This document shows, piece after piece, positions 1 through 64,000 of a DNA stretch of 64,000 nucleotides. The DNA comes from Quisquiliibacterium transsilvanicum (GTDB taxonomy: Bacteria > Pseudomonadota > Gammaproteobacteria > Burkholderiales > Burkholderiaceae_E). The notes under the pieces are model-generated. The model worked only from the letters and a program-made list of their open reading frames with translations. It did no database searches and was not told where the DNA came from. The position numbers and the translations under genes were made by a program. Location of the stretch: positions 434,001-498,000 of the forward strand of contig NZ_JACHGB010000002.1 in assembly GCF_014202215.1 (NCBI RefSeq). The letters run 5' to 3'. The number at the start of each line of letters is the position of its first letter. The stretch's first letter is position 1.

Positions 1-129
1 CGGCACCGCGGCCGCGCGTCCCTGCCTGGCGTCGGTGGCGATCACGGGCGGGCTGCTGCACCCCGCCAGCATCAGCACGGTCAGCGTCGCCCAGGCGGCG
101 ATCAGGGCCGGCGTCGGCCAGCGTGTCAT
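1..129 (-). CDS. lipoprotein, N-terminal part (cut by window start)
   Basis: The first 43 codons of a gene read leftwards out of the window. The N-terminus has one Arg, a hydrophobic stretch and a lipobox L-A-G-C ending at Cys24, so it should be a lipid-anchored envelope protein cleaved by signal peptidase II. After the Cys comes a short Ser/Pro segment typical of a linker. The mature domain lies outside the window, so no function can be given. It diverges from the small membrane protein at 369. Confidence 0.6.
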   Translation of the reverse strand, partial: MTRWPTPALIAAWATLTVLMLAGCSSPPVIATDARQGRAAAVP

Positions 130-368
130 GGGCATCTCCGGGCGCAGGATGGGGAGCGGACACTCTAAGCCAGGGGTCCTGCGCGCGGCAACCCGCGGCA
201 ATCGCGCACGGAAACCCGCGGCAATCGCCACGGCATCCGTTGGCTATGTTCGCCAGCGCACAGACCATCGCCCCGATGTCGCCGACCCTGTGTTTTTGGC
301 AGGCGCCGGCGTGGCGATGCCGAGCCGTATCACCCGGAACCGGTGACCATGAATATGGAAGGGGCGTG

Positions 369-590
369 ATGAATGCCATCAAGACGGCCGCACTGGCCCT
401 GATCGCCGCCGGCGTGCTGGCCCTGGTCTACGGCGGCTTCAGCTATACGCGCGAGACCAGCCGCGCAAAGCTGGGGCCGATCGAGTTGTCCGTGAAGGAC
501 ACCCGGACGGTGAACATACCGGTCTGGGCTGGCGGCAGCGCGCTGGTGGTCGGTGTGCTGCTGCTTGTCTTCGGCGGCCGCAAGGCTTGA
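369..590 (+). CDS. small two-TM membrane protein, conserved, function unknown
   Basis: A 73-residue protein with two predicted membrane segments (about residues 5-22 and 50-69). The hydrophilic stretch between them contains K-L-G-P-I-E-L-S-V-K. I chose the ATG at 369 because GGAAGGGG lies just upstream and the first helix starts right after it; the open frame extends further upstream but has no such support. Small proteins of this plan (TM, loop with GPIELSVK and VNIPVW, TM, short basic tail) occur widely in Gram-negative bacteria without a known role. It is followed by a short tandem repeat and the KaiC operon. Confidence 0.7.
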   Translation: MNAIKTAALALIAAGVLALVYGGFSYTRETSRAKLGPIELSVKDTRTVNIPVWAGGSALVVGVLLLVFGGRKA

Positions 591-621
591 CCCGCGTGGG
601 GCGGGCCGCGCGACCGACGCA

Positions 622-661
622 GGCGCGGCGGGCGCGGCGGGCGCGGCGGGCGCGGCGGGCG
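622..661. repeat. 9-bp tandem repeat GGCGCGGCG, about 4.4 copies
   Basis: Four perfect head-to-tail copies of GGCGCGGCG and a partial fifth fill the gap between the small membrane protein (stop at 590) and the start chosen for the next gene (673). The unit is a multiple of three. If the next gene started further upstream, the repeat would encode a Gly-Ala-Ala run. Such arrays can change copy number by slippage. Confidence 0.85.
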
Positions 662-672
662 CAGGGTATACC

Positions 673-1140
673 ATGGTGACCTCCGAATCCCACGTTCAGC
701 GCTCCATGCCACTGGATAGCCAACAAGGTAACCGGTGGCCCGAGCTGCTGGCCAGCCGACTGCGCTCCGACGCCGGCATCGATGAGGTGGTCGCCGCGAT
801 CATGGCCATCTGGCTCGAGAGCGCGGCCGCCCTCGACCCGATCATTGGTGAACGTGGCGTGGCCGCGCTGCTCAATCGCAGCCTGAAGCTCGTCTCGGCC
901 AGTCATCCCTGGCTGGCTGCTGGACGTGGCGGTGCGCTGGACGCGGTCGATCCGGCGGCGCTCGAGGCAGCGCTGCTCCTGCGTCCGTCGGCCGAAGCTG
1001 CCGACGGTGGGGCAGCCTTGTTCCAGGCTTTTCGCGATCTGCTCGTCAGCCTGGTCGGCACTGCGCTGACGACCCGGCTCCTCCATTCCGTCTGGACTCC
1101 ATCCACGGGCGACACGCCTGCGCAGGATCTCTTGCCATGA
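673..1140 (+). CDS. uncharacterised helical protein, first gene of the KaiC signalling operon
   Basis: A 155-residue protein, rich in Ala, Leu and Arg and predicted to be almost wholly alpha-helical. It has no signal peptide, membrane helix or recognisable catalytic motif. The ATG at 673 is the most likely start, since upstream in-frame codons fall in a GC-rich repeat; no strong ribosome binding site is visible. Its stop overlaps the start of the KaiC-like gene (ATGA), so the two are translationally coupled. This suggests a partner or input protein for the KaiC-like ATPase. It is not KaiB: it lacks the thioredoxin-like fold length and motifs. Confidence 0.65.
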   Translation: MVTSESHVQRSMPLDSQQGNRWPELLASRLRSDAGIDEVVAAIMAIWLESAAALDPIIGERGVAALLNRSLKLVSASHPWLAAGRGGALDAVDPAALEAALLLRPSAEAADGGAALFQAFRDLLVSLVGTALTTRLLHSVWTPSTGDTPAQDLLP

Positions 1141-2630
1141 CCACCAAAGCGACCATCAACCGACTGGCTACCCGCGTGCCGGGCCTGGACGAGGTGCTCG
1201 GCGGCGGGCTGCCGGAATTCTCGTTCAACCTCATCGCCGGCCAGCCCGGGAGCGGCAAGACGACACTGGCGCACCAGATCATGTTCGCGCTGGCCACGCC
1301 CGAGCGCCCGGCGATCTACTTCACCGTGCTGGGCGAGCCGCCGCTGAAGATGCTGCGCTACCAGCAGCAGTTCGATTTCTTCGACAGCGAGGCCATCGGC
1401 AGCAGCGTGCGCTTCGTCAGCCTTTCCGACGACGCCATGAGCGGCGACCTGGAGCGGGTGCTGGCGCGCATCGTCGAGGAGGTCAGCGCCCACGATCCGG
1501 GGCTGATCTTCGTCGATTCGTTCCGCTCGGTGGTGTTCGCCAGCGAGCACGCGGGCAGCCCGAAGATCAGCCTGCAGCTCTTCGTGCAGCAGCTTGGCAT
1601 GCTGATGACCAGCTGGCAGGCGACCACCTTCCTGATCGGCGAATACTTCAACGAGAACGACGCCAACCCGGTGTTCACGGTGGCCGACGGCCTGATCTGG
1701 CTGCGCCAGAGCGTGCAGCGCAACTCCATGGTCCGCAAGATCGAGATCATGAAGATGCGCGGCCAGCCCAGCCTGCCGGGCCTGCATACCTTCCGGATCG
1801 ACGGCAGCGGCGTGCGCGTGTTCGCGCCGGCGCAGCATCTCGCCGCCGGCGCCGCCGGGCCGGCCCCGGCCTCGCTGGGCAGCCGGGCGCTGACAGGCGT
1901 GCCGGAGCTCGACGAAATGCTCGGCGGCGGCCTGCCGCGCGGTTATTCGCTGCTGGTGGCCGGGCCGTCGGGGTCCGGCAAGAGCGTGCTCGCGGCTTCT
2001 TTCCTGGCCGAGGGCGTGCGCCGCGGCGAGACCGGTGTGGTGGCCGCCTTCGAACAGCACCCCAACCGTTCGCGCAACCCGCAGCTGGCCGGGTTGATCG
2101 CCCGTGGCCAGGTGGGCCTGATCGACAGCCGGGAGCCGGACCTGTCGATCGACGAGATCGTGCTGCTGGTCCTCTCCGAGGTGCGGCGGCTGGGCGCCAC
2201 GCGCGTCGTGCTGGATTCGCTCAGCGGCTTCGAACTGGCGCTGGCGCCGACCTTCCGCACCGACTTCCGCGAGTCCCTGCTGGGGCTGGTGACGGCGCTC
2301 ACGCGCGCCGGGCTGACCGTGCTGATGACCTCGGAGCTGGAGGACCGCTATACCGACCTTCGCTTCAGCCCCTATGGCGCCGCCTTCCTGACCGACGCCA
2401 TCATCGTGCAGCGCTACATCGAGGTCGACAGCCGGCTGCGGCGCGTGATGGCGGTGGTCAAGGTGCGCGCCAGCGCGCATTCGAACGAGTTGCGCCTGTA
2501 CGAAATCTCTGCAGACGGCATCCACATGGGCGAGATGCTGGCCGACCAGGAGGGTCTGCTCGGCGGCAGGCCGACTCGCAAGCCCCTGGCCGACCGGCCG
2601 CCGCCGGTGGACCTGGCCGAGGGCGGCTGA
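1137..2630 (+). CDS. KaiC-like RecA-type ATPase, two KaiC domains
   Basis: A 497-residue protein made of two tandem KaiC/RecA domains. Each begins with the pattern TGVPxLDExLGGGLP and a Walker A loop: G-Q-P-G-S-G-K-T-T at about residues 35-43 and G-P-S-G-S-G-K-S near 277-284. Each has a Walker B-like hydrophobic strand (LIFVDSF in the first, RVVLDSL in the second). Cyanobacterial KaiC has the same CI-CII plan and length. In proteobacteria such proteins occur without KaiA or KaiB and are thought to act in stress or two-component signalling. Here it is coupled to the upstream helical protein (ATGA) and followed within 15 bp by a GGDEF/kinase gene, which supports a signalling role. Confidence 0.9.
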   Translation: MTTKATINRLATRVPGLDEVLGGGLPEFSFNLIAGQPGSGKTTLAHQIMFALATPERPAIYFTVLGEPPLKMLRYQQQFDFFDSEAIGSSVRFVSLSDDAMSGDLERVLARIVEEVSAHDPGLIFVDSFRSVVFASEHAGSPKISLQLFVQQLGMLMTSWQATTFLIGEYFNENDANPVFTVADGLIWLRQSVQRNSMVRKIEIMKMRGQPSLPGLHTFRIDGSGVRVFAPAQHLAAGAAGPAPASLGSRALTGVPELDEMLGGGLPRGYSLLVAGPSGSGKSVLAASFLAEGVRRGETGVVAAFEQHPNRSRNPQLAGLIARGQVGLIDSREPDLSIDEIVLLVLSEVRRLGATRVVLDSLSGFELALAPTFRTDFRESLLGLVTALTRAGLTVLMTSELEDRYTDLRFSPYGAAFLTDAIIVQRYIEVDSRLRRVMAVVKVRASAHSNELRLYEISADGIHMGEMLADQEGLLGGRPTRKPLADRPPPVDLAEGG

Positions 2631-2645
2631 GCGCCGCCGCCGCCG

Positions 2646-4235
2646 ATGAAGACGAGGCCCCCGAGTCCTGCGCCCACCGATCCTGCGGTGGCCGAGGCCG
2701 AAGCGACGCTCGCGCGCCTGGGCGTCGAAGTCGAGGCAATCAAGGCGCTGCTGGTGCGCCTGCTGCAGGACGTGGTGGAAGCCGAGCGGCGCTCGGAGCT
2801 CGGCCCGGTGACCCAGCTGGTCGAGGCCAACGAGCAGCTCGTGCTCGCCGCGCTGAGCAGCCAGGCCGAGGCAGAGACGGCCCGGCAGGCCCTGGCCGAT
2901 GCCGCGTACGCGAAGACGCTGGACCCGCTGACGGGGCTTCACACCCGCCACACGCTGTTCGAGCGCTTCGCGCAGGTGGTGGCCCAGGCGCGCCGCAATG
3001 GCCGGCGCTGCGCGCTGCTGTTCGTCGACCTGGACGGTTTCAAGCAGATCAACGACATCCGCGGCCACGCCTTCGGCGACCTCGTGCTGCGCCAGCTGGC
3101 CGACCGGATGGAGGCTGTCGTGCGTGAGGTCGATACCGTAAGCCGCCACGGCGGCGACGAGTTCCTCATCCTGCTGGCCGACCTGGCGCGGGCGGCGGAC
3201 GCGCAGGCCGTGGCCGAGAAGGTGCTGCATGCGATCGCGGCGCCGATGGACGTGGACGGCGGCGCCGCGGCAGTGACGGCGAGCGTGGGGATTGCGGTCT
3301 ATCCCGACGATGGCGAGGACATCGATACCCTGATCGAGCATGCCGACGCCGCGATGTACGCCAGCAAGCGACGCGGCCCGGGCAGCGCCGGGTTTCATCG
3401 GGATCCGCGAACATTGGCCGCCGCAGCAGCGCCTGCCGTCGCGCCGCTGGTCGCCGAGCGTCGGCTGACCGACCTTCGTCAGGCCAACGAGGAGCTGGTG
3501 CTGGCCGTGCTGAGCGCGCAGGAGCTTCGCGAGGCGGCCGAGCAGGCCCGGGAGCGGCAGGCGGCGTTCATGCGCGCGGTGGCGGCAGAGTTGCGCCACC
3601 CGCAGGCGCCGGTGCACATTGCCTCCGAGATGCTGGGGCATGCGCCCGGCCTGGAGCCACGGCTGGTGCGCGTTCAGCACACTGTGGAGCGGCGCATGGC
3701 GCACATGAGCCGCCTGGTCGACGACCTGGTCGAGGCCGCAGGCGGCAAGCCGGGCGAACTGGTGCTGCATCGCCACCCTGTCGACCTGATCGCGGCAGTC
3801 GATGCGGCCGTCGCCGCGCAGAGACCGACCTTCGAGCAGCACCGCCTGCGCCTGCACTGGCAGCGGCCGGCGCAGCCGATCGAGGTCGACGCCGACCCGG
3901 CGCTGGTCGACCAGATCCTCTCCAATCTGATCGACAACGCCTGCGCGCATACGCCGGGCGGCGGACGCATCGACCTGTCGGTGGGCGCGAGCGACGACAC
4001 CGTGACGCTGACCGTGGCCGACGACGGCATGGGCATCTCGCCGCAGGCGCTGCCGAGGGTGTTCGAGCCCTTCTCGCGGGACCTGCAGGCGCTCGATCTC
4101 GACCTGCCAAGCCTGGGTCTGGGGCTGACGGCAGTGCGGGCCATGGTGCGGGCCCATGGCGGCGAGGTCACGGCCCACAGCGACGGCCTGCACCGGGGCA
4201 GCCGCTTCGCGGTCACGCTGCCGCGTCATCGGTGA
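2646..4235 (+). CDS. GGDEF diguanylate cyclase fused to a histidine kinase-like module lacking the phospho-acceptor His
   Basis: A 529-residue cytoplasmic protein. An N-terminal helical part contains an ANEQLVLA motif. A GGDEF domain follows, with an intact GGDEF signature at residues 169-173 and an RxxD inhibitory site (R-E-V-D) five residues before it, so diguanylate cyclase activity with product inhibition is plausible. A second ANEELVLA linker leads to a HisKA-like segment and a HATPase_c domain with N box (NLIDNACAH), G1 (DDGMGIS), F box and G2 (GLGLTAVR). In the H box the usual A-H-E-L-R-x-P reads A-A-E-L-R-H-P: the acceptor His is Ala at residue 314. The stop overlaps the next gene. 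Likely the output partner of the KaiC-like ATPase. Confidence 0.88.
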   Translation: MKTRPPSPAPTDPAVAEAEATLARLGVEVEAIKALLVRLLQDVVEAERRSELGPVTQLVEANEQLVLAALSSQAEAETARQALADAAYAKTLDPLTGLHTRHTLFERFAQVVAQARRNGRRCALLFVDLDGFKQINDIRGHAFGDLVLRQLADRMEAVVREVDTVSRHGGDEFLILLADLARAADAQAVAEKVLHAIAAPMDVDGGAAAVTASVGIAVYPDDGEDIDTLIEHADAAMYASKRRGPGSAGFHRDPRTLAAAAAPAVAPLVAERRLTDLRQANEELVLAVLSAQELREAAEQARERQAAFMRAVAAELRHPQAPVHIASEMLGHAPGLEPRLVRVQHTVERRMAHMSRLVDDLVEAAGGKPGELVLHRHPVDLIAAVDAAVAAQRPTFEQHRLRLHWQRPAQPIEVDADPALVDQILSNLIDNACAHTPGGGRIDLSVGASDDTVTLTVADDGMGISPQALPRVFEPFSRDLQALDLDLPSLGLGLTAVRAMVRAHGGEVTAHSDGLHRGSRFAVTLPRHR

Positions 4236-5029
4236 CCGAGATGGATGCCGCCCAGGGCGCCAGCATGCCGACCGCGCCGGACGCCGCCCCCGGAGCCCGG
4301 CTCGGGGTCAACGACCCCCGCCATAACCGGCTGCTGGCCGCACTGCCCGACGTCGACTGGCTGCGCTGGCGGGCCAAGATCGAGCCCTATGCGATGCCGC
4401 CCGGGCAGGTGCTGTACGAGTCGGGCGTGCCGCTCACCCACGCCTACTTCCCGACCTCGGCCATCGTGTCGCTGATGTACGTGACCGAGAGCGGCGCTTC
4501 GGCCTCGGTGGCGCTGGTCGGCGACGAAGGCATGGTCGGCGTGCCGCTGATCATGGGCGCGGGGTCGACGCCCGGTCGCGCCGTGGTGCACTGCGGGGGT
4601 GCGGGCTACCGCATCTCCGGCGCGCAGCTGCAGGAGGAGTTCTCGCGTTCCACTGAGGTGCTGCGCATCCTGCTGCGCTACACGCAGGCGCTGATCGCGC
4701 AGATGGCGCAGATTGCGGTGTGCAACCGGCATCACACGGTGGACCAGCAGTTGTGCCGCTGGCTGCTGCTCAACCTGGACCGCATGACCGGCGACGAGAT
4801 GGCGATCACGCAGGAACTGATCGCCCAGATGCTCGGCGTGCGCCGGGAAGGCGTGACCGAGGCAGCACTGGCGCTGCAGCACGCCGGGCTGATTGCCTAT
4901 CGGCGCGGGCATATCACGGTGCTGGACCGCGAGGGCCTGGCGCAGCGCAGCTGCGAATGCCGCGCCGTGATCCAGGCCGAATACGACCGGATGCTGCGGG
5001 AGGTCGCGCCGGCGTCTTCGGATGACTAG
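4232..5029 (+). CDS. Crp/Fnr family transcriptional regulator
   Basis: A 265-residue protein with an N-terminal cyclic-nucleotide-binding-like beta barrel (residues about 35-150) and a C-terminal winged helix, whose recognition helix region reads LGVRREGVTEAA. It has no N-terminal FNR-type Cys cluster, so oxygen sensing through 4Fe-4S is unlikely. The recognition helix lacks the E-x-x-S-R pattern of FNR/DNR proteins that bind TTGAT half sites, so it is probably not the regulator of the boxes found at 41-49 kb. The start is GTG at 4232, overlapping the preceding stop; an ATG three codons later is an alternative. It closes the KaiC operon. Confidence 0.88.
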   Translation: MTEMDAAQGASMPTAPDAAPGARLGVNDPRHNRLLAALPDVDWLRWRAKIEPYAMPPGQVLYESGVPLTHAYFPTSAIVSLMYVTESGASASVALVGDEGMVGVPLIMGAGSTPGRAVVHCGGAGYRISGAQLQEEFSRSTEVLRILLRYTQALIAQMAQIAVCNRHHTVDQQLCRWLLLNLDRMTGDEMAITQELIAQMLGVRREGVTEAALALQHAGLIAYRRGHITVLDREGLAQRSCECRAVIQAEYDRMLREVAPASSDD

Positions 5030-5165
5030 GGCGCTGCGGCGGGCGTGCGCTGGCAGACAGACGGTGCGCACACCTCCGTCCACACTGGAGGTTCAGGGCG
5101 AGCGGTCGTCGTCGCGCAGATGCGCGACGAACGCTGCACCCGGTTTACGATCCAGAGGTGATGCA

Positions 5166-5387
5166 ATGAAGACGATTCAAAGATTTGCAGCCGGTACGTT
5201 TGCTGCGGCGATGCTGCTCGGCCTCGGGGCCTGCGCAGGGATGTCCACCCAGGACAAGAACACGGCGATCGGCGCCGGGGCCGGCGCCATCGGGGGCGCG
5301 GTGCTCACGGGGGGCAGCACCCTTGGCACGGTCGGCGGCGCAGCCGTCGGCGGGGTGATCGGTCACGAAGTCAGCAAGCGCAAGTAA
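5166..5387 (+). CDS. glycine-zipper lipoprotein, OsmB-like
   Basis: A 73-residue protein with a signal peptide ending in the lipobox L-G-A-C, then a glycine-zipper region of repeated small residues (GAGAGAIGGAVL, GGAAVGGVIG). This is the architecture of OsmB/SlyB-type outer-membrane lipoproteins induced by osmotic or envelope stress. I chose the ATG at 5166, preceded by AGAGGTG; the upstream open frame has no signal peptide. A strong hairpin follows the stop. Confidence 0.8.
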   Translation: MKTIQRFAAGTFAAAMLLGLGACAGMSTQDKNTAIGAGAGAIGGAVLTGGSTLGTVGGAAVGGVIGHEVSKRK

Positions 5388-5393
5388 GCCGGC

Positions 5394-5422
5394 ACCCGCT
5401 CCCCCTGACCGGAGGAGCGGGT
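5394..5422 (+). terminator. hairpin after the OsmB-like gene
   Basis: Perfect 9-bp inverted arms ACCCGCTCC and GGAGCGGGT around an 11-nt loop, starting 7 nt after the stop of the lipoprotein gene. No T tract follows, so it may stabilise the 3' end or act as a weak terminator. Confidence 0.5.
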
Positions 5423-5537
5423 CTGGTGGCTGGCTGGCACGCCGTCCCTCCGATCGGCCCGATCCTGGCAAGATTCAAGTCCCAGTCAAGTCCCCGTTCG
5501 CCCGACATCCCGGGCTTTTCCTGCCGCCTGTCCATCC

Positions 5538-6143
5538 TTGGCCCGCCTGATCCTCCTCAACAAGCCCTTCGGGGCGCTGTGCCAGTTCTCCGGCGGGGAA
5601 GGGCGGCCGACGCTTGCGGACTTCGTCGCGGTGCCGGGCGTCTATCCGGCGGGCCGGCTGGACGCCGACAGCGAGGGCCTGCTGCTGCTGACCGATGACG
5701 GCGCGCTCCAGCATCGCATCGCGGATCCGCGGCACAAGCTGCCCAAGCTCTACCTGGTGCAGGTCGAGGGGGTGCCCGACGAGACGGCGCTGCAGGCGCT
5801 GCGCGGCGGCGTGGACTTGCGCGACGGCCGAACGCTGCCGTGCGAAGCCAGGCAATGCGAGCCGCCGGCCTGGCTGTGGCCGCGCGACCCGCCGGTGCGC
5901 ATGCGCAAGACGGTGCCGGATGCGTGGCTGGAGATCGTGCTGCGCGAGGGGCGCAACCGGCAGGTGCGGCGCATGACCGCGGCGGTGGGCCTGCCCACGC
6001 TGCGGCTGGTGCGGCTCGCCGTCGGGCCCTGGCGGGTCGAGGGGCTTGCACCGGGGCAGTGGCGCGACGCGCAGCTCACGCGGCCGCCTTCCGGGCCGCT
6101 CGCGCCGGAGCGGGGAGGCCTGCGCGGGCGCCGCGGCGGCTGA
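5538..6143 (+). CDS. rluE: 23S rRNA pseudouridine synthase, RsuA/RluE family
   Basis: A 201-residue enzyme of the RsuA/RluB/E/F family, which isomerises a uridine in rRNA to pseudouridine. The catalytic motif G-R-L-D-A-D-S-E-G (Asp is the nucleophile) and the second conserved motif EGRNRQVRRM-TAAVG are present. There is no N-terminal S4 domain, and the sequence between the motifs (PAWLWPRDPPVRxRK) matches RluE closely, so the target should be U2457 of 23S rRNA. The start is uncertain: TTG at 5538 gives the family's usual N-terminus (ARLILLNKPF), and no ATG or GTG lies close by in frame. Confidence 0.87.
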   Translation: MARLILLNKPFGALCQFSGGEGRPTLADFVAVPGVYPAGRLDADSEGLLLLTDDGALQHRIADPRHKLPKLYLVQVEGVPDETALQALRGGVDLRDGRTLPCEARQCEPPAWLWPRDPPVRMRKTVPDAWLEIVLREGRNRQVRRMTAAVGLPTLRLVRLAVGPWRVEGLAPGQWRDAQLTRPPSGPLAPERGGLRGRRGG

Positions 6144-6150
6144 AAATCGG

Positions 6151-6186
<36 letters not shown>

Positions 6187-6187
6187 G

Positions 6188-6541
6188 TCACTCCCCCGCG
6201 TCATTCCCGTTCTGCAGAAGACGCATGAAATGGGCGACGCCGACCAGCTTGTCCACCGGCACGACGAAGGCGATACCGTGGCCCACCTCCTCGAGGCCTG
6301 CCGCGCGCTCGATCTCGGCGAGGATCGCGTCGGCCCGGTCCGCGCGCACCACCGTGAGCAGTATCTCCTTCTCCGGCTCGATGGACACTCCGAAGATTTT
6401 CTCCCGCTCGTTGACGCCCGCGCCGCGGCCGAGCAGGACGGTGCCGCCGCGGGCGCCGGCGCTCACCGAGGCTTCGAGCACCGTGCTGCCCCAGCCCTTG
6501 CGGACGATGGTGACGATCAGGGAGTAGGTCTCATCAGACAT
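6188..6541 (-). CDS. PII-like (GlnB-fold) signalling protein
   Basis: A 117-residue protein with the ferredoxin-like beta-alpha-beta pattern of PII proteins, beginning SLIVTIVRKGWGSTVLEA. Family PII proteins bind nucleotides and often control a neighbouring membrane transporter. The canonical uridylylated Tyr T-loop of GlnB is not evident, so this is a divergent PII-like protein, not GlnB. Its start lies 2 nt after the stop of the DUF1538 gene at 6544, so the three minus-strand genes form one operon, and it probably regulates the DUF1538 membrane proteins. Confidence 0.75.
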   Translation of the reverse strand: MSDETYSLIVTIVRKGWGSTVLEASVSAGARGGTVLLGRGAGVNEREKIFGVSIEPEKEILLTVVRADRADAILAEIERAAGLEEVGHGIAFVVPVDKLVGVAHFMRLLQNGNDAGE

Positions 6542-6543
6542 TT

Positions 6544-7263
6544 TCACGGTCTCCTGGGGCGCGCCTGCCAGCGGATCAGCACGCCAAGCGTCATCACGGA
6601 AAGCACCGGCGCAAGCGCGATCAGTGCCACCAGGCCCAGTCCCTGCACGAGAGGATCCTGGCCCGCGCTGGCCGACGACGCACCGAGGGCCAGGGCCAGC
6701 AGGAAGCTGTTGGCGAGCGGTCCGGTGGCCACGCCGCCGGAATCGAAGGCGATTGCGACGAAGTCCCGGTCGCTGAGCCACAGCGCCGCCAGCGCGAGCC
6801 CATAGCCTGGCAGCACGAACCACAGCAGCGGGATGCCGTGGATGATCCTCAGCATGCCGGCGGCCACCGAGGCGGCGACCCCCACGCAGATCGCAAGCAG
6901 AACCATCGAGCCGCGGATCGCTCCGCCGGAGGCTTCCTCGACCTCGTTGGCCAGCACGCGAACCGCCGGCTCCCCCCAGGCAGTGACGAAACCGAGGACG
7001 GCTCCGAAGGATGCCGCCATCCAGCTGCTCGGCAGCGTCGCCACCGCCTCGCCGATCAGCTTGCCGAACGGCAGGAAGGCGATGCTGACGCCGAGCAGGA
7101 AGAGGAACAGGCCGGCCCCCGCCACCAGCGTCCCGACCAGGATGCGCGACACCTCCTTGACGGGAAGCCCGAGGAACAGCACCTGGAACACCAGGAAGAG
7201 CAGCAGCAGCGGCGCCACCGCCACCGCCACGCTCCAGGCGGTCGCGGCGGCGAGCTCGAGCAT
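6544..7263 (-). CDS. DUF1538 membrane protein, second half
   Basis: A 239-residue polytopic protein with about six hydrophobic segments. It carries the DUF1538 features seen also in its neighbour: a helix pair ending in GFVTAWGEPAVRVLA, and later FDSGGVATGPLANSF. DUF1538 proteins are presumed transporters or channels. I chose ATG 7263 because it starts the first hydrophobic region 11 nt after the upstream gene's stop; the longer open frame upstream overlaps that gene. With the gene at 7275 it forms a two-part version of proteins that usually contain both halves in one chain. Confidence 0.75.
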   Translation of the reverse strand: MLELAAATAWSVAVAVAPLLLLFLVFQVLFLGLPVKEVSRILVGTLVAGAGLFLFLLGVSIAFLPFGKLIGEAVATLPSSWMAASFGAVLGFVTAWGEPAVRVLANEVEEASGGAIRGSMVLLAICVGVAASVAAGMLRIIHGIPLLWFVLPGYGLALAALWLSDRDFVAIAFDSGGVATGPLANSFLLALALGASSASAGQDPLVQGLGLVALIALAPVLSVMTLGVLIRWQARPRRP

Positions 7264-7274
7264 GGCGACGCCGC

Positions 7275-7967
7275 TCACGCCAGCCAGCCGACGAGCAGCA
7301 CGACGATGATCGGGCCCAGCGAGGCGAGTCCCAGCAGGCCGAAGCCGTCGAGGGCGCCAGAGGGCCGGGCGAGCACCGAACCGACGCCCAGCGCCAGCGC
7401 CAGCAGGACCGGCGTGGTGAGGACTCCGGTCGTGACGCTGCCGGCGTCGTAGGCCAGCGGCGCGACCGACGGCGGTGCGAGCAGCGAGAGCGCGAGGACG
7501 GCGACGAGCGCGACCGCGAGCAGCCGGTTCAGGGGGAAGCCGAAGACGATGCGCAGCAGCGCCGCCGCTGCGAAGAGGCCGACGCCGGCGGCGATCAGGT
7601 AGACCAGACGGCGCTCGGGAATGCCGTCGTCCGAGGCGGCGGCGACCTGACCGGCGAGGATCAGGACATCCGGCTCGGCGACCGTGGTGACGAACCCGAG
7701 GGCCGCAGCCACCCCTGCGATCAGCAGGATCGAGCCCTTGCGCGGCAGTTCCGCGCCAATGAAGCGGCCCATTGGCAGGATTCCGTGCTCGATTCCCGCG
7801 AACAGCAGCAGCATGCCGATCGCCGCGAGCGCCGCGCCCGCGAGAAACTGGAGGAACTGCGCAAGGGGGGCATGGACGAACGTGAGCTGCATGACGCAGA
7901 CCGTGGCGATCAGCGGCGCGATCGCCCTGAGCACTTCGTTCAGCTTGGAGGCAAGCAGCTTCAGCAT
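7275..7967 (-). CDS. DUF1538 membrane protein, first half
   Basis: A 230-residue polytopic protein homologous to the next gene in the operon: it has GFVTTVAEPDVLILA and YDAGSVTTGVLTTP at the positions where the neighbour has GFVTAWGEPAVRVLA and FDSGGVATGPLANS. The two are thus the N- and C-terminal repeats of a DUF1538 transporter encoded as separate polypeptides. Each repeat keeps an acidic residue in a helix (AEP/GEP and YDAG/FDSG), possible substrate or ion sites. First gene of the DUF1538-DUF1538-PII operon. Confidence 0.75.
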   Translation of the reverse strand: MLKLLASKLNEVLRAIAPLIATVCVMQLTFVHAPLAQFLQFLAGAALAAIGMLLLFAGIEHGILPMGRFIGAELPRKGSILLIAGVAAALGFVTTVAEPDVLILAGQVAAASDDGIPERRLVYLIAAGVGLFAAAALLRIVFGFPLNRLLAVALVAVLALSLLAPPSVAPLAYDAGSVTTGVLTTPVLLALALGVGSVLARPSGALDGFGLLGLASLGPIIVVLLVGWLA

Positions 7968-8056
7968 CGACCGACCTCTCGAACAGGCTCGCCGCGACCC
8001 CGGCGGTCCGCCCGGTGAACCGGACGAACCGCGACCGTGCCGATCCCGGGCGAGGG

Positions 8057-9211
8057 TCAGTCCGGCAGGTCGCCCGGACCGTAGGTGGACGGCACCACGC
8101 CCGGCACGGTAGCCGCGCGCCGCGACAGCCAGTACTGGTAGGGCGGGGGCAACATCTCGAATTTCGGGTCGACGCCCAGCTTCTGCGCGGCGTCCATCGC
8201 CCAGTTCGGGTTGTAGAGCATCTCACGCGCCAGTGCGATCAGGTCGGCGCGGCCGTCCTGCAGGATGCGCTCCGCCTGCTGCGCGTGCACGATCAGGCCG
8301 ACGGCCATGGTCAGCACGCCGGCCTCGCGGCGAATTCGCTCGGCGTAGGGCACCTGGTAGTCGTAGGCGGGCGCCACCGACGGCGCCTTGCCGAGGATGC
8401 CGCCCGAGCTGCAGTCGATCACATCGACGCCCAGCGGCTTGACCTCTTTGGCAAGCGCAATGCTCTGCTCCGGGCCCCAGCCGGCGTCGTCCTCGGCCGA
8501 CAGTCGCAGGAACAGCGGTTTGTCCTGCGGCCAGTGGGCGCGCACCGCCTCGACTACCTCGATCGCGAAGCGCATCCGGTTGCGTTCCGAGCCGCCGTAG
8601 TCGTCGGTGCGCTGGTTGGCCGCCGGCGAGAGGAATTCGTGGATCAGGAAACCGTGCGCGCCGTGGATCTCGACGACGTCGAAGCCTGCGGTGTGCGCGC
8701 GTGCAGCCGCCTTGCCGAAGGCTTGCGCCACCGCGGCGATCTCGGCGCGCTCCAGCGCGCGCGGCACGGGCGAGCGCTCGTCCGCGGCAATCGCGCTCGG
8801 GGCCACCAGCTCCCAGGCGTCCCAGTCATCGACGTCGGCGCTGCGCTCCAGCGGGCGGCCGCCTTCCCAGGGACGGCCGGTGCGGGCCTTGCGTCCGGAA
8901 TGCCCCAGCTGGATGCCGGCCACCGAGCCGCAGCCCTTGATGAAGTCGACGATGCGGGCCAGGCCAGGGATGAAGGCGTCGTCCCACAGGCCCAGGTCGC
9001 CGAGCGTGCCGCAGCCGCGCCGCTCCACCTTGGTGGACTCCATCATCACGAAGCCGGCGCCGCCGGCCGCATAGCGGCCGGCATTCATCAGGTGCCAGTC
9101 GTTGGCGAAGCCGCGCACCGCGGAGTACTGGTGCATCGGCGCGACCACGATCCGGTTGGGCAGGGTGACGCCGCGCATGGAGAGCGGGGTGAAGAGCAGG
9201 GGATGGGCCAT
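8057..9211 (-). CDS. Old Yellow Enzyme family NADH:flavin oxidoreductase (YqjM-like)
   Basis: A 384-residue FMN TIM-barrel ene-reductase. The N-terminus (LFTPLSMRGVTLPNRIVVAPM) and the substrate-binding motif with two His (EIHGAHGFLIHEFLSP) are those of the YqjM/xenobiotic reductase class, which reduce activated C=C bonds with NAD(P)H. In YqjM the sequence S-P-M-C-M-Y-S carries a redox-tuning Cys; here it reads A-P-M-H-Q-Y-S, with His27 in place of Cys. The gene stands alone between the DUF1538 operon and mltD. The substrate cannot be told from sequence. Confidence 0.88.
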   Translation of the reverse strand: MAHPLLFTPLSMRGVTLPNRIVVAPMHQYSAVRGFANDWHLMNAGRYAAGGAGFVMMESTKVERRGCGTLGDLGLWDDAFIPGLARIVDFIKGCGSVAGIQLGHSGRKARTGRPWEGGRPLERSADVDDWDAWELVAPSAIAADERSPVPRALERAEIAAVAQAFGKAAARAHTAGFDVVEIHGAHGFLIHEFLSPAANQRTDDYGGSERNRMRFAIEVVEAVRAHWPQDKPLFLRLSAEDDAGWGPEQSIALAKEVKPLGVDVIDCSSGGILGKAPSVAPAYDYQVPYAERIRREAGVLTMAVGLIVHAQQAERILQDGRADLIALAREMLYNPNWAMDAAQKLGVDPKFEMLPPPYQYWLSRRAATVPGVVPSTYGPGDLPD

Positions 9212-9544
9212 CGGGGTCGGGGTTCCTTTCTATTGCTGCTGCAGGCTGCGCATTGCTGCCGCGCAGCGCTCGATGTAGCGGTTTCGGGGGCTTCGCGCTT
9301 GGCCGCGGAGCGAGGGTCTCTGCTCGATCGCTTCATGCCAGGCTGGCCCGGTTCGCCCGCGCAGGCGGAACAGCGCCGCTGCGGGTGGCAGGCTCAAACT
9401 GGTGCCGCTCATGGGGTGGCAGGCTGCGCAAGCCGTGCTCGGCGTTGCCCGCACGACCGACCAGCGGTCGGGCCTCGTCGGTGTGCGCGGCCGTGGTGAG
9501 GACGACGAGCGGCGGGCGTCAACGGACCGCGCCCGCCGCGTCGC
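9212..9544. other. 333-bp intergenic region, nothing recognised
   Basis: The stretch between the ene-reductase start and the mltD stop has no convincing gene. A 74-codon minus-strand frame (9230-9454) has a chance CAACH but no signal peptide or ribosome binding site. No tRNA fold, strong hairpin with T tract, or clear promoter was found. It presumably holds the ene-reductase promoter. Confidence 0.5.
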
Positions 9545-11419
9545 TCACGCGCCGCGGCCGCGGCCGGAGCCCTCGGCGCGCGGCGGCTGCTTGCCGTCCC
9601 GCGTGGCGGCGCGCGCCGGCTGCTTGGAAGGTGATTTGACCTGGGCGCGGGCAGGGGCCGAGGCCTTGGTGGCGCGCGCTTCGGCCTTGGGCTTCGGGGC
9701 CGCTGCAGGGCGGGCCACGACGCGCACGCGGCTGGCCGGCGCTGCCTTGGCCGACGACCTGGTGTGCTGCGTCGCCTTGGGCGCCGGCGCGCGCGGCGCG
9801 ATCCCGGCAGTACGGACCACGCGTGCCGGAGCGGCCTTGGCCGGTGCCTCCGCCGCTGCCGTGGGCGCCGGCTGCGGCGTCTCCGGTACGTCGGCGACGC
9901 GAACGAAACCGGGCCTGGTCGCGGTGGCGACGATGGAGCGGTTGCCCTCCTCGTTGGTCAGCAGCGTCTGGGTGGCCGCCGGCTGCACCAGCAGGCGCAT
10001 GCCGCGGCGCACGCCGCGCTTGACGTCGTTCCAGGCGGTCAGCGTGGCCGCCGTCAGGCCATAGCTGCGGGCGATGCCCGCCAGCGATTCCTTGGTCCGG
10101 ACGGTGTGGTACTGGGCCGGCTTGCTGATCTCTTCATAGACGCGGGGCGCGACGAAGCTCTCGACCCGGCTCTCGTCCTCGACCGACTTCTGCGGGGCGA
10201 TGATCCGCGTGCCTGCGACGATCCGCTGCGATTCGCGCAGGCTGTTCGCCTTGAGGATCTCCTCCGGCTGAACGCCGGCGCGCTCGGCCACGGCCTCGAT
10301 GTTCTCGCCGGGCTTGAGCGTGTACGGCTGCCAGGTCGCCAGCGGCTTGTCGGCCTTCTCGTGGCGCTCGAGTGCCGCCATGAAGGAATCGACCCGCTCC
10401 GCCGGCAGCTTGATCTGGTTGTTGCGGGAAGCCGAGATCACCGGACGGTTGTGCGCCGGGTTCAGCGCGACGAACTCGGCGACGGTCATGCCGGCGAATT
10501 TGGCGGCCAGCTTCAGGTCGATCGGGCGGGTCTTCTCGAGGGTGACGAAATAGGGCCGGTTGGGCAGCGCCGGCAGCGCGATGCCGAACTCGTCGGCGCG
10601 CTGCAGGATGTGCTTTAGAGCGATCAGCTTGGGCACGTAGTGCCGCGTCTCGGCGGGCATGTCCAGGCTGAGGTAGTCGGTGGGGCGGCCGCGCAGCTGG
10701 TTCTTGCGCACCGCGCGCGCCACCGAGCCTTCGCCCCAGTTGTACGAGGCCAGCGCGAGGAACCAGTCGTTGCCGTGCATCGCGTAGATGCGCTGCAGGT
10801 AGTCGAGCGCCGCGTGGGTCGACTTGACCGGGTCGCGCCGGTTGTCCACCCACCAGTTCTGGTGCAGGTTGTACTGCTTGCCGGTGGACGGAATGAACTG
10901 CCACAGCCCTGCGGCCTGCGCGGAGGACACCGCGGACGGGTTCATCGCGCTCTCGACGAAGGGCAGCAGCGCGAGCTCGGTGGGCAGGCCGCGGCGCTCG
11001 AGCTCCTCGACGATGTAGAAGAGGTAGCGCTCGCCGCGCTGGAACATCCGCTGCAGGTACTCCGGGCGCGATGTGTAGAAGCGCTCTTTCTCGGCGACCA
11101 GCGCGGTGTCGAGCTCGGGCATCGCGAAGCCCGCGCGGATCCGCACCCAGAGGTCGGCGTGCGCCTGGGCGGAGGCGGTGTCGCGGGGCGCTTCCGTGGA
11201 GCGGCGCTTCTCGGCGGCGAAGACCTTGGGGGCTTCGGGCGTCGTCGGTGCGGGCGCAACTGCGGCCGTTCGCGCCGGAACCGGGACGGCGACGCTGGGC
11301 GCGGCCCCGGGTTCGGAGACTTCGCCGATCGAGGCGCAGCCGGTGAAAAGGGTGGTTAACAATGCCGCTGCGGCCCCAAGGCGCGCTGCGCCGGGGCCGG
11401 AATTGCGAAGTCGCTGCAA
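9545..11419 (-). CDS. mltD: membrane-bound lytic murein transglycosylase D
   Basis: A 624-residue lipoprotein (lipobox L-F-T-G-C near residue 28) that cleaves peptidoglycan glycan strands to 1,6-anhydro products. The SLT domain has the catalytic Glu in LALLPFVESAMNP and the motifs AAGLWQFIPSTG and ALASYNWGEGSV. Two LysM-like peptidoglycan-binding repeats follow (YTLKPGENIEAVAERAGV and YHTVRTKESLAGIARSYGL). The C-terminal about 100 residues are a low-complexity Ala/Pro/Lys/Arg tail. In Burkholderiales mltD is typically next to gloB, as here. Confidence 0.93.
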   Translation of the reverse strand: MQRLRNSGPGAARLGAAAALLTTLFTGCASIGEVSEPGAAPSVAVPVPARTAAVAPAPTTPEAPKVFAAEKRRSTEAPRDTASAQAHADLWVRIRAGFAMPELDTALVAEKERFYTSRPEYLQRMFQRGERYLFYIVEELERRGLPTELALLPFVESAMNPSAVSSAQAAGLWQFIPSTGKQYNLHQNWWVDNRRDPVKSTHAALDYLQRIYAMHGNDWFLALASYNWGEGSVARAVRKNQLRGRPTDYLSLDMPAETRHYVPKLIALKHILQRADEFGIALPALPNRPYFVTLEKTRPIDLKLAAKFAGMTVAEFVALNPAHNRPVISASRNNQIKLPAERVDSFMAALERHEKADKPLATWQPYTLKPGENIEAVAERAGVQPEEILKANSLRESQRIVAGTRIIAPQKSVEDESRVESFVAPRVYEEISKPAQYHTVRTKESLAGIARSYGLTAATLTAWNDVKRGVRRGMRLLVQPAATQTLLTNEEGNRSIVATATRPGFVRVADVPETPQPAPTAAAEAPAKAAPARVVRTAGIAPRAPAPKATQHTRSSAKAAPASRVRVVARPAAAPKPKAEARATKASAPARAQVKSPSKQPARAATRDGKQPPRAEGSGRGRGA

Positions 11420-11564
11420 CGGCTTCTCCTAAGTCTTTGATTCGTATACGGAAACGACGGATGTCATCAGGTGCCGTCCTGCGATGCTAAAAGAGCTTCC
11501 GGACCAGGTCAAGCGCCGTCGACGACGGGCTGCCGGACGGCGCAGGATGGCCGGCGGGCAGCGC

Positions 11565-12386
11565 TCATCGGAACACGTTCTTCCAGTCCCGGATGGCGCC
11601 GAAGCACTCGGCCTCGGACGCCGGTTCATGGCCCAGCCGGGCCGCTGCGGCGGCCCGCACCGACGGCAGGCGCGAGCGCATGAAGGGGTTGGTGGCAAGC
11701 TCGGTGGCCAGGCTGCTGGGGACGGTTGCCAGGCCCTGCGCGCGCATCCGTTCGACCTCGGTCAGGCGTTCGGTCACCGCGCCGGTCGCCGGCTCCACCG
11801 CGGCGGCGAAGCGCAGGTTGGACAGCGTGTACTCGTGGGCGCAGAACACCAGCGTCTGCGCCGGCAGCGCGGCGAGGCGGTCGAGCGACGCCAGCATCTG
11901 TGCGGGGGTGCCTTCGAACAGCCGGCCGCAGCCGCCCGCAAAGAGCGTGTCGCCGCAGAACAGCAGCGGCCTGGGGTCGTCGCCGAGGCGCTCCAGGAAA
12001 TAGGCGATGTGGCCGCGCGTGTGGCCCGGCACGTCGATCACGCGCAGCGACAGCCCCATCGAATCGAGCTGCGCGGTGTCGCCGCCGGCCAGCCTGCGGT
12101 CGACCCCCTCGATGTCCTCGTCGCGCGGGCCGAGCACCACCGGTCCGCGGGCGCGCAGGCGCTCGACGCCGCCCGTGTGGTCGGGATGGTGATGGGTCAG
12201 TACAATCGCGCTCAGCTCCAGGCCTTCCCGGTCGAGCAGGGCCTCGACGGGGCCGGCGTCGCCAGGATCCACGACCGCGACAGAGCGCGTCCCCGGGGCG
12301 CGGATCAGCCAGATGTAGTTGTCGCTGAATGCGGGGATCGCATCGACCAGGGGGTGCGCTTGCGCACGATGGTGCCAGGCAGTCAT
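11565..12386 (-). CDS. gloB: hydroxyacylglutathione hydrolase (glyoxalase II)
   Basis: A 273-residue metallo-beta-lactamase-fold enzyme that hydrolyses S-lactoylglutathione to lactate and glutathione, the second step of methylglyoxal detoxification. The N-terminus AIPAFSDNYIWLI, the binuclear metal motif T-H-H-H-P-D-H and the C-terminal HAGH_C part (CAHEYTLSNLRFA) are those of GloB. ATG 12386 gives the usual N-terminus; the open frame runs far upstream but only over the divergent methyltransferase. Its start overlaps the predicted start of that gene on the other strand. Confidence 0.93.
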   Translation of the reverse strand: MTAWHHRAQAHPLVDAIPAFSDNYIWLIRAPGTRSVAVVDPGDAGPVEALLDREGLELSAIVLTHHHPDHTGGVERLRARGPVVLGPRDEDIEGVDRRLAGGDTAQLDSMGLSLRVIDVPGHTRGHIAYFLERLGDDPRPLLFCGDTLFAGGCGRLFEGTPAQMLASLDRLAALPAQTLVFCAHEYTLSNLRFAAAVEPATGAVTERLTEVERMRAQGLATVPSSLATELATNPFMRSRLPSVRAAAAARLGHEPASEAECFGAIRDWKNVFR

Positions 12387-13283
12387 CAGGGAGTCACCGT
12401 CATCTTGAACGATCCGATTATAGGAGCCGGACAGCCGCCGGGCGTGTCGCCGGCCTCGGACTACCTGCTGCGATGGGAGCAGGAGCGCTTCGACGCGGCG
12501 GTTGCCGACGTGTTCGGGTATTACGCGCTGCAGTTCGCGCTGCCGGGGCTGGACTGCCTGCGGACGAACCGCATCTCCTGCCGCGTCGAGGCCCGCCTGC
12601 CGTGCAGCGCAGGCCTGGAAGGCCCGCTGGCGGCCGCGCCACAACCTGCGGCGCCGGTGCAGCCGCAGGCGCCGCTGCGCCGCGCGCTGGTCCGGGTGGA
12701 ACGCCCCGAGGAGCTTCCGTTCGCCACCCAGTCGCTCGACCTGGTCGCGCTGCCGCATGTGCTGGAGGCTTCGACGGATCCCCACGAGGTGCTGCGCGAA
12801 GTCGAGCGCGTGCTGCGGCCCGAGGGACGCCTGATCGTCTCCGGACTCAACCCGATCAGTCTTTGGGGCGCGCGCCAGCTGCTGCCGGGCGGGCTGCCCT
12901 GGGCGCTGCCGCCGCCGCAGCACCTGATCGCCCAGCCCAGGCTGCGCGACTGGCTCAAGCTGCTGGGCCTCGAGCCCGACCGGGCGCAGTACGGCTGCTA
13001 CCGGCCCTATTGCCGCACCAGCGCCTGGCTGGAGCGGACCGCCTTCCTGGAACGCCCGGGCGATCGCTGGTGGCCGATCTGCGGCGCGGTGTACATGCTG
13101 TCGGCAGTGAAGCGGGTGCGGGCGATGCGCCTGGTGGGACCAGCCTGGAAGAAGCCGGCGGCGGCGCGCGCCGCCGCACCGGCTGCGGTGGCCTCGACCC
13201 AGGCCGGCGCCGCCCCGCCGGTGGGCGGGGGCAGCGCACGGGTCAGCGGTACATGTAGTCGCGAGACAGCGGCAGCGGACTGA
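12369..13283 (+). CDS. SAM-dependent methyltransferase-like protein next to gloB
   Basis: A 304-residue protein similar to the short methyltransferase found beside gloB and rnhA in betaproteobacteria. The second half of a class I fold is visible (LPFATQSLDLVALPHVLE, then VLRPEGRLIVSGLNPISLWG), but the glycine-rich SAM motif I expected near the N-terminus is absent: that part reads YYALQFALPGLDCLRTNRI. The C-terminus is Ala/Gly-rich. Start is uncertain: ATG 12369 overlaps gloB by 18 bp, while TTG 12405 would remove the overlap. The 3' end overlaps cfa (convergent) by 41 bp. Substrate unknown. Confidence 0.75.
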   Translation: MVPGSHQGVTVILNDPIIGAGQPPGVSPASDYLLRWEQERFDAAVADVFGYYALQFALPGLDCLRTNRISCRVEARLPCSAGLEGPLAAAPQPAAPVQPQAPLRRALVRVERPEELPFATQSLDLVALPHVLEASTDPHEVLREVERVLRPEGRLIVSGLNPISLWGARQLLPGGLPWALPPPQHLIAQPRLRDWLKLLGLEPDRAQYGCYRPYCRTSAWLERTAFLERPGDRWWPICGAVYMLSAVKRVRAMRLVGPAWKKPAAARAAAPAAVASTQAGAAPPVGGGSARVSGTCSRETAAAD

Positions 13284-14457
13284 CGGCGCCTTTTTCCTCC
13301 TGGCGCGGTCGCACCGCCAGCAACTGGTAGATGTTCACCCAGTTGTGCGCGAACGCATGCGCGCAGCCCGCGAGATAGAGCCGCCAGATCCGCGCGCGGC
13401 GCTCGCCGGCCATCCCTGTGAGCCGGGCCAGGTTGGCCTCGAAGGCGTCCGACCAGAACCACAGCGTCTGTGCGTAATGCCTGCGCAGCGACTCGGCATC
13501 GGTCAGCTCGAGGCCGGCCGCCGACAGCTCGCGGATCGCCAGTGAGACGTGGGGCAGTTCGCCGTCGGGAAACACGTAGCGGTCGATGAACTCGCCGGCG
13601 CCCATGCCGACGCTGCGGCTCTCGGCGTCGGCCGAGGTGATGCCATGGTTCAGCGCGACGCCGCCGGGCGTCAGCAGGCGGTGCACCACGTCGAAGTAGC
13701 CGCGCAGGTTCTTCAGGCCGACGTGCTCGAACATTCCCACCGAAGAGATGCGCTCGAACACACCATCGCCGGGGATGTCGCGGTAGTCCTGCAGGCGGAT
13801 CTCCACCTGCCCGTCGAGCCCGGCGGCCCTCACGCGCTCGCTGGCCAGCTCGAACTGATTCGTCGACAGGGTCACGCCGACGACCCGCACGCCATGGTTG
13901 CGGGCGGCGTGGATCGCCAGTGCGCCCCAGCCGCAGCCGATGTCGAGCAGCGTCTGGCCGGGCTCGAGCATCAGCTTGCGGCAGATGTGCTCCAGCTTCT
14001 GGGTCTGCGCGGTGGCGAGGTCTTCGTCGCCACTGCGGAAGTAGGCGCAGGAATAGACCATCTGCGGGTCCAGCCACAACGAGTAGAACTCGTTGGAGAC
14101 GTCGTAGTGGTACTCGATTGCCTTGCGGTCGCTCTTGCGGGTGTGACGGCTGAGCCAGTCGGGCAGCAGGCCGCGGGAGTCGCCGGCCGAATGGTGGCGT
14201 GCAAGGCCTTCGGCGACCTCGACGACAGAGCGGATCGGGCCCTCGACGTCGATCAGGCCCTCGACGAAGGCTTCGCCGAGGGAATCGAGCGAGGGCTTGA
14301 GGAAGTGCCGTGCCGCCTGGGGGTTGTTCAGGCGCACGCTGACCCTGGGCGCGTCGTTCAGCGGAACCGTGGCGCCGTTCCAGAGGGTCACCGCCAGTGG
14401 CAGCGGCTGTCGCTGGCGCAACCGCTCGAGATACCCGGCCACCTGCCTTTCCAGCAT
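13243..14457 (-). CDS. cfa: cyclopropane-fatty-acyl-phospholipid synthase
   Basis: A 404-residue enzyme that transfers a methylene group from SAM to unsaturated acyl chains of membrane phospholipids. It has the N-terminal lipid-binding part, the SAM motif LLDIGCGWGALAIHAA, and the family signatures HYDVSNEFY and FEHVGLKNLRGYF. A very good Shine-Dalgarno (CAGGAGGAAACAG) precedes ATG 14457. A perfect 8-bp inverted repeat sits just upstream of it in the leader. The gene lies between a methyltransferase and rnhA, which are normally adjacent in relatives. Confidence 0.93.
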   Translation of the reverse strand: MLERQVAGYLERLRQRQPLPLAVTLWNGATVPLNDAPRVSVRLNNPQAARHFLKPSLDSLGEAFVEGLIDVEGPIRSVVEVAEGLARHHSAGDSRGLLPDWLSRHTRKSDRKAIEYHYDVSNEFYSLWLDPQMVYSCAYFRSGDEDLATAQTQKLEHICRKLMLEPGQTLLDIGCGWGALAIHAARNHGVRVVGVTLSTNQFELASERVRAAGLDGQVEIRLQDYRDIPGDGVFERISSVGMFEHVGLKNLRGYFDVVHRLLTPGGVALNHGITSADAESRSVGMGAGEFIDRYVFPDGELPHVSLAIRELSAAGLELTDAESLRRHYAQTLWFWSDAFEANLARLTGMAGERRARIWRLYLAGCAHAFAHNWVNIYQLLAVRPRQEEKGAVSPLPLSRDYMYR

Positions 14458-14470
14458 CTGTTTCCTCCTG

Positions 14471-14490
14471 GGGGTGTCGCGGGACACCCC
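14471..14490 (-). promoter_or_regulatory. perfect inverted repeat in the cfa leader
   Basis: GGGGTGTC-GCGG-GACACCCC, 8-bp arms with a 4-nt loop, about 14 nt upstream of the cfa ATG and directly before its Shine-Dalgarno sequence. It could form an RNA hairpin affecting translation, or be a protein-binding dyad in the cfa/rnhA divergent region. Which of the two cannot be told from sequence. Confidence 0.45.
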
Positions 14491-14613
14491 GAAATCGGAT
14501 CGTGCTTCGCGAATTAGAATGCGCGGCGGGGTTGCAGGGCAAGCCTGAAGTCGCGCAGGCGCCCGTCGGCAGGGGCCAGCGCGCGATTCCTCCTGAACGT
14601 TGAATGGAAGCCG

Positions 14614-15051
14614 ATGGACGATCCAGTCGAGATTTACACCGATGGCGCCTGCAAGGGCAACCCCGGCCCGGGCGGCTGGGGCGCGCTGCTGCGCGTGCGC
14701 GGCGAGGAGAAGGAACTGTTCGGCGGCGAGCGGCAGACCACCAACAACAGGATGGAGCTGACCGCGGTCATCCGGGCGCTGGAGGCGCTGGCGGGGCCGT
14801 CCAGGGTGGCGGTGCACACCGACTCGCAGTACGTGCAGAAGGGCATCAGCGAGTGGATCAAGGGATGGAAGGCGCGCGGCTGGCTGACCTCGGATCGCAA
14901 GCCCGTCAAGAACGCGGATCTCTGGCGCGAGCTGGATGCGCTCGCGGCGAAGCACGAGGTTCAGTGGCACTGGGTGCGGGGTCACGCGGGGCATCCGGAG
15001 AACGAGCGCGCCGACGTGCTGGCCAACCGGGGCGTGGCGGCGGCGCGCTGA
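14614..15051 (+). CDS. rnhA: ribonuclease HI
   Basis: A 145-residue RNase HI that cleaves the RNA strand of RNA-DNA hybrids. The DEDD metal-binding residues are recognisable: Asp10 in [10 protein letters not shown], Glu in [10 protein letters not shown], Asp in HTDSQY, and the C-terminal Asp in HPENERAD. Length is that of E. coli RNase HI. In Burkholderiales it is usually followed directly by dnaQ; here an RND efflux pair lies between them. Confidence 0.96.
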
Positions 15052-15131
15052 CCGGAGGCGCTCGGCGCGGACCCGGGGCCCATGGCGCCGCCCGGACGGC
15101 ATGCTAGATTGGGTTTTCACGGAGTGACTCG

Positions 15132-16334
15132 ATGAAGAAGGTTTCGGTGATCTTGCTGGCCGTCGCGGGCCTCCTGGCGCTCGGCTGGTGGGGATACCGG
15201 TCGCAGCGCGTCGCGCCGGGGGCTGCGGTCGAGATCACGGAGGCCAGGAGTCCGGCTGCGGCTGCCCGCCCGGGAGGCGCTGCGGCGTCGCGCCCCGGCG
15301 GCAGTGCGGCCGCCGGTCCGGTCGGCGTCGAGGTCGCGCAGGCGGCCGCGATGGCGATGGCCGACGAGGTGCAGGCGGTGGGCACCCTCAAGGCCAATGA
15401 ATCGGTGGTGGTCCGGCCCGAGATCGCCGGGCGGATCGTCGCGATCGGCTTCTCCGACGGTGCCCGCGTTGCCAGGGGCGCGCTGCTGGTGTCGCTCGAT
15501 GCGTCGGTGCTTGCGGCGCAGGCCGAGCAGGCGCGGGCGGAGCTCGCGCTCGCCCAGACCAGCTTCGAGCGCACGCGAGACCTCGCCGGCCGCCAGTTCG
15601 TGAGCGGCAGCGCGCTCGACCAGGCGGCCGCGACGCTGAAGGTCCAGCAGGCGCGGCTGTCGCTTGCCGAGGCGCAGCTGGCCAAGACCCGCATCAGGGC
15701 GCCGTTCGGCGGAGTCCTCGGCCTGCGCAACGTGAGCGTCGGCGAGGTCGTCAAGGACGGCGCCGAACTGGTCATGCTGGAGGACGTCTCCAGCATGAAG
15801 GTGGACCTCCGCCTGCCGGAGCGTTTCCTGGGGCAGTTGCGGCCGGGCCAGTCGATCGGGGTCGAGGTCGATGCCTTCCCCGGCAAGTCCTTTCTCGCCA
15901 CGCTCGACGCGCTCGACGCCCAGGTCGATGCCAACGGCCGCTCGGTGCTCGCGCGCGGCCGGCTGGCCAACCCGGACGGCGCGCTGCGCTCGGGAATGTT
16001 CGCCAAGGCCAGGATCGTCCTGCGCGAGAAGCCGCAGGCCACGGTTGTGCCCGAGGAGGCGATCCTGCCCGTCGGCGCTGACAGCTTCATTTTCCGCATC
16101 GAGGATGGCAAGGCGCTGCGAGTCGCGGTTCGCACCGGGCTGCGCCGCGACGGGCGCGTCGAGATCCTCGATGGCGTGCGGCCCGGCGACACGGTGGTGG
16201 TGGCCGGCCACCAGCGGCTGACCCGCGATGCGATGGCGGTGCGGGTGGTGGACGCGGGCGCGGCGCAGGAGGCGGCCCCGGGTCCGGGTCCGGCTTCGGG
16301 TCCGGCGGCGGGCGCGGCTGCGCGCGGAGGCTGA
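15132..16334 (+). CDS. RND efflux periplasmic adaptor (membrane fusion protein)
   Basis: A 400-residue MFP with an N-terminal membrane anchor or signal (residues 1-25), an Ala/Pro/Gly-rich linker, a split lipoyl domain (VVVRPEIAGRIVAIGFSDGARV and TRIRAPFGGVLGLRNVSVGE) flanking an alpha-helical hairpin, and beta-barrel and membrane-proximal domains. It links the inner-membrane pump encoded 1 bp downstream to an outer-membrane channel. No TolC-like channel gene lies in the window. Substrate unknown. Confidence 0.92.
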   Translation: MKKVSVILLAVAGLLALGWWGYRSQRVAPGAAVEITEARSPAAAARPGGAAASRPGGSAAAGPVGVEVAQAAAMAMADEVQAVGTLKANESVVVRPEIAGRIVAIGFSDGARVARGALLVSLDASVLAAQAEQARAELALAQTSFERTRDLAGRQFVSGSALDQAAATLKVQQARLSLAEAQLAKTRIRAPFGGVLGLRNVSVGEVVKDGAELVMLEDVSSMKVDLRLPERFLGQLRPGQSIGVEVDAFPGKSFLATLDALDAQVDANGRSVLARGRLANPDGALRSGMFAKARIVLREKPQATVVPEEAILPVGADSFIFRIEDGKALRVAVRTGLRRDGRVEILDGVRPGDTVVVAGHQRLTRDAMAVRVVDAGAAQEAAPGPGPASGPAAGAAARGG

Positions 16335-16335
16335 C

Positions 16336-19300
16336 ATGGTCCTCTCCGACATCTGCATCCGCCGGCCGGTGTTCGCCACCGTGCTGTCGCTGGTGATCGT
16401 GCTGCTGGGCTTCGTGTCCTACTCGCGGTTGCAGGTGCGCGAGTACCCGAAGATCGACGAGCCGGTGGTCACGGTCAGCGCCACGTACATGGGGGCGTCG
16501 GCCGAGATCGTCGAGACCCAGGTCACCAAGCCGATGGAGGACTCGATCGCGGGCATCGAGGGCGTCGACGTGCTGACCTCGATCTCGCGCCCCGAGCGCA
16601 GCCAGATCACCGTGCGCTTCCGCCTCGACCGGGATCCCGACGGCGCGGCCGCCGACGTCCGCGACCGCGTCGCCCGGGTGCGCGCGCGCCTGCCGCAGGA
16701 GGTCGATGAGCCGGTGGTCGCCAAGGTCGAGGCCGACGCCAACCCCATCATCTGGCTGGCCTTCTCCAGCGAATCGCTCTCGCCGCTGGAGGTGTCGGAC
16801 GTCGCCAACCGCTTCGTCAAGCCGCGCCTGCAGACCCTGCCCGGCGCGGCCGACGTGCGCGTCTTCGGCGAGCGCAAGTACTCGATGCGCATCTGGCTGG
16901 ACCCCGACCGGCTCGCCGGTTTCGGGCTCACGCCACTCGACGTCGAGGATGCGCTGCGGCGCCAGAACGTGGAGGTGCCCGCCGGCCGCATCGAGAGCCA
17001 GCAGCGCGAGTTCACCGTCGTTTCGAAGACCGACCTGCAGAGGGCGCAGGAGTTCGAGGGCGTGGTGGTGCGCACCGTCAACGGCTACCCGGTGCGGGTC
17101 CGCGACGTCGCGCGGGTGGCGGTCGGAGCGATGGACGAGCGCACCAGCGTGCGCTTCAACGGCCGGCCGGCGATCTCGCTGGGCCTGATCAAGCAGGCCA
17201 CGGCCAATCCGCTGGACCTGGCCCAGGCGCTGAAGGACGAGCTGCCGCGCATCCAGGCGGAGCTGCCGGCCGGTGTCACCGTCGAGATCGCGAACGACAC
17301 CACGCTGTTCATCGAGCGCTCGATCCAGTCGGTCTACGTCACCATCGCCGAGGCCGTGCTGCTGGTGGCGCTGGTGATCTTCCTGTTCCTGGGCTCGTTG
17401 CGCGCCAGCCTCGTGCCGCTGATCACGATCCCGGTCTGCCTGATCGGCGCGTTCGCCCTCATGCTGGCGGCCGGCTTCTCGATCAACACGCTGACGCTGC
17501 TGGCCCTGGTGCTGGCGATCGGCCTGGTGGTCGACGACGCGATCGTCGTGCTCGAGAACATCCACCGGCACATCGAGGACGGCATGGAGCCGGTGCAGGC
17601 GGCCTTCCGCGGCGCGCGCGAGGTCGGCTTCGCGGTGGTGGCGATGACGCTCACCCTGGCCGCGGTCTACGCGCCGGTCGCCTTCACCACCGGGCGCACC
17701 GGCCGGCTGTTCATCGAGTTCGCGCTGACGCTGGCCGGCGCGGTGCTGGTTTCCGGCTTCGTCGCACTCACGCTGTCGCCGATGATGTGCTCGAAGCTGC
17801 TGCGCCACGAGGCCAACCCGGGGCGCCTGGTGCGCGGCATCGACCGCGGTCTGGGCGCGCTCTCGCGCGGCTACGCGCGGCTGCTGGGCTGGACCCTGAG
17901 CCGGCGCTGGCTGGTGGTGGCGGTCGGACTCGCCGTGGCAGCCGGCAGCGGCGTGCTCTGGAACATGCTCAAGCAGGAGCTGGCGCCGGTCGAGGACCGG
18001 GCGACCATCGTCACCATCTTCAATGGCCCCGACGGCGCCTCGGTCGACTACACGCGCCGCTATGCCGAGCAGATCGAGCGCATCATGCTCGACATCCCGG
18101 AGGTGAACCGGGCCTTCGTCGTCGCGGGCAGCCCGACCGCGACGCAGGGCATCAGCTTCACGCGCACCATCGACTGGAGCGAGCGCGAGCGCTCGGTGCA
18201 GGAGATCATCCGCGAGATCCAGCCCAAGCTGCTGAAGATTCCCGGCGTGCTGGCCTTCGCGGTGGCGCCGGCCTCGCTCGGCCAGTCGCCGCGCTCGCGT
18301 CCGGTCAACTTCGTCGTGCTCAGCTCGGACACGCACGAGAAGATGCTCGAGACCATCACGCCGATGCTCGAGGAGCTCCAGCGCGACCCGCGGCTGCAGG
18401 GCGTGGACAGCGACCTGAAGCTGAACAAGCCCGAGATCAGCGTGCGCATCGACCGCGATCGCGCCGCGGATGCCGGCGTTGCGGTCGAGTCGATCGGCCG
18501 CGCCCTCGAGACCTCGCTCGGCGGCCGCCAGGTGACCCGCTTCAAGCGTGACGGCGAGCAGTACGACGTGGTCGTCCAGTTCGACCCCGCGCGGCGCACC
18601 ACGCCCGGCGACATCTCCAACATCTTCGTCCGCGCGCGCAACGACACGATGGTGCCGCTGTCCAGCCTCGTGACGGCCCGCGAGACGGTGGCCGCGCGGG
18701 AGCTGAACCACTTCTCGCAGCGGCGCGCGGTCACGATCACCGCCAACCTTGCGCCGGGGACCTCGCTCGGCGAAGCGATCGGGCTGCTGGAGGAATCCGC
18801 CGCGCGTCACCTGAAGGCCGGCTACGCCTACGACTACAACGGCGAGACGCGCGAGTTCAAGCAGTCGTCGTCGGCGCTGATGGTCACTTTCGTGCTGGCG
18901 CTCGCCTTCATCTATCTGGTGCTCGCGGCCCAGTTCGAGAGCTTCATCGATCCATTGATCATCATGTTCACGGTGCCGTTGTCGATGACCGGCGCGCTGG
19001 CACTGCTCTACTGGACCGGCGGCACGATCAACGTCTACAGCCAGATCGGCCTGATCACGCTGGTCGGGCTGATCACCAAGCACGGCATCCTGATCGTCGA
19101 GTTCGCCAACCAGCTGCGCGGGCAGGGCAGGGAGCTCGTCCCGGCCGTGATCGAGTCGGCGAAGCTGCGGCTGCGGCCCATCCTGATGACCACCGGCGCG
19201 ATGGTGCTCGGCGCGGTGCCGCTGGCGCTGGCCACCGGCGCCGGCGCCGAGAGCCGCCGCCAGATCGGCATGGTGATCGTCGGCGGCATGACCCTGGGCA

Positions 19301-19419
19301 CGGTGCTCACCCTGTTCGTCGTTCCCACCGTCTACACCCTGCTGGCTCGCAGGCGCCGCGCGGCGCCGGCCGAGCCGGCCCACGGGGCCGCCGCGGCGGC
19401 CCACAGCGAGGCGCCATGA
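16336..19419 (+). CDS. RND efflux transporter, HAE1 family inner-membrane pump
   Basis: A 1027-residue AcrB/MexF-type pump with 12 membrane helices and two large periplasmic loops (residues about 35-335 and 560-860). The TM4 signature LVVDDAIVVLENIHRHIEDG carries the Asp pair needed for proton coupling. It exports small molecules using the proton gradient. ATG 16336 lies 1 bp after the adaptor stop and begins the usual N-terminus (LSDICIRRPVFATVLSLVI). The stop overlaps dnaQ (ATGA), so pump and dnaQ are translationally coupled, which is odd for a housekeeping gene. Confidence 0.95.
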   Translation: MVLSDICIRRPVFATVLSLVIVLLGFVSYSRLQVREYPKIDEPVVTVSATYMGASAEIVETQVTKPMEDSIAGIEGVDVLTSISRPERSQITVRFRLDRDPDGAAADVRDRVARVRARLPQEVDEPVVAKVEADANPIIWLAFSSESLSPLEVSDVANRFVKPRLQTLPGAADVRVFGERKYSMRIWLDPDRLAGFGLTPLDVEDALRRQNVEVPAGRIESQQREFTVVSKTDLQRAQEFEGVVVRTVNGYPVRVRDVARVAVGAMDERTSVRFNGRPAISLGLIKQATANPLDLAQALKDELPRIQAELPAGVTVEIANDTTLFIERSIQSVYVTIAEAVLLVALVIFLFLGSLRASLVPLITIPVCLIGAFALMLAAGFSINTLTLLALVLAIGLVVDDAIVVLENIHRHIEDGMEPVQAAFRGAREVGFAVVAMTLTLAAVYAPVAFTTGRTGRLFIEFALTLAGAVLVSGFVALTLSPMMCSKLLRHEANPGRLVRGIDRGLGALSRGYARLLGWTLSRRWLVVAVGLAVAAGSGVLWNMLKQELAPVEDRATIVTIFNGPDGASVDYTRRYAEQIERIMLDIPEVNRAFVVAGSPTATQGISFTRTIDWSERERSVQEIIREIQPKLLKIPGVLAFAVAPASLGQSPRSRPVNFVVLSSDTHEKMLETITPMLEELQRDPRLQGVDSDLKLNKPEISVRIDRDRAADAGVAVESIGRALETSLGGRQVTRFKRDGEQYDVVVQFDPARRTTPGDISNIFVRARNDTMVPLSSLVTARETVAARELNHFSQRRAVTITANLAPGTSLGEAIGLLEESAARHLKAGYAYDYNGETREFKQSSSALMVTFVLALAFIYLVLAAQFESFIDPLIIMFTVPLSMTGALALLYWTGGTINVYSQIGLITLVGLITKHGILIVEFANQLRGQGRELVPAVIESAKLRLRPILMTTGAMVLGAVPLALATGAGAESRRQIGMVIVGGMTLGTVLTLFVVPTVYTLLARRRRAAPAEPAHGAAAAAHSEAP

Positions 19420-20135
19420 GGCAGATCGTCCTCGACACCGAAACCACCGGCCTGTCCGCCGAGGACGGCCACCGCATCATCGAGATCGGCTGCCTGGAGG
19501 TGGTCAACCGCCGCATCACCGGCGCCACGCTCCACTTCTACGTGAATCCGGAGCGCGCCATCGACGAGGGGGCGATGGCGGTGCACGGCATCACGCCGGA
19601 GATGCTCGCCGACAAGCCCCGCTTCGCCGAGGTGGCCGACCAGGTGCTCGGTTTTGTCGACGGCGCGGAGGTGATCATCCACAACGCGCCCTTCGACCTG
19701 TCCTTCCTGGACGCCGAGCTCGGCCGGCTCGGGCGCAGCGCGTTCCGCCAGTCCTGCTGCGGCGTGCTCGACACGCTCGCGATGGCGCGCGAGCTGCACC
19801 CGGGCAAGCGCAATTCGCTCGACGCGCTCTGCGACCGCTACGGCATCTCCAACGCCCACCGCAAGCTGCACGGCGCGCTGCTCGACGCTGAGCTGCTGGC
19901 CGACGTCTACCTGGCGATGACCCGCGGCCAGGAGAGCCTGGAGATCGCGCTGCACGGCGAGCACGAGCGGCGCGACGCCGGCTTCGCGGAGGACGGTTGG
20001 CCGCCCAGGGAACTGGCCGTGCTCATGCCGGCGCCGGCCGAGCTCGAGGCGCATGCCAGGCTGCTCGATGCGATCGCCAGAGACGCGAAGGGGCCCGCGC
20101 TCTGGAGCCGGCTCGAGGCGCAGGACGCCACCTAG
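19416..20135 (+). CDS. dnaQ: DNA polymerase III epsilon subunit (3'-5' proofreading exonuclease)
   Basis: A 239-residue DEDDh exonuclease. Exo I is LDTETTG near residue 6 (Asp and Glu metal ligands), Exo II is VIIHNAPFDLSFLD, and Exo III-epsilon is HGALLDAELLADVYLAM with the catalytic His. It proofreads during chromosome replication as part of the Pol III core. The C-terminal region after about residue 180 should bind the alpha subunit. It is coupled to the upstream RND pump by ATGA overlap. Confidence 0.95.
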   Translation: MRQIVLDTETTGLSAEDGHRIIEIGCLEVVNRRITGATLHFYVNPERAIDEGAMAVHGITPEMLADKPRFAEVADQVLGFVDGAEVIIHNAPFDLSFLDAELGRLGRSAFRQSCCGVLDTLAMARELHPGKRNSLDALCDRYGISNAHRKLHGALLDAELLADVYLAMTRGQESLEIALHGEHERRDAGFAEDGWPPRELAVLMPAPAELEAHARLLDAIARDAKGPALWSRLEAQDAT

Positions 20136-20292
20136 CGCGACCCGGGGGGCGCGAGGAAGATCCGGCGCGACAAGGCGGGCGGATCGCCCGCGCGCAGGCG
20201 ACTGGCAGGGGGCGCGCCAGGATCGGGTGGGCGGCGGGGAAGTGGGCTAGAATACAAGGTTCCGTTCGCTTGCCCGCCAGGTATTCCCCCCG

Positions 20293-21498
20293 ATGAAAGA
20301 ACCCCGCCACGCGCGCAGCCTGCGCGAACGCAAGTCCCATCTGTCGCCCGACGCAGAGCGTCTGGTGGCGACCGCGCTCGGACTGGCGAACTCCGGCAGC
20401 CGCAGCGAGGACCGCTACTGGGAGACCGCGCTTTCGGTGCGGCTGTCGCGGCTGCTCGAGGGCGTGAACCCGCAGGCGGTGTACGACGCCCTTGACCGCC
20501 TGAACCAGACCGACGGAGAAGCCTACGGCGCGCTGATCGAGGCGGTCGAGGACGCATCGGAGTCGCTTGAGCTCGAGGTCGACGGGCAGGCCTGGGACTG
20601 CCTGCTGGTGCTGGCGCCGATGGTGGCCTGGACGCGCTTCCGCATCCCGGTCGGCCTGCTGCCTCCGGACGCGGTTTCCGCGCTGTCGGCGCACTGGCAG
20701 GCGCACGTGCTTGCGCGCGATGCGCGCTTCTGCCTGTCCCCGTTCCTGCTCAGCGTCGACCAGCTGCCGCGCGACTTTTCCGCGCTGCGCAAGACCACGC
20801 GCAAGCTGGGCGCGCTCGCGCTGTCGGGGCAGCCGCCCAAACGCGACGCGAAATCCCTGCCTGAAACGGCCGAGATGCTGGCCGACACCCGTTTCCTGAT
20901 GGGCGTGGTGGCGGTGCCGCGCGGCAAGGCGATGTTCCGCTGGCAGGAGCTCGAGGCTGGCGAGCATGCAAGCCGCGTGCAGTGCCTGGAGCAGTGGATC
21001 GCGCAGGCGCGCCCGAACCTGGAGCCGGTGCTGGCAGGCTGCGGCTTCGAGTGCCTGCTCCCCGACGCGTACCACATCAACCTGCGCGAGGCCGACCGTC
21101 GCGTGCGTCCGTACGCGATCCGCGCCGCGGTGCACTTCCTCACCCATGCGATGGCGGTCGAGCCTTCGGAGTTGCGCGCCGCGATCGCGGCCTTCGGCTC
21201 GGATCGGGTCGACGAGTTCCGCATCGGCCTGAGCGTCGAGGGCTCCGACGACGTCGTCCAGGGCGTGGTCTGGCCGCTGCTGGGGCCGGAATCCGAGACC
21301 GACGAGCCGTCGCCGCTGGAACAGGTCCGCGACACCCTGCGCGACGCGGGCGTCACGGAAATCCGGGTCTGGCCCGAGCTGAACGAGCCGGAGTACTGCG
21401 AAGACTGCGGCGCGCCGCTCTATCCGGACATGAAGGGCGAGATCGTCCACGCCGAGATGCCCGACGACGTCGAGCCCGAGGCCACGCACTTCCACTGA
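20293..21498 (+). CDS. DUF2863 family protein
   Basis: A 401-residue soluble protein matching the DUF2863 family, which is largely restricted to betaproteobacteria. No catalytic motif is evident. Near the C-terminus a C-x-x-C (EYCEDCGAPLYP) looks like a zinc-knuckle half. The protein is acidic and rich in Glu and Asp, with helical repeats in the first 130 residues. It follows dnaQ after 157 bp and ends just before the convergent thioredoxin gene. Function unknown. Confidence 0.8.
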   Translation: MKEPRHARSLRERKSHLSPDAERLVATALGLANSGSRSEDRYWETALSVRLSRLLEGVNPQAVYDALDRLNQTDGEAYGALIEAVEDASESLELEVDGQAWDCLLVLAPMVAWTRFRIPVGLLPPDAVSALSAHWQAHVLARDARFCLSPFLLSVDQLPRDFSALRKTTRKLGALALSGQPPKRDAKSLPETAEMLADTRFLMGVVAVPRGKAMFRWQELEAGEHASRVQCLEQWIAQARPNLEPVLAGCGFECLLPDAYHINLREADRRVRPYAIRAAVHFLTHAMAVEPSELRAAIAAFGSDRVDEFRIGLSVEGSDDVVQGVVWPLLGPESETDEPSPLEQVRDTLRDAGVTEIRVWPELNEPEYCEDCGAPLYPDMKGEIVHAEMPDDVEPEATHFH

Positions 21499-21499
21499 T

Positions 21500-22150
21500 T
21501 CACCGGATCGCGCTCCTGGCCTGGGCGATGCGCTCGTCCAGGTAGGCGCCGTAGAAGTCCGGGGAGCCGTAGCCCACCAGGCGCTCGGCGAGTTCCCCGC
21601 CGCGGCCGAGAAAGGCCACCGTGGGCGCCACCCGGATCCCCAGCCGGCGCGCCAGCGCAGCCGGCGAATCCTCCGAGGCCCAGCCTTCGCCTCGCTCGTT
21701 CGATGCAGGCGGACGGAACGCCCGCGCATCGGCCAGGTCGAACTCCACCACCAGCACGCCACGGGCCTGCGCCTCGCGCGCAAGGTGGCCCAGCTGCTCC
21801 CTGCGGATCGCCTCGCACCAGCCGCAGCCCTCCCGGCTGAACAGCACGACCACCGGGCGGCGTTCGCGCTGCGCGCGCGCGGCCAGCTCCGCCAGCGACT
21901 CCGGCCTGGGCAGGCCGCCATGCCGCAGGGCAGCGCCCGGCTTGGCGTCAGTCGTCTGGGCGGCAGGCGATGCTTCCGCCTGCGGGGCCCCCTGCGGGGC
22001 CGCCTGCAGCGCTGCGGAAGGCAGCGCTGTGGCGGCCGACGCCGGCGGCCCGGCGGCCGAACGCCTTTCCTGCGCGACCGACGGGCCTGCCGCACTGCAG
22101 CCGAGGACGACCGCCAGCAGGGTTCGGTTCCAGAACCTGGGGATTTCCAT
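21500..22150 (-). CDS. soxW: periplasmic thioredoxin-like protein, SoxW-like
   Basis: A 216-residue protein with an N-terminal signal peptide (cleavage near SVAQE), a 50-residue Ala/Pro/Gln-rich linker, and a thioredoxin fold with the redox motif C109-G-W-C112 in LFSREGCGWCEAI. A cis-Pro lies in RVAPTVAFLG. Sox loci often carry a periplasmic thioredoxin (SoxW or SoxS) that keeps the SoxY carrier cysteine reduced. It diverges from the ArsR regulator of the sox operon, which supports this role. The exact Sox letter is inferred from context. Confidence 0.7.
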   Translation of the reverse strand: MEIPRFWNRTLLAVVLGCSAAGPSVAQERRSAAGPPASAATALPSAALQAAPQGAPQAEASPAAQTTDAKPGAALRHGGLPRPESLAELAARAQRERRPVVVLFSREGCGWCEAIRREQLGHLAREAQARGVLVVEFDLADARAFRPPASNERGEGWASEDSPAALARRLGIRVAPTVAFLGRGGELAERLVGYGSPDFYGAYLDERIAQARSAIR

Positions 22151-22173
22151 GATGCAAGTCTAGTTTGAATTGA

Positions 22174-22195
22174 GCATATGCGGTTATGCGCATAA
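22174..22195. promoter_or_regulatory. candidate operator for the ArsR-type Sox regulator
   Basis: The AT-rich gap between the divergent thioredoxin and ArsR genes holds two adjacent perfect palindromes: GCATATGC (22174-22181) and TTATGCGCATAA (22184-22195). ArsR-family proteins bind imperfect 12-2-12 dyads of this kind at their own promoters. Assignment to this regulator is inference. Confidence 0.5.
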
Positions 22196-22225
22196 GCTAA
22201 TGCAAATCAGGAATGGCGTGCCCGC

Positions 22226-22630
22226 GTGGCGGGCATGCGCTGCGGCAGGGGAGGGTCGGTGGACGAACTCGGTCGGGTCTTCGAAACGGTGTCGCGATAC
22301 TTCTCGCTGCTCGCCGAGCCGATGCGCATCCGCATCCTGCATGCGATCTGCGACGGCGAGCGCACGGTGTCGGAGATCGTCGCCGAGACGGGCGCCACCC
22401 AGACCACGGTCTCCCGGCACCTCAACACCATGTACCGCGCGGGCGCGCTGACGCGGCGCCGCGAGGCGGCGTTCACCTACTACGGCGTCGCCGACGTCGC
22501 GCTCACCGAGATCTGCCGGACCGTCTGCGTGCACATCGCTGCGCGCCATGCCGATGGCGACAGCGAGCAGGCGGGTCTCGAGGAACTGGCGCGGGAGCTC
22601 GGCGCCGGTCGCCACGCCCCGGGCTCCTGA
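22226..22630 (+). CDS. soxR: ArsR-family transcriptional regulator of the sox locus (SoxR-type)
   Basis: A 134-residue winged-helix protein. The helix-turn-helix runs through TVSEIVAETGATQTTVSRHLNTMYRAGAL, followed by the wing (RRREAAFTYYGV) typical of ArsR/SmtB. Sox gene clusters commonly begin with such a repressor, which senses reduced sulfur through cysteines; here Cys occurs in ICDGE and in EICRTVC. GTG 22259, preceded by GGGAGGG, is a possible alternative start that removes 11 residues. Located 31 bp before soxC. Confidence 0.78.
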   Translation: MAGMRCGRGGSVDELGRVFETVSRYFSLLAEPMRIRILHAICDGERTVSEIVAETGATQTTVSRHLNTMYRAGALTRRREAAFTYYGVADVALTEICRTVCVHIAARHADGDSEQAGLEELARELGAGRHAPGS

Positions 22631-22661
22631 TCCTCTTTCACGAATCAACCGGGACCACAGC

Positions 22662-23990
22662 ATGGACTTCAGCAAGTTCTCGCCAGGGCGGATCGTCAAG
22701 GCGCCCGAGAACATCCTTGCGCCAGAGCAGATGCGCGAGGCGCAGCGCGCCCGCCGCAGCTTCATGGGCAAGGCGCTCGCGATGGGGGCGGGGGCCACCG
22801 CCGTCTCGGCGGCAGCGGCTGCCCAGGGCGACCCGGCAATCCTCAAGCTGCCCGCGCACACCACCTCGCTGGGGCAGCCGGTGGCTGCGCGCGGCTATGG
22901 CGTGCCCTCGCAATGGGAGAAGAACCTGCAGCGGCGCGAGAGCCCGGGCCTGACCCGAGTCTCGGCCGCGTCGGTGAGCTTCACTCCGCTGCAAGGGCTG
23001 TTCGGGATCATCACGCCCAATGGCCTGCACTTCGAGCGTCACCACCAGGGCTGGTTCGACATCGACCCGAGCCAGCACCGCCTGATGGTGATGGGGCTGG
23101 TGCGCGAGCCGCGGGTGTTCACGATGGACGACCTGATGCGCCTGCCCTCGGTGTCGCGCATCCACTTCATCGAGTGCGGCGCCAACACCGGAATGGAATG
23201 GGGCAACGTGGCGGTGCCCACCGTCCAGTACACCCACGGGATGCTGTCCTGCGGCGAGTACACCGGGGTGATGCTGTCGACGCTGCTCGACATGGCCGGG
23301 GTGGACCGCAGCAAGGGCAAGTTCGTGCTGGCCGAAGGCGCGGACGGCTCCTCGATGACCCGCACCATCTCGATGGAAGCGGCCATGGACGACGTGATGG
23401 TCGCCTGGGCCATGAACGGCGAGATGCTGCGTCCGGAGAACGGCTACCCGCTGCGCCTGGTGGTGCCGGGCGTGCAGGGCGTGTCCTGGGTGAAGTACCT
23501 GCGCCGCATCGAAGTCGGCGACCAGCCCTTCTACACGAAGGACGAGGTCGTTCACTACATCGACCTGATGCCCGACGGCACCCACCGCCAGTTCACTTCG
23601 GTGCAGGAGGTGAAGTCGGTGATCACCACTCCGTCGGGCGGCCAGGTGCTGCTCGACCGCGGCTACTACAACGTCACCGGGTTGGCGTGGTCCGGGCGCG
23701 GCAGGGTCAAGCGCGTCGACGTCTCCTTCGACGGCGGGCGCAACTGGCGCACCGCGCGGCTGGAGCAGCCGGTGCTGCCCAAGGCGCTCACCCGCTTCAA
23801 CGTCGACTGGGCCTGGGACGGCAATCCCGCGGTGCTGCAGAGCCGTGCCATCGACGACACCGGCCACGTCCAGCCCAAGATCAACCAGCTGCGGGCGGTG
23901 CGCGGCACGCGCTCGATTTATCACAACAATGCGATCCAGTCCTGGAAAGTGTCCGAGACCGGCGAGGTGTTCAATGTCCAGGTCTACTGA
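22662..23990 (+). CDS. soxC: sulfite/sulfane dehydrogenase molybdenum subunit SoxC
   Basis: A 442-residue molybdenum-cofactor protein of the sulfite oxidase family. A twin-arginine signal (RRSFMGKALAMGAG) begins near residue 30. The Mo-ligating cysteine is C172 in FIECGANTGMEW. The C-terminal Mo-co dimerisation domain includes RVDVSFDGGRNW. With SoxD it oxidises the sulfane sulfur bound to SoxY, allowing full oxidation of thiosulfate to sulfate in the periplasm without stored sulfur. The stop overlaps soxD by 17 bp. Confidence 0.95.
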   Translation: MDFSKFSPGRIVKAPENILAPEQMREAQRARRSFMGKALAMGAGATAVSAAAAAQGDPAILKLPAHTTSLGQPVAARGYGVPSQWEKNLQRRESPGLTRVSAASVSFTPLQGLFGIITPNGLHFERHHQGWFDIDPSQHRLMVMGLVREPRVFTMDDLMRLPSVSRIHFIECGANTGMEWGNVAVPTVQYTHGMLSCGEYTGVMLSTLLDMAGVDRSKGKFVLAEGADGSSMTRTISMEAAMDDVMVAWAMNGEMLRPENGYPLRLVVPGVQGVSWVKYLRRIEVGDQPFYTKDEVVHYIDLMPDGTHRQFTSVQEVKSVITTPSGGQVLLDRGYYNVTGLAWSGRGRVKRVDVSFDGGRNWRTARLEQPVLPKALTRFNVDWAWDGNPAVLQSRAIDDTGHVQPKINQLRAVRGTRSIYHNNAIQSWKVSETGEVFNVQVY

Positions 23991-25131
23991 GCCGGTCTCG
24001 CCAGTCTCGCTGGCGAGGCTCGCGCCGCTGCTGCTCGCCGCGAGCCTCGCCTTCGCCGCGGCGCCGGCCGCCGCGCAGCAGGGCGCAGTGAAGGCGCCGG
24101 CGCCCAGGGCTGCTGCTGCCGCCCCCTGGCAGGACATCGGCCGCACCGCGACCGCCGACGAGATCGCCGCCTGGGACATCGACGTGCGCGCCGACTTCAA
24201 GGGCCTGCCCCCGGGATCGGGCTCGGTGCTGAAGGGCCAGGAGGTGTGGGAGGCCAAGTGCGCGAGCTGCCACGGGGTGTTCGGCGAGTCCACCGAGGTG
24301 TTCACCCCGATCGTGGGCGGAACCACCAAGGAGGACATCAGGACCGGCCGGGTCGCCAACCTCATGCGCAGCGACTACCCGCAGCGCACCACGATGATGA
24401 AGCTGTCGCAGATCTCGACCCTTTGGGACTACATCAACCGCGCGATGCCCTGGAACGCGCCGAAGTCGCTCACGGTCGAGGAGGTCTATGCGGTCACCGC
24501 CTACATCCTCAACCTGGCCGACGTCGTTCCGGAGGACTACGTGCTGTCCGACCGGAACATGGCGGAGGTGCAGCAGCGCCTGCCGAACCGCAACGGCAAG
24601 CTGATGTACCAGGAGATGTGGAAAGTGGCCGGCAAGCCGGACGTCCAGGGCGTGGCCTGCATGAAGGACTGTCCGGTGGAGGCCGACGTGCGTTCCCGGC
24701 TGCCGGAGTTCGCGCGCAACGCCCATGGCAACCTGGCCGAGCAGAATCGCGTGGTCGGCCCCTTCCGGGGCGCCGACACCACCCGGCCGCCGTCGACGCA
24801 GCCGGCGGCCCTGGCCGCCGCGGCCACCACGGCCGCGGCAGTGACCCAGGTGCAGGTGGGCCGCGGCACCGCGAGCAGGCCGCCCCTGGAAATCGCCAAG
24901 GACGCTGCCTGCCTGGCCTGCCACTCGGTCGAGCGCAAGCTGGTCGGTCCCTCGTTCCGCGAGATCGCCGAGCGCTACCGGGGCGCGGCGGACGCCAGCA
25001 ACACGCTGGCGCAGAAGGTGCGCAAGGGCGGCCAGGGCGCCTGGGGCGCGGTGCCCATGCCCGCCAATCCGCAGCTCAAGGAAGAGGACCTGCGTTCGCT
25101 CGTGAAATGGATCCTCGGGGGTGCCTCCTGA
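23974..25131 (+). CDS. soxD: dihaem cytochrome c subunit SoxD
   Basis: A 385-residue periplasmic dihaem cytochrome c with a signal peptide (cleavage after PAAAQ). Haem-binding sites are C96-A-S-C-H100 and C313-L-A-C-H317, joined by a long linker with a Thr/Ala-rich stretch before the second domain. It is the electron-accepting partner of SoxC. Two haems match SoxD of the Paracoccus type. ATG 23974 lies inside the end of soxC. Confidence 0.93.
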   Translation: MSRSTEPVSPVSLARLAPLLLAASLAFAAAPAAAQQGAVKAPAPRAAAAAPWQDIGRTATADEIAAWDIDVRADFKGLPPGSGSVLKGQEVWEAKCASCHGVFGESTEVFTPIVGGTTKEDIRTGRVANLMRSDYPQRTTMMKLSQISTLWDYINRAMPWNAPKSLTVEEVYAVTAYILNLADVVPEDYVLSDRNMAEVQQRLPNRNGKLMYQEMWKVAGKPDVQGVACMKDCPVEADVRSRLPEFARNAHGNLAEQNRVVGPFRGADTTRPPSTQPAALAAAATTAAAVTQVQVGRGTASRPPLEIAKDAACLACHSVERKLVGPSFREIAERYRGAADASNTLAQKVRKGGQGAWGAVPMPANPQLKEEDLRSLVKWILGGAS

Positions 25132-25156
25132 GAATTGCCATGTCTTCCTGCCGCAG

Positions 25157-25182
25157 GCGCAATTGGATGTTCCAATGCGCAT
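25157..25182. promoter_or_regulatory. inverted repeat upstream of soxY
   Basis: In the soxD-soxY gap, ATTGGA-TGT-TCCAAT forms perfect 6-bp arms, extended by GCGC on both sides with one bulged base (25157-25180). The right arm runs into ATGCGCAT (25175-25182), the same 8-bp core as in the palindrome before soxR. It could be a second site for the sox regulator or an RNA hairpin. Confidence 0.4.
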
Positions 25183-25222
25183 CTATGTCCATACCGTTCA
25201 CGTTGTTCAACAAGGAGTGCAC

Positions 25223-25696
25223 ATGAAGCTGTCCCGTCGACAGACCCTCCAGACCGCCGGCGGCCTCGGCCTGTACGGCGCGCTGGTCGCCATCGGGCTT
25301 GCGCCCGCTTCCGTCCTGGCGCAGGGCAAGGCCTTCGACGCCGCGGTCTTCCAGGCCAAGACGATGGCCGATGCGATCAAGGCGCTCGGCGCCGGCGCGC
25401 CCGCCGAGTCCAAGGATGTCGTGATCAACTCGCCCGACATCGCCGAGAACGGCGCGGTGGTGCCGGTCGGCATCCGCAGTTCGATCCCGAAGACCGACTT
25501 CATGGCGCTGCTGGTCGACAAGAACCCCAACGCGCTGGCCGGCGCCTACACGCTGCTCGAGGGCGCGGAGCCCGACGTGAACATGCGCATCAAGATGGGG
25601 CAGAGCTCCGACGTGATCGCCATCGTTCGTGCCGACGGCAAGTACTACATGGCGAAGAAAGAGATCAAGGTCACCCTGGGCGGCTGCGGCGGCTGA
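25223..25696 (+). CDS. soxY: sulfur carrier protein SoxY
   Basis: A 157-residue periplasmic carrier. A twin-arginine signal (SRRQTLQTAGG) leads to the SoxY fold, and the chain ends in the swinging-arm motif G-G-C-G-G, with Cys155 the residue to which thiosulfate-derived sulfur is bound. The partner SoxZ follows. ATG 25223, preceded by AAGGAG, starts the signal peptide; the longer frame would precede it with unlikely sequence. Confidence 0.96.
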   Translation: MKLSRRQTLQTAGGLGLYGALVAIGLAPASVLAQGKAFDAAVFQAKTMADAIKALGAGAPAESKDVVINSPDIAENGAVVPVGIRSSIPKTDFMALLVDKNPNALAGAYTLLEGAEPDVNMRIKMGQSSDVIAIVRADGKYYMAKKEIKVTLGGCGG

Positions 25697-25775
25697 GGCC
25701 GGGCCTGCATGGTTCCGCGAGGCGCCCACTGGCGCGCCGGCGGAGCGGACGAACCGAAACTGGAGAGAAGAGAAC

Positions 25776-26087
25776 ATGGCTGATCCGATGCGAATCCGTG
25801 CCACTGCCAAGGAAGGCGTGGCGGACGTGCGCGTGCTGATGGCGCACGAGATGGAAACCGGCCAGCGCAAGGATGCGAGCGGTGCGCTCATCCCGGCCTG
25901 GCACATCAGCGAGGTGACCGCCTCGCTCAACGGCAAGCCGGTACTGGTGGCGCACTGGGGGCCGGCAGTCTCGAAGAACCCCTACCTGCAATTCAAGGTC
26001 AAGGGCGCCAAGGCCGGCGACAAGATCGCCGTCAGCTGGGTCGACAACAAGGGCGACAAGCGCACCGACGAGGCGACGGTCAGCTGA
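25776..26087 (+). CDS. soxZ: SoxZ, partner of the sulfur carrier
   Basis: A 103-residue immunoglobulin-like beta-sandwich protein without a signal peptide, exported in complex with SoxY. The N-terminus (MRIRATAKEGVADVRVLMAH) and WGPAVSKNPYLQFKVKGAKAGDKI are characteristic of SoxZ. ATG 25776 follows the ribosome binding site GGAGAGAAG. Confidence 0.95.
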   Translation: MADPMRIRATAKEGVADVRVLMAHEMETGQRKDASGALIPAWHISEVTASLNGKPVLVAHWGPAVSKNPYLQFKVKGAKAGDKIAVSWVDNKGDKRTDEATVS

Positions 26088-26132
26088 GCTTTTCCCGGGG
26101 CCCCGTCCGGGGCGCCCGCTGTCGTGAGCACC

Positions 26133-26155
26133 TCCCGGCCCATCGCAGGCCGGGA
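26133..26155 (+). other. hairpin between soxZ and soxA
   Basis: Perfect 8-bp arms TCCCGGCC and GGCCGGGA around a 7-nt loop, in the 122-bp gap before soxA. No T tract follows, so it is more likely an mRNA-stability or partial attenuation element than a full terminator. Confidence 0.4.
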
Positions 26156-26209
26156 CGGAAGGAAGGACGGTCCGCGAGGACCGCCGGAACCCTGGAGGAG
26201 AGCAATCCG

Positions 26210-27043
26210 ATGACTGGATCGATGGGTGGAATGACGCGCGTGCTCGGCACTGGCGCGCTCGCGGCGGCGCTGCTGGCGCCGCTGGCGGGCGGCGCACAGG
26301 AGAACCAGACGCTCAAGGAGATCGAGCGCTACCGCGAGATGCTGCAGGACGGCAACCCCGCGGAGCTGATGGTCGCCAAGGGCGAGGATCTCTGGAAGAT
26401 GAAGCGCGGTCCGAAGAACGCGAGCCTCGAGGCCTGTGACCTGGGCATCGGGCCGGGCGTGGTCAAGGGCGCGTATGCGCAGCTGCCGCGCTGGTTCGCC
26501 GACACTGGCGAAGTGATGGACTTCGAATCGCGGCTGGTGCATTGCATGGTGACGCTGCAGGGCTTCGAGCGCGACAAGGTGATCGCCAAGCCCTTCTCGG
26601 GCGCGGGGCAGTCGGCCACCGATCTCGAATCGCTCACCGCCTACGTGGTCGAGGAGTCGCGCGGAGTGACGATCGCGATCCCGCAGCGGCACGCCAAGGA
26701 GGTGGCTTCGTTCCAGCGCGGCGAGAAGATGTTCTTCTTCCGCGGCGGACCGTACGACTTCTCCTGCGCCAGCTGCCATGCGATCGACGGCCAGCGCATC
26801 CGCCTGCAGGAGCTGCCCAACCTCACGAAGAAGGAGCCCGCCCAGCGCGCCTTCGCCACCTGGCCGGCGTATCGCGTCTCGCAGGGAGCACTGCGCACGA
26901 TGCAGTGGCGGCTCAACGACTGCTTCCGGCAGCAGCGCTTCCCTGAGCTGAAGTACACCTCGCAGGCGTCGATCGACCTGATCACTTTCCTCGGGGTCAA
27001 CGCCAACGGCGGGAAGATGGACTCGCCCGCGATCAAGCGCTAG
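26210..27043 (+). CDS. soxA: SoxA cytochrome c, mono-haem type
   Basis: A 277-residue periplasmic L-cysteine S-thiosulfotransferase subunit. With SoxX it couples thiosulfate oxidatively to the SoxY cysteine. There is one haem motif, C186-A-S-C-H190, and the cysteine that becomes a persulfide haem ligand is C238 in RLNDCFRQQRF. At the place of the first haem in dihaem SoxA proteins there is no CxxCH, but two separate Cys remain (LEACDLG and VHCMVT), as in mono-haem SoxA where they form a disulfide. An N-terminal Sec signal is present. Confidence 0.94.
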   Translation: MTGSMGGMTRVLGTGALAAALLAPLAGGAQENQTLKEIERYREMLQDGNPAELMVAKGEDLWKMKRGPKNASLEACDLGIGPGVVKGAYAQLPRWFADTGEVMDFESRLVHCMVTLQGFERDKVIAKPFSGAGQSATDLESLTAYVVEESRGVTIAIPQRHAKEVASFQRGEKMFFFRGGPYDFSCASCHAIDGQRIRLQELPNLTKKEPAQRAFATWPAYRVSQGALRTMQWRLNDCFRQQRFPELKYTSQASIDLITFLGVNANGGKMDSPAIKR

Positions 27044-27058
27044 CCGACGGAGATTCCG

Positions 27059-27676
27059 ATGAACAAGATGCTGATGATCGGCGGCGCCGCAGCGGCGCTC
27101 GCCCTGGGCGGCTGCGCCTACCTGGCCGCCGGCCCTTCCGATGCCGAAGTGGTGCAGACGCTCAAGTCCTCGTTCCGTGACAAGGGCATTGCCAAGCTCG
27201 ACCGCCTCGACCAGACCGAGCTGCAGAAGGCCTGCTCGGCGCACGCGCAGGGCGGCATGCCCGACGCGTTGCGCGAGCAGCTCGAGCGGGCAGCGCTGGC
27301 GGCGGTGAAGCCGCCCGCCGACGGCAACTACCTGGGCGACTGGCGCAGCGGCGAGAAGATCGCCCAGTCGGGGCGGGGCCTGCAGTTCTCGGACAACGAG
27401 AAGACCGTCAACGGCGGCAACTGCTACGCCTGCCACCAGCTGAGCAAGCAAGAGATGGCCTACGGGAACATCGGGCCCTCGCTCTACAACTACGGCAAGC
27501 TGCGCGGCAACTCGAAGGCGGTGCTCGAATACACCTGGGGCAAACTCTGGAGCGCGGATGCCTATGCCGCGTGCTCTCAGATGCCGCGCTTCGGCGATGC
27601 CGGCATCCTGACCACGCAGCAGCTGCGCGACGTCATGGCGCTGCTGCTGGACCCGGCCTCGCCGATCAACCAGTGA
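27059..27676 (+). CDS. soxX: SoxX cytochrome c
   Basis: A 205-residue protein with a lipobox (L-G-G-C) at the end of its signal sequence, one haem motif C122-Y-A-C-H126, and the axial Met175 in CSQMPRFG. It receives electrons from SoxA during thiosulfate coupling. The chain is longer than minimal SoxX because of an extra helical segment (residues about 28-100) before the haem domain. Membrane anchoring by lipid is inferred from the lipobox. Confidence 0.92.
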   Translation: MNKMLMIGGAAAALALGGCAYLAAGPSDAEVVQTLKSSFRDKGIAKLDRLDQTELQKACSAHAQGGMPDALREQLERAALAAVKPPADGNYLGDWRSGEKIAQSGRGLQFSDNEKTVNGGNCYACHQLSKQEMAYGNIGPSLYNYGKLRGNSKAVLEYTWGKLWSADAYAACSQMPRFGDAGILTTQQLRDVMALLLDPASPINQ

Positions 27677-27706
27677 CCGGCACGCGCCGGCCAGGAGCCT
27701 GAATCA

Positions 27707-29440
27707 ATGGACCGTAGAGAGTTCCTGCAGGTGCTCGCCACCGCTTCGGCGGCCGGCATGTCGCTCGCCGGCTGCGCCGGCGTCGGACCCACCGAAGGGG
27801 CCGGTGCCGGCGCAGCCGGCGACGCGATGTACGAGCTGCCGAGCTTCGGCAACGTCAGCCTGCTGCACTTCACCGACTGTCACGCGCAGCTGCTGCCGAT
27901 CCACTTCCGCGAGCCCAGGGTGAACCTCGGCGTCGGCTCGGCGCTGGGCAAGGCGCCGCACCTGGTCGGCGAGCACCTGCTCAAGGCCTACGGGGTGCGG
28001 CCAGGCAGCGCGCAGGCCCACGCGTTCACCTTCCTGGACTTCGAGCGGGCCGCGCGCACCTACGGCAAGGTGGGCGGATTCGCTCACCTGGCCACGCTGG
28101 TCAAGCGGATGAAGGCCAGCCGCCCGGGCGCGCTGCTGCTCGATGGCGGCGACACCTGGCAGGGCTCGGCCACCGCGTTGTGGACCGACGGGCAGGACAT
28201 GGTCGACGCCTGCAAGCTGCTCGGCGTCGACGTGATGACCGGGCACTGGGAGTTCACTTACGGGCAGAAGCGGGTCCAGGAGGTGCTGGCGAAGGACTTC
28301 AAGGGCAGCGTGGAGTTCCTCGCCCAGAACGTGCGCACCACCGACTTCGAAGACCCCGTGTTCGCGTCGCACGCGATGCGCACGGTCAACGGCGTCAAGG
28401 TGGCGATCATCGGTCAGGCCTTCCCCTACACGCCGATCGCCAATCCGCGCTACATGGTGGCCGACTGGTCCTTCGGCATCCAGGACGAGCGGATGCAGAA
28501 GGTGGTCGACGAGGTGCGGGCCAAGGGCGCGCAGCTGGTCGTCGTGCTCTCGCACAACGGCATGGACGTCGACCTGAAGATGGCCAGCCGCGTGAGCGGA
28601 ATCGACGCGATCCTCGGCGGGCATACCCATGACGGCGTGCCGCAGCCGGTGGCGGTGAGCAACCGGGGCGGCCGCACCCTGGTCACCAACGCCGGTTCGA
28701 ACGGCAAGTTCCTCGGCGTGCTCGACCTCGACGTGCGCGGCGGCCGGCTGGCCGACTTCCGTTATCGGCTGCTGCCGGTGTTCTCCAACATCCTGCCCGC
28801 GGATCCGGAGATGCAGGCCTACGTCGATCGCGTGCGCGCGCCATTCAGGGCGAAGCTCGAGGAGCCGCTGGCGGTCACCGAAGGGCTGCTGTACCGGCGC
28901 GGCAACTTCAACGGCAGCTTCGACCAGCTGATCCTGGACGCGCTGATGGAGGTGAAGGACGCGCAGATCGCCTTCTCGCCCGGCTTCCGCTGGGGCACCA
29001 GCGTGCTGCCCGGGCAGGCCATCACGCGCGAGCATGTGATGGACCAGACCGCGATCACCTATCCGTACACGACCGTCTCGGACATGACCGGCGAGTTCAT
29101 CCGGACGGTGCTCGAGGACGTCTGCGACAACCTGTTCAATCCCGATCCCTACTACCAGCAGGGCGGCGACATGGTGCGCGTGGGCGGGCTCACCTATGCC
29201 TGCGATCCGAACGCGCCGATGGGCAAGCGGATCTTCGACATGCGCCTGGGCGGCACGCCGATCGACCCGCGCAAGACCTACCGGGTGGCCGGCTGGGCGC
29301 CGGTGGCCGAGGGCGCCAAGGGCGAGCCGATCTGGGACGTGGTCGAAACCTGGCTGAAGGCGAAGAAGACGGTGCCGGTGCGCAGGCTGAACCAGCCGCG
29401 GCTGGTGGGGATGCAGGGCAACCCGGGAATCGCCGCCTGA
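27707..29440 (+). CDS. soxB: S-sulfosulfanyl-L-cysteine sulfohydrolase SoxB
   Basis: A 577-residue periplasmic di-manganese hydrolase of the 5'-nucleotidase family that releases sulfate from SoxY-bound thiosulfate or sulfane sulfonate. Metal motifs are visible: HFTDCHAQLLP, LLLDGGDTWQGS, and GGHTHDGVPQP. The N-terminus (MDRREFLQVLATASAAGMSLAGC) combines a twin-arginine-like signal with a lipobox-like end. Last core gene of the soxCDYZAXB set. Confidence 0.96.
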   Translation: MDRREFLQVLATASAAGMSLAGCAGVGPTEGAGAGAAGDAMYELPSFGNVSLLHFTDCHAQLLPIHFREPRVNLGVGSALGKAPHLVGEHLLKAYGVRPGSAQAHAFTFLDFERAARTYGKVGGFAHLATLVKRMKASRPGALLLDGGDTWQGSATALWTDGQDMVDACKLLGVDVMTGHWEFTYGQKRVQEVLAKDFKGSVEFLAQNVRTTDFEDPVFASHAMRTVNGVKVAIIGQAFPYTPIANPRYMVADWSFGIQDERMQKVVDEVRAKGAQLVVVLSHNGMDVDLKMASRVSGIDAILGGHTHDGVPQPVAVSNRGGRTLVTNAGSNGKFLGVLDLDVRGGRLADFRYRLLPVFSNILPADPEMQAYVDRVRAPFRAKLEEPLAVTEGLLYRRGNFNGSFDQLILDALMEVKDAQIAFSPGFRWGTSVLPGQAITREHVMDQTAITYPYTTVSDMTGEFIRTVLEDVCDNLFNPDPYYQQGGDMVRVGGLTYACDPNAPMGKRIFDMRLGGTPIDPRKTYRVAGWAPVAEGAKGEPIWDVVETWLKAKKTVPVRRLNQPRLVGMQGNPGIAA

Positions 29441-29475
29441 CGCATCCGCGCGGGCGCATCGACGAGCTGAGGAGG

Positions 29476-29997
29476 ATGAGGATGACGAAGATCTGGATGG
29501 GACGGATTGCGCTTGCCACGGCGGCGCTCGCCACGGCCGCGCTTGCGCTGCCGGTGACGGCAGCGGAGGCGCTGGTGACCGTGCGCCAGCTGACGCCGGA
29601 GATCGCGCACAAGGCCGCGCAGGCGGCGCTGCTCCATTGCCGCGCGCGCGGCTACTCGGTGGGGGTGGCGGTCGTCGATCGCGCGGGGCTGCCGCAGGTG
29701 TTCCTGCGCGACCGCTTCGGCGGCGCGCACACCTTCGACACCGCGGTCAACAAGGCCTGGACCGCGGCCTCCTTCCGGATGAGCACCACCGATCTCGCCG
29801 CCGAGACGCAGGCCGGCCGGCCGATGAGCGCGATCCGTCAGATTCCGCGCGTGGCGGCGCTCGGCGGCGGTCTGCCGATCGAGGCCGGGGGCGCGACGGT
29901 CGGCGCGATCGCCGTGTCCGGCGCGCCTGGCGGCGACGCCGACGACGACTGCGCCCGGGCGGGCATCCGCGCCATCCAGGCGGACATCGAGCTGTGA
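29476..29997 (+). CDS. GlcG/HbpS family periplasmic protein
   Basis: A 173-residue protein with a Sec signal (cleavage near VTAAEA) and a GlcG/HbpS domain (VAVVDRAGLPQVFLRD, then KAWTAASFRMST, then VGAIAVSGAPGGDADDDCA). Family members bind haem or small cofactors in some cases. A gene of this family is often found at the end of betaproteobacterial sox operons, but its role there is not established. ATG 29482 is an alternative start. The stop overlaps the next gene (GTGA). Confidence 0.8.
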   Translation: MRMTKIWMGRIALATAALATAALALPVTAAEALVTVRQLTPEIAHKAAQAALLHCRARGYSVGVAVVDRAGLPQVFLRDRFGGAHTFDTAVNKAWTAASFRMSTTDLAAETQAGRPMSAIRQIPRVAALGGGLPIEAGGATVGAIAVSGAPGGDADDDCARAGIRAIQADIEL

Positions 29998-31064
29998 GGC
30001 TCCAGCTGCGCCTGCCGCGCGTAGCGATCGCCGCAGCGGTGCTCGGGCTGGCGGGCTGCGCGTCGTCCGGTGCGCCGGGGGGCGGCTGGCCGGCTGCCGC
30101 CGCGCAGGACCAGGCCCGGCAGGGCCCGTCCCCGTCGCCCGGCGCCGCTGTGCAGTCAGGCCAGGCGCGCCACGCGCCGCTGTCGGTGCGCGTCGAGCCG
30201 CGCCAGCTGAGCCCGCGCGCGTGGTTCGTGCAGGGCGACGCCGGCCCGGTGTCGCGCGAGAACGAGGGCTTCAACTCCAACGCCGGCTTCGTGGTCACCG
30301 ACGAGGGCGTGGTGGTATTCGACGCGCTGGGCACGCCTGCGCTCGGCGCTGAGCTGCTCGCGCAGATCCGCAGGATCACTCCGCTGCCCGTCCGCTACGT
30401 CATCGTCAGCCATTACCACGCGGATCATTTCTACGGCCTGCAGGTCTTCAAGGACGCCGGCGCCGAAATCTGGGCGCACCGCAAGGTCCGGGACTACCTC
30501 GCCAGCGACGCGCCGGCGGCCCGGCTCGAAGAGCGCCGGCAGTCGCTGGCGCCCTGGGTGGATGCGCAGACGCGCATCGTGCCGCCAGACCTCTACCTGG
30601 ACGGCGACACCGCCTTCCGGCTCGGCGGGCTCGGCTTCCGGGTGCTCACGGTGGGCCCGGCGCACACCGTGGAGGACCTGATGCTGCTGGTCGAGGAGGA
30701 GGGCGTGCTGTTCGCCGGCGACCTCATGTTCGCGGGGCGGGTTCCCTTCGTGGGCGATGCGGACAGCCGTTCCTGGCTGGAGTCGGTGCGCAGGCTCGCG
30801 CGCATGAACCCGAAAGCGATCGTCGGCGGCCACGGCCCGGCCTCGCGCGACGCGGCGCGCGACCTCGCGCTGACCCGCGATTACCTCGCCTTCGTTCGCG
30901 ACGCGATGGGGCAGGCGGTCGAGCGGATGCAGTCCTTCGACGAAGCCTACGCGGCCACCGACTGGTCGCAGTTCCGGGACCTGCCGGCGTTCGAGGCCGC
31001 CAACCGGCGCAATGCGTACAACACCTACCTGCGGATGGAGCAGGAGGCGCTCGCAGGCAAATAG
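29994..31064 (+). CDS. soxH: metallo-beta-lactamase-fold lipoprotein, SoxH-like
   Basis: A 356-residue protein with a lipobox (L-A-G-C) and an MBL-fold hydrolase domain. Metal motifs are HYHADHFYG, GPAHTVEDLML (third His), FAGDLMF (bridging Asp) and a late His in IVGGHGPA. MBL proteins of this type (SoxH) close many sox operons; they are dispensable for thiosulfate oxidation in vitro and their substrate is unknown. The start is GTG 29994, overlapping the preceding stop; no ATG gives the signal sequence. Confidence 0.8.
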   Translation: MRLQLRLPRVAIAAAVLGLAGCASSGAPGGGWPAAAAQDQARQGPSPSPGAAVQSGQARHAPLSVRVEPRQLSPRAWFVQGDAGPVSRENEGFNSNAGFVVTDEGVVVFDALGTPALGAELLAQIRRITPLPVRYVIVSHYHADHFYGLQVFKDAGAEIWAHRKVRDYLASDAPAARLEERRQSLAPWVDAQTRIVPPDLYLDGDTAFRLGGLGFRVLTVGPAHTVEDLMLLVEEEGVLFAGDLMFAGRVPFVGDADSRSWLESVRRLARMNPKAIVGGHGPASRDAARDLALTRDYLAFVRDAMGQAVERMQSFDEAYAATDWSQFRDLPAFEAANRRNAYNTYLRMEQEALAGK

Positions 31065-31099
31065 AGGGCCGGGCCCGCCTCGGGGTATCCCCTACAGGG

Positions 31100-31109
31100 T
31101 CAGTACTGA
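31100..31109. promoter_or_regulatory. 10-bp palindrome upstream of the binding-protein gene
   Basis: TCAGTACTGA is a perfect palindrome in the 100-bp gap after soxH, about 55 bp before the ATG of the substrate-binding protein. It may be an operator; no regulator can be assigned. Confidence 0.3.
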
Positions 31110-31164
31110 TCGCGCGGCCGTCCCGCTGTCGCTAGCATCCGGAACCCTTCAAGGAGATTCCAAG

Positions 31165-32415
31165 ATGCATCGACCCACCTCCCGCCCCGGCCTGCTCCGG
31201 CGCACCAGCGCTGCCGTGGCGCTTGCCCTGGCCACCGCCTTCCCGGCCCAGCAGGCGCTCGCGCAACCCGCACCGAAGATCTCGGACGGCGTGGTGAAGA
31301 TGGGACTGCTGCTCGACATGAGCAGCCTCTACGAGGACGTCGCGGGCAACGGCACGGTCACCGCGGTGAAGATGGCGATCGAGGACTTCGGCGGCAAGGT
31401 GCTGGGCATGCCGATCGAGGTGCTCGTTGCCGACCACCAGAACAAGCCCGACCTGTCCGCCGCCAAGGCGCGCGAGTGGTTCGACACGATGAAGGTCGAC
31501 ATGATCGGCGACGTCGCCGCATCGGCGACCGCGCTGTCGGCGGTCGAGGTGGCCCGGCAGAAGAACAAGGTCATCATCATGAGCGGCCCGGGCACCAGCC
31601 GCCTGACCAACGAGAACTGCACCCCGGTCAGCGTCCACTACACCTGGGACACCTATGCGCTCGCCGCCGTCACCGGCCGCGGCGTCGTCAAGACCGGCGG
31701 CGACAGCTGGTTCTTCCTGACCGTCGACTACGCCTTCGGGCACTCGCTCGAGAAGGACGCCTCCGACATCATCAAGGCCGATGGCGGCAAGGTGCTGGGC
31801 TCCGTTCGCTTCCCGCTGAACACGCAGGATTTCTCCTCGTACATGCTGCAGGCGCAGGCGTCGAAGGCCAAGGTGATCGGCCTTGCCACCGCGGGCGGCG
31901 ACACGATCAATGCGATCAAGTCGGCCAACGAGTTCGGCATCACCAAGAACCAGAAGCTCGCCGGCCTGCTGGTGTTCGTCAACGACGTGCACGCGCTCGG
32001 CCTGGAAGTCACCAAGGGAATGCAGCTCACCGAGGGCTTCTACTGGGACATGAACGACGAGACCCGCAAGTTCTCGAAGCGCTTCTTCGAGAAGATGAAG
32101 AAGATGCCGAACATGCTGCAGGTGGGCTCGTACTCGTCCACGCTGCACTACCTGAACGCGGTCAAGGCCACCGGCACCGATGACACCGAGGCCGTGATGA
32201 AGTGGATGAAGTCCAATCCGATCAACGACGTGTTCGTGAAGAACGGCCGCATCCGCGAAGACGGCCGGATGATGCGCGACATGTACCTGTTCGAGGTGAA
32301 GCAGCCCGCCGAGTCCAAGTACCCCTGGGACTACTACAAGCTGAAGGCGACGATCCCGGCCGAACAGGCGTTCATGCCCGTGTCGAAGAGCGTCTGCCCG
32401 CTGCTCAAGAAGTAG
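31165..32415 (+). CDS. ABC transporter substrate-binding protein, branched-chain amino acid type
   Basis: A 416-residue periplasmic binding protein (Peripla_BP_6/LivK-like) with a Sec signal ending near QALAQ, an N-terminal lobe (KMGLLLDMSSLYEDVAGNG), and a second lobe (QVGSYSSTLHYLNAVKATG). Such proteins bind amino acids, small acids, amides or aromatics. No LivHMGF permease or ATPase genes are adjacent, so it is an orphan. ATG 31165 is preceded by AAGGAG. A terminator hairpin follows. Confidence 0.88.
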   Translation: MHRPTSRPGLLRRTSAAVALALATAFPAQQALAQPAPKISDGVVKMGLLLDMSSLYEDVAGNGTVTAVKMAIEDFGGKVLGMPIEVLVADHQNKPDLSAAKAREWFDTMKVDMIGDVAASATALSAVEVARQKNKVIIMSGPGTSRLTNENCTPVSVHYTWDTYALAAVTGRGVVKTGGDSWFFLTVDYAFGHSLEKDASDIIKADGGKVLGSVRFPLNTQDFSSYMLQAQASKAKVIGLATAGGDTINAIKSANEFGITKNQKLAGLLVFVNDVHALGLEVTKGMQLTEGFYWDMNDETRKFSKRFFEKMKKMPNMLQVGSYSSTLHYLNAVKATGTDDTEAVMKWMKSNPINDVFVKNGRIREDGRMMRDMYLFEVKQPAESKYPWDYYKLKATIPAEQAFMPVSKSVCPLLKK

Positions 32416-32420
32416 GGGCA

Positions 32421-32445
32421 GCGCGGCGGCATTGCGTCGCCGCGC
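32421..32445. terminator. hairpin in the 3' region of the binding-protein gene
   Basis: Perfect 8-bp arms GCGCGGCG and CGCCGCGC around a 9-nt loop, starting 6 nt after the stop. First of two consecutive hairpins between convergent genes. Confidence 0.45.
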
Positions 32446-32462
32446 AAGCAGGTGACCACGCA

Positions 32463-32482
32463 GGCGGCCCTCGCGGGCCGCC
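32463..32482. terminator. bidirectional terminator hairpin between convergent genes
   Basis: Perfect 8-bp GC arms GGCGGCCC and GGGCCGCC with a TCGC tetraloop, followed by TTGTCATT on the plus strand. It lies between the stop of the binding-protein gene and the stop of the TsdA-like gene, so it can end both transcripts. Confidence 0.65.
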
Positions 32483-32485
32483 TTG

Positions 32486-33523
32486 TCATTCCTGCTGCTG
32501 CTGGCGCCGCTCGTCGAGCAGCCGGCGCGCCTCGTCGACGGACTTCTGCATCGCGGCGCGCTTGCGGGCCTCCTCGGCCAGCGGCGGGAACGGACCGTAG
32601 CGATGCTGGTCGGCAGTCGCGCCGTGAACGTACGGCGGGAACGCTGCGTCGATCGGCTTGTTCCAGCGGGCCGGGAAGTCCTTCTCGAGGCCTGTCTTGA
32701 TGGGCCGCGGCTTGCTCAGCATGTAGGCAGACACGTCGTAGGCTTCGTCGTCGCTGAGCGCAGGGCTGGCGTGGTTCGTGCCCTGCGGCATGTTGTGCTT
32801 GACGAAGCGGGTCGCCATGATCAGGCGATTCATTCCGGCGCCGTTGTTGAAGGTGTCCGGACCCCAGAGCGGCGGGAACACGTAGCCCTGCGCGTCGCCG
32901 GCCTTGCCCTTGCGCAGCCCCGCTCCGTTGGCGCCGTGGCAGGCCGCGCATTTCTCCTCGTAGACCTTGCCGCCGGCGGCAAGGTCGGCGCGCCGGTTCG
33001 GCATCTTCGATGCCGGAATGCCCATGCCGGACACCTGCGCCCCGACCGGAATGCCACGGGACAGGAAGCTCATGTACGCGACGTAGGCTCGCATTTCCCG
33101 CGAGTCCGGCGGCAGCGCGCGACCGTTCATGCTGCGCTCCATGCAGCCGTTGACCCGGTCCTCGACCGTGCTCACCGCGTCCTCGCGCCCGCGATACTGG
33201 GGGAAGGTCGCCGCGACCCCCACCCAGGGCATTCCATAGGGCTTGGTCGCGCCATCCTGGTGGCATGAAGTGCAGGCGAGGTTGTTGCCGGCGTAGCGCA
33301 TCGACTTCTGTTTCACCTCGGGCCCGATGTAGGCGAAGGTGCGGGTGCTCAGCTCCTGGCCGTAGCGGACCAGCCTGCCGTAGTGATCATCCGGCAGGGT
33401 GTCCACCTGCGGGGCGCCCCGCCCGACCAGATCGACCTTGCCGGCCGGCGCATCCGCCGCCTGCGCCGCGATTGAGATCACGGCCCCGGCCATCGTCAAG
33501 AGAATCTTCTTCTTCACCATCAT
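32486..33523 (-). CDS. tsdA: dihaem cytochrome c, thiosulfate dehydrogenase (TsdA)-like
   Basis: A 345-residue periplasmic protein with a signal peptide (cleavage near QAADA) and two haem motifs, C84-T-S-C-H88 and C192-A-A-C-H196. Between them lies C127 in [12 protein letters not shown]; TsdA enzymes have a Cys as distal ligand of the first haem, and this residue is the likely one. TsdA converts two thiosulfates to tetrathionate, giving electrons to a cytochrome or haem acceptor. The C-terminus is charged and Gln-rich. ATG 33523 is preceded by CCAGGAG. Its position near the sox operon fits a second route of thiosulfate use. Confidence 0.8.
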
Positions 33524-33731
33524 TCTTCCGCTCCTGGATTCCGGATGTCGTCGCACACCGGGGGCGACGATCGAATCCGGCTTGTTTCCTGCAGTATCGG
33601 CCGCAGGAGTGGCCGCCCCAATGACTTCCCGCAATTCGATGCCTCCGGGAGGTGGCGCCGGGGCGCCGGGTTCGACGTCGCGGGCTCGATGGTGCATCCT
33701 CCGGCCTGCACATCCCGATGGGCTTCGATCG

Positions 33732-35639
<1,908 letters not shown>

Positions 35640-35755
35640 TTCAATGAAGCCGGGCAATCGGCTGTTCGTGGGCGCCTGCCGCGGCCCCAGCGCCTACAAT
35701 CGAAGCAGGAGGGTTGCGGCATCGGGCCGGCCCGCTTCTGAAGGCAGGGGAAACG

Positions 35756-36634
35756 ATGGACACGATCGTCGCAGCGACCGACTACTCGGCCTGGGCGCAT
35801 TACGCGCTGGAGCGCGCCGCCCAGCTTGCGCGCGGCAGCGGCGCTGAACTGCACGTTCTGCATGCGCCGTCGCGCGGTCGCTGGCCGCAGGGCGGCGGCG
35901 TGCTGAGCCAGTACTTCGGCAGCGGCAACGAGCCATCGTTCGAAGACGAGCGTGAACGACTCGCCGCCGAGGTCGCAGGGCCGGCGCGCCGCTTCCGCGT
36001 CAAGCCGGTGTGTCATGTGCTGCCTGGGCGACCGGCCGAGGAGATCGCCGCCTTCGCCAATGCGCGCGAGGCCGGGCTGGTCGTGGTCGGCAGCCGTGGC
36101 GAGAGCGGCCTGCGCGCCCAGGCAGTGGGCAGCACCGCGCTGAAGGTGATGTGGCAGTCGCTGACGCCGGTGCTGATGGTGCGCCAGCCGGTGGACGTCG
36201 CCTACCGGAAGGTGCTGGTCGCCACCGACCTGTCCGAGCGCTCGCTGCACGTGGTGCGCACCGCGCTGGACGTGTTCCCCAAGGCCGCGGCCACGCTGCT
36301 GCATGCCTGGCGCGGCGAGTTCGAGACCACGCTGGAACTGACCGGCGCCACCGCCGACGCGCGGCGCCGCTACATCGCCGCCGAGGGCGAGGCGGCGGCC
36401 GCAGCGCTGGAGGACCAGCGCTCGCGCGCGCTCGACGGCAGCCGGCGCAGGCTGGCGCGCTTCATCGCGCACGGGCATCCGCTGCCGGCCATCCAGAAGG
36501 CGGTGGCCGAGCTGCAGCCGGACGTGGTGGTGCTCGGCAAGCACTCCGGGCCGCGCTGGCAGGAGCAGGTGCTGGGCAGCGTCGTGCAGAATCTGCTGCA
36601 GCAGTTGAAGGTCGACGTGCTCGTGGTGGCCTGA
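35756..36634 (+). CDS. universal stress protein, two UspA domains
   Basis: A 292-residue protein with two tandem Usp domains. The first (IVAATDYSAWAHYALERAAQL) ends in an ATP-binding-like VVVGSRGESGLRAQAVGSTA; the second (KVLVATDLSERSLHVVRTAL) ends VVLGKHSGPRWQEQVLGSV. Tandem Usps are frequent in facultatively anaerobic and denitrifying bacteria under FNR-type control, but no FNR box is visible upstream. ATG 35756 follows GGGGAAACG. Confidence 0.88.
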   Translation: MDTIVAATDYSAWAHYALERAAQLARGSGAELHVLHAPSRGRWPQGGGVLSQYFGSGNEPSFEDERERLAAEVAGPARRFRVKPVCHVLPGRPAEEIAAFANAREAGLVVVGSRGESGLRAQAVGSTALKVMWQSLTPVLMVRQPVDVAYRKVLVATDLSERSLHVVRTALDVFPKAAATLLHAWRGEFETTLELTGATADARRRYIAAEGEAAAAALEDQRSRALDGSRRRLARFIAHGHPLPAIQKAVAELQPDVVVLGKHSGPRWQEQVLGSVVQNLLQQLKVDVLVVA

Positions 36635-36710
36635 GGCTCGCCGGCGACCGGCCCGGCCGGCGCGCCCGGGCCCGCCGGCCCTGCGCAACGAGCCTGGAGC
36701 AAGCGCCAGC

Positions 36711-38075
36711 ATGTTCGCCTTCCCCACCGACAACGCGGGCCGCACGCGGCTGCTCCCGGCCTCGATCCCTTTCCGGTTCTTCGCCGCGGCGTCGGCCTTC
36801 CAGCTTGCCGCCTGGCTGCTGCTGGCGCTCGCCGACGGGCTTCCGGAAGGCGGGGCCGGCGGGCTCGGGCCGGGCGTTGCGGTGCTGCACCTCTTCACGC
36901 TGGGCAGCCTGGCGATGACTGCGATCGGCGCGAGCCTGCAGCTGCTGCCGGTCGCGCTGGTGCAGTCGGTGCGTCCGCCCCGGCTTGCGGCGGCGGTATG
37001 GTGGCTGCTCGTGCCCGGGGTCGCGCTGCTGTGCGCCGGCATGGCGCTGCGCGACCCGGCGCTGGCGATCGCGGGCGCGCTGCCGGTGGCAGTCGCGCTG
37101 GCGCTTCACGCCGTCCTGCTGGTCACGCTGCTCGTGGGGGCGAAGCGGCAGCGCGCGCTGACCTGGCATGCATGGCTCGCGCTGGCCTGCCTGGCGGCAA
37201 CCATCGTCTCGGGGCCTGCGCTGGTGCTGCACTACCGGCTGGGCTGGCTTGCCGATCCGGGCGGGGTGGCGCTCGCCCACCTGATGCTGGCGGGCTACGG
37301 CTTCATGGGCCTGCTCGCCACCGGCTTCTCCTACCTGCTGCTGCCGATGTTCGCGGTGGCGAAGGGGCCGGGCGAGGACCTGCAGCGGCGCGTGCTCGCA
37401 GTGCTGGCGGCGTCGCTGCTCGTCGGGGTCGTCCTTGCGCTCGCGGACGTTCCGCGCGGCTGGCTCGCGATGCCGGCGGCCAGCGCAGCCGCGGCGGCCG
37501 CAGTGCATGCCTGGCAGCTGCAGCGCACGCTGGCGCGCCGCCGCAATCGCGAGGGGCCCTGGTCGAGGATGCTGATGCGCGCCGGCTGGATCTGCATGCT
37601 CGCCAGCCTTGTGGTCGGTGCTGCGCTGGCCGCGGGGGCGGGCGCGGTGGGCACGGTGGGCACGGTGGGCACGGTGGGCGTGGTAGGGGCGACGCCGGCG
37701 AGGCTCGGCCTGGTGTTCGTCGCGCTGATGGTGCCTGGCTGGCTGCTGTCGTTCGAACTGGCGGTGCTGTTGCGCATCCTGCCCTTCCTTAGCGCGGTTC
37801 ACGCGAAGCTCCGGGGCGGCCGGATGCCGGCCTTGCCGGCGGTGGTGCGGCCATCGCTGGCCTGGGCCGTGGCGGGGCTGCATCTCGCTGCGCTTGCGCT
37901 TCTGCTGGCGGGGCTGTCGCTAGGAGAGGAGCATGCGGTGCGCGCCGCGGGGATCTCCGGCGCCGCGGGCGCTGCAGCACTGCTGCTCTTCCAGGCATCG
38001 GTATGGCGGCGGGCGGGCCGGCAGAACGCGGATTCCTTGATCGCAGACAAGGATCGCGGTGCTGGGTGCCGATAG
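36711..38075 (+). CDS. polytopic membrane protein, distantly haem-copper-subunit-I/NnrS-like
   Basis: A 454-residue protein with about 12 hydrophobic segments. His residues occur in membrane-helix contexts reminiscent of haem-copper oxidase subunit I or NnrS-type proteins: VLHLFTLGSLAMTAIGASLQLLPV and LVLHYRLGW...ALAHLMLAGYGFMG. No complete ligand set for haem or copper is evident, so function is unknown. It precedes, convergently, the NO reductase-like cluster. An in-frame 9-bp repeat encodes G-T-V repeats in a loop (residues about 312-323). It probably forms an operon with the Usp gene. Confidence 0.6.
   Translation: MFAFPTDNAGRTRLLPASIPFRFFAAASAFQLAAWLLLALADGLPEGGAGGLGPGVAVLHLFTLGSLAMTAIGASLQLLPVALVQSVRPPRLAAAVWWLLVPGVALLCAGMALRDPALAIAGALPVAVALALHAVLLVTLLVGAKRQRALTWHAWLALACLAATIVSGPALVLHYRLGWLADPGGVALAHLMLAGYGFMGLLATGFSYLLLPMFAVAKGPGEDLQRRVLAVLAASLLVGVVLALADVPRGWLAMPAASAAAAAAVHAWQLQRTLARRRNREGPWSRMLMRAGWICMLASLVVGAALAAGAGAVGTVGTVGTVGVVGATPARLGLVFVALMVPGWLLSFELAVLLRILPFLSAVHAKLRGGRMPALPAVVRPSLAWAVAGLHLAALALLLAGLSLGEEHAVRAAGISGAAGAAALLLFQASVWRRAGRQNADSLIADKDRGAGCR
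37646..37681 (+). repeat. in-frame 9-bp tandem repeat GGTGGGCAC, four copies
   Basis: Three perfect copies and one degenerate copy of GGTGGGCAC inside the polytopic membrane protein gene, encoding repeated G-T-V between two membrane helices. Copy-number change would lengthen or shorten this loop without shifting the frame. Confidence 0.85.
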
Positions 38076-38084
38076 CATTCGACT

Positions 38085-38108
38085 ACACCGTCCTCCTGGT
38101 GTTTTTTT
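38085..38108 (+). terminator. Rho-independent terminator after the polytopic membrane protein
   Basis: Arms ACACC and GGTGT around an 8-nt loop, directly followed by a run of seven T. It begins 10 nt after the stop at 38075. Confidence 0.65.
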
Positions 38109-38109
38109 G

Positions 38110-38153
38110 GGGCGAGCTTCCGGTCTTCGGATCTGGGCTCGCCCGTTTTGTTT
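38110..38153 (+). terminator. second terminator between convergent genes
   Basis: Arms GGGCGAGC and GCTCGCCC (8 bp) around a 19-nt loop, followed by GTTTTGTTT on the plus strand. Together with the preceding T7 hairpin it insulates the plus-strand operon from the convergent cytochrome b fusion gene. Confidence 0.7.
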
Positions 38154-38174
38154 CCAGTGGTCGGTGCGCCGCCC

Positions 38175-40070
38175 TCAGCGTCCGCCCGCAGGAACGAAGG
38201 CGTCGGAGAAGCAGGCGTCCTCGGACAGCCCCTGGGCGACGAAGGCCGGGCGCGCCGCCTCCACCATCCGCACCGAGCCGCACGCATAGACCGCGTATCC
38301 GGACAGATCGGGATGGTCGGCGAGGATGGCTTCGTGGACCAGGCCGATGCGGCCCTTCCATCGGTCTTCGGGTGAGGGCTCGGAGAGCACCGGCACGAAG
38401 CGGAAGTTCGGGTGCTCCTGCGCCCAGCGCTCGGGCAGCTCCGCCATGTAGAGGTCGCGCCGGCTGCGCACGCCCCAGTACAGGATCAGCGGGCGCTCGA
38501 TGCCGAGGATGAAGGCCTGTTCCAGCAGGCTCTTGACCGGTGCGAAGCCGGTGGCGCCCGCCACGAAGATCAGCGGCTTGTCGCTGGGCTCGTGCAGCGT
38601 GAAGCTGCCGACCGGGCCCTCGAAGCGCACGCTGTCGCCGACCTTCATCGTCTCGAACAGCGCGGTGGTGAAGCGTCCGCCGGGCACCAGCCGAACGTGC
38701 AGTTCGATCGTGCCGGTGCTGCCCGACGGGCCGGTGAACGAGTAGCTGCGGCGTTCACCGCCGTCGAGGATGACGTTGATGTACTGCCCGGCTTCGAACG
38801 CGATCCGTTCGCCCTCGGGCAGGCGCAGCGCCAGCAGCATGACGTCATGCCCGATCGGGTCCAGGCGCTCGATGCGCGCCGCGTACTCGCGGATCTCGGT
38901 GCCCCGCCTGGCCGCATCCTCTTCGTACTCGAACTCGACGTCGGATTTCGCGCAGGCGCAGCACAGCAGGATCCGGCCTGCCAGCCGCTCCTGCTCGCTG
39001 AGCGCGCTGGCCTGGTAGCCGGTCATCTCGACCTCGCCGCCGATCATGGTGGCCTTGCACACGCCGCAGCCGCCCGAGCGGCACTCGTAGGGAAGGGCGA
39101 TGCCGGCGCGCAGTCCGGCGTCGAGCAGGGTTTCGCCGTCGCGCACCGGCGCGCTGATGCGGCCAGGATGGACCGTCATCTGCATCGGCGCGCCCTTGCC
39201 CGCGCGCTTGGGCGGCAGCCAGGGCAGGGCGACCAGCAGCAGCGTGGCCCCGCCCACCGCGAGCCACAGCTTGATCGGATCCCAGGCGTAGATCAGCGGG
39301 TAGACGGTGAGGTAGAACCAGTCGAAGGACACCGTCTGCGGCGTGGTGGCGAGGTTGGCGGGCGGGCCGCTGACCACCGGCTTGACCAGCGCGAGCGCCA
39401 CCAGCATCAGCACCAGGCCGATCGCCAGCCGCCGGGGCGGCACCAGCGCCGCGCGCGGCACCCGCTGCGTGTGGATCCACAGCGCGAGCAGCATTACCAG
39501 CGGAATGCCGATGTGCAGGAAGGACAGCAGCGAGAAGAGCCGGTCGCTCACCGCCTCCGGCGAGATGAAGTTGCGCGTGAGGATGCCGTTGAAGACGGGC
39601 AGCGCGTCCATCCACTCGGTGGTGGCGACCACGACGAACTGCGCGAGCTGATCCCAGGGCAGCATGAAGCCGTTGATGCCCGAGGCGTAGACCAGCCACA
39701 GCACCACGACTCCCGACACCCAGGAGAAGGCCCGGAAGCTGCGGTAGCGGTCGAACACGAAGTGGCGCAGCATGTGCAGCAGCATCGTCAGCACCATCGC
39801 GTCGGACGCGTAGCGGTGCACGCTTCGCAGGATGCCGCCGGCGAACCACTGGCCGCTCGTGATCCGCTCCATCGACGAGTAGGTCGTTTGCAGGCCCGTC
39901 TCGTAGAACGCGTACAGGTACAGCCCGCTCGCCACCACGATCCAGAACATCCAGTAGCTGATCGTGCCGAGGTAGTACATCGGGTTCAGGCGATCGCCGA
40001 ACACCCGGTTGCCGACGGCCTCGAAGCGCAGGAACACCCACTGGCCGAGTTTCTGGATCTGCTTCAGCAC
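38175..40070 (-). CDS. cytochrome b fused to 2Fe-2S ferredoxin and FAD/NAD(P) reductase
   Basis: A 631-residue fusion. Residues 1-260 are a cytochrome b N-terminal domain (b6-like) with all four haem-ligating His, spaced 14 apart: H85/H99 and H186/H200. Further membrane helices run to about 305. A plant-type 2Fe-2S domain follows (ECRSGGCGVC near 329-337 and LCCAC near 370), then a ferredoxin reductase-type FAD domain (RRSYSFTG) and an NAD(P) domain (VAGATGFAPVKSLLEQ). It could pass electrons between NAD(P)H and the quinone pool or a membrane acceptor. The start is GTG 40070 with AGGGAG upstream, 13 bp after ctaA, so the two form an operon. A similar fusion has, from memory, been noted in Accumulibacter. 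Confidence 0.88.
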   Translation of the reverse strand: MLKQIQKLGQWVFLRFEAVGNRVFGDRLNPMYYLGTISYWMFWIVVASGLYLYAFYETGLQTTYSSMERITSGQWFAGGILRSVHRYASDAMVLTMLLHMLRHFVFDRYRSFRAFSWVSGVVVLWLVYASGINGFMLPWDQLAQFVVVATTEWMDALPVFNGILTRNFISPEAVSDRLFSLLSFLHIGIPLVMLLALWIHTQRVPRAALVPPRRLAIGLVLMLVALALVKPVVSGPPANLATTPQTVSFDWFYLTVYPLIYAWDPIKLWLAVGGATLLLVALPWLPPKRAGKGAPMQMTVHPGRISAPVRDGETLLDAGLRAGIALPYECRSGGCGVCKATMIGGEVEMTGYQASALSEQERLAGRILLCCACAKSDVEFEYEEDAARRGTEIREYAARIERLDPIGHDVMLLALRLPEGERIAFEAGQYINVILDGGERRSYSFTGPSGSTGTIELHVRLVPGGRFTTALFETMKVGDSVRFEGPVGSFTLHEPSDKPLIFVAGATGFAPVKSLLEQAFILGIERPLILYWGVRSRRDLYMAELPERWAQEHPNFRFVPVLSEPSPEDRWKGRIGLVHEAILADHPDLSGYAVYACGSVRMVEAARPAFVAQGLSEDACFSDAFVPAGGR

Positions 40071-40083
40071 ATGCGGCTCCCTG

Positions 40084-41175
40084 TCATGCGTGCCGCCCTT
40101 CGGCGGTTCGCAGCGAATGGTTGACGGCCAGTGCCGCCATGAACACCAGCGCCGCCACGCCCTGGTGCGTCGCGCCCAGGCCGACCGGCACTGCGGCCAG
40201 CAGCGTCGCGATGCCAAGGGTAACCTGCAGCGCCACCAGAGCCAGCAGCAGGTGCGCGGTGCGCGTCGCCCGGTCGCCCGCCCCGGCGCGGCGCACGCGC
40301 AGCCACAGCAGCGGCGCCAGGACGGCGAGCAGCCAGGCGCCAAGGCGATGATCGAACTGCACCGTGGCCATGTTCCAGAAGAAATTGCGCCACCACGGCT
40401 CCAGCATCAGGATCTCGGGCGGAACCCAGTGCCCGTTCATCAGCGGGAAGGTGTTGTAGGCCTTGCCGGCCCGGATGCCCGCGACCAGCCCGCCGGTCAG
40501 CACCATCCACACCACCGCGCCGGTCACCCAGAAGGACAGCCGGCGGGCGCCCCGCAATGCAGCACCGCCGCCCTGCAGCCGGCGCGGGTGCAGCAGATCG
40601 AGCGCCACCCACAGCATCGCCCCGAGGATGAGGAACGCGAGCGACAGGTGGGCGGTGAGCCGGAACTGCGACACCCGCGGATCGTCGACCAGGCCGGACT
40701 TGACCATGTACCAGCCCATCGCGCCCTGCAGTCCGCCAAGCACGAAAATGCCCGCGAGCTTCAGGCCCAGCCGCGCGCCGACGCGGCCGGTAGCTGCGAA
40801 CCAGAGCAGCGGCAGCAGGAAGACGATGCCGATCAGCCGGCCGAGCAGCCGGTGGAAGTACTCCCACCAGAAGATTCCCTTGAAGTCCTGCAGCGACATC
40901 GCGTGGTTGACCAGGCGGCCTTCGGGCGTCTGGCGGTACTTCTCGAAAGTTTCCAGCCACTGCGCGTCGTTCAGCGGCGGCAGCGTGCCGACGATGGGCG
41001 CCCACTCGACGATGGACAGCCCCGAATGGGTGAGCCTGGTGACGCCGCCCACCACGATCATCGCCAGCACCAGCGCGCAGCAGGCGAGCAGCCAGGACGC
41101 CACCGCGCGAGGCGAGCGGCTGCCCGCATTCATGGTTGGCGCAAATGATCGATCGAAAATGTTGCTTTGCGTCAT
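40084..41175 (-). CDS. ctaA: haem A synthase, CtaA/COX15 family (first copy)
   Basis: A polytopic protein of about 363 residues that oxidises haem O to haem A. Family features include VVGGVTRLTHSGLSIVEW, WWEYFHRLLGRLIG (His ligand), QGAMGWYMVKSGL, and the second-half His in VQFDHRLGAWLLA. The start is unclear: ATG 41175 is used here, but an ATG 16 codons upstream (41223) is in frame and neither has a good ribosome binding site. It diverges from the oxidase small subunit, sharing a promoter region with an FNR/DNR-type box. It implies that the neighbouring enzyme uses a-type haem. Confidence 0.9.
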   Translation of the reverse strand: MTQSNIFDRSFAPTMNAGSRSPRAVASWLLACCALVLAMIVVGGVTRLTHSGLSIVEWAPIVGTLPPLNDAQWLETFEKYRQTPEGRLVNHAMSLQDFKGIFWWEYFHRLLGRLIGIVFLLPLLWFAATGRVGARLGLKLAGIFVLGGLQGAMGWYMVKSGLVDDPRVSQFRLTAHLSLAFLILGAMLWVALDLLHPRRLQGGGAALRGARRLSFWVTGAVVWMVLTGGLVAGIRAGKAYNTFPLMNGHWVPPEILMLEPWWRNFFWNMATVQFDHRLGAWLLAVLAPLLWLRVRRAGAGDRATRTAHLLLALVALQVTLGIATLLAAVPVGLGATHQGVAALVFMAALAVNHSLRTAEGRHA

Positions 41176-41269
41176 GACGTCAGGGCTGGGTGCGTGTGAG
41201 GATGCATTCAAGCGTCGTTCCATCGGGCCGGAAATGCCGCGAGGTTACTCGGGGGTGCATGTAGAACCT

Positions 41270-41283
41270 TTGACTGCGATCAA
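41270..41283. promoter_or_regulatory. FNR/DNR/NnrR-type box upstream of the oxidoreductase operon
   Basis: TTGAC-TGCG-ATCAA, a symmetric match to the Crp/Fnr-family consensus TTGAT-N4-ATCAA. It lies in the divergent region, 70 nt before the small-subunit ATG and 95 nt before the ctaA start used here, so it may control both directions. Confidence 0.7.
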
Positions 41284-41353
41284 GGCGGCTTGGGGGGCGA
41301 AATCAGGAACATCGCTGCCACGAGTTAAAAAACAAACTGGAGGGAGAACGATC

Positions 41354-41539
41354 ATGGCCGAACCATCGAACGAAGACCGCGCCGCGGGAACCGAAGAAGA
41401 GCGGATTCCGGTGATGCAGCAGGTGCTGGATAACCCGTTCCTGCTGCTGTTCATCGGTGTGGCCATGCCCACGATCCTCTACATCCTCTGGGGGGTGATG
41501 GAGATCGCGACGGTTCCCGTCAGTCCGCTGTCCAAGTGA
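41354..41539 (+). CDS. small single-TM subunit of the haem-copper oxidoreductase
   Basis: A 61-residue protein: a charged N-terminus (about 20 residues, rich in Glu and Arg) followed by one membrane helix (about 29-50, LLLFIGVAMPTILYILWGVM). It is the first gene of the oxidoreductase operon, preceded by GGAGGGAGAACG. Its size and position recall subunit IIa-like small helices of ba3-type oxidases or the small subunit of NOR-like enzymes. No metal ligands are seen. Confidence 0.75.
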   Translation: MAEPSNEDRAAGTEEERIPVMQQVLDNPFLLLFIGVAMPTILYILWGVMEIATVPVSPLSK

Positions 41540-41558
41540 CCGCGCCGAGGAGAATGCC

Positions 41559-42098
41559 ATGAGCGCAATCCTGCCTCCGCCGCGGCGGATATGGTGGAAG
41601 GAACCCGTCGACAAGGTCGAGATCATCTGGATCGTGATCGCCTTCGTCTGGTGCATGATCATGTTCTTCATGATGCCGTACTGGCATGTGTACGGTAAGC
41701 AGAACCTCTCTCCAGAAACCTACAAGGTCAGGCCCGAGCTGTTCGCCAGGGCCTCGCAGGAGATGGTGGACAAGTACACAGTGCGCACCGAGACCGAGCT
41801 CAAGATCCCGGTGGTCGCGCCGCCCGCCGGCAGCGACGTCTACCTGATCGCGCGCCTCTGGGACTGGTGGCCCATCCTCGAGCTGGAGAAGGACAAGACC
41901 TACCGCCTGCACCTCACGGCGATGGACTACCAGCACGGCTTCTCCCTGCAGCCCGAGAACATCAACATCCAGGTGCTTCCCGGGTATCAGCACGTGATCA
42001 CGATCCAGCCCAACCGTTCGGGCACCTACGCGATCGTCTGCAACGAGTTCTGCGGCATCGGGCACCACAAGATGGTCTCGAAGCTGTACGTGAAGTAA
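41559..42098 (+). CDS. CuA-containing subunit II of a NOR-like haem-copper enzyme
   Basis: A 179-residue protein with one N-terminal membrane helix (about 20-42) and a cupredoxin domain. The binuclear CuA site is complete: C-N-E-F-C-G-I-G-H-H-K-M supplies two Cys, His and Met, and an earlier His is in AMDYQHGFSL. It receives electrons from a soluble donor such as cytochrome c or a blue copper protein and passes them to subunit I. The single helix is as in ba3 or NOR-like subunit II; A-type oxidases have two. In norSY-type clusters the counterpart is NorS. Confidence 0.9.
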   Translation: MSAILPPPRRIWWKEPVDKVEIIWIVIAFVWCMIMFFMMPYWHVYGKQNLSPETYKVRPELFARASQEMVDKYTVRTETELKIPVVAPPAGSDVYLIARLWDWWPILELEKDKTYRLHLTAMDYQHGFSLQPENINIQVLPGYQHVITIQPNRSGTYAIVCNEFCGIGHHKMVSKLYVK

Positions 42099-42107
42099 GG
42101 GGGCACC

Positions 42108-43814
42108 ATGGCAACCGCCGCACCGATGTTCCGTGTCTGCCCCCGCTCGGGGCTGCAGTTCCACAAGTCGGCCGAGACGCTGATCAAGCTCAACGCCGTC
42201 GCCGCAGTCGTCGCGCTGCTGGTCGGGGGCGTGCTCGCGCTTCTGATCACGCTCACGCGCTGGCAGGCGATCCACCTGATCGACGCCGACAATTTCTATC
42301 TGTTCCTGACCGCGCACGGGCTCGACATGCTCGTGGTCTGGATCATCTTCTTCGAGATCGCGATCCTGTATTTCTGCTCGTCGACCCTGCTGCGCTGTCG
42401 ATTGGCAACGCCACGGATCGCCTGGCTCGGGTTCGCACTGATGGTGATCGGCACCATCACCTTCAACGTGGCCATCTTCACCGGCAACGCGACGGTGATG
42501 ATGACCTCGTACGTGCCGATGCCGGCCCATCCGGCCTTCTACCTCGGCCTGATCCTGTTCGCCGTGGGCGCGCTGATCGGCTGCTTCGTCTTCCTGGGCA
42601 CACTGGTGGTCGCCAAGGCGGAGAAGACCTACGAAGGCTCGGTGCCGCTGGTCACCTTCGGCGCGCTGACCGCCTGCATCATCGCGATCTTCACGATCGC
42701 CTCGGGCGCGATCATCCTGATCCCGACCTGGCTCTGGTCGATCGGCTACATCTCGCACATCGATCCCGCGATGTACCGGGTCATCTGGTGGGCCTTCGGG
42801 CATTCGTCGCAGCAGATCAACGTCAGCGCCCACGTGGCGGTCTGGTACGCCATCGCCGCGATCGTGTTCGGCGCCAGGCCGATGTCCGAGCGCATCAGCC
42901 GCACGGCCTTCCTGCTCTACATCTGCTTCCTGCAGCTGGCCAGCGCGCACCACATCCTCGCCGATCCGGCGGTGGGCACCGAGTGGAAGATCTTCAACAC
43001 CAGCTATGCGATGTACCTGGCGGTGCTGGCGTCGATGATCCACGGTCTGACGGTGCCTGGCGCGATCGAGGTCGCGCAGCGCGAGAAGGGCTACACCAAG
43101 GGTCTGTTCGAGTGGTTGCGCAAGGCGCCATGGGGCAACCCGGTGTTCTCGGGCATGTTCATCTCGCTGATCGGCTTCGGATTCCTGGGCGGCATCTCCG
43201 GCGTGATGATGGGCACCGAGCAGCTGAACATGATCATCCACAACACGATCTACGTGCCCGGCCACTTCCACGCCACGGTGGTGATCGGCACCACGCTCGC
43301 GTTCATGTCGATGACCTACTTCCTGCTGCCCACGCTGTTCAACCGGGAGATGATCCTGCCGGGCTGGGCGAAGTGGCAGCCGTACGTCTTCGGCCTGGGG
43401 ATGGGCGTGTTCACGCTGGCGATGATGGGCGCGGGCACGCTGGGCGTTCCGCGCAGGCACTGGGACATCACCTTCGCAGGCGCCGCGCTGCCCTACGAGT
43501 TCCCGGGCGCGGCGCTGCTGATGATCGCGATCTTCGGCGTGGCCGGGGTCATTGCGGTGATCGGTGGGGCGATGTACATCATCATCACCGTCGGTACGCT
43601 GCTGTTCGGCAAGAAGCTCGATGCGGGCGCCTACACCCACAAGGTCGACCCGCTGCGCCTGCCGATGCAGGCGGCGCTCAGCGGCCACGGCGGTCACGGT
43701 GGCGGCTTCGCTGCGCCGGGCACCTTCGTGTTCGCGCTGGTCTTCCTGGTGGCCTTCATCCTCTACTACTTCGTGAACTGGAAGTACCTGTCCACGGTGT
43801 GGGGGCTCAGCTGA
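42108..43814 (+). CDS. haem-copper oxidoreductase subunit I with Gln at the Tyr position, NOR-like
   Basis: A 568-residue protein with 12 or more membrane helices. Haem and copper ligands are present: H70 (low-spin haem, in TAHGLDML), H232 (CuB, in AFGHSSQQ), H281/H282 (CuB, in SAHHILAD), H386 and H388 (in VPGHFHAT). In O2-reducing A- and B-type oxidases a Tyr four residues after the first CuB His is cross-linked to it; here that residue is Gln236. A Glu (E83) sits in helix II. These features, with nnrS and SenC neighbours, favour a nitric oxide reductase of the sNOR/eNOR kind over an O2 reductase. The C-terminus has a His/Gly-rich loop (GHGGHGGG). Confidence 0.88.
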   Translation: MATAAPMFRVCPRSGLQFHKSAETLIKLNAVAAVVALLVGGVLALLITLTRWQAIHLIDADNFYLFLTAHGLDMLVVWIIFFEIAILYFCSSTLLRCRLATPRIAWLGFALMVIGTITFNVAIFTGNATVMMTSYVPMPAHPAFYLGLILFAVGALIGCFVFLGTLVVAKAEKTYEGSVPLVTFGALTACIIAIFTIASGAIILIPTWLWSIGYISHIDPAMYRVIWWAFGHSSQQINVSAHVAVWYAIAAIVFGARPMSERISRTAFLLYICFLQLASAHHILADPAVGTEWKIFNTSYAMYLAVLASMIHGLTVPGAIEVAQREKGYTKGLFEWLRKAPWGNPVFSGMFISLIGFGFLGGISGVMMGTEQLNMIIHNTIYVPGHFHATVVIGTTLAFMSMTYFLLPTLFNREMILPGWAKWQPYVFGLGMGVFTLAMMGAGTLGVPRRHWDITFAGAALPYEFPGAALLMIAIFGVAGVIAVIGGAMYIIITVGTLLFGKKLDAGAYTHKVDPLRLPMQAALSGHGGHGGGFAAPGTFVFALVFLVAFILYYFVNWKYLSTVWGLS

Positions 43815-44755
43815 CTGGGATCCCGCGGACGCGGGAACGGGCTGGCGCGGCGCAGGCCGGCCCGTTTCCCGCGGCACGTTCCCTGGCGCCGGCCCGCCGG
43901 CGCAACACCGAAGCGGCGAGGCCGGCGCGTTGGTTCCGATCCCGTCTCGCAGCGCTGCTGGCGGTGATCGCAGTCTTCCTTGCGGCGCTGCCCGGCCTTC
44001 TGCCCGCCGCTCATGCGCAGGAGAAGGAAGCGGAGAAGGACTGGCGCGCGGTGCTCGCGGTCAGCCAGGCGGCGATGGGGCGCGAGATCGGCGACTTCCG
44101 CTTCACCGACAGCAAGGGCAGGGAGGTCGCGTTCGCCGACTTCCGCGGCCGGCCGCTGCTGGTCAGCTTCGTGTACACCGGCTGCTTCCAGGCCTGCCCG
44201 GTGGCGACCAAGTTCCTGATGGAGGCGGTGGAGACGGCGCGCAAGGCGCTCGGCGACGACCGCTTCAGCGTGGTGTCGATCGGCTTCAACCAGCCCTTCG
44301 ACAATCCGGTGGCGATGGCGTCCTTCGCGCGGCAGAACGGCATCGACGATCCGCGCTGGTTCTTCCTCACCCCGCGCGCCGGCGAAGTGGAGGCGCTGAC
44401 GCAGCGATTCGGCTTCGTCTACGAGGCCACGCCCAAGGGCTTCGATCACGTCACCCAGGTCAGCGTCGTGGATCCGAAGGGCGTGATCTACCGGCAGGTG
44501 TACGGCGAGAACTTCGACCTGCCGATGCTGGTGCAGCCGCTCAAGGAACTCCTCTCCGGCCAGGCCTCCGAGTCGTTCACCGTGGAGAACGTCTGGGAGA
44601 AGGTGAAGCTCTACTGCACGGTGTACGACCCCAACTCGGGCGGCTACCGGGTCAACTACGGGATCTTCTTCGAGATCTTCGCGGGACTGACCACGCTGGG
44701 CGCGATCGCCTGGGTGGTGATCCGGGAGCTGCGCAGGCGGCCGCGCGGCGCATGA
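43799..44755 (+). CDS. SCO1/SenC copper chaperone with C-terminal membrane anchor
   Basis: A thioredoxin-fold protein that delivers copper to the CuA site. The copper motif is T-G-C-F-Q-A-C-P (CxxxCP) with the distal His in GFDHVTQVSVVDPKG. A signal-like hydrophobic segment precedes PAAHAQ, and a C-terminal membrane helix (IFAGLTTLGAIAWVVI) follows the domain. The start is unresolved: GTG 43799 (overlapping subunit I) is the only canonical codon before the signal region, but it gives a long Arg-rich leader and places a hairpin inside the gene. A non-canonical CTG downstream is possible. SenC also accompanies norSY in ammonia oxidisers. Confidence 0.8.
   Translation: MGAQLTGIPRTRERAGAAQAGPFPAARSLAPARRRNTEAARPARWFRSRLAALLAVIAVFLAALPGLLPAAHAQEKEAEKDWRAVLAVSQAAMGREIGDFRFTDSKGREVAFADFRGRPLLVSFVYTGCFQACPVATKFLMEAVETARKALGDDRFSVVSIGFNQPFDNPVAMASFARQNGIDDPRWFFLTPRAGEVEALTQRFGFVYEATPKGFDHVTQVSVVDPKGVIYRQVYGENFDLPMLVQPLKELLSGQASESFTVENVWEKVKLYCTVYDPNSGGYRVNYGIFFEIFAGLTTLGAIAWVVIRELRRRPRGA
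43836..43866 (+). other. hairpin just after subunit I
   Basis: AACGGGCTGGC pairs with GCCGGCCCGTT (10 of 11 positions) around a 9-nt loop, 22 nt after the subunit I stop. It may attenuate transcription so that the SCO protein is made in smaller amount than the structural subunits. Confidence 0.4.
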
Positions 44756-44828
44756 TCCAGCGCGCGTGCGAACCGGCAGGCCGATGCGCGCCCGCCGCTG
44801 CCCAGGCCCGTCCGTCGGGCACGTTGAC

Positions 44829-44842
44829 TTGACGCGGATCAA
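44829..44842. promoter_or_regulatory. FNR/DNR/NnrR-type box upstream of the cytochrome b-ferredoxin operon
   Basis: TTGAC-GCGG-ATCAA, with the same half sites as the box at 41270. It lies 76 nt before the ATG at 44918 and suggests that this five-gene set has its own promoter under the same regulator. Confidence 0.7.
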
Positions 44843-44917
44843 AGCCTGCTGCCCTCGGTGCAGCGGACGATCGGCACATGGGAGGCCCGTCTGGCTCCTG
44901 CGCTCCCGCCGATCCAG

Positions 44918-46540
44918 ATGAACAGTCGCGTCTTCGCTCCCACCAACCCTGCCGAGGCCGACCTGCCCGGCAGCGGGCGGCTCGCGGGTCTGGTGCGCAG
45001 GGTGGAGCGGGGCTTCGACGCGGCCTGCGGCGAGGCGGACAATCCGCTGCGCCAGCTCGGCGCGCTCGGCTTCCAGCTGTTCTGGCTCGTCTCGCTCACC
45101 GGCGCCTACCTCTACATCTTCTACGACACCAGCGTTTCTGGCGCCTGGACGTCGGTCGAGCGGCTCACGGTGGACCAGTGGTGGGCGGGAGGCGTGATGC
45201 GCAGCCTGCATCGCTACGCGTCGGATGCCTTCGCGCTGGTGATCGCGGCGCACGTGCTGCGCGAGCTGGCCTACGGACGCTTCCGGCACTTCCGCTGGTA
45301 CACCTGGCTCACCGGCGTGCCGACGCTCTGGCTGGCCGCCGCCTCCGGCGTGATCGGCTACTGGCTGGTCTGGGACGAGCTCGCGCAGTTCGTCGGCGTC
45401 GCGGTCACCGAGTGGTTCGGGGCGCTGCCCGGCTTCGGGCCCGCGCTGGTGCGCAACTTCATCGCCGAGTCGGCGATGTCGGACCGCTTCTTCTCGCTGC
45501 TGGTGTTCCTGCATATCGGCGTGCCACTGGTGCTGCTGCTGGCGATGTGGGTGCACATCCAGCGGCTGGCGCGTGCGCGCACCGTGACCAGCCGGGCGGT
45601 GGGCGGCTGGACCTTCGCCGCGCTGCTGGCCTTGTCGCTGGCCGCGCCGGTGGTGTCGCTGCCGGCGGCGGACCTGTCGCGGGTGCCGGCGAACGTGCCG
45701 ATCGACTGGTTCTACCTGGCGCCGCTGCCTGCGATCTACGCTGTCTCCCCCGAGGCGGTGTGGGCGGCAGCGGCGGCGCTCACCGTGCTGCTGGGCGCGG
45801 TTCCCTGGCTGGGGCGCCGCACGCCGCCGCCGCCGCCCGCCAAGGTGGATCCGGACCATTGCAACGGCTGCACCCGATGCTTCGTCGACTGTCCATATTC
45901 GGCGATCACGATGGCGCCGCATCCGAGCGGCCGTGGCGAGATCGCAGTGGTGGCCGACGACCTGTGCGCGAGCTGCGGGATCTGCGCGGGCGCCTGCCCG
46001 TCGTCGACGCCGTTCCGGTCGCGGCAGCGGCTGGTCAGCGGAATCGACCTGCCGGACCGCGAGGTGGGGGACTTGCGCGACGCGCTTGGCAGCGCGCTGG
46101 CGCGGTCGACCGCCGAGGGCGCCTCGCCCCTGGTGCTCTTCTGCTGCCAGCGCGGCGCGGGCCTGGGGCCGGATGAGGATGCCGGCCGCGCGGACGGGGT
46201 GCTCGCGTTCGGGCTGCCCTGCGCGGGAATGCTGCCGCCGTCCTTTGTCGAGTACGCCTTGCGTCATGGCGCTGCAGGTGTGATGGTTGCGACCTGCCCG
46301 GGCGAAGATTGCGAGTTCAGGCTCGGGGTGCAGTGGACGGCGGAGCGGCTGCGCGGCGAGCGCGAACCCTACCTGCGGGCGTCGGTCGACCGGGCACGGC
46401 TGCGCACGGTGGCGGCGGCGCGCGAGGAGCGCGCGGGCCTGCGGCGGGCGCTGCAGGCCTTCAGGCAGGAGCTCTCGGCACCCGGCGCCGATGCGCCCGG
46501 AGCCGAGGCATCACAACGGAATCGACGGGAATCGACATGA
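44918..46540 (+). CDS. cytochrome b fused to 2x[4Fe-4S] ferredoxin and MvhD-like domain
   Basis: A 540-residue fusion. Residues about 40-270 are a cytochrome b N-terminal domain with four haem His, H98/H112 and H199/H213, closely similar to the fusion at 38175. After further helices come two 4Fe-4S motifs (C315-N-G-C-T-R-C-F-V-D-C-P and C350-A-S-C-G-I-C-A-G-A-C-P). From about residue 405 a domain resembling the delta subunit of methyl-viologen hydrogenase follows (LFCCQRGAGL, LPCAGMLPPSFVEYALRHGAAGVMVATCPGEDC). This suggests electron exchange between the quinone pool and a low-potential or thiol partner. ATG 44918 was chosen over GTG 44858, which lies closer to the FNR box. The stop overlaps the next gene. 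Confidence 0.85.
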   Translation: MNSRVFAPTNPAEADLPGSGRLAGLVRRVERGFDAACGEADNPLRQLGALGFQLFWLVSLTGAYLYIFYDTSVSGAWTSVERLTVDQWWAGGVMRSLHRYASDAFALVIAAHVLRELAYGRFRHFRWYTWLTGVPTLWLAAASGVIGYWLVWDELAQFVGVAVTEWFGALPGFGPALVRNFIAESAMSDRFFSLLVFLHIGVPLVLLLAMWVHIQRLARARTVTSRAVGGWTFAALLALSLAAPVVSLPAADLSRVPANVPIDWFYLAPLPAIYAVSPEAVWAAAAALTVLLGAVPWLGRRTPPPPPAKVDPDHCNGCTRCFVDCPYSAITMAPHPSGRGEIAVVADDLCASCGICAGACPSSTPFRSRQRLVSGIDLPDREVGDLRDALGSALARSTAEGASPLVLFCCQRGAGLGPDEDAGRADGVLAFGLPCAGMLPPSFVEYALRHGAAGVMVATCPGEDCEFRLGVQWTAERLRGEREPYLRASVDRARLRTVAAAREERAGLRRALQAFRQELSAPGADAPGAEASQRNRREST

Positions 46541-47046
46541 CGGCTGGCACATTGGTGAGATACGGGGGGCAGGCGGTGCTCTACGCGCTGTTCGCGGGCT
46601 TCGTTGGCTGGTTCTCCTCTTCGCCCCCGTACCGGCACCTGGAGGAGGACCAGGCGCTGCTGCGCCTGTCCTTCAAGCATCCGGGGCAGTTCGTGACCGA
46701 CTGCCGGGCGCGCGGCGCCGAGGAACTCGCCAGCATGCCGCCGCAGCTGCGCGCAGCGATGGACTGCCCGCGCGAGCGCTCGCCGGTGCGCGTGCGTGTG
46801 CAGCTCGACGGAGCGCCGCTTTATGACGAAGTGTTCGCGCCCGCGGGGCTGCGCCGCGACGGAGCGGCCAGCGGCTACCGCCGGTTGCCGATCGTCGCCG
46901 GCGAGCACCGCCTGGTGGTCCAGGTCAACGACGATGTCCGCGTGGAGGGCTTCACGCATGAGCGCGCCGAGACCGTGCAGCTCAAGCCCGGCGAGGTGGT
47001 GCTGATCGATTTCATCGCGGACCGCGGGGGAGTGGTGATCCGATGA
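46537..47046 (+). CDS. membrane-anchored protein of unknown function in the NOR-like cluster
   Basis: A 169-residue protein with one N-terminal membrane helix (about 10-27) and a periplasmic beta-rich domain ending VQLKPGEVVLIDFIADRGGVVIR. Two Cys (VTDCRARG and AMDCPRER) flank a short helix and could form a disulfide. I recognise no family. It is coupled at both ends by ATGA overlaps, between the cytochrome b-MvhD fusion and the second haem-copper-like protein, so it is probably an accessory or assembly part of that complex. Confidence 0.7.
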   Translation: MTAGTLVRYGGQAVLYALFAGFVGWFSSSPPYRHLEEDQALLRLSFKHPGQFVTDCRARGAEELASMPPQLRAAMDCPRERSPVRVRVQLDGAPLYDEVFAPAGLRRDGAASGYRRLPIVAGEHRLVVQVNDDVRVEGFTHERAETVQLKPGEVVLIDFIADRGGVVIR

Positions 47047-48467
47047 AGACCGAAGGGCTTGCCGGGCCTGCCGGCTTCCTGCGCGGAGCGCGCGAGGTGC
47101 GCGCGGTCGATCGCTTCGATCTGGCGACGCCCGCCGCCGAGCAGCGCGCGATGGCCGCCGGCTGGCTGGCGCTCGGCATCGCGGCGCTGATCGGCTCCGG
47201 CCTGTTCTCGGTGCTGCTGGTGCTTGCCCGCACGCCGCACGTGGCTGCCCTCATTCCCGGGGTGGACTTCTTCCACGTCGCCCTGGTGGTGCACGTCGAC
47301 CTTTCGGTGCTGGTCTGGTTTGTCTCGATGGCAGGCATGCTCTGGTCCTTCGACAGCGCCCGGCGCGCGCCGGGCCTGGGCTGGCTGGCGCTGTGGGCGA
47401 CCGCGATCGGCACCGTGCTGATGGCTGCCGCGCCGTTCATCGGCAGCGCGCGCCCGGTGATGTCCAACTACGTGCCGGTGCTCGAGAGCCCGGTCTTCCT
47501 CTATGGACTGGTGGTGTTCGGCGCCGGCTTCGCGATGCTCACGCTGCGCAGCTTCGTTGCCCCGGTGCGCATCGGGCTGGCGCTGGACGGCAGCGACGCG
47601 TTGCGCTTCGGCCTGAGGGCGGCGGCGGTGTCCGCTGCGATCGCGCTGATGGCAATGGCCTGGTCCTGGGCCGAGGTGCCGCGCGAGCTGGAAGGCAAGG
47701 CCTACTACGAGCTCCTCTTCTGGGGGCCCGGGCACGTCATCCAGTTCACCTGGACGCTGCTGATGCTGGTCGCCTGGACCTGGCTGGCGGCGCTGACCGG
47801 CTCGCCGCTGCCGCTGAGCCCGCGGATCGTGGTGCTGGTCTACGGGATCGGCCTGGCCTCGGTGTTCGTCGCGCCGCTGATCTACCTGAACTGGAGCGTG
47901 CTGTCGGTCGAGCACCAGAAGATGATGACCTGGCTGATGCGCTTCGGTGGCGGGCTGGCGATCCTGCCGATGGTGCTGGCGCTGGCGGTGGCGCTGCTGC
48001 GCGGCCCGCGCGCCAGCGACCGGACCCGGCCGCTGCGCGGCGCGCTGATCGCCTCGCTGGTGCTGTTCACGATCGGCGGCGGCATCGGTTTCCTGATCAA
48101 GGGCTCGGACGTGCGTGTGCCAGCCCACTACCATGGCTCGATCGTCGGGGTCACGCTGGCGCTGATGGGGCTGGCCTACGCGCTGCTGCCGCGGCTCGGC
48201 TTCGCGGCACCGCGCGGCCGGCTGGCCGACTGGCAGCCCTGGCTCTACGGCGGCGGCCAGCTGCTGCACATCCTCGGCCTGGTCTGGTCGGGCGGCTATG
48301 GCGTGCAGCGCAAGGTGGCCGGCAGCGGGCAGGTGCTGCGCAGCACCCAGGAAGTGATCGGCATGGGGGTGATGGGCTTCGGCGGGCTGGTGGCGATCCT
48401 CGGCGGCATCGCCTTCATCCTGGTCGTGCTGCGCAGCATGCGCGCGCGCGGCGAGGTGGCTGAATGA
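47043..48467 (+). CDS. divergent haem-copper oxidase subunit I-like protein without the CuB His pair
   Basis: A 474-residue protein with about 12 membrane helices, similar to cbb3/NOR-type subunit I. H84 (VVHVDLSVLVWF, helix II), H231 (GPGHVIQFTW, helix VI) and H362/H364 (PAHYHGSIVG, helix X) match haem and first CuB ligands. The helix VII His-His pair of CuB is absent; that region reads LNWSVLSVEHQKMM. It may therefore bind haem but not form a normal binuclear centre, acting in electron transfer, NO binding or assembly. Coupled by ATGA overlaps to its neighbours. Confidence 0.78.
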   Translation: MKTEGLAGPAGFLRGAREVRAVDRFDLATPAAEQRAMAAGWLALGIAALIGSGLFSVLLVLARTPHVAALIPGVDFFHVALVVHVDLSVLVWFVSMAGMLWSFDSARRAPGLGWLALWATAIGTVLMAAAPFIGSARPVMSNYVPVLESPVFLYGLVVFGAGFAMLTLRSFVAPVRIGLALDGSDALRFGLRAAAVSAAIALMAMAWSWAEVPRELEGKAYYELLFWGPGHVIQFTWTLLMLVAWTWLAALTGSPLPLSPRIVVLVYGIGLASVFVAPLIYLNWSVLSVEHQKMMTWLMRFGGGLAILPMVLALAVALLRGPRASDRTRPLRGALIASLVLFTIGGGIGFLIKGSDVRVPAHYHGSIVGVTLALMGLAYALLPRLGFAAPRGRLADWQPWLYGGGQLLHILGLVWSGGYGVQRKVAGSGQVLRSTQEVIGMGVMGFGGLVAILGGIAFILVVLRSMRARGEVAE

Positions 48468-49456
48468 TCCGTCGGCTGGCGCTGCTCGCCTGCATCTTCA
48501 CGCTCTGCATCAGCGCCGCGAGCGCCTTCATCCGCAACACGCAGGCGGGGCTCGGGTGCAGTCCCTGGCCGCAGTGCCTGGCACAGCAGGCCGAGGCCCG
48601 CGGCGGCAGCGGCATGCTGCGGATGGCGCCGTCGACCACCGGGCCGGGCGAGGTGGACGCGGTCTTCGTCGCGCGCGCGCTGCACCGGATCAGCGCTGTG
48701 CTGGTCGGCCTGCTTGCGCTCGGCATCGTGCTGTTCGGCTGGTCGCGCCTGGGCGCGTCGGACCGGGCCGCAGCCGCCTTCGCGCTCGTCGACACGGTGT
48801 TTCTCTCCTGGCTGGGGCGCTACACGCCGCACGATGTCCCGCTGGTCACGATCGGCAACGTACTCGGCGGCTTCGCGCTGGCCGCGGCCTTCGGCTGGAT
48901 TGCTGCGGGCGGAACCCGTGCAGGGCAAGCCGCCACGAGCGGGCGGATGTATCTCGCCTGGACCGCGCTGGCGCTGGCCGGCCTGCAGTCCGCCCTCGGC
49001 GTGACCATCGGCGCCCGGGATGCGGTGGGCGTCTGCGTGCGTCCGCTGTGCCTGCCGCAGGGGCCGGTCGATGCCGCGGTGTTCGATCCGCGGGTGGCGC
49101 AGGCGATCGCCAGCGCGGCGGACGGGCAGGCGCTGCATCTCGCGCATCGCCTGCTCGCGATCGTGGTGGCGGTGCTCGTGCTGCTGCTGGCGCTGCGGTC
49201 CGCGTCGCGGCCAGGGCCGCGAACAGCGTCGCGCTCAGGCTCGCAGACCGGCGGGGCGGCCAGTGCGCGGCGCAGGCCGGCGCTCGGCGCGCTCGCCTGC
49301 ATCCTGCTGCTTGCCCCCCTGGGGCTGGCCACCGCGGCGGGGCTGCTCGGCCCGGGCGGCGGCACGCTGCACAACGTGCTCGCCGGGACCTGCTTCGTGC
49401 TGCTGGCGGTGGCCGCCAGGCCGGCATCAAATCATGTTGGGATTGATTCGCATTAA
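48464..49456 (+). CDS. haem A synthase-like protein (second copy)
   Basis: A 330-residue CtaA/COX15-family membrane protein. Recognisable parts are ASAFIRNTQAGLGCSPWPQC (with the Cys pair of many bacterial CtaA proteins), ARALHRISAVLVGLLAL, and LHLAHRLLAIVVAVL with His ligands. It is distinct from the copy at 40084, so the cluster encodes two haem A synthases. The last codons and stop contain the FNR-type box of nnrS. The C-terminal third is Arg/Ser-rich. Confidence 0.82.
   Translation: MIRRLALLACIFTLCISAASAFIRNTQAGLGCSPWPQCLAQQAEARGGSGMLRMAPSTTGPGEVDAVFVARALHRISAVLVGLLALGIVLFGWSRLGASDRAAAAFALVDTVFLSWLGRYTPHDVPLVTIGNVLGGFALAAAFGWIAAGGTRAGQAATSGRMYLAWTALALAGLQSALGVTIGARDAVGVCVRPLCLPQGPVDAAVFDPRVAQAIASAADGQALHLAHRLLAIVVAVLVLLLALRSASRPGPRTASRSGSQTGGAASARRRPALGALACILLLAPLGLATAAGLLGPGGGTLHNVLAGTCFVLLAVAARPASNHVGIDSH
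49443..49456. promoter_or_regulatory. FNR/DNR/NnrR-type box upstream of nnrS
   Basis: TTGAT-TCGC-ATTAA, one mismatch from TTGAT-N4-ATCAA, 70 nt before the nnrS ATG and overlapping the stop codon of the second haem A synthase gene. It is the third such box in the cluster. Confidence 0.6.
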
Positions 49457-49526
49457 GGAAGTCCGTCGGCGCTGCCGATAGGCTCGCTGCCTGAACCGAT
49501 GCAAGGGCCGGGAGGGCCACGCAGCC

Positions 49527-50732
49527 ATGAGCAAGCAGCTGTTGCAGATCGAAAATCCGGCGCTGCCCCAGGCGGGCACGGGGGCCTTTGCCTTGTGGCG
49601 GCTGGGCTTCCGTCCTTTCTACCTGCTTGGCGCGCTGTTCGCTGCGCTGGGAATTCCACTGTGGGTGGCGGTCTTCGCCGGCTCGGTGGCGCTGCCGCAG
49701 GGGCTTCCCGCGCGAACCTGGCATGCGCACGAGATGGTGTTCGGCTTCGCGCTCGCGATCATCACCGGCTTCCTGTTCACCGCCGTGCGCAACTGGACCA
49801 GTCAGCCGACTCCGACCGGCGCGCACCTCGCAGCGCTCTGCGCTCTCTGGCTGGCGGCGCGCATCGCCTTTGTCGCGGGCGCCCCGGGACTCGGCATCGT
49901 CATCGAGCTCGCTTTCCTGCTGCTGGTGGCGATCGCGCTGCTGCGGCCGCTGCTGCGCTCGCGCAACCGCCGCAACTACTTCGTCGGCGTGCTGTTCGCG
50001 GTTCTGGCGGCGGCGGATGTGATCTTCTGGGCGGCGGGGCAGGGCCTCGCCGGTGGCGTCAACCCGGACGCCGTGGTGCGTTTCGGGCTCTACCTGGTGG
50101 CCACGCTGACATTCGTGATCGGCGGCCGCGTGATCCCGATGTTCACGGCCAGCGCCGTGCCCGGGCTCAGGCAGTTCAAGGATGCGCGGCTGGACCGTGC
50201 GGCGATCGGGGCCAGCGTGCTCGCCTTCGCGCTCGAGCTCGCCGGCGTGTCCGGGGCCGGGCTCACCGTGGTGGCTGCGGCGGCTGCGCTGCTGCACGCG
50301 ATCCGGCTGGCCGGATGGGGTCCGCGGGGAACGCTCGGCAAGCCCATCCTCTGGATCCTGCATGCTTCCTACGCCTGGGCTGCGGTGGGGTTCGCGCTGA
50401 TGGCGGCGGCCGCGCTTGGCTGGGTGCCGCGGACGCTGTCGGTGCACGCGTTCTCGGTCGGCCTTGTCGGCGGGCTGATCATCGGCATGATCACGCGCAC
50501 CGCGCTCGGCCACACCGGCAGGATGCTGATCGCCGGGCGCTCCGAGGCCGCGATGTACGCGATGGTGCAGCTGGCCGCGCTGCTGCGGGTGTTCGGGCCG
50601 CTGGTGGCGCCGGGGCAGACCCTGCGCATCATCGAGCTGTCCTCGCTGCTCTGGGCGGCGGCCTTCCTGCTGTATCTGGCGGTCTACTGGACGCGGCTGA
50701 CGCGTGCCCGGATCGACGGCCGCGACGGCTGA
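49527..50732 (+). CDS. nnrS: NnrS family protein
   Basis: A 401-residue protein with 12 predicted membrane helices. The family signature WHAHEMVFGFALAIITGFLFTAV is present, together with FVIGGRVIPMFTASAV and GMITRTALGHTGRML. NnrS is a haem- and copper-binding membrane protein, made under NO-responsive regulators in denitrifiers, that relieves nitrosative stress. It follows the haem A synthase gene with its own FNR-type box, tying the whole cluster to NO. Confidence 0.94.
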   Translation: MSKQLLQIENPALPQAGTGAFALWRLGFRPFYLLGALFAALGIPLWVAVFAGSVALPQGLPARTWHAHEMVFGFALAIITGFLFTAVRNWTSQPTPTGAHLAALCALWLAARIAFVAGAPGLGIVIELAFLLLVAIALLRPLLRSRNRRNYFVGVLFAVLAAADVIFWAAGQGLAGGVNPDAVVRFGLYLVATLTFVIGGRVIPMFTASAVPGLRQFKDARLDRAAIGASVLAFALELAGVSGAGLTVVAAAAALLHAIRLAGWGPRGTLGKPILWILHASYAWAAVGFALMAAAALGWVPRTLSVHAFSVGLVGGLIIGMITRTALGHTGRMLIAGRSEAAMYAMVQLAALLRVFGPLVAPGQTLRIIELSSLLWAAAFLLYLAVYWTRLTRARIDGRDG

Positions 50733-50743
50733 TCCGCCTGCGG

Positions 50744-52048
50744 TCAGTCGCCCCGTTCGGGAACCAGCATCACCGGGCGGCGGCTCCGGCCCAGCACGCG
50801 CTGCGCGACCGAGCCCAGCAGGCTGGCGGCGAGCCCGGTGCGGCCCGCAGTGCCCAGGCAGACCAGGTCGGCGTCGATCGCATCGGCCGCGGCGACGATC
50901 GCGTCGGCCGGATCCTCGCCTTCGACCACGTCGGTCTCGACCGACAGCCCGCGCGCCTGGAGATCGGCGGGCAGCAGCGCCCTGAGCTGGGCCCGGCACT
51001 GCTCCTGCCACGCGGCATAGCGGGACTGCTGCCCGGGGTCTGCGGCCTGCACGGCGAGCGGGGCCGCGGGCATCGTCCTCTGGTTCACCACGGTCATGAT
51101 GCGCACCCGCGCGCCCTGCGGCAGCATCGCCAGTGCGAACCTGGCGGCGCGCCGGCCGTGCGGCGACAGGTCGGTGGCGATCAGCACGCGCCGGGCATGG
51201 CCCGCGGGGGCAGGGGCGAGGCGATCCGCGATGGAGGCGGGCGCGACCAGCACGTTCGCGCTGGCCGTGCGCATCAGCCCGACCGACACCGATCCGTGCA
51301 GCGCGCGGTCCAGTCCGCGGCGCTGATGGCTGCCGACCACGATCAGGTCCGCCGACTCATCCGCGGCGAGCGCGGCGATCCGCGCGGCAACGTCGTAGCC
51401 GGCCGGCGCGTCGGCGACCCGCACGGCGTCCGGACCGAGCCGCCGCTCGATGCGCTCGCGCAGCCGTGCGTGCGCGCCTTCGTCCGGCGCCTCATCGACG
51501 CCGGTCGCGACCAGCTCGCAGGGCGCCATCAGGCGCAGCCGGCGCAGCCACTCGATCGCGGCCTCCGAGGCGAGCGAAGCGTCGACGCCGCACAGCACCT
51601 TCAGCGCGCGGTCGCCCTCGAGCCACTGGCGCAGCCGGCCGGCGTCGCGCACCATCAGCAGCGGCGCGTCCGCGCTGCTCGAGACGCGCTCAGCGGTGCT
51701 GCCGAGCAGGCTGTGCGGCGAAGCGCCCGCGCCAGTCGCCGAGAGCAGGAGCAGTTCGGCGCCGCGCTCCTCGGCGGCGCGCAGCAGACCTTCGTCGGGC
51801 CAGCCCTCGAAGACCAGCGGCTCGACGCGCGCGCCCAGTGCGCGCAGCCGCGCGACTTCGTCGCCCAGGCGCTCGGCGGCCTGGCGCTGCAGTGCTTCCA
51901 GCACCGTCGCCTGGTTGAACATCACGCCGCGAGTGTCCAGTACGTGGACCAGGAGCAGGAGGCGGTCGAGCCGCCGGGCGATCAGCGCGGCCAGGCTCGC
52001 AGCCTCGGCGGCGGGAGGGCTGAAGTCGGTGCCGCAGACGATGTTCAT
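50744..52048 (-). CDS. universal stress protein with three tandem Usp domains
   Basis: A 434-residue protein formed by three Usp-like domains: residues about 1-145 (NIVCGTDFSPPAAEAASLAAL), 150-285 (KVLCGVDASLASEAAIEWL, ending VVGSHQRRGLDRALHGSVS), and 290-430 (RVLIATDLSPHGRRAARFAL, ending LGTAGRTGLAASLLGSVAQRVL). The second and third carry G-2x-G-9x-G(S/T)-like nucleotide-binding patterns. ATG 52048 starts the first domain; the longer frame has no support. It follows the SLC13 transporter by 19 bp, so they are likely co-transcribed. Confidence 0.85.
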   Translation of the reverse strand: MNIVCGTDFSPPAAEAASLAALIARRLDRLLLLVHVLDTRGVMFNQATVLEALQRQAAERLGDEVARLRALGARVEPLVFEGWPDEGLLRAAEERGAELLLLSATGAGASPHSLLGSTAERVSSSADAPLLMVRDAGRLRQWLEGDRALKVLCGVDASLASEAAIEWLRRLRLMAPCELVATGVDEAPDEGAHARLRERIERRLGPDAVRVADAPAGYDVAARIAALAADESADLIVVGSHQRRGLDRALHGSVSVGLMRTASANVLVAPASIADRLAPAPAGHARRVLIATDLSPHGRRAARFALAMLPQGARVRIMTVVNQRTMPAAPLAVQAADPGQQSRYAAWQEQCRAQLRALLPADLQARGLSVETDVVEGEDPADAIVAAADAIDADLVCLGTAGRTGLAASLLGSVAQRVLGRSRRPVMLVPERGD

Positions 52049-52067
52049 GGTGGCGCTCCGCAAGAGG

Positions 52068-53675
52068 TCAGCCCAGGACCCAGGGCAGCCAGACCGTGGC
52101 ATGGGCCACGATCACGACGATGGCTATCAGGTTCAGCCAGAAGCCCGCCCGGCACATCTGCCAGATGGTGAGGTGGCCGGTGCCGAACACGATGGCGTTC
52201 GGCGGCGTGCCAACGGGCATCATGAAGGCGCAGCTTGCGCCGAGGGCGCTGGCGATGACCAGGTGGATCGGTTCGACGCCCAGCGCAGGGGCGATCGCCG
52301 CCAGCACCGGCGTGGTTGCAGCGACCTGCGCGGTGTTCGACGTCATCTCCGACAGGAAGACCGAAGCGCCGACGATGCCCGCGAACGCGGCGAGGTCGGG
52401 AATCTCGCCGACCGAGCGGGCCGCGGCGGCGAGCATCCGGGTCACGCCGTTGGCCTCGAACGCAGCCGCCAGCGACAGGCCGCCGCCGAACAGCAGCAGC
52501 ACGCCCCAGGGCAGCCGGACCGCGCTCTGCCAGTCCAGCGCGAACACCCGTCTGCGCGCATCGACCGGCCAGGCGAACAGCGCCAGCGCCGCGCAGATCG
52601 CGATGCCCGCGTCGCTCAGGCCGGCCAGCGGGCGCAGCCCGGCGACCTCGATCCCGGCGAGCAGCGGCCGCAGCATCCAGGCGACCGCAGCCAGCCCGAA
52701 GGCGACCAGGGTGGCGAGCTCGCCGCGCGACATCGGGCCCAGCTCGCGGCGCGCGGCCTGCACCAGGCTGCGGCCGCCGCCCAGTTCGATGAGACCGTGA
52801 CGGAACAGCACCCGGGTCAGCAGCAGCCAGGCCAGCGGCAGCAGCACCAGCACCAGCGGCAGCCCGATGCCGACCCAGTGCGCAAAGGAGATCTCCCGCG
52901 CCCAGGTCTGCTCGACGTAGCGCACCACGATCCCGTTGGGCGGCGAGCCGATCAGCGAGCCGAGGCCGCCGATCGATGCCGACCAGGCCACGCCGAGCAG
53001 CATTGCGACAGCGAAGCGCCGCGCCTGCGCGCTCTCGCCGGCCAGCCGGATCAGCGACAGCGCGATCGGGACCATCATCGCTGCGGTCGCGCTGTTGGAC
53101 ACCCACATGCTGACGAACGCGGTCGCGACCATCACGCCGGCGATCACTCGGTCCGGAGAAGTGCCGGCGAGCCCGATCGTGGCGAAGGCGATGCGCCGGT
53201 CGAGACCCCAGCGGGTCATCGCCGCGGCCAGCATGAAGCCGCCCAGGAACAGGAAGATGACGTCCGAGGCATAGGGGCCGAGCGCGTCGCCCAGCGGCGC
53301 CACCCCCAGCAGCGGGAAGGCGGCAACCGGCAGCAGCGAAGTCGCCTCGATGGGCACCGCCTCGGTGACCCACCAGACGGCCATCCATACCAGCATGCCA
53401 ACCGTCGCGCGCGCGGCGGGCGACAGCGCCTCCACCGTGCCGTCCGGGCCGACGAAGCTGGCGGGCAGCGCCAGCGCGGTCGCCAGCGCCAGCAGCGGGG
53501 CGGCGACGAGGGCCGCCAGGCGCCATCCGCCGCCCGGGGCCTGGCCCGGGATTCCGCCCGTGGTTCCGCCCGTGGTTCCGCCCGGGGTTCCGCCCGGGGC
53601 GCCGCCCGTGGTTCCGCCCGTGCTTCCCCTCGGCCCCGGGGCGCCTGCCGGCTGCCGGTCGCCCGGCTCAGCCAT
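52068..53675 (-). CDS. SLC13/DASS family sodium or proton:anion transporter
   Basis: A 535-residue transporter with about 12 membrane segments. Motifs of the divalent anion:Na+ symporters are seen twice: SNSATAAMMVPIALSLIR and SEMTSNTAQVAATTPVLAAIAP, plus GSPPNGIVVRY and VGTPPNAIVFGTG. Substrates of the family are dicarboxylates, sulfate or related anions; the exact one is not determined. The N-terminal 50 residues are a Gly/Thr/Pro low-complexity tail encoded by a 12-bp repeat. It diverges from an SDR gene. Confidence 0.9.
   Translation of the reverse strand: MAEPGDRQPAGAPGPRGSTGGTTGGAPGGTPGGTTGGTTGGIPGQAPGGGWRLAALVAAPLLALATALALPASFVGPDGTVEALSPAARATVGMLVWMAVWWVTEAVPIEATSLLPVAAFPLLGVAPLGDALGPYASDVIFLFLGGFMLAAAMTRWGLDRRIAFATIGLAGTSPDRVIAGVMVATAFVSMWVSNSATAAMMVPIALSLIRLAGESAQARRFAVAMLLGVAWSASIGGLGSLIGSPPNGIVVRYVEQTWAREISFAHWVGIGLPLVLVLLPLAWLLLTRVLFRHGLIELGGGRSLVQAARRELGPMSRGELATLVAFGLAAVAWMLRPLLAGIEVAGLRPLAGLSDAGIAICAALALFAWPVDARRRVFALDWQSAVRLPWGVLLLFGGGLSLAAAFEANGVTRMLAAAARSVGEIPDLAAFAGIVGASVFLSEMTSNTAQVAATTPVLAAIAPALGVEPIHLVIASALGASCAFMMPVGTPPNAIVFGTGHLTIWQMCRAGFWLNLIAIVVIVAHATVWLPWVLG
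53552..53623 (-). repeat. 12-bp tandem repeat, six copies, in the transporter N-terminus
   Basis: Six consecutive 12-bp units close to TTCCGCCCGTGG, with single-base variants, encode repeats of Gly-Gly-Thr-Thr/Gly-Gly-Ala-Pro before the first membrane helix. Copy changes would alter tail length in frame. Confidence 0.88.
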
Positions 53676-53696
53676 GCCGGTCCTCTCGCATGAGGT

Positions 53697-53734
53697 TATC
53701 CTTCGATGGTTTCCGATGCATCGGACGAAGGATA
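53697..53734. promoter_or_regulatory. nested dyad in the transporter/SDR divergent promoter
   Basis: Outer arms TATCCTTCG (53697-53705) and CGAAGGATA (53726-53734) are perfect 9-bp inverted repeats. Between them, next to the right arm, lies a perfect 14-bp palindrome TCCGATGCATCGGA (53712-53725). In an 89-bp intergenic region between divergent genes this is a strong candidate operator. Confidence 0.55.
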
Positions 53735-53764
53735 CCGGCGCCGCGGCGCCCGGCAGGAGGAAGC

Positions 53765-54550
53765 ATGGATCTGGAGCTGAAGGGCAAGATCGCGCTGGTC
53801 ACCGGCGCGAGCAAGGGCATCGGCCTGGCATGCGCCGCGGCGCTGGCGCGCGAGGGTGCGGTGGTGGTGGGCGTGTCGCGCAGCGAGGCCAACCTGGCAC
53901 AGGCCCGCGCATCGTTGGCTGCGCAGGGACTGGAGATGCACGCAGTGGTGGCCGACCTGGTCGATTCGGCAGCGGCAGCCCGGCTGGTCGACGAGGCCTG
54001 GGCGCGCTTCGGAGCCATCGACGTGCTGGTGAACTCGGCCGGCGCCGCGCGCCGCTATGCGCCCGACGAGCTCGAACCGGCAGCCTTCCGCCAGGCGATG
54101 GACGCCAAGTATTTCAGCTACGTGCACGTGATGGAGCCGGTGGCGCGCCGCATGGCTGCGCGCGGGCAGGGCAGCATCGTCAATGTGATCGGGCAGGGCG
54201 GACGCCAGGCAGGGGTGATGCACATCGCCGGCGGTGCGGCGAATTCCGCGCTGATGCTGGCCACGGTCGGACTGGCGCGCGCGTACGCCGGCAAGGGCGT
54301 GCGGGTCAATGCGGTCAACCCGGGGCTCACGCGCACCAGCCGGATCGACGAGGGGCTGGAGGCTTCGGCCAGGACGTCGGGCCGCAGCAGGGAGGCGCTG
54401 CTCGAGGACGAGCTTGCCCGCATTCCGATGGGGCGGCTTGCCGAGCCCGCTGAAATCGCCGACGCGGTCGCGTGGCTCGCCTCGGGGCGCGCCAGCTACG
54501 TGTCCGGGGCCATCGTGCCCATGGACGGCTGCACGGTCTCGGTGATCTGA
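53765..54550 (+). CDS. SDR-family protein lacking the usual catalytic Tyr and Lys
   Basis: A 261-residue Rossmann-fold protein. The nucleotide motif T-G-A-S-K-G-I-G is intact near the N-terminus and NSAG follows as usual. Where classical SDRs have Ser and Y-x-x-x-K, the sequence reads VIGQGGRQAGVMHIAGGAANSAL, so Tyr aligns with His and Lys with Gly. The chain is otherwise full length with PG and the C-terminal SGAIVPMDGC. It may bind cofactor without normal dehydrogenase chemistry or use a different mechanism. ATG 53765 follows GGAGGAAGC. Confidence 0.85.
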   Translation: MDLELKGKIALVTGASKGIGLACAAALAREGAVVVGVSRSEANLAQARASLAAQGLEMHAVVADLVDSAAAARLVDEAWARFGAIDVLVNSAGAARRYAPDELEPAAFRQAMDAKYFSYVHVMEPVARRMAARGQGSIVNVIGQGGRQAGVMHIAGGAANSALMLATVGLARAYAGKGVRVNAVNPGLTRTSRIDEGLEASARTSGRSREALLEDELARIPMGRLAEPAEIADAVAWLASGRASYVSGAIVPMDGCTVSVI

Positions 54551-54555
54551 ACGGC

Positions 54556-55083
54556 ATGGCGGGGAAGGACGACCTGGCGGCCGGGCGGCGCAGCCCGCGG
54601 GCCGTGCGCGCGCGGCGCGCTGCGATCGTCATCGGGCTGCTGATCGCAGCCGTGGCGGCGGGGGTCGCCTGGCGGGCGGGAACCTGGTCCGCGGCGCCCG
54701 CGCCGCTGTCCGCTGCGAGCGCAGCCCAGATCGAGCAGGGGCGCGCGCTCTATGCGCAGCATTGCGCAAGCTGCCACGGCGCCAACCTGGAGGGCGAACC
54801 GGCCTGGCGCGAGCGCAAGCCGTCAGGTCGTCTGCCCGCGCCGCCGCACGATGACAGCGGGCACACCTGGCACCATCCGGACGAGGTGCTGCTGGCGATC
54901 ACGCGCAAGGGCATGCGTCCGCCGATCGCGCCTGTGGGCTACCAGAGCGACATGCCGGGCTTCGAGGGCGTGCTGGACGAGGCGCAGATCCGCGCAGTGC
55001 TCGGCTTCATCGCGAGCCGCTGGTCCGAGCAGTCGCGGGCGCATCAGGCCCGCATCGACCGCGCGCACCGCGACCCGCGCTGA
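54556..55083 (+). CDS. membrane-anchored mono-haem cytochrome c
   Basis: A 175-residue protein with an N-terminal basic stretch and one membrane helix (about 25-45), then a class I cytochrome c domain with haem motif C-A-S-C-H and a likely axial Met in YQSDMPGF. The helix probably remains as an anchor, facing the haem to the periplasm. The gene starts 5 bp after the SDR stop, so it is in the same operon. Redox partner unknown. Confidence 0.85.
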   Translation: MAGKDDLAAGRRSPRAVRARRAAIVIGLLIAAVAAGVAWRAGTWSAAPAPLSAASAAQIEQGRALYAQHCASCHGANLEGEPAWRERKPSGRLPAPPHDDSGHTWHHPDEVLLAITRKGMRPPIAPVGYQSDMPGFEGVLDEAQIRAVLGFIASRWSEQSRAHQARIDRAHRDPR

Positions 55084-55092
55084 GCGCCTGCC

Positions 55093-56013
55093 TCACTCCT
55101 GAGGCAGGAAGCCTTCGACCGACAGGTAGCGCTCGCCGGTGTCGTAGTTGAATCCCAGCACGGTCGAGTTTGCCGGAATCTCCGGCAGCTTCGCGGCGAT
55201 CGCGGCCAGCGTCGCGCCGGACGAGATGCCGACCAGGATCCCTTCCTCGCGGGCGCAGCGCCGCGCCATCTCGCGCGCCGGCTCGGCATCGACCTGGATG
55301 ACGCCGTCGAGCAGGGAGGTGTCGAGGTTGGCCGGGATGAAGCCGGCGCCGATCCCCTGGATCGGGTGCGGGCCCGGCGCGCCGCCAGAGATCACAGGGG
55401 AGGCCACCGGCTCTACGGCAAAGACCTTCAGTTTCGGCCAGGCGGCCTTGAGCGCGCGGGCGCAGCCGGTGAGGTGGCCGCCGGTGCCCACGCCGGTGAT
55501 CAGCACGTCGACGCCGCCGGGGAAGTCGGCAAGGATCTCGCGAGCCGTGGTGCGCTCATGGATGTCGGCATTGGCCGGGTTGTCGAACTGCTGGGGCATC
55601 CAGGCGCCGGGCGTGGCCTCGACGATCTCCCGGGCGCGTGCGATCGCGCCGGTCATGCCCTTTTCCCTCGGGGTGAGCACGAACTCGGCGCCATAGGCGA
55701 GCATCAGGCGGCGGCGCTCGATCGACATGCTGTCCGGCATCACCAGCACCAGCTTGTAGCCCTTGACCGCCGCCACCATGGCCAGCCCCACGCCGGTGTT
55801 GCCGGAGGTGGGCTCGACGATGATTCCGTTGGCGCGGATCAGGCCGCGCTGTTCGGCGTCCTCGATCATGGCCAGGGCGATCCGGTCCTTGATCGAGCCG
55901 CCGGGATTGGCCCGCTCCGACTTGATCCAGACTTCGTGGGTGGCGCCGAACAGGCGGTTGATCCGAACGTGCGGCGTGCCGCCGATCGTGGCGAGGATGT
56001 TGGATGCTTTCAT
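55093..56013 (-). CDS. cysK: cysteine synthase (O-acetylserine sulfhydrylase)
   Basis: A 306-residue PLP enzyme that makes cysteine from O-acetylserine and sulfide. The PLP lysine is in N-P-G-G-S-I-K-D-R, the substrate loop is [13 protein letters not shown], the phosphate-binding loop is [10 protein letters not shown], and the C-terminal part reads [10 protein letters not shown]. Length and motifs fit CysK/CysM; the isoform cannot be separated with certainty. A single gene, convergent with the cytochrome c gene. Confidence 0.93.
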
Positions 56014-56237
56014 GGCGATGAGGATAGGCGCTGGCGCCCGGTTTGGCCAGCGCGTCCAGGCCGGCTCATTTGCTCATACGTCGCGGCGCGCCGCCCGGCC
56101 GCCTGTCGCCGGACCCGCCGCTTTGGCGGACGAGGGCGGGGCGGGGCGCCGGTTCGCGGCATAATCGCTGCGCCCCGGCGCCCGGCCCGCGAGCGCGCGG
56201 GCCTCCGGGTCAGGGACCCGAACCGAGCCAGCCGCAG

Positions 56238-57425
56238 ATGCGCCGCACCAAATCGATACTCCTGGTCCTGATGCTCGCCGCCGCCGCGGTCTTCTGGTGG
56301 TGGAACGCCGATCGCCACCGGCCGCCGACGCTTGACGAGCGCTTCCGCTTCGCCCAGGTGGAGCGCGGCCCGATCGAGCAGACGGTGGCGGCCACCGGCA
56401 CCCTGAAGCCGGTCACGCTGGTGAACGTGGGCACCCAGGTGTCCGGCACGATCCGCGCGGTGCACGTGGATTTCAACCAGCGGGTCAGGGCGGGCCAGCC
56501 GCTGGCCGAGATCGACCCGGCGCTGATCGAGGCGCAGCTGGCCCAGCTCGACGCCAACCTCCATGAGGCGGGCACGCAGCTGAGCCTGGCGCGGCAGCGG
56601 CTCGCACGCACCGAGGAGCTGGTGGCGCGCGGCTTCGTCTCGGGCGCGCAGCGCGACGACGAGCGCCAGGCGGTGGAGGCGGCGCGTGCGCGGACCCGGG
56701 CCATCCAGGCGCAGATCGACCGGGAGCGCACCAACCTCGGCTACACGGTGATCCGCTCGCCGATCGACGGGGTGGTGATCGACCGCAGCGTCGACGTCGG
56801 CCAGACGGTGGCGGCGAGCTTCCAGACCCCGCAGCTGTTCCTGATCGCCCGCGACCTGCGCGACATGCAGATCGACACCCTCGTCGCCGAGGCGGACATC
56901 GCGTCGCTGAAACCGGGCATGCCGGCCAACTTCCGCGTCGATGCCCTCGGCGATCGCACCTTCCGGGCGACGGTGCGGCAGCTCCGGTTGAACCCCAAGA
57001 TCGAGCAGAACGTGGTCACCTACAACGTCGTGCTGTCGACCCGCAACGACGATGGCCTGCTGCTGCCCGGCATGACCGCCACGGTGCGCATCCGGGTCGA
57101 TGGCCGCGCGGAGGTGCTCAAGGTGCCCAGCACTGCGTTGCGCTTCCGGCCCTCAGACCCCGCGGTGGTCTCGGGAACCGGCGCGCGCTCGCCCGCACAG
57201 GCGGCGGGCGGTGGCGAAGCGTCGCGGGCGGTGCTCCACGTCGAATCACGGGCGCATGGACGACCGGTGCTGGCGCGGGTTCCGGTCGCCGTCGGAATTT
57301 CCGACGGCAGCCATACCGAGCTGGTGGACGCGGGCGAACTCGGGCCCGGCGACCGGGTCGCGGTGGGCGAGATCGTGCCGGCCGCGGGCGAGCGCGCCGG
57401 CGGCTTCCGGCTGCGGCTCTTCTAG
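56238..57425 (+). CDS. MacA-like periplasmic adaptor protein
   Basis: A 395-residue membrane fusion protein with an N-terminal anchor helix (ILLVLMLAAAAVFWWW). The lipoyl halves are VNVGTQVSGTIRAVHVDFNQRVRAG and TVIRSPIDGVVIDRSVDVGQTV, flanking a helical hairpin, followed by a beta-barrel (LIARDLRDMQIDTLVAEADI). This is the MacA type that partners ABC permeases, not RND pumps. ATG 56238 begins the anchor. A MacB-like permease gene follows after 32 bp. Confidence 0.9.
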   Translation: MRRTKSILLVLMLAAAAVFWWWNADRHRPPTLDERFRFAQVERGPIEQTVAATGTLKPVTLVNVGTQVSGTIRAVHVDFNQRVRAGQPLAEIDPALIEAQLAQLDANLHEAGTQLSLARQRLARTEELVARGFVSGAQRDDERQAVEAARARTRAIQAQIDRERTNLGYTVIRSPIDGVVIDRSVDVGQTVAASFQTPQLFLIARDLRDMQIDTLVAEADIASLKPGMPANFRVDALGDRTFRATVRQLRLNPKIEQNVVTYNVVLSTRNDDGLLLPGMTATVRIRVDGRAEVLKVPSTALRFRPSDPAVVSGTGARSPAQAAGGGEASRAVLHVESRAHGRPVLARVPVAVGISDGSHTELVDAGELGPGDRVAVGEIVPAAGERAGGFRLRLF

Positions 57426-57457
57426 CGCCGCCCGGGCCTCGACGGAGACTCCGAACG

Positions 57458-58678
57458 ATGCTCGCGAACCTGGGCGCGGAAGCCTGGAAGGCGCTGGGCC
57501 GGCGGCCCTTGCGCACCGGACTCGCGATGCTGGGGATGGTCGTGGGCGTCGCCTCGGTGGTGGTGATGATGGCCGTCGGCCAGGGCTCGCAGGAGCGGGT
57601 GCAGGAGGTGATGCGCTCGCTCGGCAGCAACGTGATCGTGGTCGCCTCGGGCGCGCCGACGGCGGGCGGAGTCCGCCAGGCATCCGGCAGCGCGCCTACG
57701 CTGACGCTCGGGGACCTGGCGGCGATCGCCGCGCTGCCCTCGGTCACTGCGGTGGCGCCGATGTACTACGGCACCGCGCAACTGGTGCACGGGGCGCAGA
57801 ACTGGCTGGCGCCGGTGCAGGGCACCACCCCCGGTTTCTTCGAGGTGCGCGACTGGCCGTTCGAAGCCGGGCAGTCGTTCGACGAGGAGGACCTGCGCGC
57901 CGGCGCGCGCAAGGCGGTCGTCGGCGCCACCATCGTCGAGCGCGTGTTCCTCGGCGAGGACCCGGTGGGGCGCACGCTGCGGATCCGCAACGTGCCGTTC
58001 GTGGTGGTGGGCGTGCTGGCCCGCAAGGGGCGCTCGCTGTCCGGCAACGACCTGGACGACCTCGTCATCGTGCCCTACAGCACCGCGCGGCGCGAGCTCT
58101 ACCGCACCGGCTTCCCGGGCCGCGTCTGGCGGATCATGGTCGAGGCCGACGAGGCGGCCGGCATCGCGCAGGGCGAGGCCGACATCCTGATGCTGCTGCG
58201 CACGCGGCACCGGATCGCCGCGGGCGCCGAGGACGATTTCAGCGTGCGCCGCCAGGACGCCGTCTACGACAACGAACAGGAGGCGGCCGGCAGCATGCGC
58301 GCGCTGCTGGCGACGATCGCCTCGGTGAGCCTGCTGGTGGGCGGCATCGGCATCATGAACATCATGCTGGTGACCGTCACCGAGCGTACCCGCGAGATCG
58401 GTCTGCGGATGGCCGTGGGCGCGCGCCGGCGCGACATCCTGCTGCAGTTCCTCTACGAGTCGGTCGTCATCTGCGTCGCCGGGGGCGTGGTCGGGCTGGC
58501 GCTCGGGGTGGCGGTCGCCTGGCTGGTGGCGGTGCGCTGGGACATGCCGGTGATCGTCTCGCTGCAGGCCGGGCTCGCCGCATTCGCGGCCAGCCTGCTG
58601 GCCGGGGTGGTGTTCGGGCTGTACCCGGCCCGGGTGGCGGCCCGGATGACGCCTGCGGATGCGCTCAGAGCGGAATGA
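57458..58678 (+). CDS. MacB-like ABC permease (FtsX domain) without ATPase
   Basis: A 406-residue permease with one N-terminal membrane helix (LAMLGMVVGVASVVVMMAV), a MacB-type periplasmic core domain (residues about 50-280) and three C-terminal FtsX helices containing NIMLVTVTERTREIGLRMAVGARRRDIL. Full MacB has an N-terminal nucleotide-binding domain, which is absent, and no separate ABC ATPase gene is adjacent. It must use an ATPase encoded elsewhere or be non-functional as an exporter. Confidence 0.9.
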   Translation: MLANLGAEAWKALGRRPLRTGLAMLGMVVGVASVVVMMAVGQGSQERVQEVMRSLGSNVIVVASGAPTAGGVRQASGSAPTLTLGDLAAIAALPSVTAVAPMYYGTAQLVHGAQNWLAPVQGTTPGFFEVRDWPFEAGQSFDEEDLRAGARKAVVGATIVERVFLGEDPVGRTLRIRNVPFVVVGVLARKGRSLSGNDLDDLVIVPYSTARRELYRTGFPGRVWRIMVEADEAAGIAQGEADILMLLRTRHRIAAGAEDDFSVRRQDAVYDNEQEAAGSMRALLATIASVSLLVGGIGIMNIMLVTVTERTREIGLRMAVGARRRDILLQFLYESVVICVAGGVVGLALGVAVAWLVAVRWDMPVIVSLQAGLAAFAASLLAGVVFGLYPARVAARMTPADALRAE

Positions 58679-58788
58679 GCCCGCGACGGCTGCGGCCGTC
58701 GATGATGGAGAATGCGCGTAGCCGCGCTCAACCGAACAAGCTAAACCGAATGCCGTCCGCGCACGGCGAGCACCGCAAGGAGACTGCA

Positions 58789-59454
58789 ATGGGACAGAAG
58801 ATCGAGTTCACCCGCCCCGACGGCGGACGCACGTCCGGCTACTACGCCGAGGCGGGCAAGGGCCGGCCCTCGGTGATCGTGATCCAGGAGTGGTGGGGCC
58901 TGAACGACCAGATCTGCGGCGTGGCCGACCGCTTCGCGCGTGCCGGCTACAACGCGCTGGCCCCGGACCTCTACAAGGGCCGCGTCACGCAGCAGCCCGA
59001 CGAGGCCAATCACCTGATGGACGGGCTCGATTTTCCCGGCGCCACCCACCAGGACATCCGCGGCGCCGCGCAGCACCTGGCCGCCGGCGGCGGCAAGGTG
59101 GCGGTGATGGGCTTCTGCATGGGCGGCGCGCTGACCATTGCAGCGTCGGTGCACGTGCCCGAGGTATCGGCCGGGGTCTGCTTCTACGGCATTCCTCCCG
59201 AGCAGCTGGCCAGCCCCGCCGACATCAAGGTGCCGTTCCAGGCGCACTTCGCGAACAAGGACGACTGGTGCACGCCGGCCGCCGCCGACGCGCTCGAGAA
59301 GGCGATGAAGGCCGCCGGCCGCGCGCCCGAGATCCATCGCTACGACGCGGATCACGGCTTCTTCAACGAGCGCCGGGGCGATGTCTACGACGCTGCCTGC
59401 GCCGATCAGGCCTGGCAGCGCATGATGGTTTTCCTCGGCAAGCACCTCGGCTGA
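58789..59454 (+). CDS. dienelactone hydrolase family protein
   Basis: A 221-residue alpha/beta hydrolase. The nucleophile Cys is in GFCMGGALT, the Asp in NKDDWCTP and the His in DADHGFFNE, the catalytic triad of dienelactone hydrolases, which open lactone rings in chloroaromatic catabolism. VIQEWWGLNDQI is a typical family N-terminal motif. No aromatic degradation genes are adjacent, so the natural substrate is unclear. ATG 58789 is preceded by AAGGAG. Confidence 0.92.
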   Translation: MGQKIEFTRPDGGRTSGYYAEAGKGRPSVIVIQEWWGLNDQICGVADRFARAGYNALAPDLYKGRVTQQPDEANHLMDGLDFPGATHQDIRGAAQHLAAGGGKVAVMGFCMGGALTIAASVHVPEVSAGVCFYGIPPEQLASPADIKVPFQAHFANKDDWCTPAAADALEKAMKAAGRAPEIHRYDADHGFFNERRGDVYDAACADQAWQRMMVFLGKHLG

Positions 59455-59470
59455 GTAAGCGCGCGTTCCA

Positions 59471-60484
59471 ATGATCCAGAGCCCTCCGCCCGGGCCGGAC
59501 GCGCCCGGGCGGTCGGGCGCCCTGGATTCCCTGCGCGCGCTGCGTGCCCGCGCCGATGCGCTCGGGCCCACCCTGCGCGGGATGCTCTGGACGATCGCGG
59601 CCGGCCTGCTCTTCAGCGTCCTCAACGCCTCGGTGCGGGCGATGGCGCTGGAGCTCGACAGCTACCAGACGCAGTTCCTGCGCTACCTGTTCGGCCTGCT
59701 GGTGATGCTGCCGCTGGTGCTGCGCTCCGGGCTCGCCCACTACCGGCCCAACGATCCCCGCGGCCAGTTCCTGCGCGGCGCCACCCACACCGCGGGGATG
59801 TTCCTGTGGTTCGCCGCGCTGCCGCAGATCCCGCTCGCCGACACCACGGCGATCGGCTTCACCGGGCCGATCTTCACGATGATCGGCGCCTGGCTGTTCC
59901 TGGGCGAGCGCATGTACAAGGCGCGCTGGCTGGCGGCCGCGATCGGCCTGCTCGGCGTGCTGGTGGTGATCGGGCCCAAGCTCGACGGCAGCGGCGGTCA
60001 CTACAACCTCGTGATGCTGGCCTCCGCGCCGCTATTCTCCGCATCGTTCCTGCTCGCCAAGATGCTCACGCGTCGCGACCGGCCCGAGGTGATCGTGTTC
60101 TGGCAGACGGTCACGGTGACGCTGTTCACGCTGCCGGCGGCACTGCTCGCCTGGCGCCAGCCGAGCGCGTTCCAGTGGATGGTGTTCGCGGCCTGCGGCG
60201 TGCTGGGCAGCCTCGGCCATTACTGCATGACGCGCGCCTTCCGCTCGGCCGACATCTCCGCCACCCAGCCGGTCAAATTCCTCGACCTGATCTGGGCCTC
60301 CGGCCTGGGCTTCCTCTATTTCGGCAACGTCCCAACCCAGAGCACCCTGATCGGCGCCGCGGTGATCTTCGTGGCCTCGGTCTGGATCGCGCGTCACGAG
60401 GCGCGCAGGCCGGCGCCGGCGAGCGGTCCGTCGATTCCGGAATCGGCCGGCGCGAGCGCGGACCCCGGTCCGGTTCGCCGCTAG
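59471..60484 (+). CDS. EamA/DMT family transporter
   Basis: A 337-residue protein of the drug/metabolite transporter superfamily with ten membrane helices formed by two EamA repeats (residues about 35-165 and 175-305). It resembles the permease type with ATHTAGMFLWFAALPQIPLADTTAIGFTGPIF in the first half and QPVKFLDLIWASGLGFLYFG in the second. Direction and substrate are unknown. It starts 16 bp after the dienelactone hydrolase. Confidence 0.9.
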   Translation: MIQSPPPGPDAPGRSGALDSLRALRARADALGPTLRGMLWTIAAGLLFSVLNASVRAMALELDSYQTQFLRYLFGLLVMLPLVLRSGLAHYRPNDPRGQFLRGATHTAGMFLWFAALPQIPLADTTAIGFTGPIFTMIGAWLFLGERMYKARWLAAAIGLLGVLVVIGPKLDGSGGHYNLVMLASAPLFSASFLLAKMLTRRDRPEVIVFWQTVTVTLFTLPAALLAWRQPSAFQWMVFAACGVLGSLGHYCMTRAFRSADISATQPVKFLDLIWASGLGFLYFGNVPTQSTLIGAAVIFVASVWIARHEARRPAPASGPSIPESAGASADPGPVRR

Positions 60485-60551
60485 ACTCGAAGGACAGACA
60501 CAGACCCGGCCGCGCCCAGGCGGCAAGCGGGCATCACCGAAGGAGACAGCA

Positions 60552-62240
60552 ATGCAAGACACGCAGGCCGCGCCGCGTGCGCAGCAGGGAGCCGCAACGG
60601 CCGAGACCCACGACCTGGTCATCGTCGGGGCCGGCTTCGCGGGGATGTACATGCTCCACCGCGCCCGCCAGCTGGGCTTGTCGGCCCGGGTCTTCGAGGC
60701 CGGCGGCGGGGTGGGCGGCACCTGGTACTGGAACCGCTACCCCGGCGCGCGCTGCGACGTCGAGAGCATGGAGTACTCCTACTCCTTCGACGAGGACCTG
60801 CAGCGGGACTGGCGCTGGACCGAACGCTTTGCTGCGCAGCCGGAGATCCTGCGCTACGCGCAGCACGTCGCCGAGCGCTTCGGTCTGCTCGACGGCATCC
60901 GCTTCCGCACCCGGGTGCTCGGCGCGCAGTACGACGAGGCGGCGGACCTGTGGCGGGTGCGCACCCGGGGAGAGGACGGCGGCAAGGACGGCGGCGAGGA
61001 GCGCGAGTGCAGCGCGCGCTGGCTGGTGATGGCCACCGGCTGCCTGTCCTCGGCCAACCTGCCGGAGATCCCGGGACGCGACAGCTTCGAGGGCGAGCGC
61101 TTCCACACCGGGCTCTGGCCGCACGAGGGCGTGGACTTCAGCGGCAAGCGCGTCGGCGTCATCGGCACCGGATCGTCCGCGCTGCAGTCCATCCCGATCA
61201 TCGCCGAGCAGTCGAAGGAGCTGGTGGTCTTCCAGCGCACTGCCACCTACGCGGTGCCTGCGCGCAATGCGCCGCTGGACCCCGAGTACGAGGCGGGGAT
61301 CAAGGCGGACTACGCGGCCTTCCGGGCCCGCAACCGCACGATGCAGAACGCCTTCGGTTCAATGATGGCGCGCAACGACAGCTCCGCGCTGGCCGCCACG
61401 CCGGAGGAGCGCGAGCGTGCTTTCGCCGAGCGCTGGGCCCGCGGCGGACTGGTGTTCCTGGGCGCCTTCGGCGACCTGATGCTCGACGAGCGCGCCAACG
61501 ATTACGCTGCCGAGTTCGTGCGCTCCCGCATCGCCGAGACCGTCCGCGACTCCGCCATCGCGCAAAAGCTGATGCCCCGGCAGATCATCGGCTGCAAGCG
61601 GCTGTGCATCGACACCGGCTACTACGAGACCTACAACCGCCCCAACGTGCGCCTGGTGGACGTCTCGGAGGCGCCGATCGAGGCGATTACTCCGAAGGGG
61701 GTGCGCGCCGGCGGCCAGGAATACGAGCTCGACAGCCTGGTGTTCGCCACGGGCTTCGACGCGATGACCGGCAGCCTGCTGAAGATCGACATCCGCGGCC
61801 GCGGCGGCGTCAGCCTGCGCGACAAGTGGGCGGCAGGGCCGCGCACCTGGCTGGGGCTCGGCATCGCCGGCTTCCCGAACATGTTCACCGTGTCGGGCCC
61901 GGGCAGTCCCTCGGTGCTCACCAACATGATCGTGTCGATCGAGCAGCACGTCGAATGGATCTCGGACTGCATCGCCTACATGCGCGCCAACGGGCACCGG
62001 GCGATCGAGGCGACCCCGGAAGCCGAGGACGGCTGGGTGGCGCACGTCAACGCGGTGGCCGACCGCACGCTGTTCCCGGGCTGCAACTCCTGGTACCTGG
62101 GCGCGAACGTGCCCGGCAAGCCGCGGGTGTTCATGCCGCTGATCGGCTTCCCCGACTACGTGGCGAAGTGCGACCAGGTGGCGGCGCGCGGCTACGAGGG
62201 CTTCGTCTTCGATCGCGCCGCGCACGCGGCGACGGCCTGA
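60552..62240 (+). CDS. Baeyer-Villiger-type flavin monooxygenase
   Basis: A 562-residue class B flavoprotein monooxygenase. It has an N-terminal FAD motif (IVGAGFAGMYMLHRAR), the family sequence GGVGGTWYWNRYPGARCDVES, the BVMO fingerprint F-x-G-x-x-x-H-x-x-x-W-P (FEGERFHTGLWP), and an NADPH motif (GVIGTGSSALQSIPIIA). Length and motifs match cyclohexanone/phenylacetone monooxygenases, which insert oxygen next to a ketone to give esters or lactones. A dienelactone hydrolase two genes upstream could act on lactones, but a shared pathway is inference. Confidence 0.93.
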   Translation: MQDTQAAPRAQQGAATAETHDLVIVGAGFAGMYMLHRARQLGLSARVFEAGGGVGGTWYWNRYPGARCDVESMEYSYSFDEDLQRDWRWTERFAAQPEILRYAQHVAERFGLLDGIRFRTRVLGAQYDEAADLWRVRTRGEDGGKDGGEERECSARWLVMATGCLSSANLPEIPGRDSFEGERFHTGLWPHEGVDFSGKRVGVIGTGSSALQSIPIIAEQSKELVVFQRTATYAVPARNAPLDPEYEAGIKADYAAFRARNRTMQNAFGSMMARNDSSALAATPEERERAFAERWARGGLVFLGAFGDLMLDERANDYAAEFVRSRIAETVRDSAIAQKLMPRQIIGCKRLCIDTGYYETYNRPNVRLVDVSEAPIEAITPKGVRAGGQEYELDSLVFATGFDAMTGSLLKIDIRGRGGVSLRDKWAAGPRTWLGLGIAGFPNMFTVSGPGSPSVLTNMIVSIEQHVEWISDCIAYMRANGHRAIEATPEAEDGWVAHVNAVADRTLFPGCNSWYLGANVPGKPRVFMPLIGFPDYVAKCDQVAARGYEGFVFDRAAHAATA

Positions 62241-62319
62241 ACGACGCAGGGCCGGCGCATGCCGGCCCTCGCCTGGACACACGGGCACGGGCGCGGCCGC
62301 GCCCGTCGCCGTCGCAGGA

Positions 62320-63459
62320 TCAGTAGCCCGCCAGCGTCGCGAGCCGGTCGGCGTGGAAGGCGTCGTCGCCGAACAGCTCCTGCGTGACCCGCAGCCGCTT
62401 CATGAACAGGCCGACGTCGAAGTCGTCGGTCATTCCCATGCCGCCGTGCATCTGCACGCCTTCCTGCACCGCCAGCGTGGTGCTCATTCCGGCACGCGCC
62501 TTGGCCAGCGACACCAGCCGGCCCGAGCCGGACGGATCGGCTTCAAGCGCCTGCTGCGCCTTGATCACCGCGGCGCGGGTCACCTCGATCTCGCTGTAGA
62601 GGTGTGCGGCACGGTGCTGCAGCGCCTGGAAGCTGCCGATCGGCTGGGCGAACTGCTCGCGCTCCTTGATGTAGACCATGGTCCGCTCGAAGGCCTGGTC
62701 GGCAACGCCGACCATCTCGCTGGCCAGCGCGGCACGGCCCGCGTCGAGCACCGTGTCGAGCAGCGCGCGGCCCGAGCCCACGCCGCCGAGCAGCGCGTCC
62801 GCGGCCAACTCCACGTTGTCGAAGCTCACTCGCGCGGCGTTGTGAGCGTCGACCATGACGGTGCGCTCGATGCTGACGCCGCGGGCCTTTGGGTCGACCA
62901 GGAACAGCGTGACGCCTTCGGCGTCGTCCACGCCGCCGGCGGTGCGCGCGGCGACGATCAGCAGGTCGGCGACGTGGCCGTCGACCACGAAGGTCTTGGC
63001 GCCGGACAGCGTGAAGCTGCCGCCCTTGGGCTCTGCCCTGGTCGCGATGCGGTTCGGGCGATGCTTGGCGCTCTCGTCGGCGGCCAGCGCGGCCACCACC
63101 TCGCCGGCGGCGATCTTCGGCAGCCAGGCGGACTGCTGGGCCGAGTTGCCGCCATGCATCAGTGCGGTCGCGGCGAGCACGGAAGTGGACAGGAAGGGCG
63201 AGGCGACCAGGTTGCGGCCGATCGCCTCCATGATCGCGCCGGCCTCGATCGGGCCGAGGCCGAGGCCGCCGTGGGCCTCGGGCACCAGCGCGCCGGCGAA
63301 GCCCATCGAGGCGAAGCTGCGCCAGAGATCGGGGGAGTAGCCGGCGGCGTCGCGGCTGTCGCGCAGCTTGCGCAGCTGGGCGATCGGCGCGTTCTCTGCG
63401 AGGAAGGCCTGCGCGCTGTCGCGCAGCATCGTTTGTTCTTCGTTCAGTACGAGGGCCAT
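62320..63459 (-). CDS. acyl-CoA dehydrogenase
   Basis: A 379-residue FAD-dependent acyl-CoA dehydrogenase with the N-terminal helical domain (VLNEEQTMLRDSAQAFLAENAP), the middle beta domain (TLSGAKTFVVDGHVADLLIVAA), and the C-terminal FAD domain (ERTMVYIKEREQFAQPIGSFQALQHRAAH, later QMHGGMGMTDD). It follows, on the same strand, another acyl-CoA dehydrogenase, the pattern of FadE-type pairs that act together as heteromers on sterol, bile acid or aromatic acyl-CoAs. Substrate not determined. Confidence 0.93.
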   Translation of the reverse strand: MALVLNEEQTMLRDSAQAFLAENAPIAQLRKLRDSRDAAGYSPDLWRSFASMGFAGALVPEAHGGLGLGPIEAGAIMEAIGRNLVASPFLSTSVLAATALMHGGNSAQQSAWLPKIAAGEVVAALAADESAKHRPNRIATRAEPKGGSFTLSGAKTFVVDGHVADLLIVAARTAGGVDDAEGVTLFLVDPKARGVSIERTVMVDAHNAARVSFDNVELAADALLGGVGSGRALLDTVLDAGRAALASEMVGVADQAFERTMVYIKEREQFAQPIGSFQALQHRAAHLYSEIEVTRAAVIKAQQALEADPSGSGRLVSLAKARAGMSTTLAVQEGVQMHGGMGMTDDFDVGLFMKRLRVTQELFGDDAFHADRLATLAGY

Positions 63460-63511
63460 GTCTTGGATCCGGATTCGTTTGTCGGTTGCGTTCGGAGTGG
63501 CGGTCCGGGGA

Positions 63512-64000
63512 TCAGGCGTCCGGCAGGCCGAGGATGCGCTTGGAGATGATGTTGAGCTGGACCTCGCTGGTGCCGCCCTCGATCGAGTTGGCCTTGGAGC
63601 GCAGCCAGTCGCGCGGCGCGGCGCCTTCGCTGGAGCGCGCGCTCTCCCACTCGAGTCCGTCCGAGCCGAGCGCGGACATCGTCAGCTCGTTGCGCCGCTT
63701 GTTCAGCTCGGAGCCGTAGTACTTGAGCACCGACGAGAACGCCGGATTGGCCTGGCCGGCCTTCATCAGGTCGATTGAACGCTCCATCGCGTAGCGGAAG
63801 GCGAGCTCATCGACCTCGAAGGACGCGATGCGCGCGCGCAGCTGCGGGTCGTCGAGCCGGCCCAGCGCATCGCGCCCGACCGCGTCGGCGGCGATCTGGC
63901 CCAGGACCTTGCCCTTGTTGCGCTCGCCCATGCCGCCGATCATGTTGCGCTCGTGCGTGAGCAGCGCCTTGGCGACCGTCCAGCCCTTGTTCAGCTCGTG
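63512..64000 (-). CDS. acyl-CoA dehydrogenase, C-terminal part (cut by window end)
   Basis: The last 162 residues of a second acyl-CoA dehydrogenase; the gene enters from beyond the window. The C-terminal FAD domain is visible (LNKGWTVAKALLTHERNMIGG, FRYAMERSIDLMKAGQ, and the final SIEGGTSEVQLNIISKRILGLP). The last motif is the standard C-terminal FAD-contact segment of the family. It lies 52 bp upstream of the gene at 62320 in transcription order and probably forms a heteromeric enzyme with it. Confidence 0.92.
   Translation of the reverse strand, partial: HELNKGWTVAKALLTHERNMIGGMGERNKGKVLGQIAADAVGRDALGRLDDPQLRARIASFEVDELAFRYAMERSIDLMKAGQANPAFSSVLKYYGSELNKRRNELTMSALGSDGLEWESARSSEGAAPRDWLRSKANSIEGGTSEVQLNIISKRILGLPDA

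Follow-up and report, generated by a model that had tools for sequence, protein, structure and literature searches.

A conserved gene cassette around a predicted eNOR-type nitric oxide reductase in Quisquiliibacterium transsilvanicum

Results

A block of about 11 genes in Quisquiliibacterium transsilvanicum is a genuine conserved cassette, and we consider it likely (probability of roughly 75%) that it serves as a dedicated respiratory cassette of eNOR, a nitric oxide (NO) reductase. This reading draws on the Gln signature and metal ligands of the main enzyme, its clade, the co-occurrence of eNOR with cd1-family genes and with a cytochrome b-FlpD fusion, and FNR/NNR-type boxes. The block occupies positions 38175–50732 of the window, by which we mean the whole stretch of 64,000 nt under study (NZ_JACHGB010000002.1, positions 434,001–498,000 of the forward strand; all coordinates below are window positions), and consists of a minus-strand pair and a plus-strand run. 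Open reading frames and Pfam matches placed the eleven genes, each where an earlier note on this DNA had put them. What looks new is the escort of eNOR rather than the enzyme itself; no description of the cassette was found in the literature searched, whose scope excluded Murali et al. 2024, and the same holds for I2, the second haem-copper homologue described below.

Judged by signature and clade, the enzyme encoded at 41354–43814 belongs to eNOR, a family already described (Hemp & Gennis 2008; Murali et al. 2024; cited in PMC8756737, PMC11388526, PMC4653789, PMC8114936 and PMC10734462), not an undescribed enzyme. With that family it shares a haem-copper subunit I, a cupredoxin subunit II, the company of nitrite reductases and, as the published eNOR rule has it, Gln where oxygen reductases carry Tyr. 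Subunit I (42108–43814, plus strand; COX1 222.6 bits) carries all haem and CuB His ligands, and H232...Q236, H70, H281, H282, H386, and H388 were invariant in 25 aligned rows (the window protein and 24 relatives). At the TM6 column of the oxygen-reductase Tyr, all 11 eNOR rows had Gln and all 13 B-family rows had Tyr. In our tree, subunit I grouped with Thermus and Thermomicrobium eNOR-type proteins, apart from the 13 B-family rows (eNOR group of 11 rows, 94/87; the comparison rows are eNOR-type by signature rather than by published accession, and four rows of the tree were flagged as having long terminal branches and seven as deviating in residue composition). In two Thermus rows, Lys stands at the place of H388.

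The gene for subunit II (41559–42098, plus strand; a weak COX2 match of 26.4 bits), a CuA cupredoxin with one TM, lies 5′ of the subunit I gene, as expected for eNOR. Its H126, C161, E163, C165, H169, and M172 were conserved in 105 rows, and we take these residues to be the CuA ligands. Upstream of it, a 61-aa single-TM subunit (41354–41539, plus strand), for which no Pfam family match was obtained, has P39, Y43, W46, G47, and P55 invariant in 101 rows and presumably resembles subunit IIa, the small subunit of ba3 oxidase. We assume the subunit plan of eNOR to be the same as that of the ba3-type (B-family) oxygen reductase, with which it also shares the fold. The best-scoring solved structures were oxygen reductases, ba3 oxidases included, and plasmid records label relatives as cbb3 or b(o/a)3 oxidase. 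That the enzyme is such an oxygen reductase is nevertheless highly improbable, given Gln at the Tyr position in 25 of 25 aligned relatives against Tyr in 13 of 13 B-family rows; the cd1 association and the FNR/NNR-type boxes described below also disfavour it. An ordinary cytochrome oxidase identity was rejected by the same Gln signature. Like cNOR and qNOR, eNOR is a haem-copper family enzyme that converts NO to N2O, but it has Gln and not Glu, and CuA instead of a haem c or quinol site. We rejected a cNOR/qNOR identity, since Gln replaces the active-site Glu and a CuA subunit is present; the PF22085 match of the genome lies on another contig. For the eNOR assigned here, we infer NO turnover and haem type from sequence.

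To describe the neighbourhood, we surveyed 49 non-redundant loci whose flanks span 9 kb or more downstream and 4 kb or more upstream, nearly all of them taken from the 80 best named matches and hence close relatives. The small subunit, subunit II, SCO, the cytochrome b-FlpD fusion, and an anchored protein were each found at 49/49 of these wide-flank loci, the second COX1 homologue (I2) at 47, and a cytochrome b-NAD(P)H reductase fusion at 39. CtaA was within reach at 28 of 49. CtaB was present at 41 of the 49, unlike in our 64-kb window, where no CtaB gene was found. With a laxer flank requirement (72 loci), cytochrome b-FlpD was seen at 69, the anchored protein at 71, SCO at 71, and the second COX1 at 67. 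Because it recurs across relatives, the block is more than a chance arrangement. The earlier note had asked for a conserved neighbourhood of subunit I, the cytochrome b-MvhD fusion and nnrS, and had named a lack of co-occurrence in related genomes as what would speak against it. The genes do co-occur (49 loci; 369 genomes), and the fusion is constant at 49/49 loci, whereas NnrS was near only 2/49 (3/72 with the laxer flank); NnrS-like matches at a laxer cut-off were found at 5/100 loci. We therefore rejected NnrS (49527–50732, plus strand; PF05940, 368 bits) as a core member. Our cassette differs from other eNOR loci in its cytochrome b-FlpD partner, anchored protein, I2, SCO, and CtaA proteins; the Thermus and Thermomicrobium loci are without most such escort genes within 8 kb.

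The cytochrome b-FlpD gene (44918–46540, plus strand) encodes, by its Pfam matches, a fusion of cytochrome b, two [4Fe-4S] units and FlpD/MvhD, in which H98, H112, H199, and H213 were invariant and 12 Cys were conserved at ≥93% (82 rows). Among 369 genomes of the class, the fusion was present in 33 of 34 eNOR-positive and 1 of 335 eNOR-negative genomes (E ≤ 1e-50; p = 8e-45, the counts ignoring shared ancestry). It is thus a near-constant companion of eNOR in the class, and these counts, together with locus conservation, support the earlier suggestion of an NO reductase that has its own haem A and copper assembly genes and a cytochrome b partner. At about even odds, the fusion could be the electron partner of eNOR. 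No such partner was seen near the Thermus and Thermomicrobium eNOR loci, indicating that the fusion is dispensable for eNOR in general. FlpD, 4Fe-4S, and cytochrome b domains are shared with MvhD/FlpD-containing and cytochrome b6-type proteins, among them an ORF (RME88945.1; Table A3, PMC8756737) that combines cyt b6, DMSOR-beta-like, and FlpD domains; in the literature consulted, no link between such proteins and eNOR was found.

The cd1 family (PF02239) was present in 31 of 34 eNOR-positive and 42 of 335 eNOR-negative genomes (Fisher p = 1e-21; cut-off E ≤ 1e-100; PF02239 also covers NirN/NirF, and the counts ignore shared ancestry save for the family tally), and in 23 of 25 eNOR-bearing families. 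A nirS-like gene was in the fetched piece of 16/49 wide-flank loci, and ten cd1-positive genomes had no other candidate NO reductase among their COX1 matches, judged by score and length. A motif scan of the 64-kb window returned three FNR/NNR-type boxes, a type associated with NO and anoxia, all inside the cassette, where shuffles led us to expect 0.28: TTGACTGCGATCAA in the divergent promoter region (41270–41283), TTGACGCGGATCAA 5′ of the cytochrome b-FlpD gene (44829–44842), and TTGATTCGCATTAA 5′ of nnrS (49443–49456), which here has a box of its own. With up to one mismatch, a box in the TTGACTGCGATCAA region occurred in 42 of the 100 sequences compared (the window plus 99 loci), as against 99/4595 tiled control windows and 47/992 low-GC-matched control windows. 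Conserved neighbourhood, co-occurrence, and boxes thus bear out the idea of an NO reductase with dedicated helpers, although the enzyme is the known eNOR, which the earlier note did not name.

The second haem-copper protein, I2 (47043–48467, plus strand; a weak COX1 match of 49.5 bits), had been noted as haem-copper-like; it is a homologue with its haem ligands kept and two of the three CuB ligands missing. In TM2 and TM10, H84 was conserved in 89/90 rows and H362 and H364 in 90/90; the TM6 His is kept, and the TM7 His-His pair was missing in 17/17 rows compared, which also sets I2 apart from ba3-type oxygen reductases. In the tree, I2 formed a separate family, sister to eNOR subunit I. Ligand loss and separate clade led us to reject both a second catalytic oxidase and a subunit I duplicate as identities for I2, and suggest a haem-only haem-copper homologue that would not reduce substrate at a CuB site. 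I2 was present in 18 of 335 eNOR-negative genomes and missing from 6 of 34 eNOR genomes (a weak 34% match in one genome, G061, and 27–31% cross-matches to eNOR itself were left out), by which we rejected I2 as an eNOR-only partner. In eNOR-less genomes it adjoins ordinary oxidase genes, often ctaA, ctaB or SCO, indicating that it is not eNOR-specific. Its most likely role would be that of a haem delivery/assembly or electron-wire subunit. A catalytic I2 that uses another metal or a haem-only site, such as a haem enzyme that binds or reduces NO, would be compatible with our main view, and its haem ligands, the conservation of H231/Q234 near the former CuB place (90 rows) and the H-x-x-Q that it has in common with eNOR fit such an enzyme. 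An alternative ligand set may also exist, since H291 was found in 70/90 rows and His at column 284 in 29/90, the only positions near TM7 that often hold His. Set against the lost CuB ligands and the several eNOR-less copies near oxidase assembly or cytochrome c biogenesis-like genes, we find a catalytic I2 possible but on the unlikely side.

On the minus strand, the gene at 38175–40070 encodes a fusion of cytochrome b (four haem His), a [2Fe-2S] ferredoxin and an FAD/NAD(P)H reductase (Pfam Cytochrome_B, Fer2, FAD_binding_6, NAD_binding_1), so that two different cytochrome b fusions are present, as had been claimed. H85, H99, H186, and H200 as well as C330, C335, C338, and C370 were invariant (53 aligned rows from 58 matches). 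Its genome matches were mostly stand-alone reductases and cytochrome b-FlpD genes, and it was left out of the co-occurrence counts. On the minus strand it follows the canonical ctaA at a distance of 13 bp, it adjoins ctaA in five relatives' loci (L064, L073, L074, L077, and L096), and its reductase half scored best with the oxygenase reductases MmoC/BenC. These observations, and the eNOR-less I2 copies beside ctaA, ctaB or SCO, would suit an alternative in which the cytochrome b fusions, with I2, feed haem A synthesis as donor to CtaA or some other low-potential step, for example haem d1 synthesis, with eNOR linked via its haem. We hold this to be improbable: the FlpD fusion tracks eNOR and not CtaA, as it was not seen near I2 at loci of eNOR-less genomes and was missing (E ≤ 1e-50) from 334 of the 335 such genomes, although haem A is presumably made in many of them.

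Only one of the haem A synthases proposed earlier, two in number, proved canonical: the CtaA at 40084–41133 (minus strand, start uncertain; COX15-CtaA 362 bits) keeps the catalytic-half Glu and His. The other, CtaA2 (48464–49456, plus strand), is a weak match that passes the COX15-CtaA family cut-off (41.9 vs. 29.9 bits) and has Asn for the His and Arg for the Glu, the residues equated with Glu57 and His123 (B. subtilis numbering, mapped by motif). Both were lost in CtaA2 and 29 further rows chosen by similarity, and both were kept in seven comparison CtaA proteins. In most CtaA2-type rows Arg takes the place of the Glu, in some Thr, Ala or Gly does, and in none Lys; there are two Cys pairs. 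Table 1 of PMC8239418 lists a CtaA type 1.1 variant that carries E57K together with H123N; it resembles CtaA2 in the two Cys pairs, the His-to-Asn change and the loss of Glu, and differs in having Lys where Arg prevails here. A term search did not find "nitric oxide" in the main text of that paper.

The remaining genes encode an SCO/SenC copper chaperone (43964–44755, plus strand, start uncertain; SCO1-SenC 53.3 bits) and the anchored protein (46537–47046, plus strand), which has a single TM, a beta-sandwich domain in its AlphaFold2 model (pLDDT 95.8) and invariant C56 and C77. As had been said of it, the latter is unfamiliar: it matched no Pfam or NCBIfam family, and a fold search returned no PDB match with E ≤ 0.001.

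Discussion

In the working that we propose, subunits I and II would assemble with the small membrane subunit into an NO reductase of the haem-copper type, which at low oxygen would produce N2O, either in nitrite respiration or to detoxify NO. CuA would be loaded by SCO, and haem A would come from CtaA, plus CtaB in most relatives. The cytochrome b-FlpD fusion would act as the dedicated membrane electron-transfer partner and the cytochrome b-NAD(P)H reductase fusion as an optional second electron entry; we infer both electron input and its direction into eNOR from sequence features. I2 would be haem-only and serve haem delivery, assembly or electron transfer. More speculatively, and rather doubtful as a whole, I2 might found a CuB-less haem-copper branch, sister to eNOR, whose haem-carrying members serve the biogenesis or wiring of both eNOR and aa3 oxidases, with cytochrome b-FlpD feeding eNOR and the CtaA variant giving a differently made or handled haem, perhaps less O2-dependent.

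Haem A synthase requires O2 (PMC9145763), which fits poorly with a low-oxygen enzyme, and the cassette bears on this puzzle of an enzyme expected to be active when O2 is scarce. For Accumulibacter, PMC6446978 groups an oxidase called "ba3" with aerobic expression, along with a protein of haem A synthesis; if that oxidase is an eNOR, this counts against an anoxic role.

NO reductases govern N2O escape from denitrifying communities. As eNOR relatives are annotated cbb3 or ba3 in the plasmid records examined, a genome that has a nitrite reductase but seems to lack any NOR may be misinterpreted. The cassette points to candidate partners of eNOR, namely the cytochrome b-FlpD fusion that tracks it and I2, the haem-copper homologue that lacks the CuB pair. 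eNOR is reported to have one proton channel (PMC8756737). Against our reading, one model for NosZ gave no match above the cut-off in the Q. transsilvanicum genome, which also encodes a separate qNOR (contig C5).

Identity of the main enzyme

All eleven genes that the earlier note had described between 38175 and 50732 were recovered. TM6 of subunit I reads G-H-S-S-Q-Q-I-N, and in an alignment of 25 relatives H70, H232, Q235, Q236, H281, H282, H386 and H388 are invariant. A published mark of the eNOR family is replacement of the oxygen-reductase Tyr by Gln (a passage in PMC8756737), and eNOR is counted among the biochemically characterised families (a passage in PMC11388526). Phylogenetic analysis of 45 haem-copper proteins placed subunit I of the window with eNOR-type proteins of Thermus and Thermomicrobium (support 94/87), and 13 B-family rows stood apart from this group. 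Subunit II carries residues that we take to be the CuA ligands. The Gln signature, the metal-ligand residues, the tree grouping and these CuA residues together identify the window enzyme as a member of the eNOR family.

The eNOR-type subunit I on Thermus plasmids (loci L139:7998-9683 and L142:7998-9680) reads HFK instead of HFH, Lys replacing the second TM10 His, a low-spin haem ligand; in Thermomicrobium roseum an apparent CtaA-CtaB fusion annotated as heme o synthase (L140:9817-11619) lies immediately downstream of the eNOR genes. The source genome has six COX1-family matches, two of them inside the window; the other four, on other contigs, are by sequence inspection aa3, cbb3, cbb3-like and qNOR, the last also matched by PF22085. 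The cbb3-like protein (L004, contig C1:518774-520015) has an additional N-terminal stretch and differs from ordinary cbb3.

Conservation of the cassette

We searched 369 genomes of the class with subunit I; 45 matched at E<=1e-30, of which 34 (E<=1e-97) were counted as eNOR-positive and 11 (25-35% identical) were excluded from that count. Near named relatives were Burkholderiaceae, e.g., Zeimonas arvi and Lautropia sp. SCN 69-89 (92% identity over the best segment of subunit I). We then compared 100 loci (20 from one genome set and the 80 best matches listed from named genomes; 99 non-redundant at 95% nucleotide identity), of which 49 had wide flanks and 72 qualified under laxer flanks, with simple gene calling and presence scored by tblastn cut-offs. 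The small subunit, subunit II, SCO, the cytochrome b-FlpD fusion (cytb-FlpD) and the anchored protein were each present in 49/49 wide-flank loci, followed by the second COX1-family protein I2 (47/49), CtaB (41/49), the cytochrome b-reductase fusion cytb-FNR (39/49), CtaA within reach (28/49), a CRP/FNR-type regulator (18/49) and a nirS-like gene (16/49). Under laxer flanks the counts out of 72 were 71 for the anchored protein and for SCO, 69 for cytb-FlpD, 67 for I2, 60 for CtaB, 47 for cytb-FNR, 34 for CtaA, 21 for nirS-like genes and 3 for NnrS. The cassette is thus a genuine conserved unit. Of the neighbours singled out earlier, cytb-FlpD stood beside eNOR in all wide-flank loci, but NnrS was found in only 2/49.

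The predicted co-occurrence in related genomes was borne out near one-to-one for cytb-FlpD, the tightest companion of eNOR: at E<=1e-50, with at most three candidates scored per genome and kinship uncorrected, it was found in 33/34 eNOR-positive vs. 1/335 eNOR-negative genomes. The exceptions were G264 (eNOR-positive, no match) and G215 (eNOR-negative; 77% complete, from a genus that contains eNOR). In L161, cytb-FlpD, the anchored protein, ctaA and I2 are consecutive and lie away from the eNOR genes that this contig also carries. CtaB is absent from the window's cassette copy; the heme O synthase may be encoded by a UbiA-family gene on contig C6, some 5 kb away from the aa3 gene.

FNR/NNR-type boxes

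Boxes were scored against the FNR/NNR-type consensus. With at most one mismatch, a box lay upstream of the small-subunit gene in 42/100 sequences (99 loci and the window), compared with 99/4595 tiled control windows and 47/992 windows of matching low GC. Three such boxes, against 0.28 expected by shuffling, occur in the whole 64-kb window: at 41270 in the divergent promoter, at 44829 before cytb-FlpD and at 49443 before nnrS. Among 84 relatives, 15 had a box within 200 bases before the gene matched by the cytb-FlpD query, which in at least one (L060) is the cytb-FNR fusion. Since nnrS has its own predicted box, NnrS may be co-regulated with the cassette in the source organism, though it is not a conserved neighbour.

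Link to NO and proposed electron supply

Proteins of cd1 type (PF02239 at E<=1e-100, a family that also takes in NirN and NirF) were found in 31/34 eNOR genomes vs. 42/335 others, uncorrected for kinship; eNOR was spread over 25 families, 23 of which had a cd1-positive eNOR genome. The source genome has one cd1-type protein, on contig C3, and no NosZ above the cut-off of TIGR04244, the sole NosZ model applied. Matches of qNOR type came from only 7/34 eNOR genomes, the source genome among them, and one of the seven is partial. In ten cd1-positive genomes (G008, G082, G157, G167, G214, G219, G227, G265, G268 and G341; some incomplete), the COX1 matches were by score and length A-type oxidases, cbb3 oxidases and eNOR, with I2 in eight (the weakest match in G219, G227 and G341 being taken as the I2 detected by a separate search), so that no NOR candidate besides eNOR remained by these measures.

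We infer the functions of all cassette genes from sequence. Most likely, NO supplied by nitrite reductase would be turned into N2O by eNOR, with CuA fed by a periplasmic carrier or by the membrane cytochrome b proteins that the cassette itself encodes. Because cytb-FlpD has two haem-b sites (H98/H112 and H199/H213), two [4Fe-4S] motifs and the FlpD cysteines, it could carry electrons between eNOR and a cytoplasmic donor or quinol. The ctaA-cytb-FNR gene pair would suit a role of the cytochrome b fusions in haem A synthesis instead, but the almost one-to-one link between cytb-FlpD and eNOR counts against such a role.

Two CtaA proteins

Of the two supposed haem A synthases, the first CtaA is canonical, but the second has Asn and Arg in place of the catalytic-half His and Glu, with the Cys pairs retained. 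In 29 further rows, chosen by similarity to the second CtaA from loci that were mostly eNOR loci by design, Asn was constant and Glu was replaced by Arg, Thr, Ala or Gly; seven comparison CtaA proteins retained both residues. A CtaA variant with E57K and H123N is tabulated for Accumulibacter and Acidiferrobacteraceae (Table 1, PMC8239418); it shares the Asn but has Lys for Glu, and 'nitric oxide' did not turn up when the main text of the paper was searched for this term. Haem A synthase requires O2 (a passage in PMC9145763).

The second COX1-family protein

I2, earlier read as haem-copper-like, is a COX1 homologue with the conserved TM6 His, but the TM7 His-His was absent in 17/17 I2 rows of a joint alignment (present in 11/11 eNOR and 13/13 B rows), TM7 being so different that residue pairing there depends on the alignment. 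Among 90 rows, H231, Q234, H362 and H364 were invariant and H84 was present in 89; near TM7, His occurred at position 291 in 70/90 and at column 284 in 29/90. Profile comparison with eNOR gave a probability of 99.8%, H231 aligning to the eNOR TM6 His, and the Gln three residues past this His is common to both and found in 0/13 B rows. I2 formed a single clade (100/100) joining eNOR (100/98), on a long branch with deviant composition in some rows, and its AlphaFold2 model was confident (pLDDT 89.5; top Foldseek matches, ba3 oxidases). By its sequence, I2 is a separate family.

I2 was found in 28/34 eNOR genomes vs. 18/335 others, again uncorrected for kinship. By eye, several copies in eNOR-less loci adjoin ctaA, ctaB, SCO or COX genes (L143, L147-L151, L158 and L159) or, in the distant copies L153, L154 and L157, genes resembling cytochrome c biogenesis genes; L144, L146, L152 and L155 lie next to neither group. 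Such surroundings speak for I2 helping to build or wire haem-copper enzymes, and against a function confined to NO chemistry. In L145, from a genome with no eNOR detected, I2 (6334-7716) adjoins the anchored protein (7891).

Flanking genes

A 454-aa polytopic protein (36711-38075), without a match to any Pfam or NCBIfam family, has in-helix His resembling, by eye, membrane haem proteins; weak relatives (26%) lie close to eNOR in L039 and L047. Upstream of the cassette, genes at 22662-33523 resemble a Sox-type sulfur oxidation cluster and include a molybdopterin protein, a 5'-nucleotidase-domain protein and SoxA-type cytochrome proteins. Universal stress protein genes flank the cassette on either side (35756-36634 and 50744-52048).
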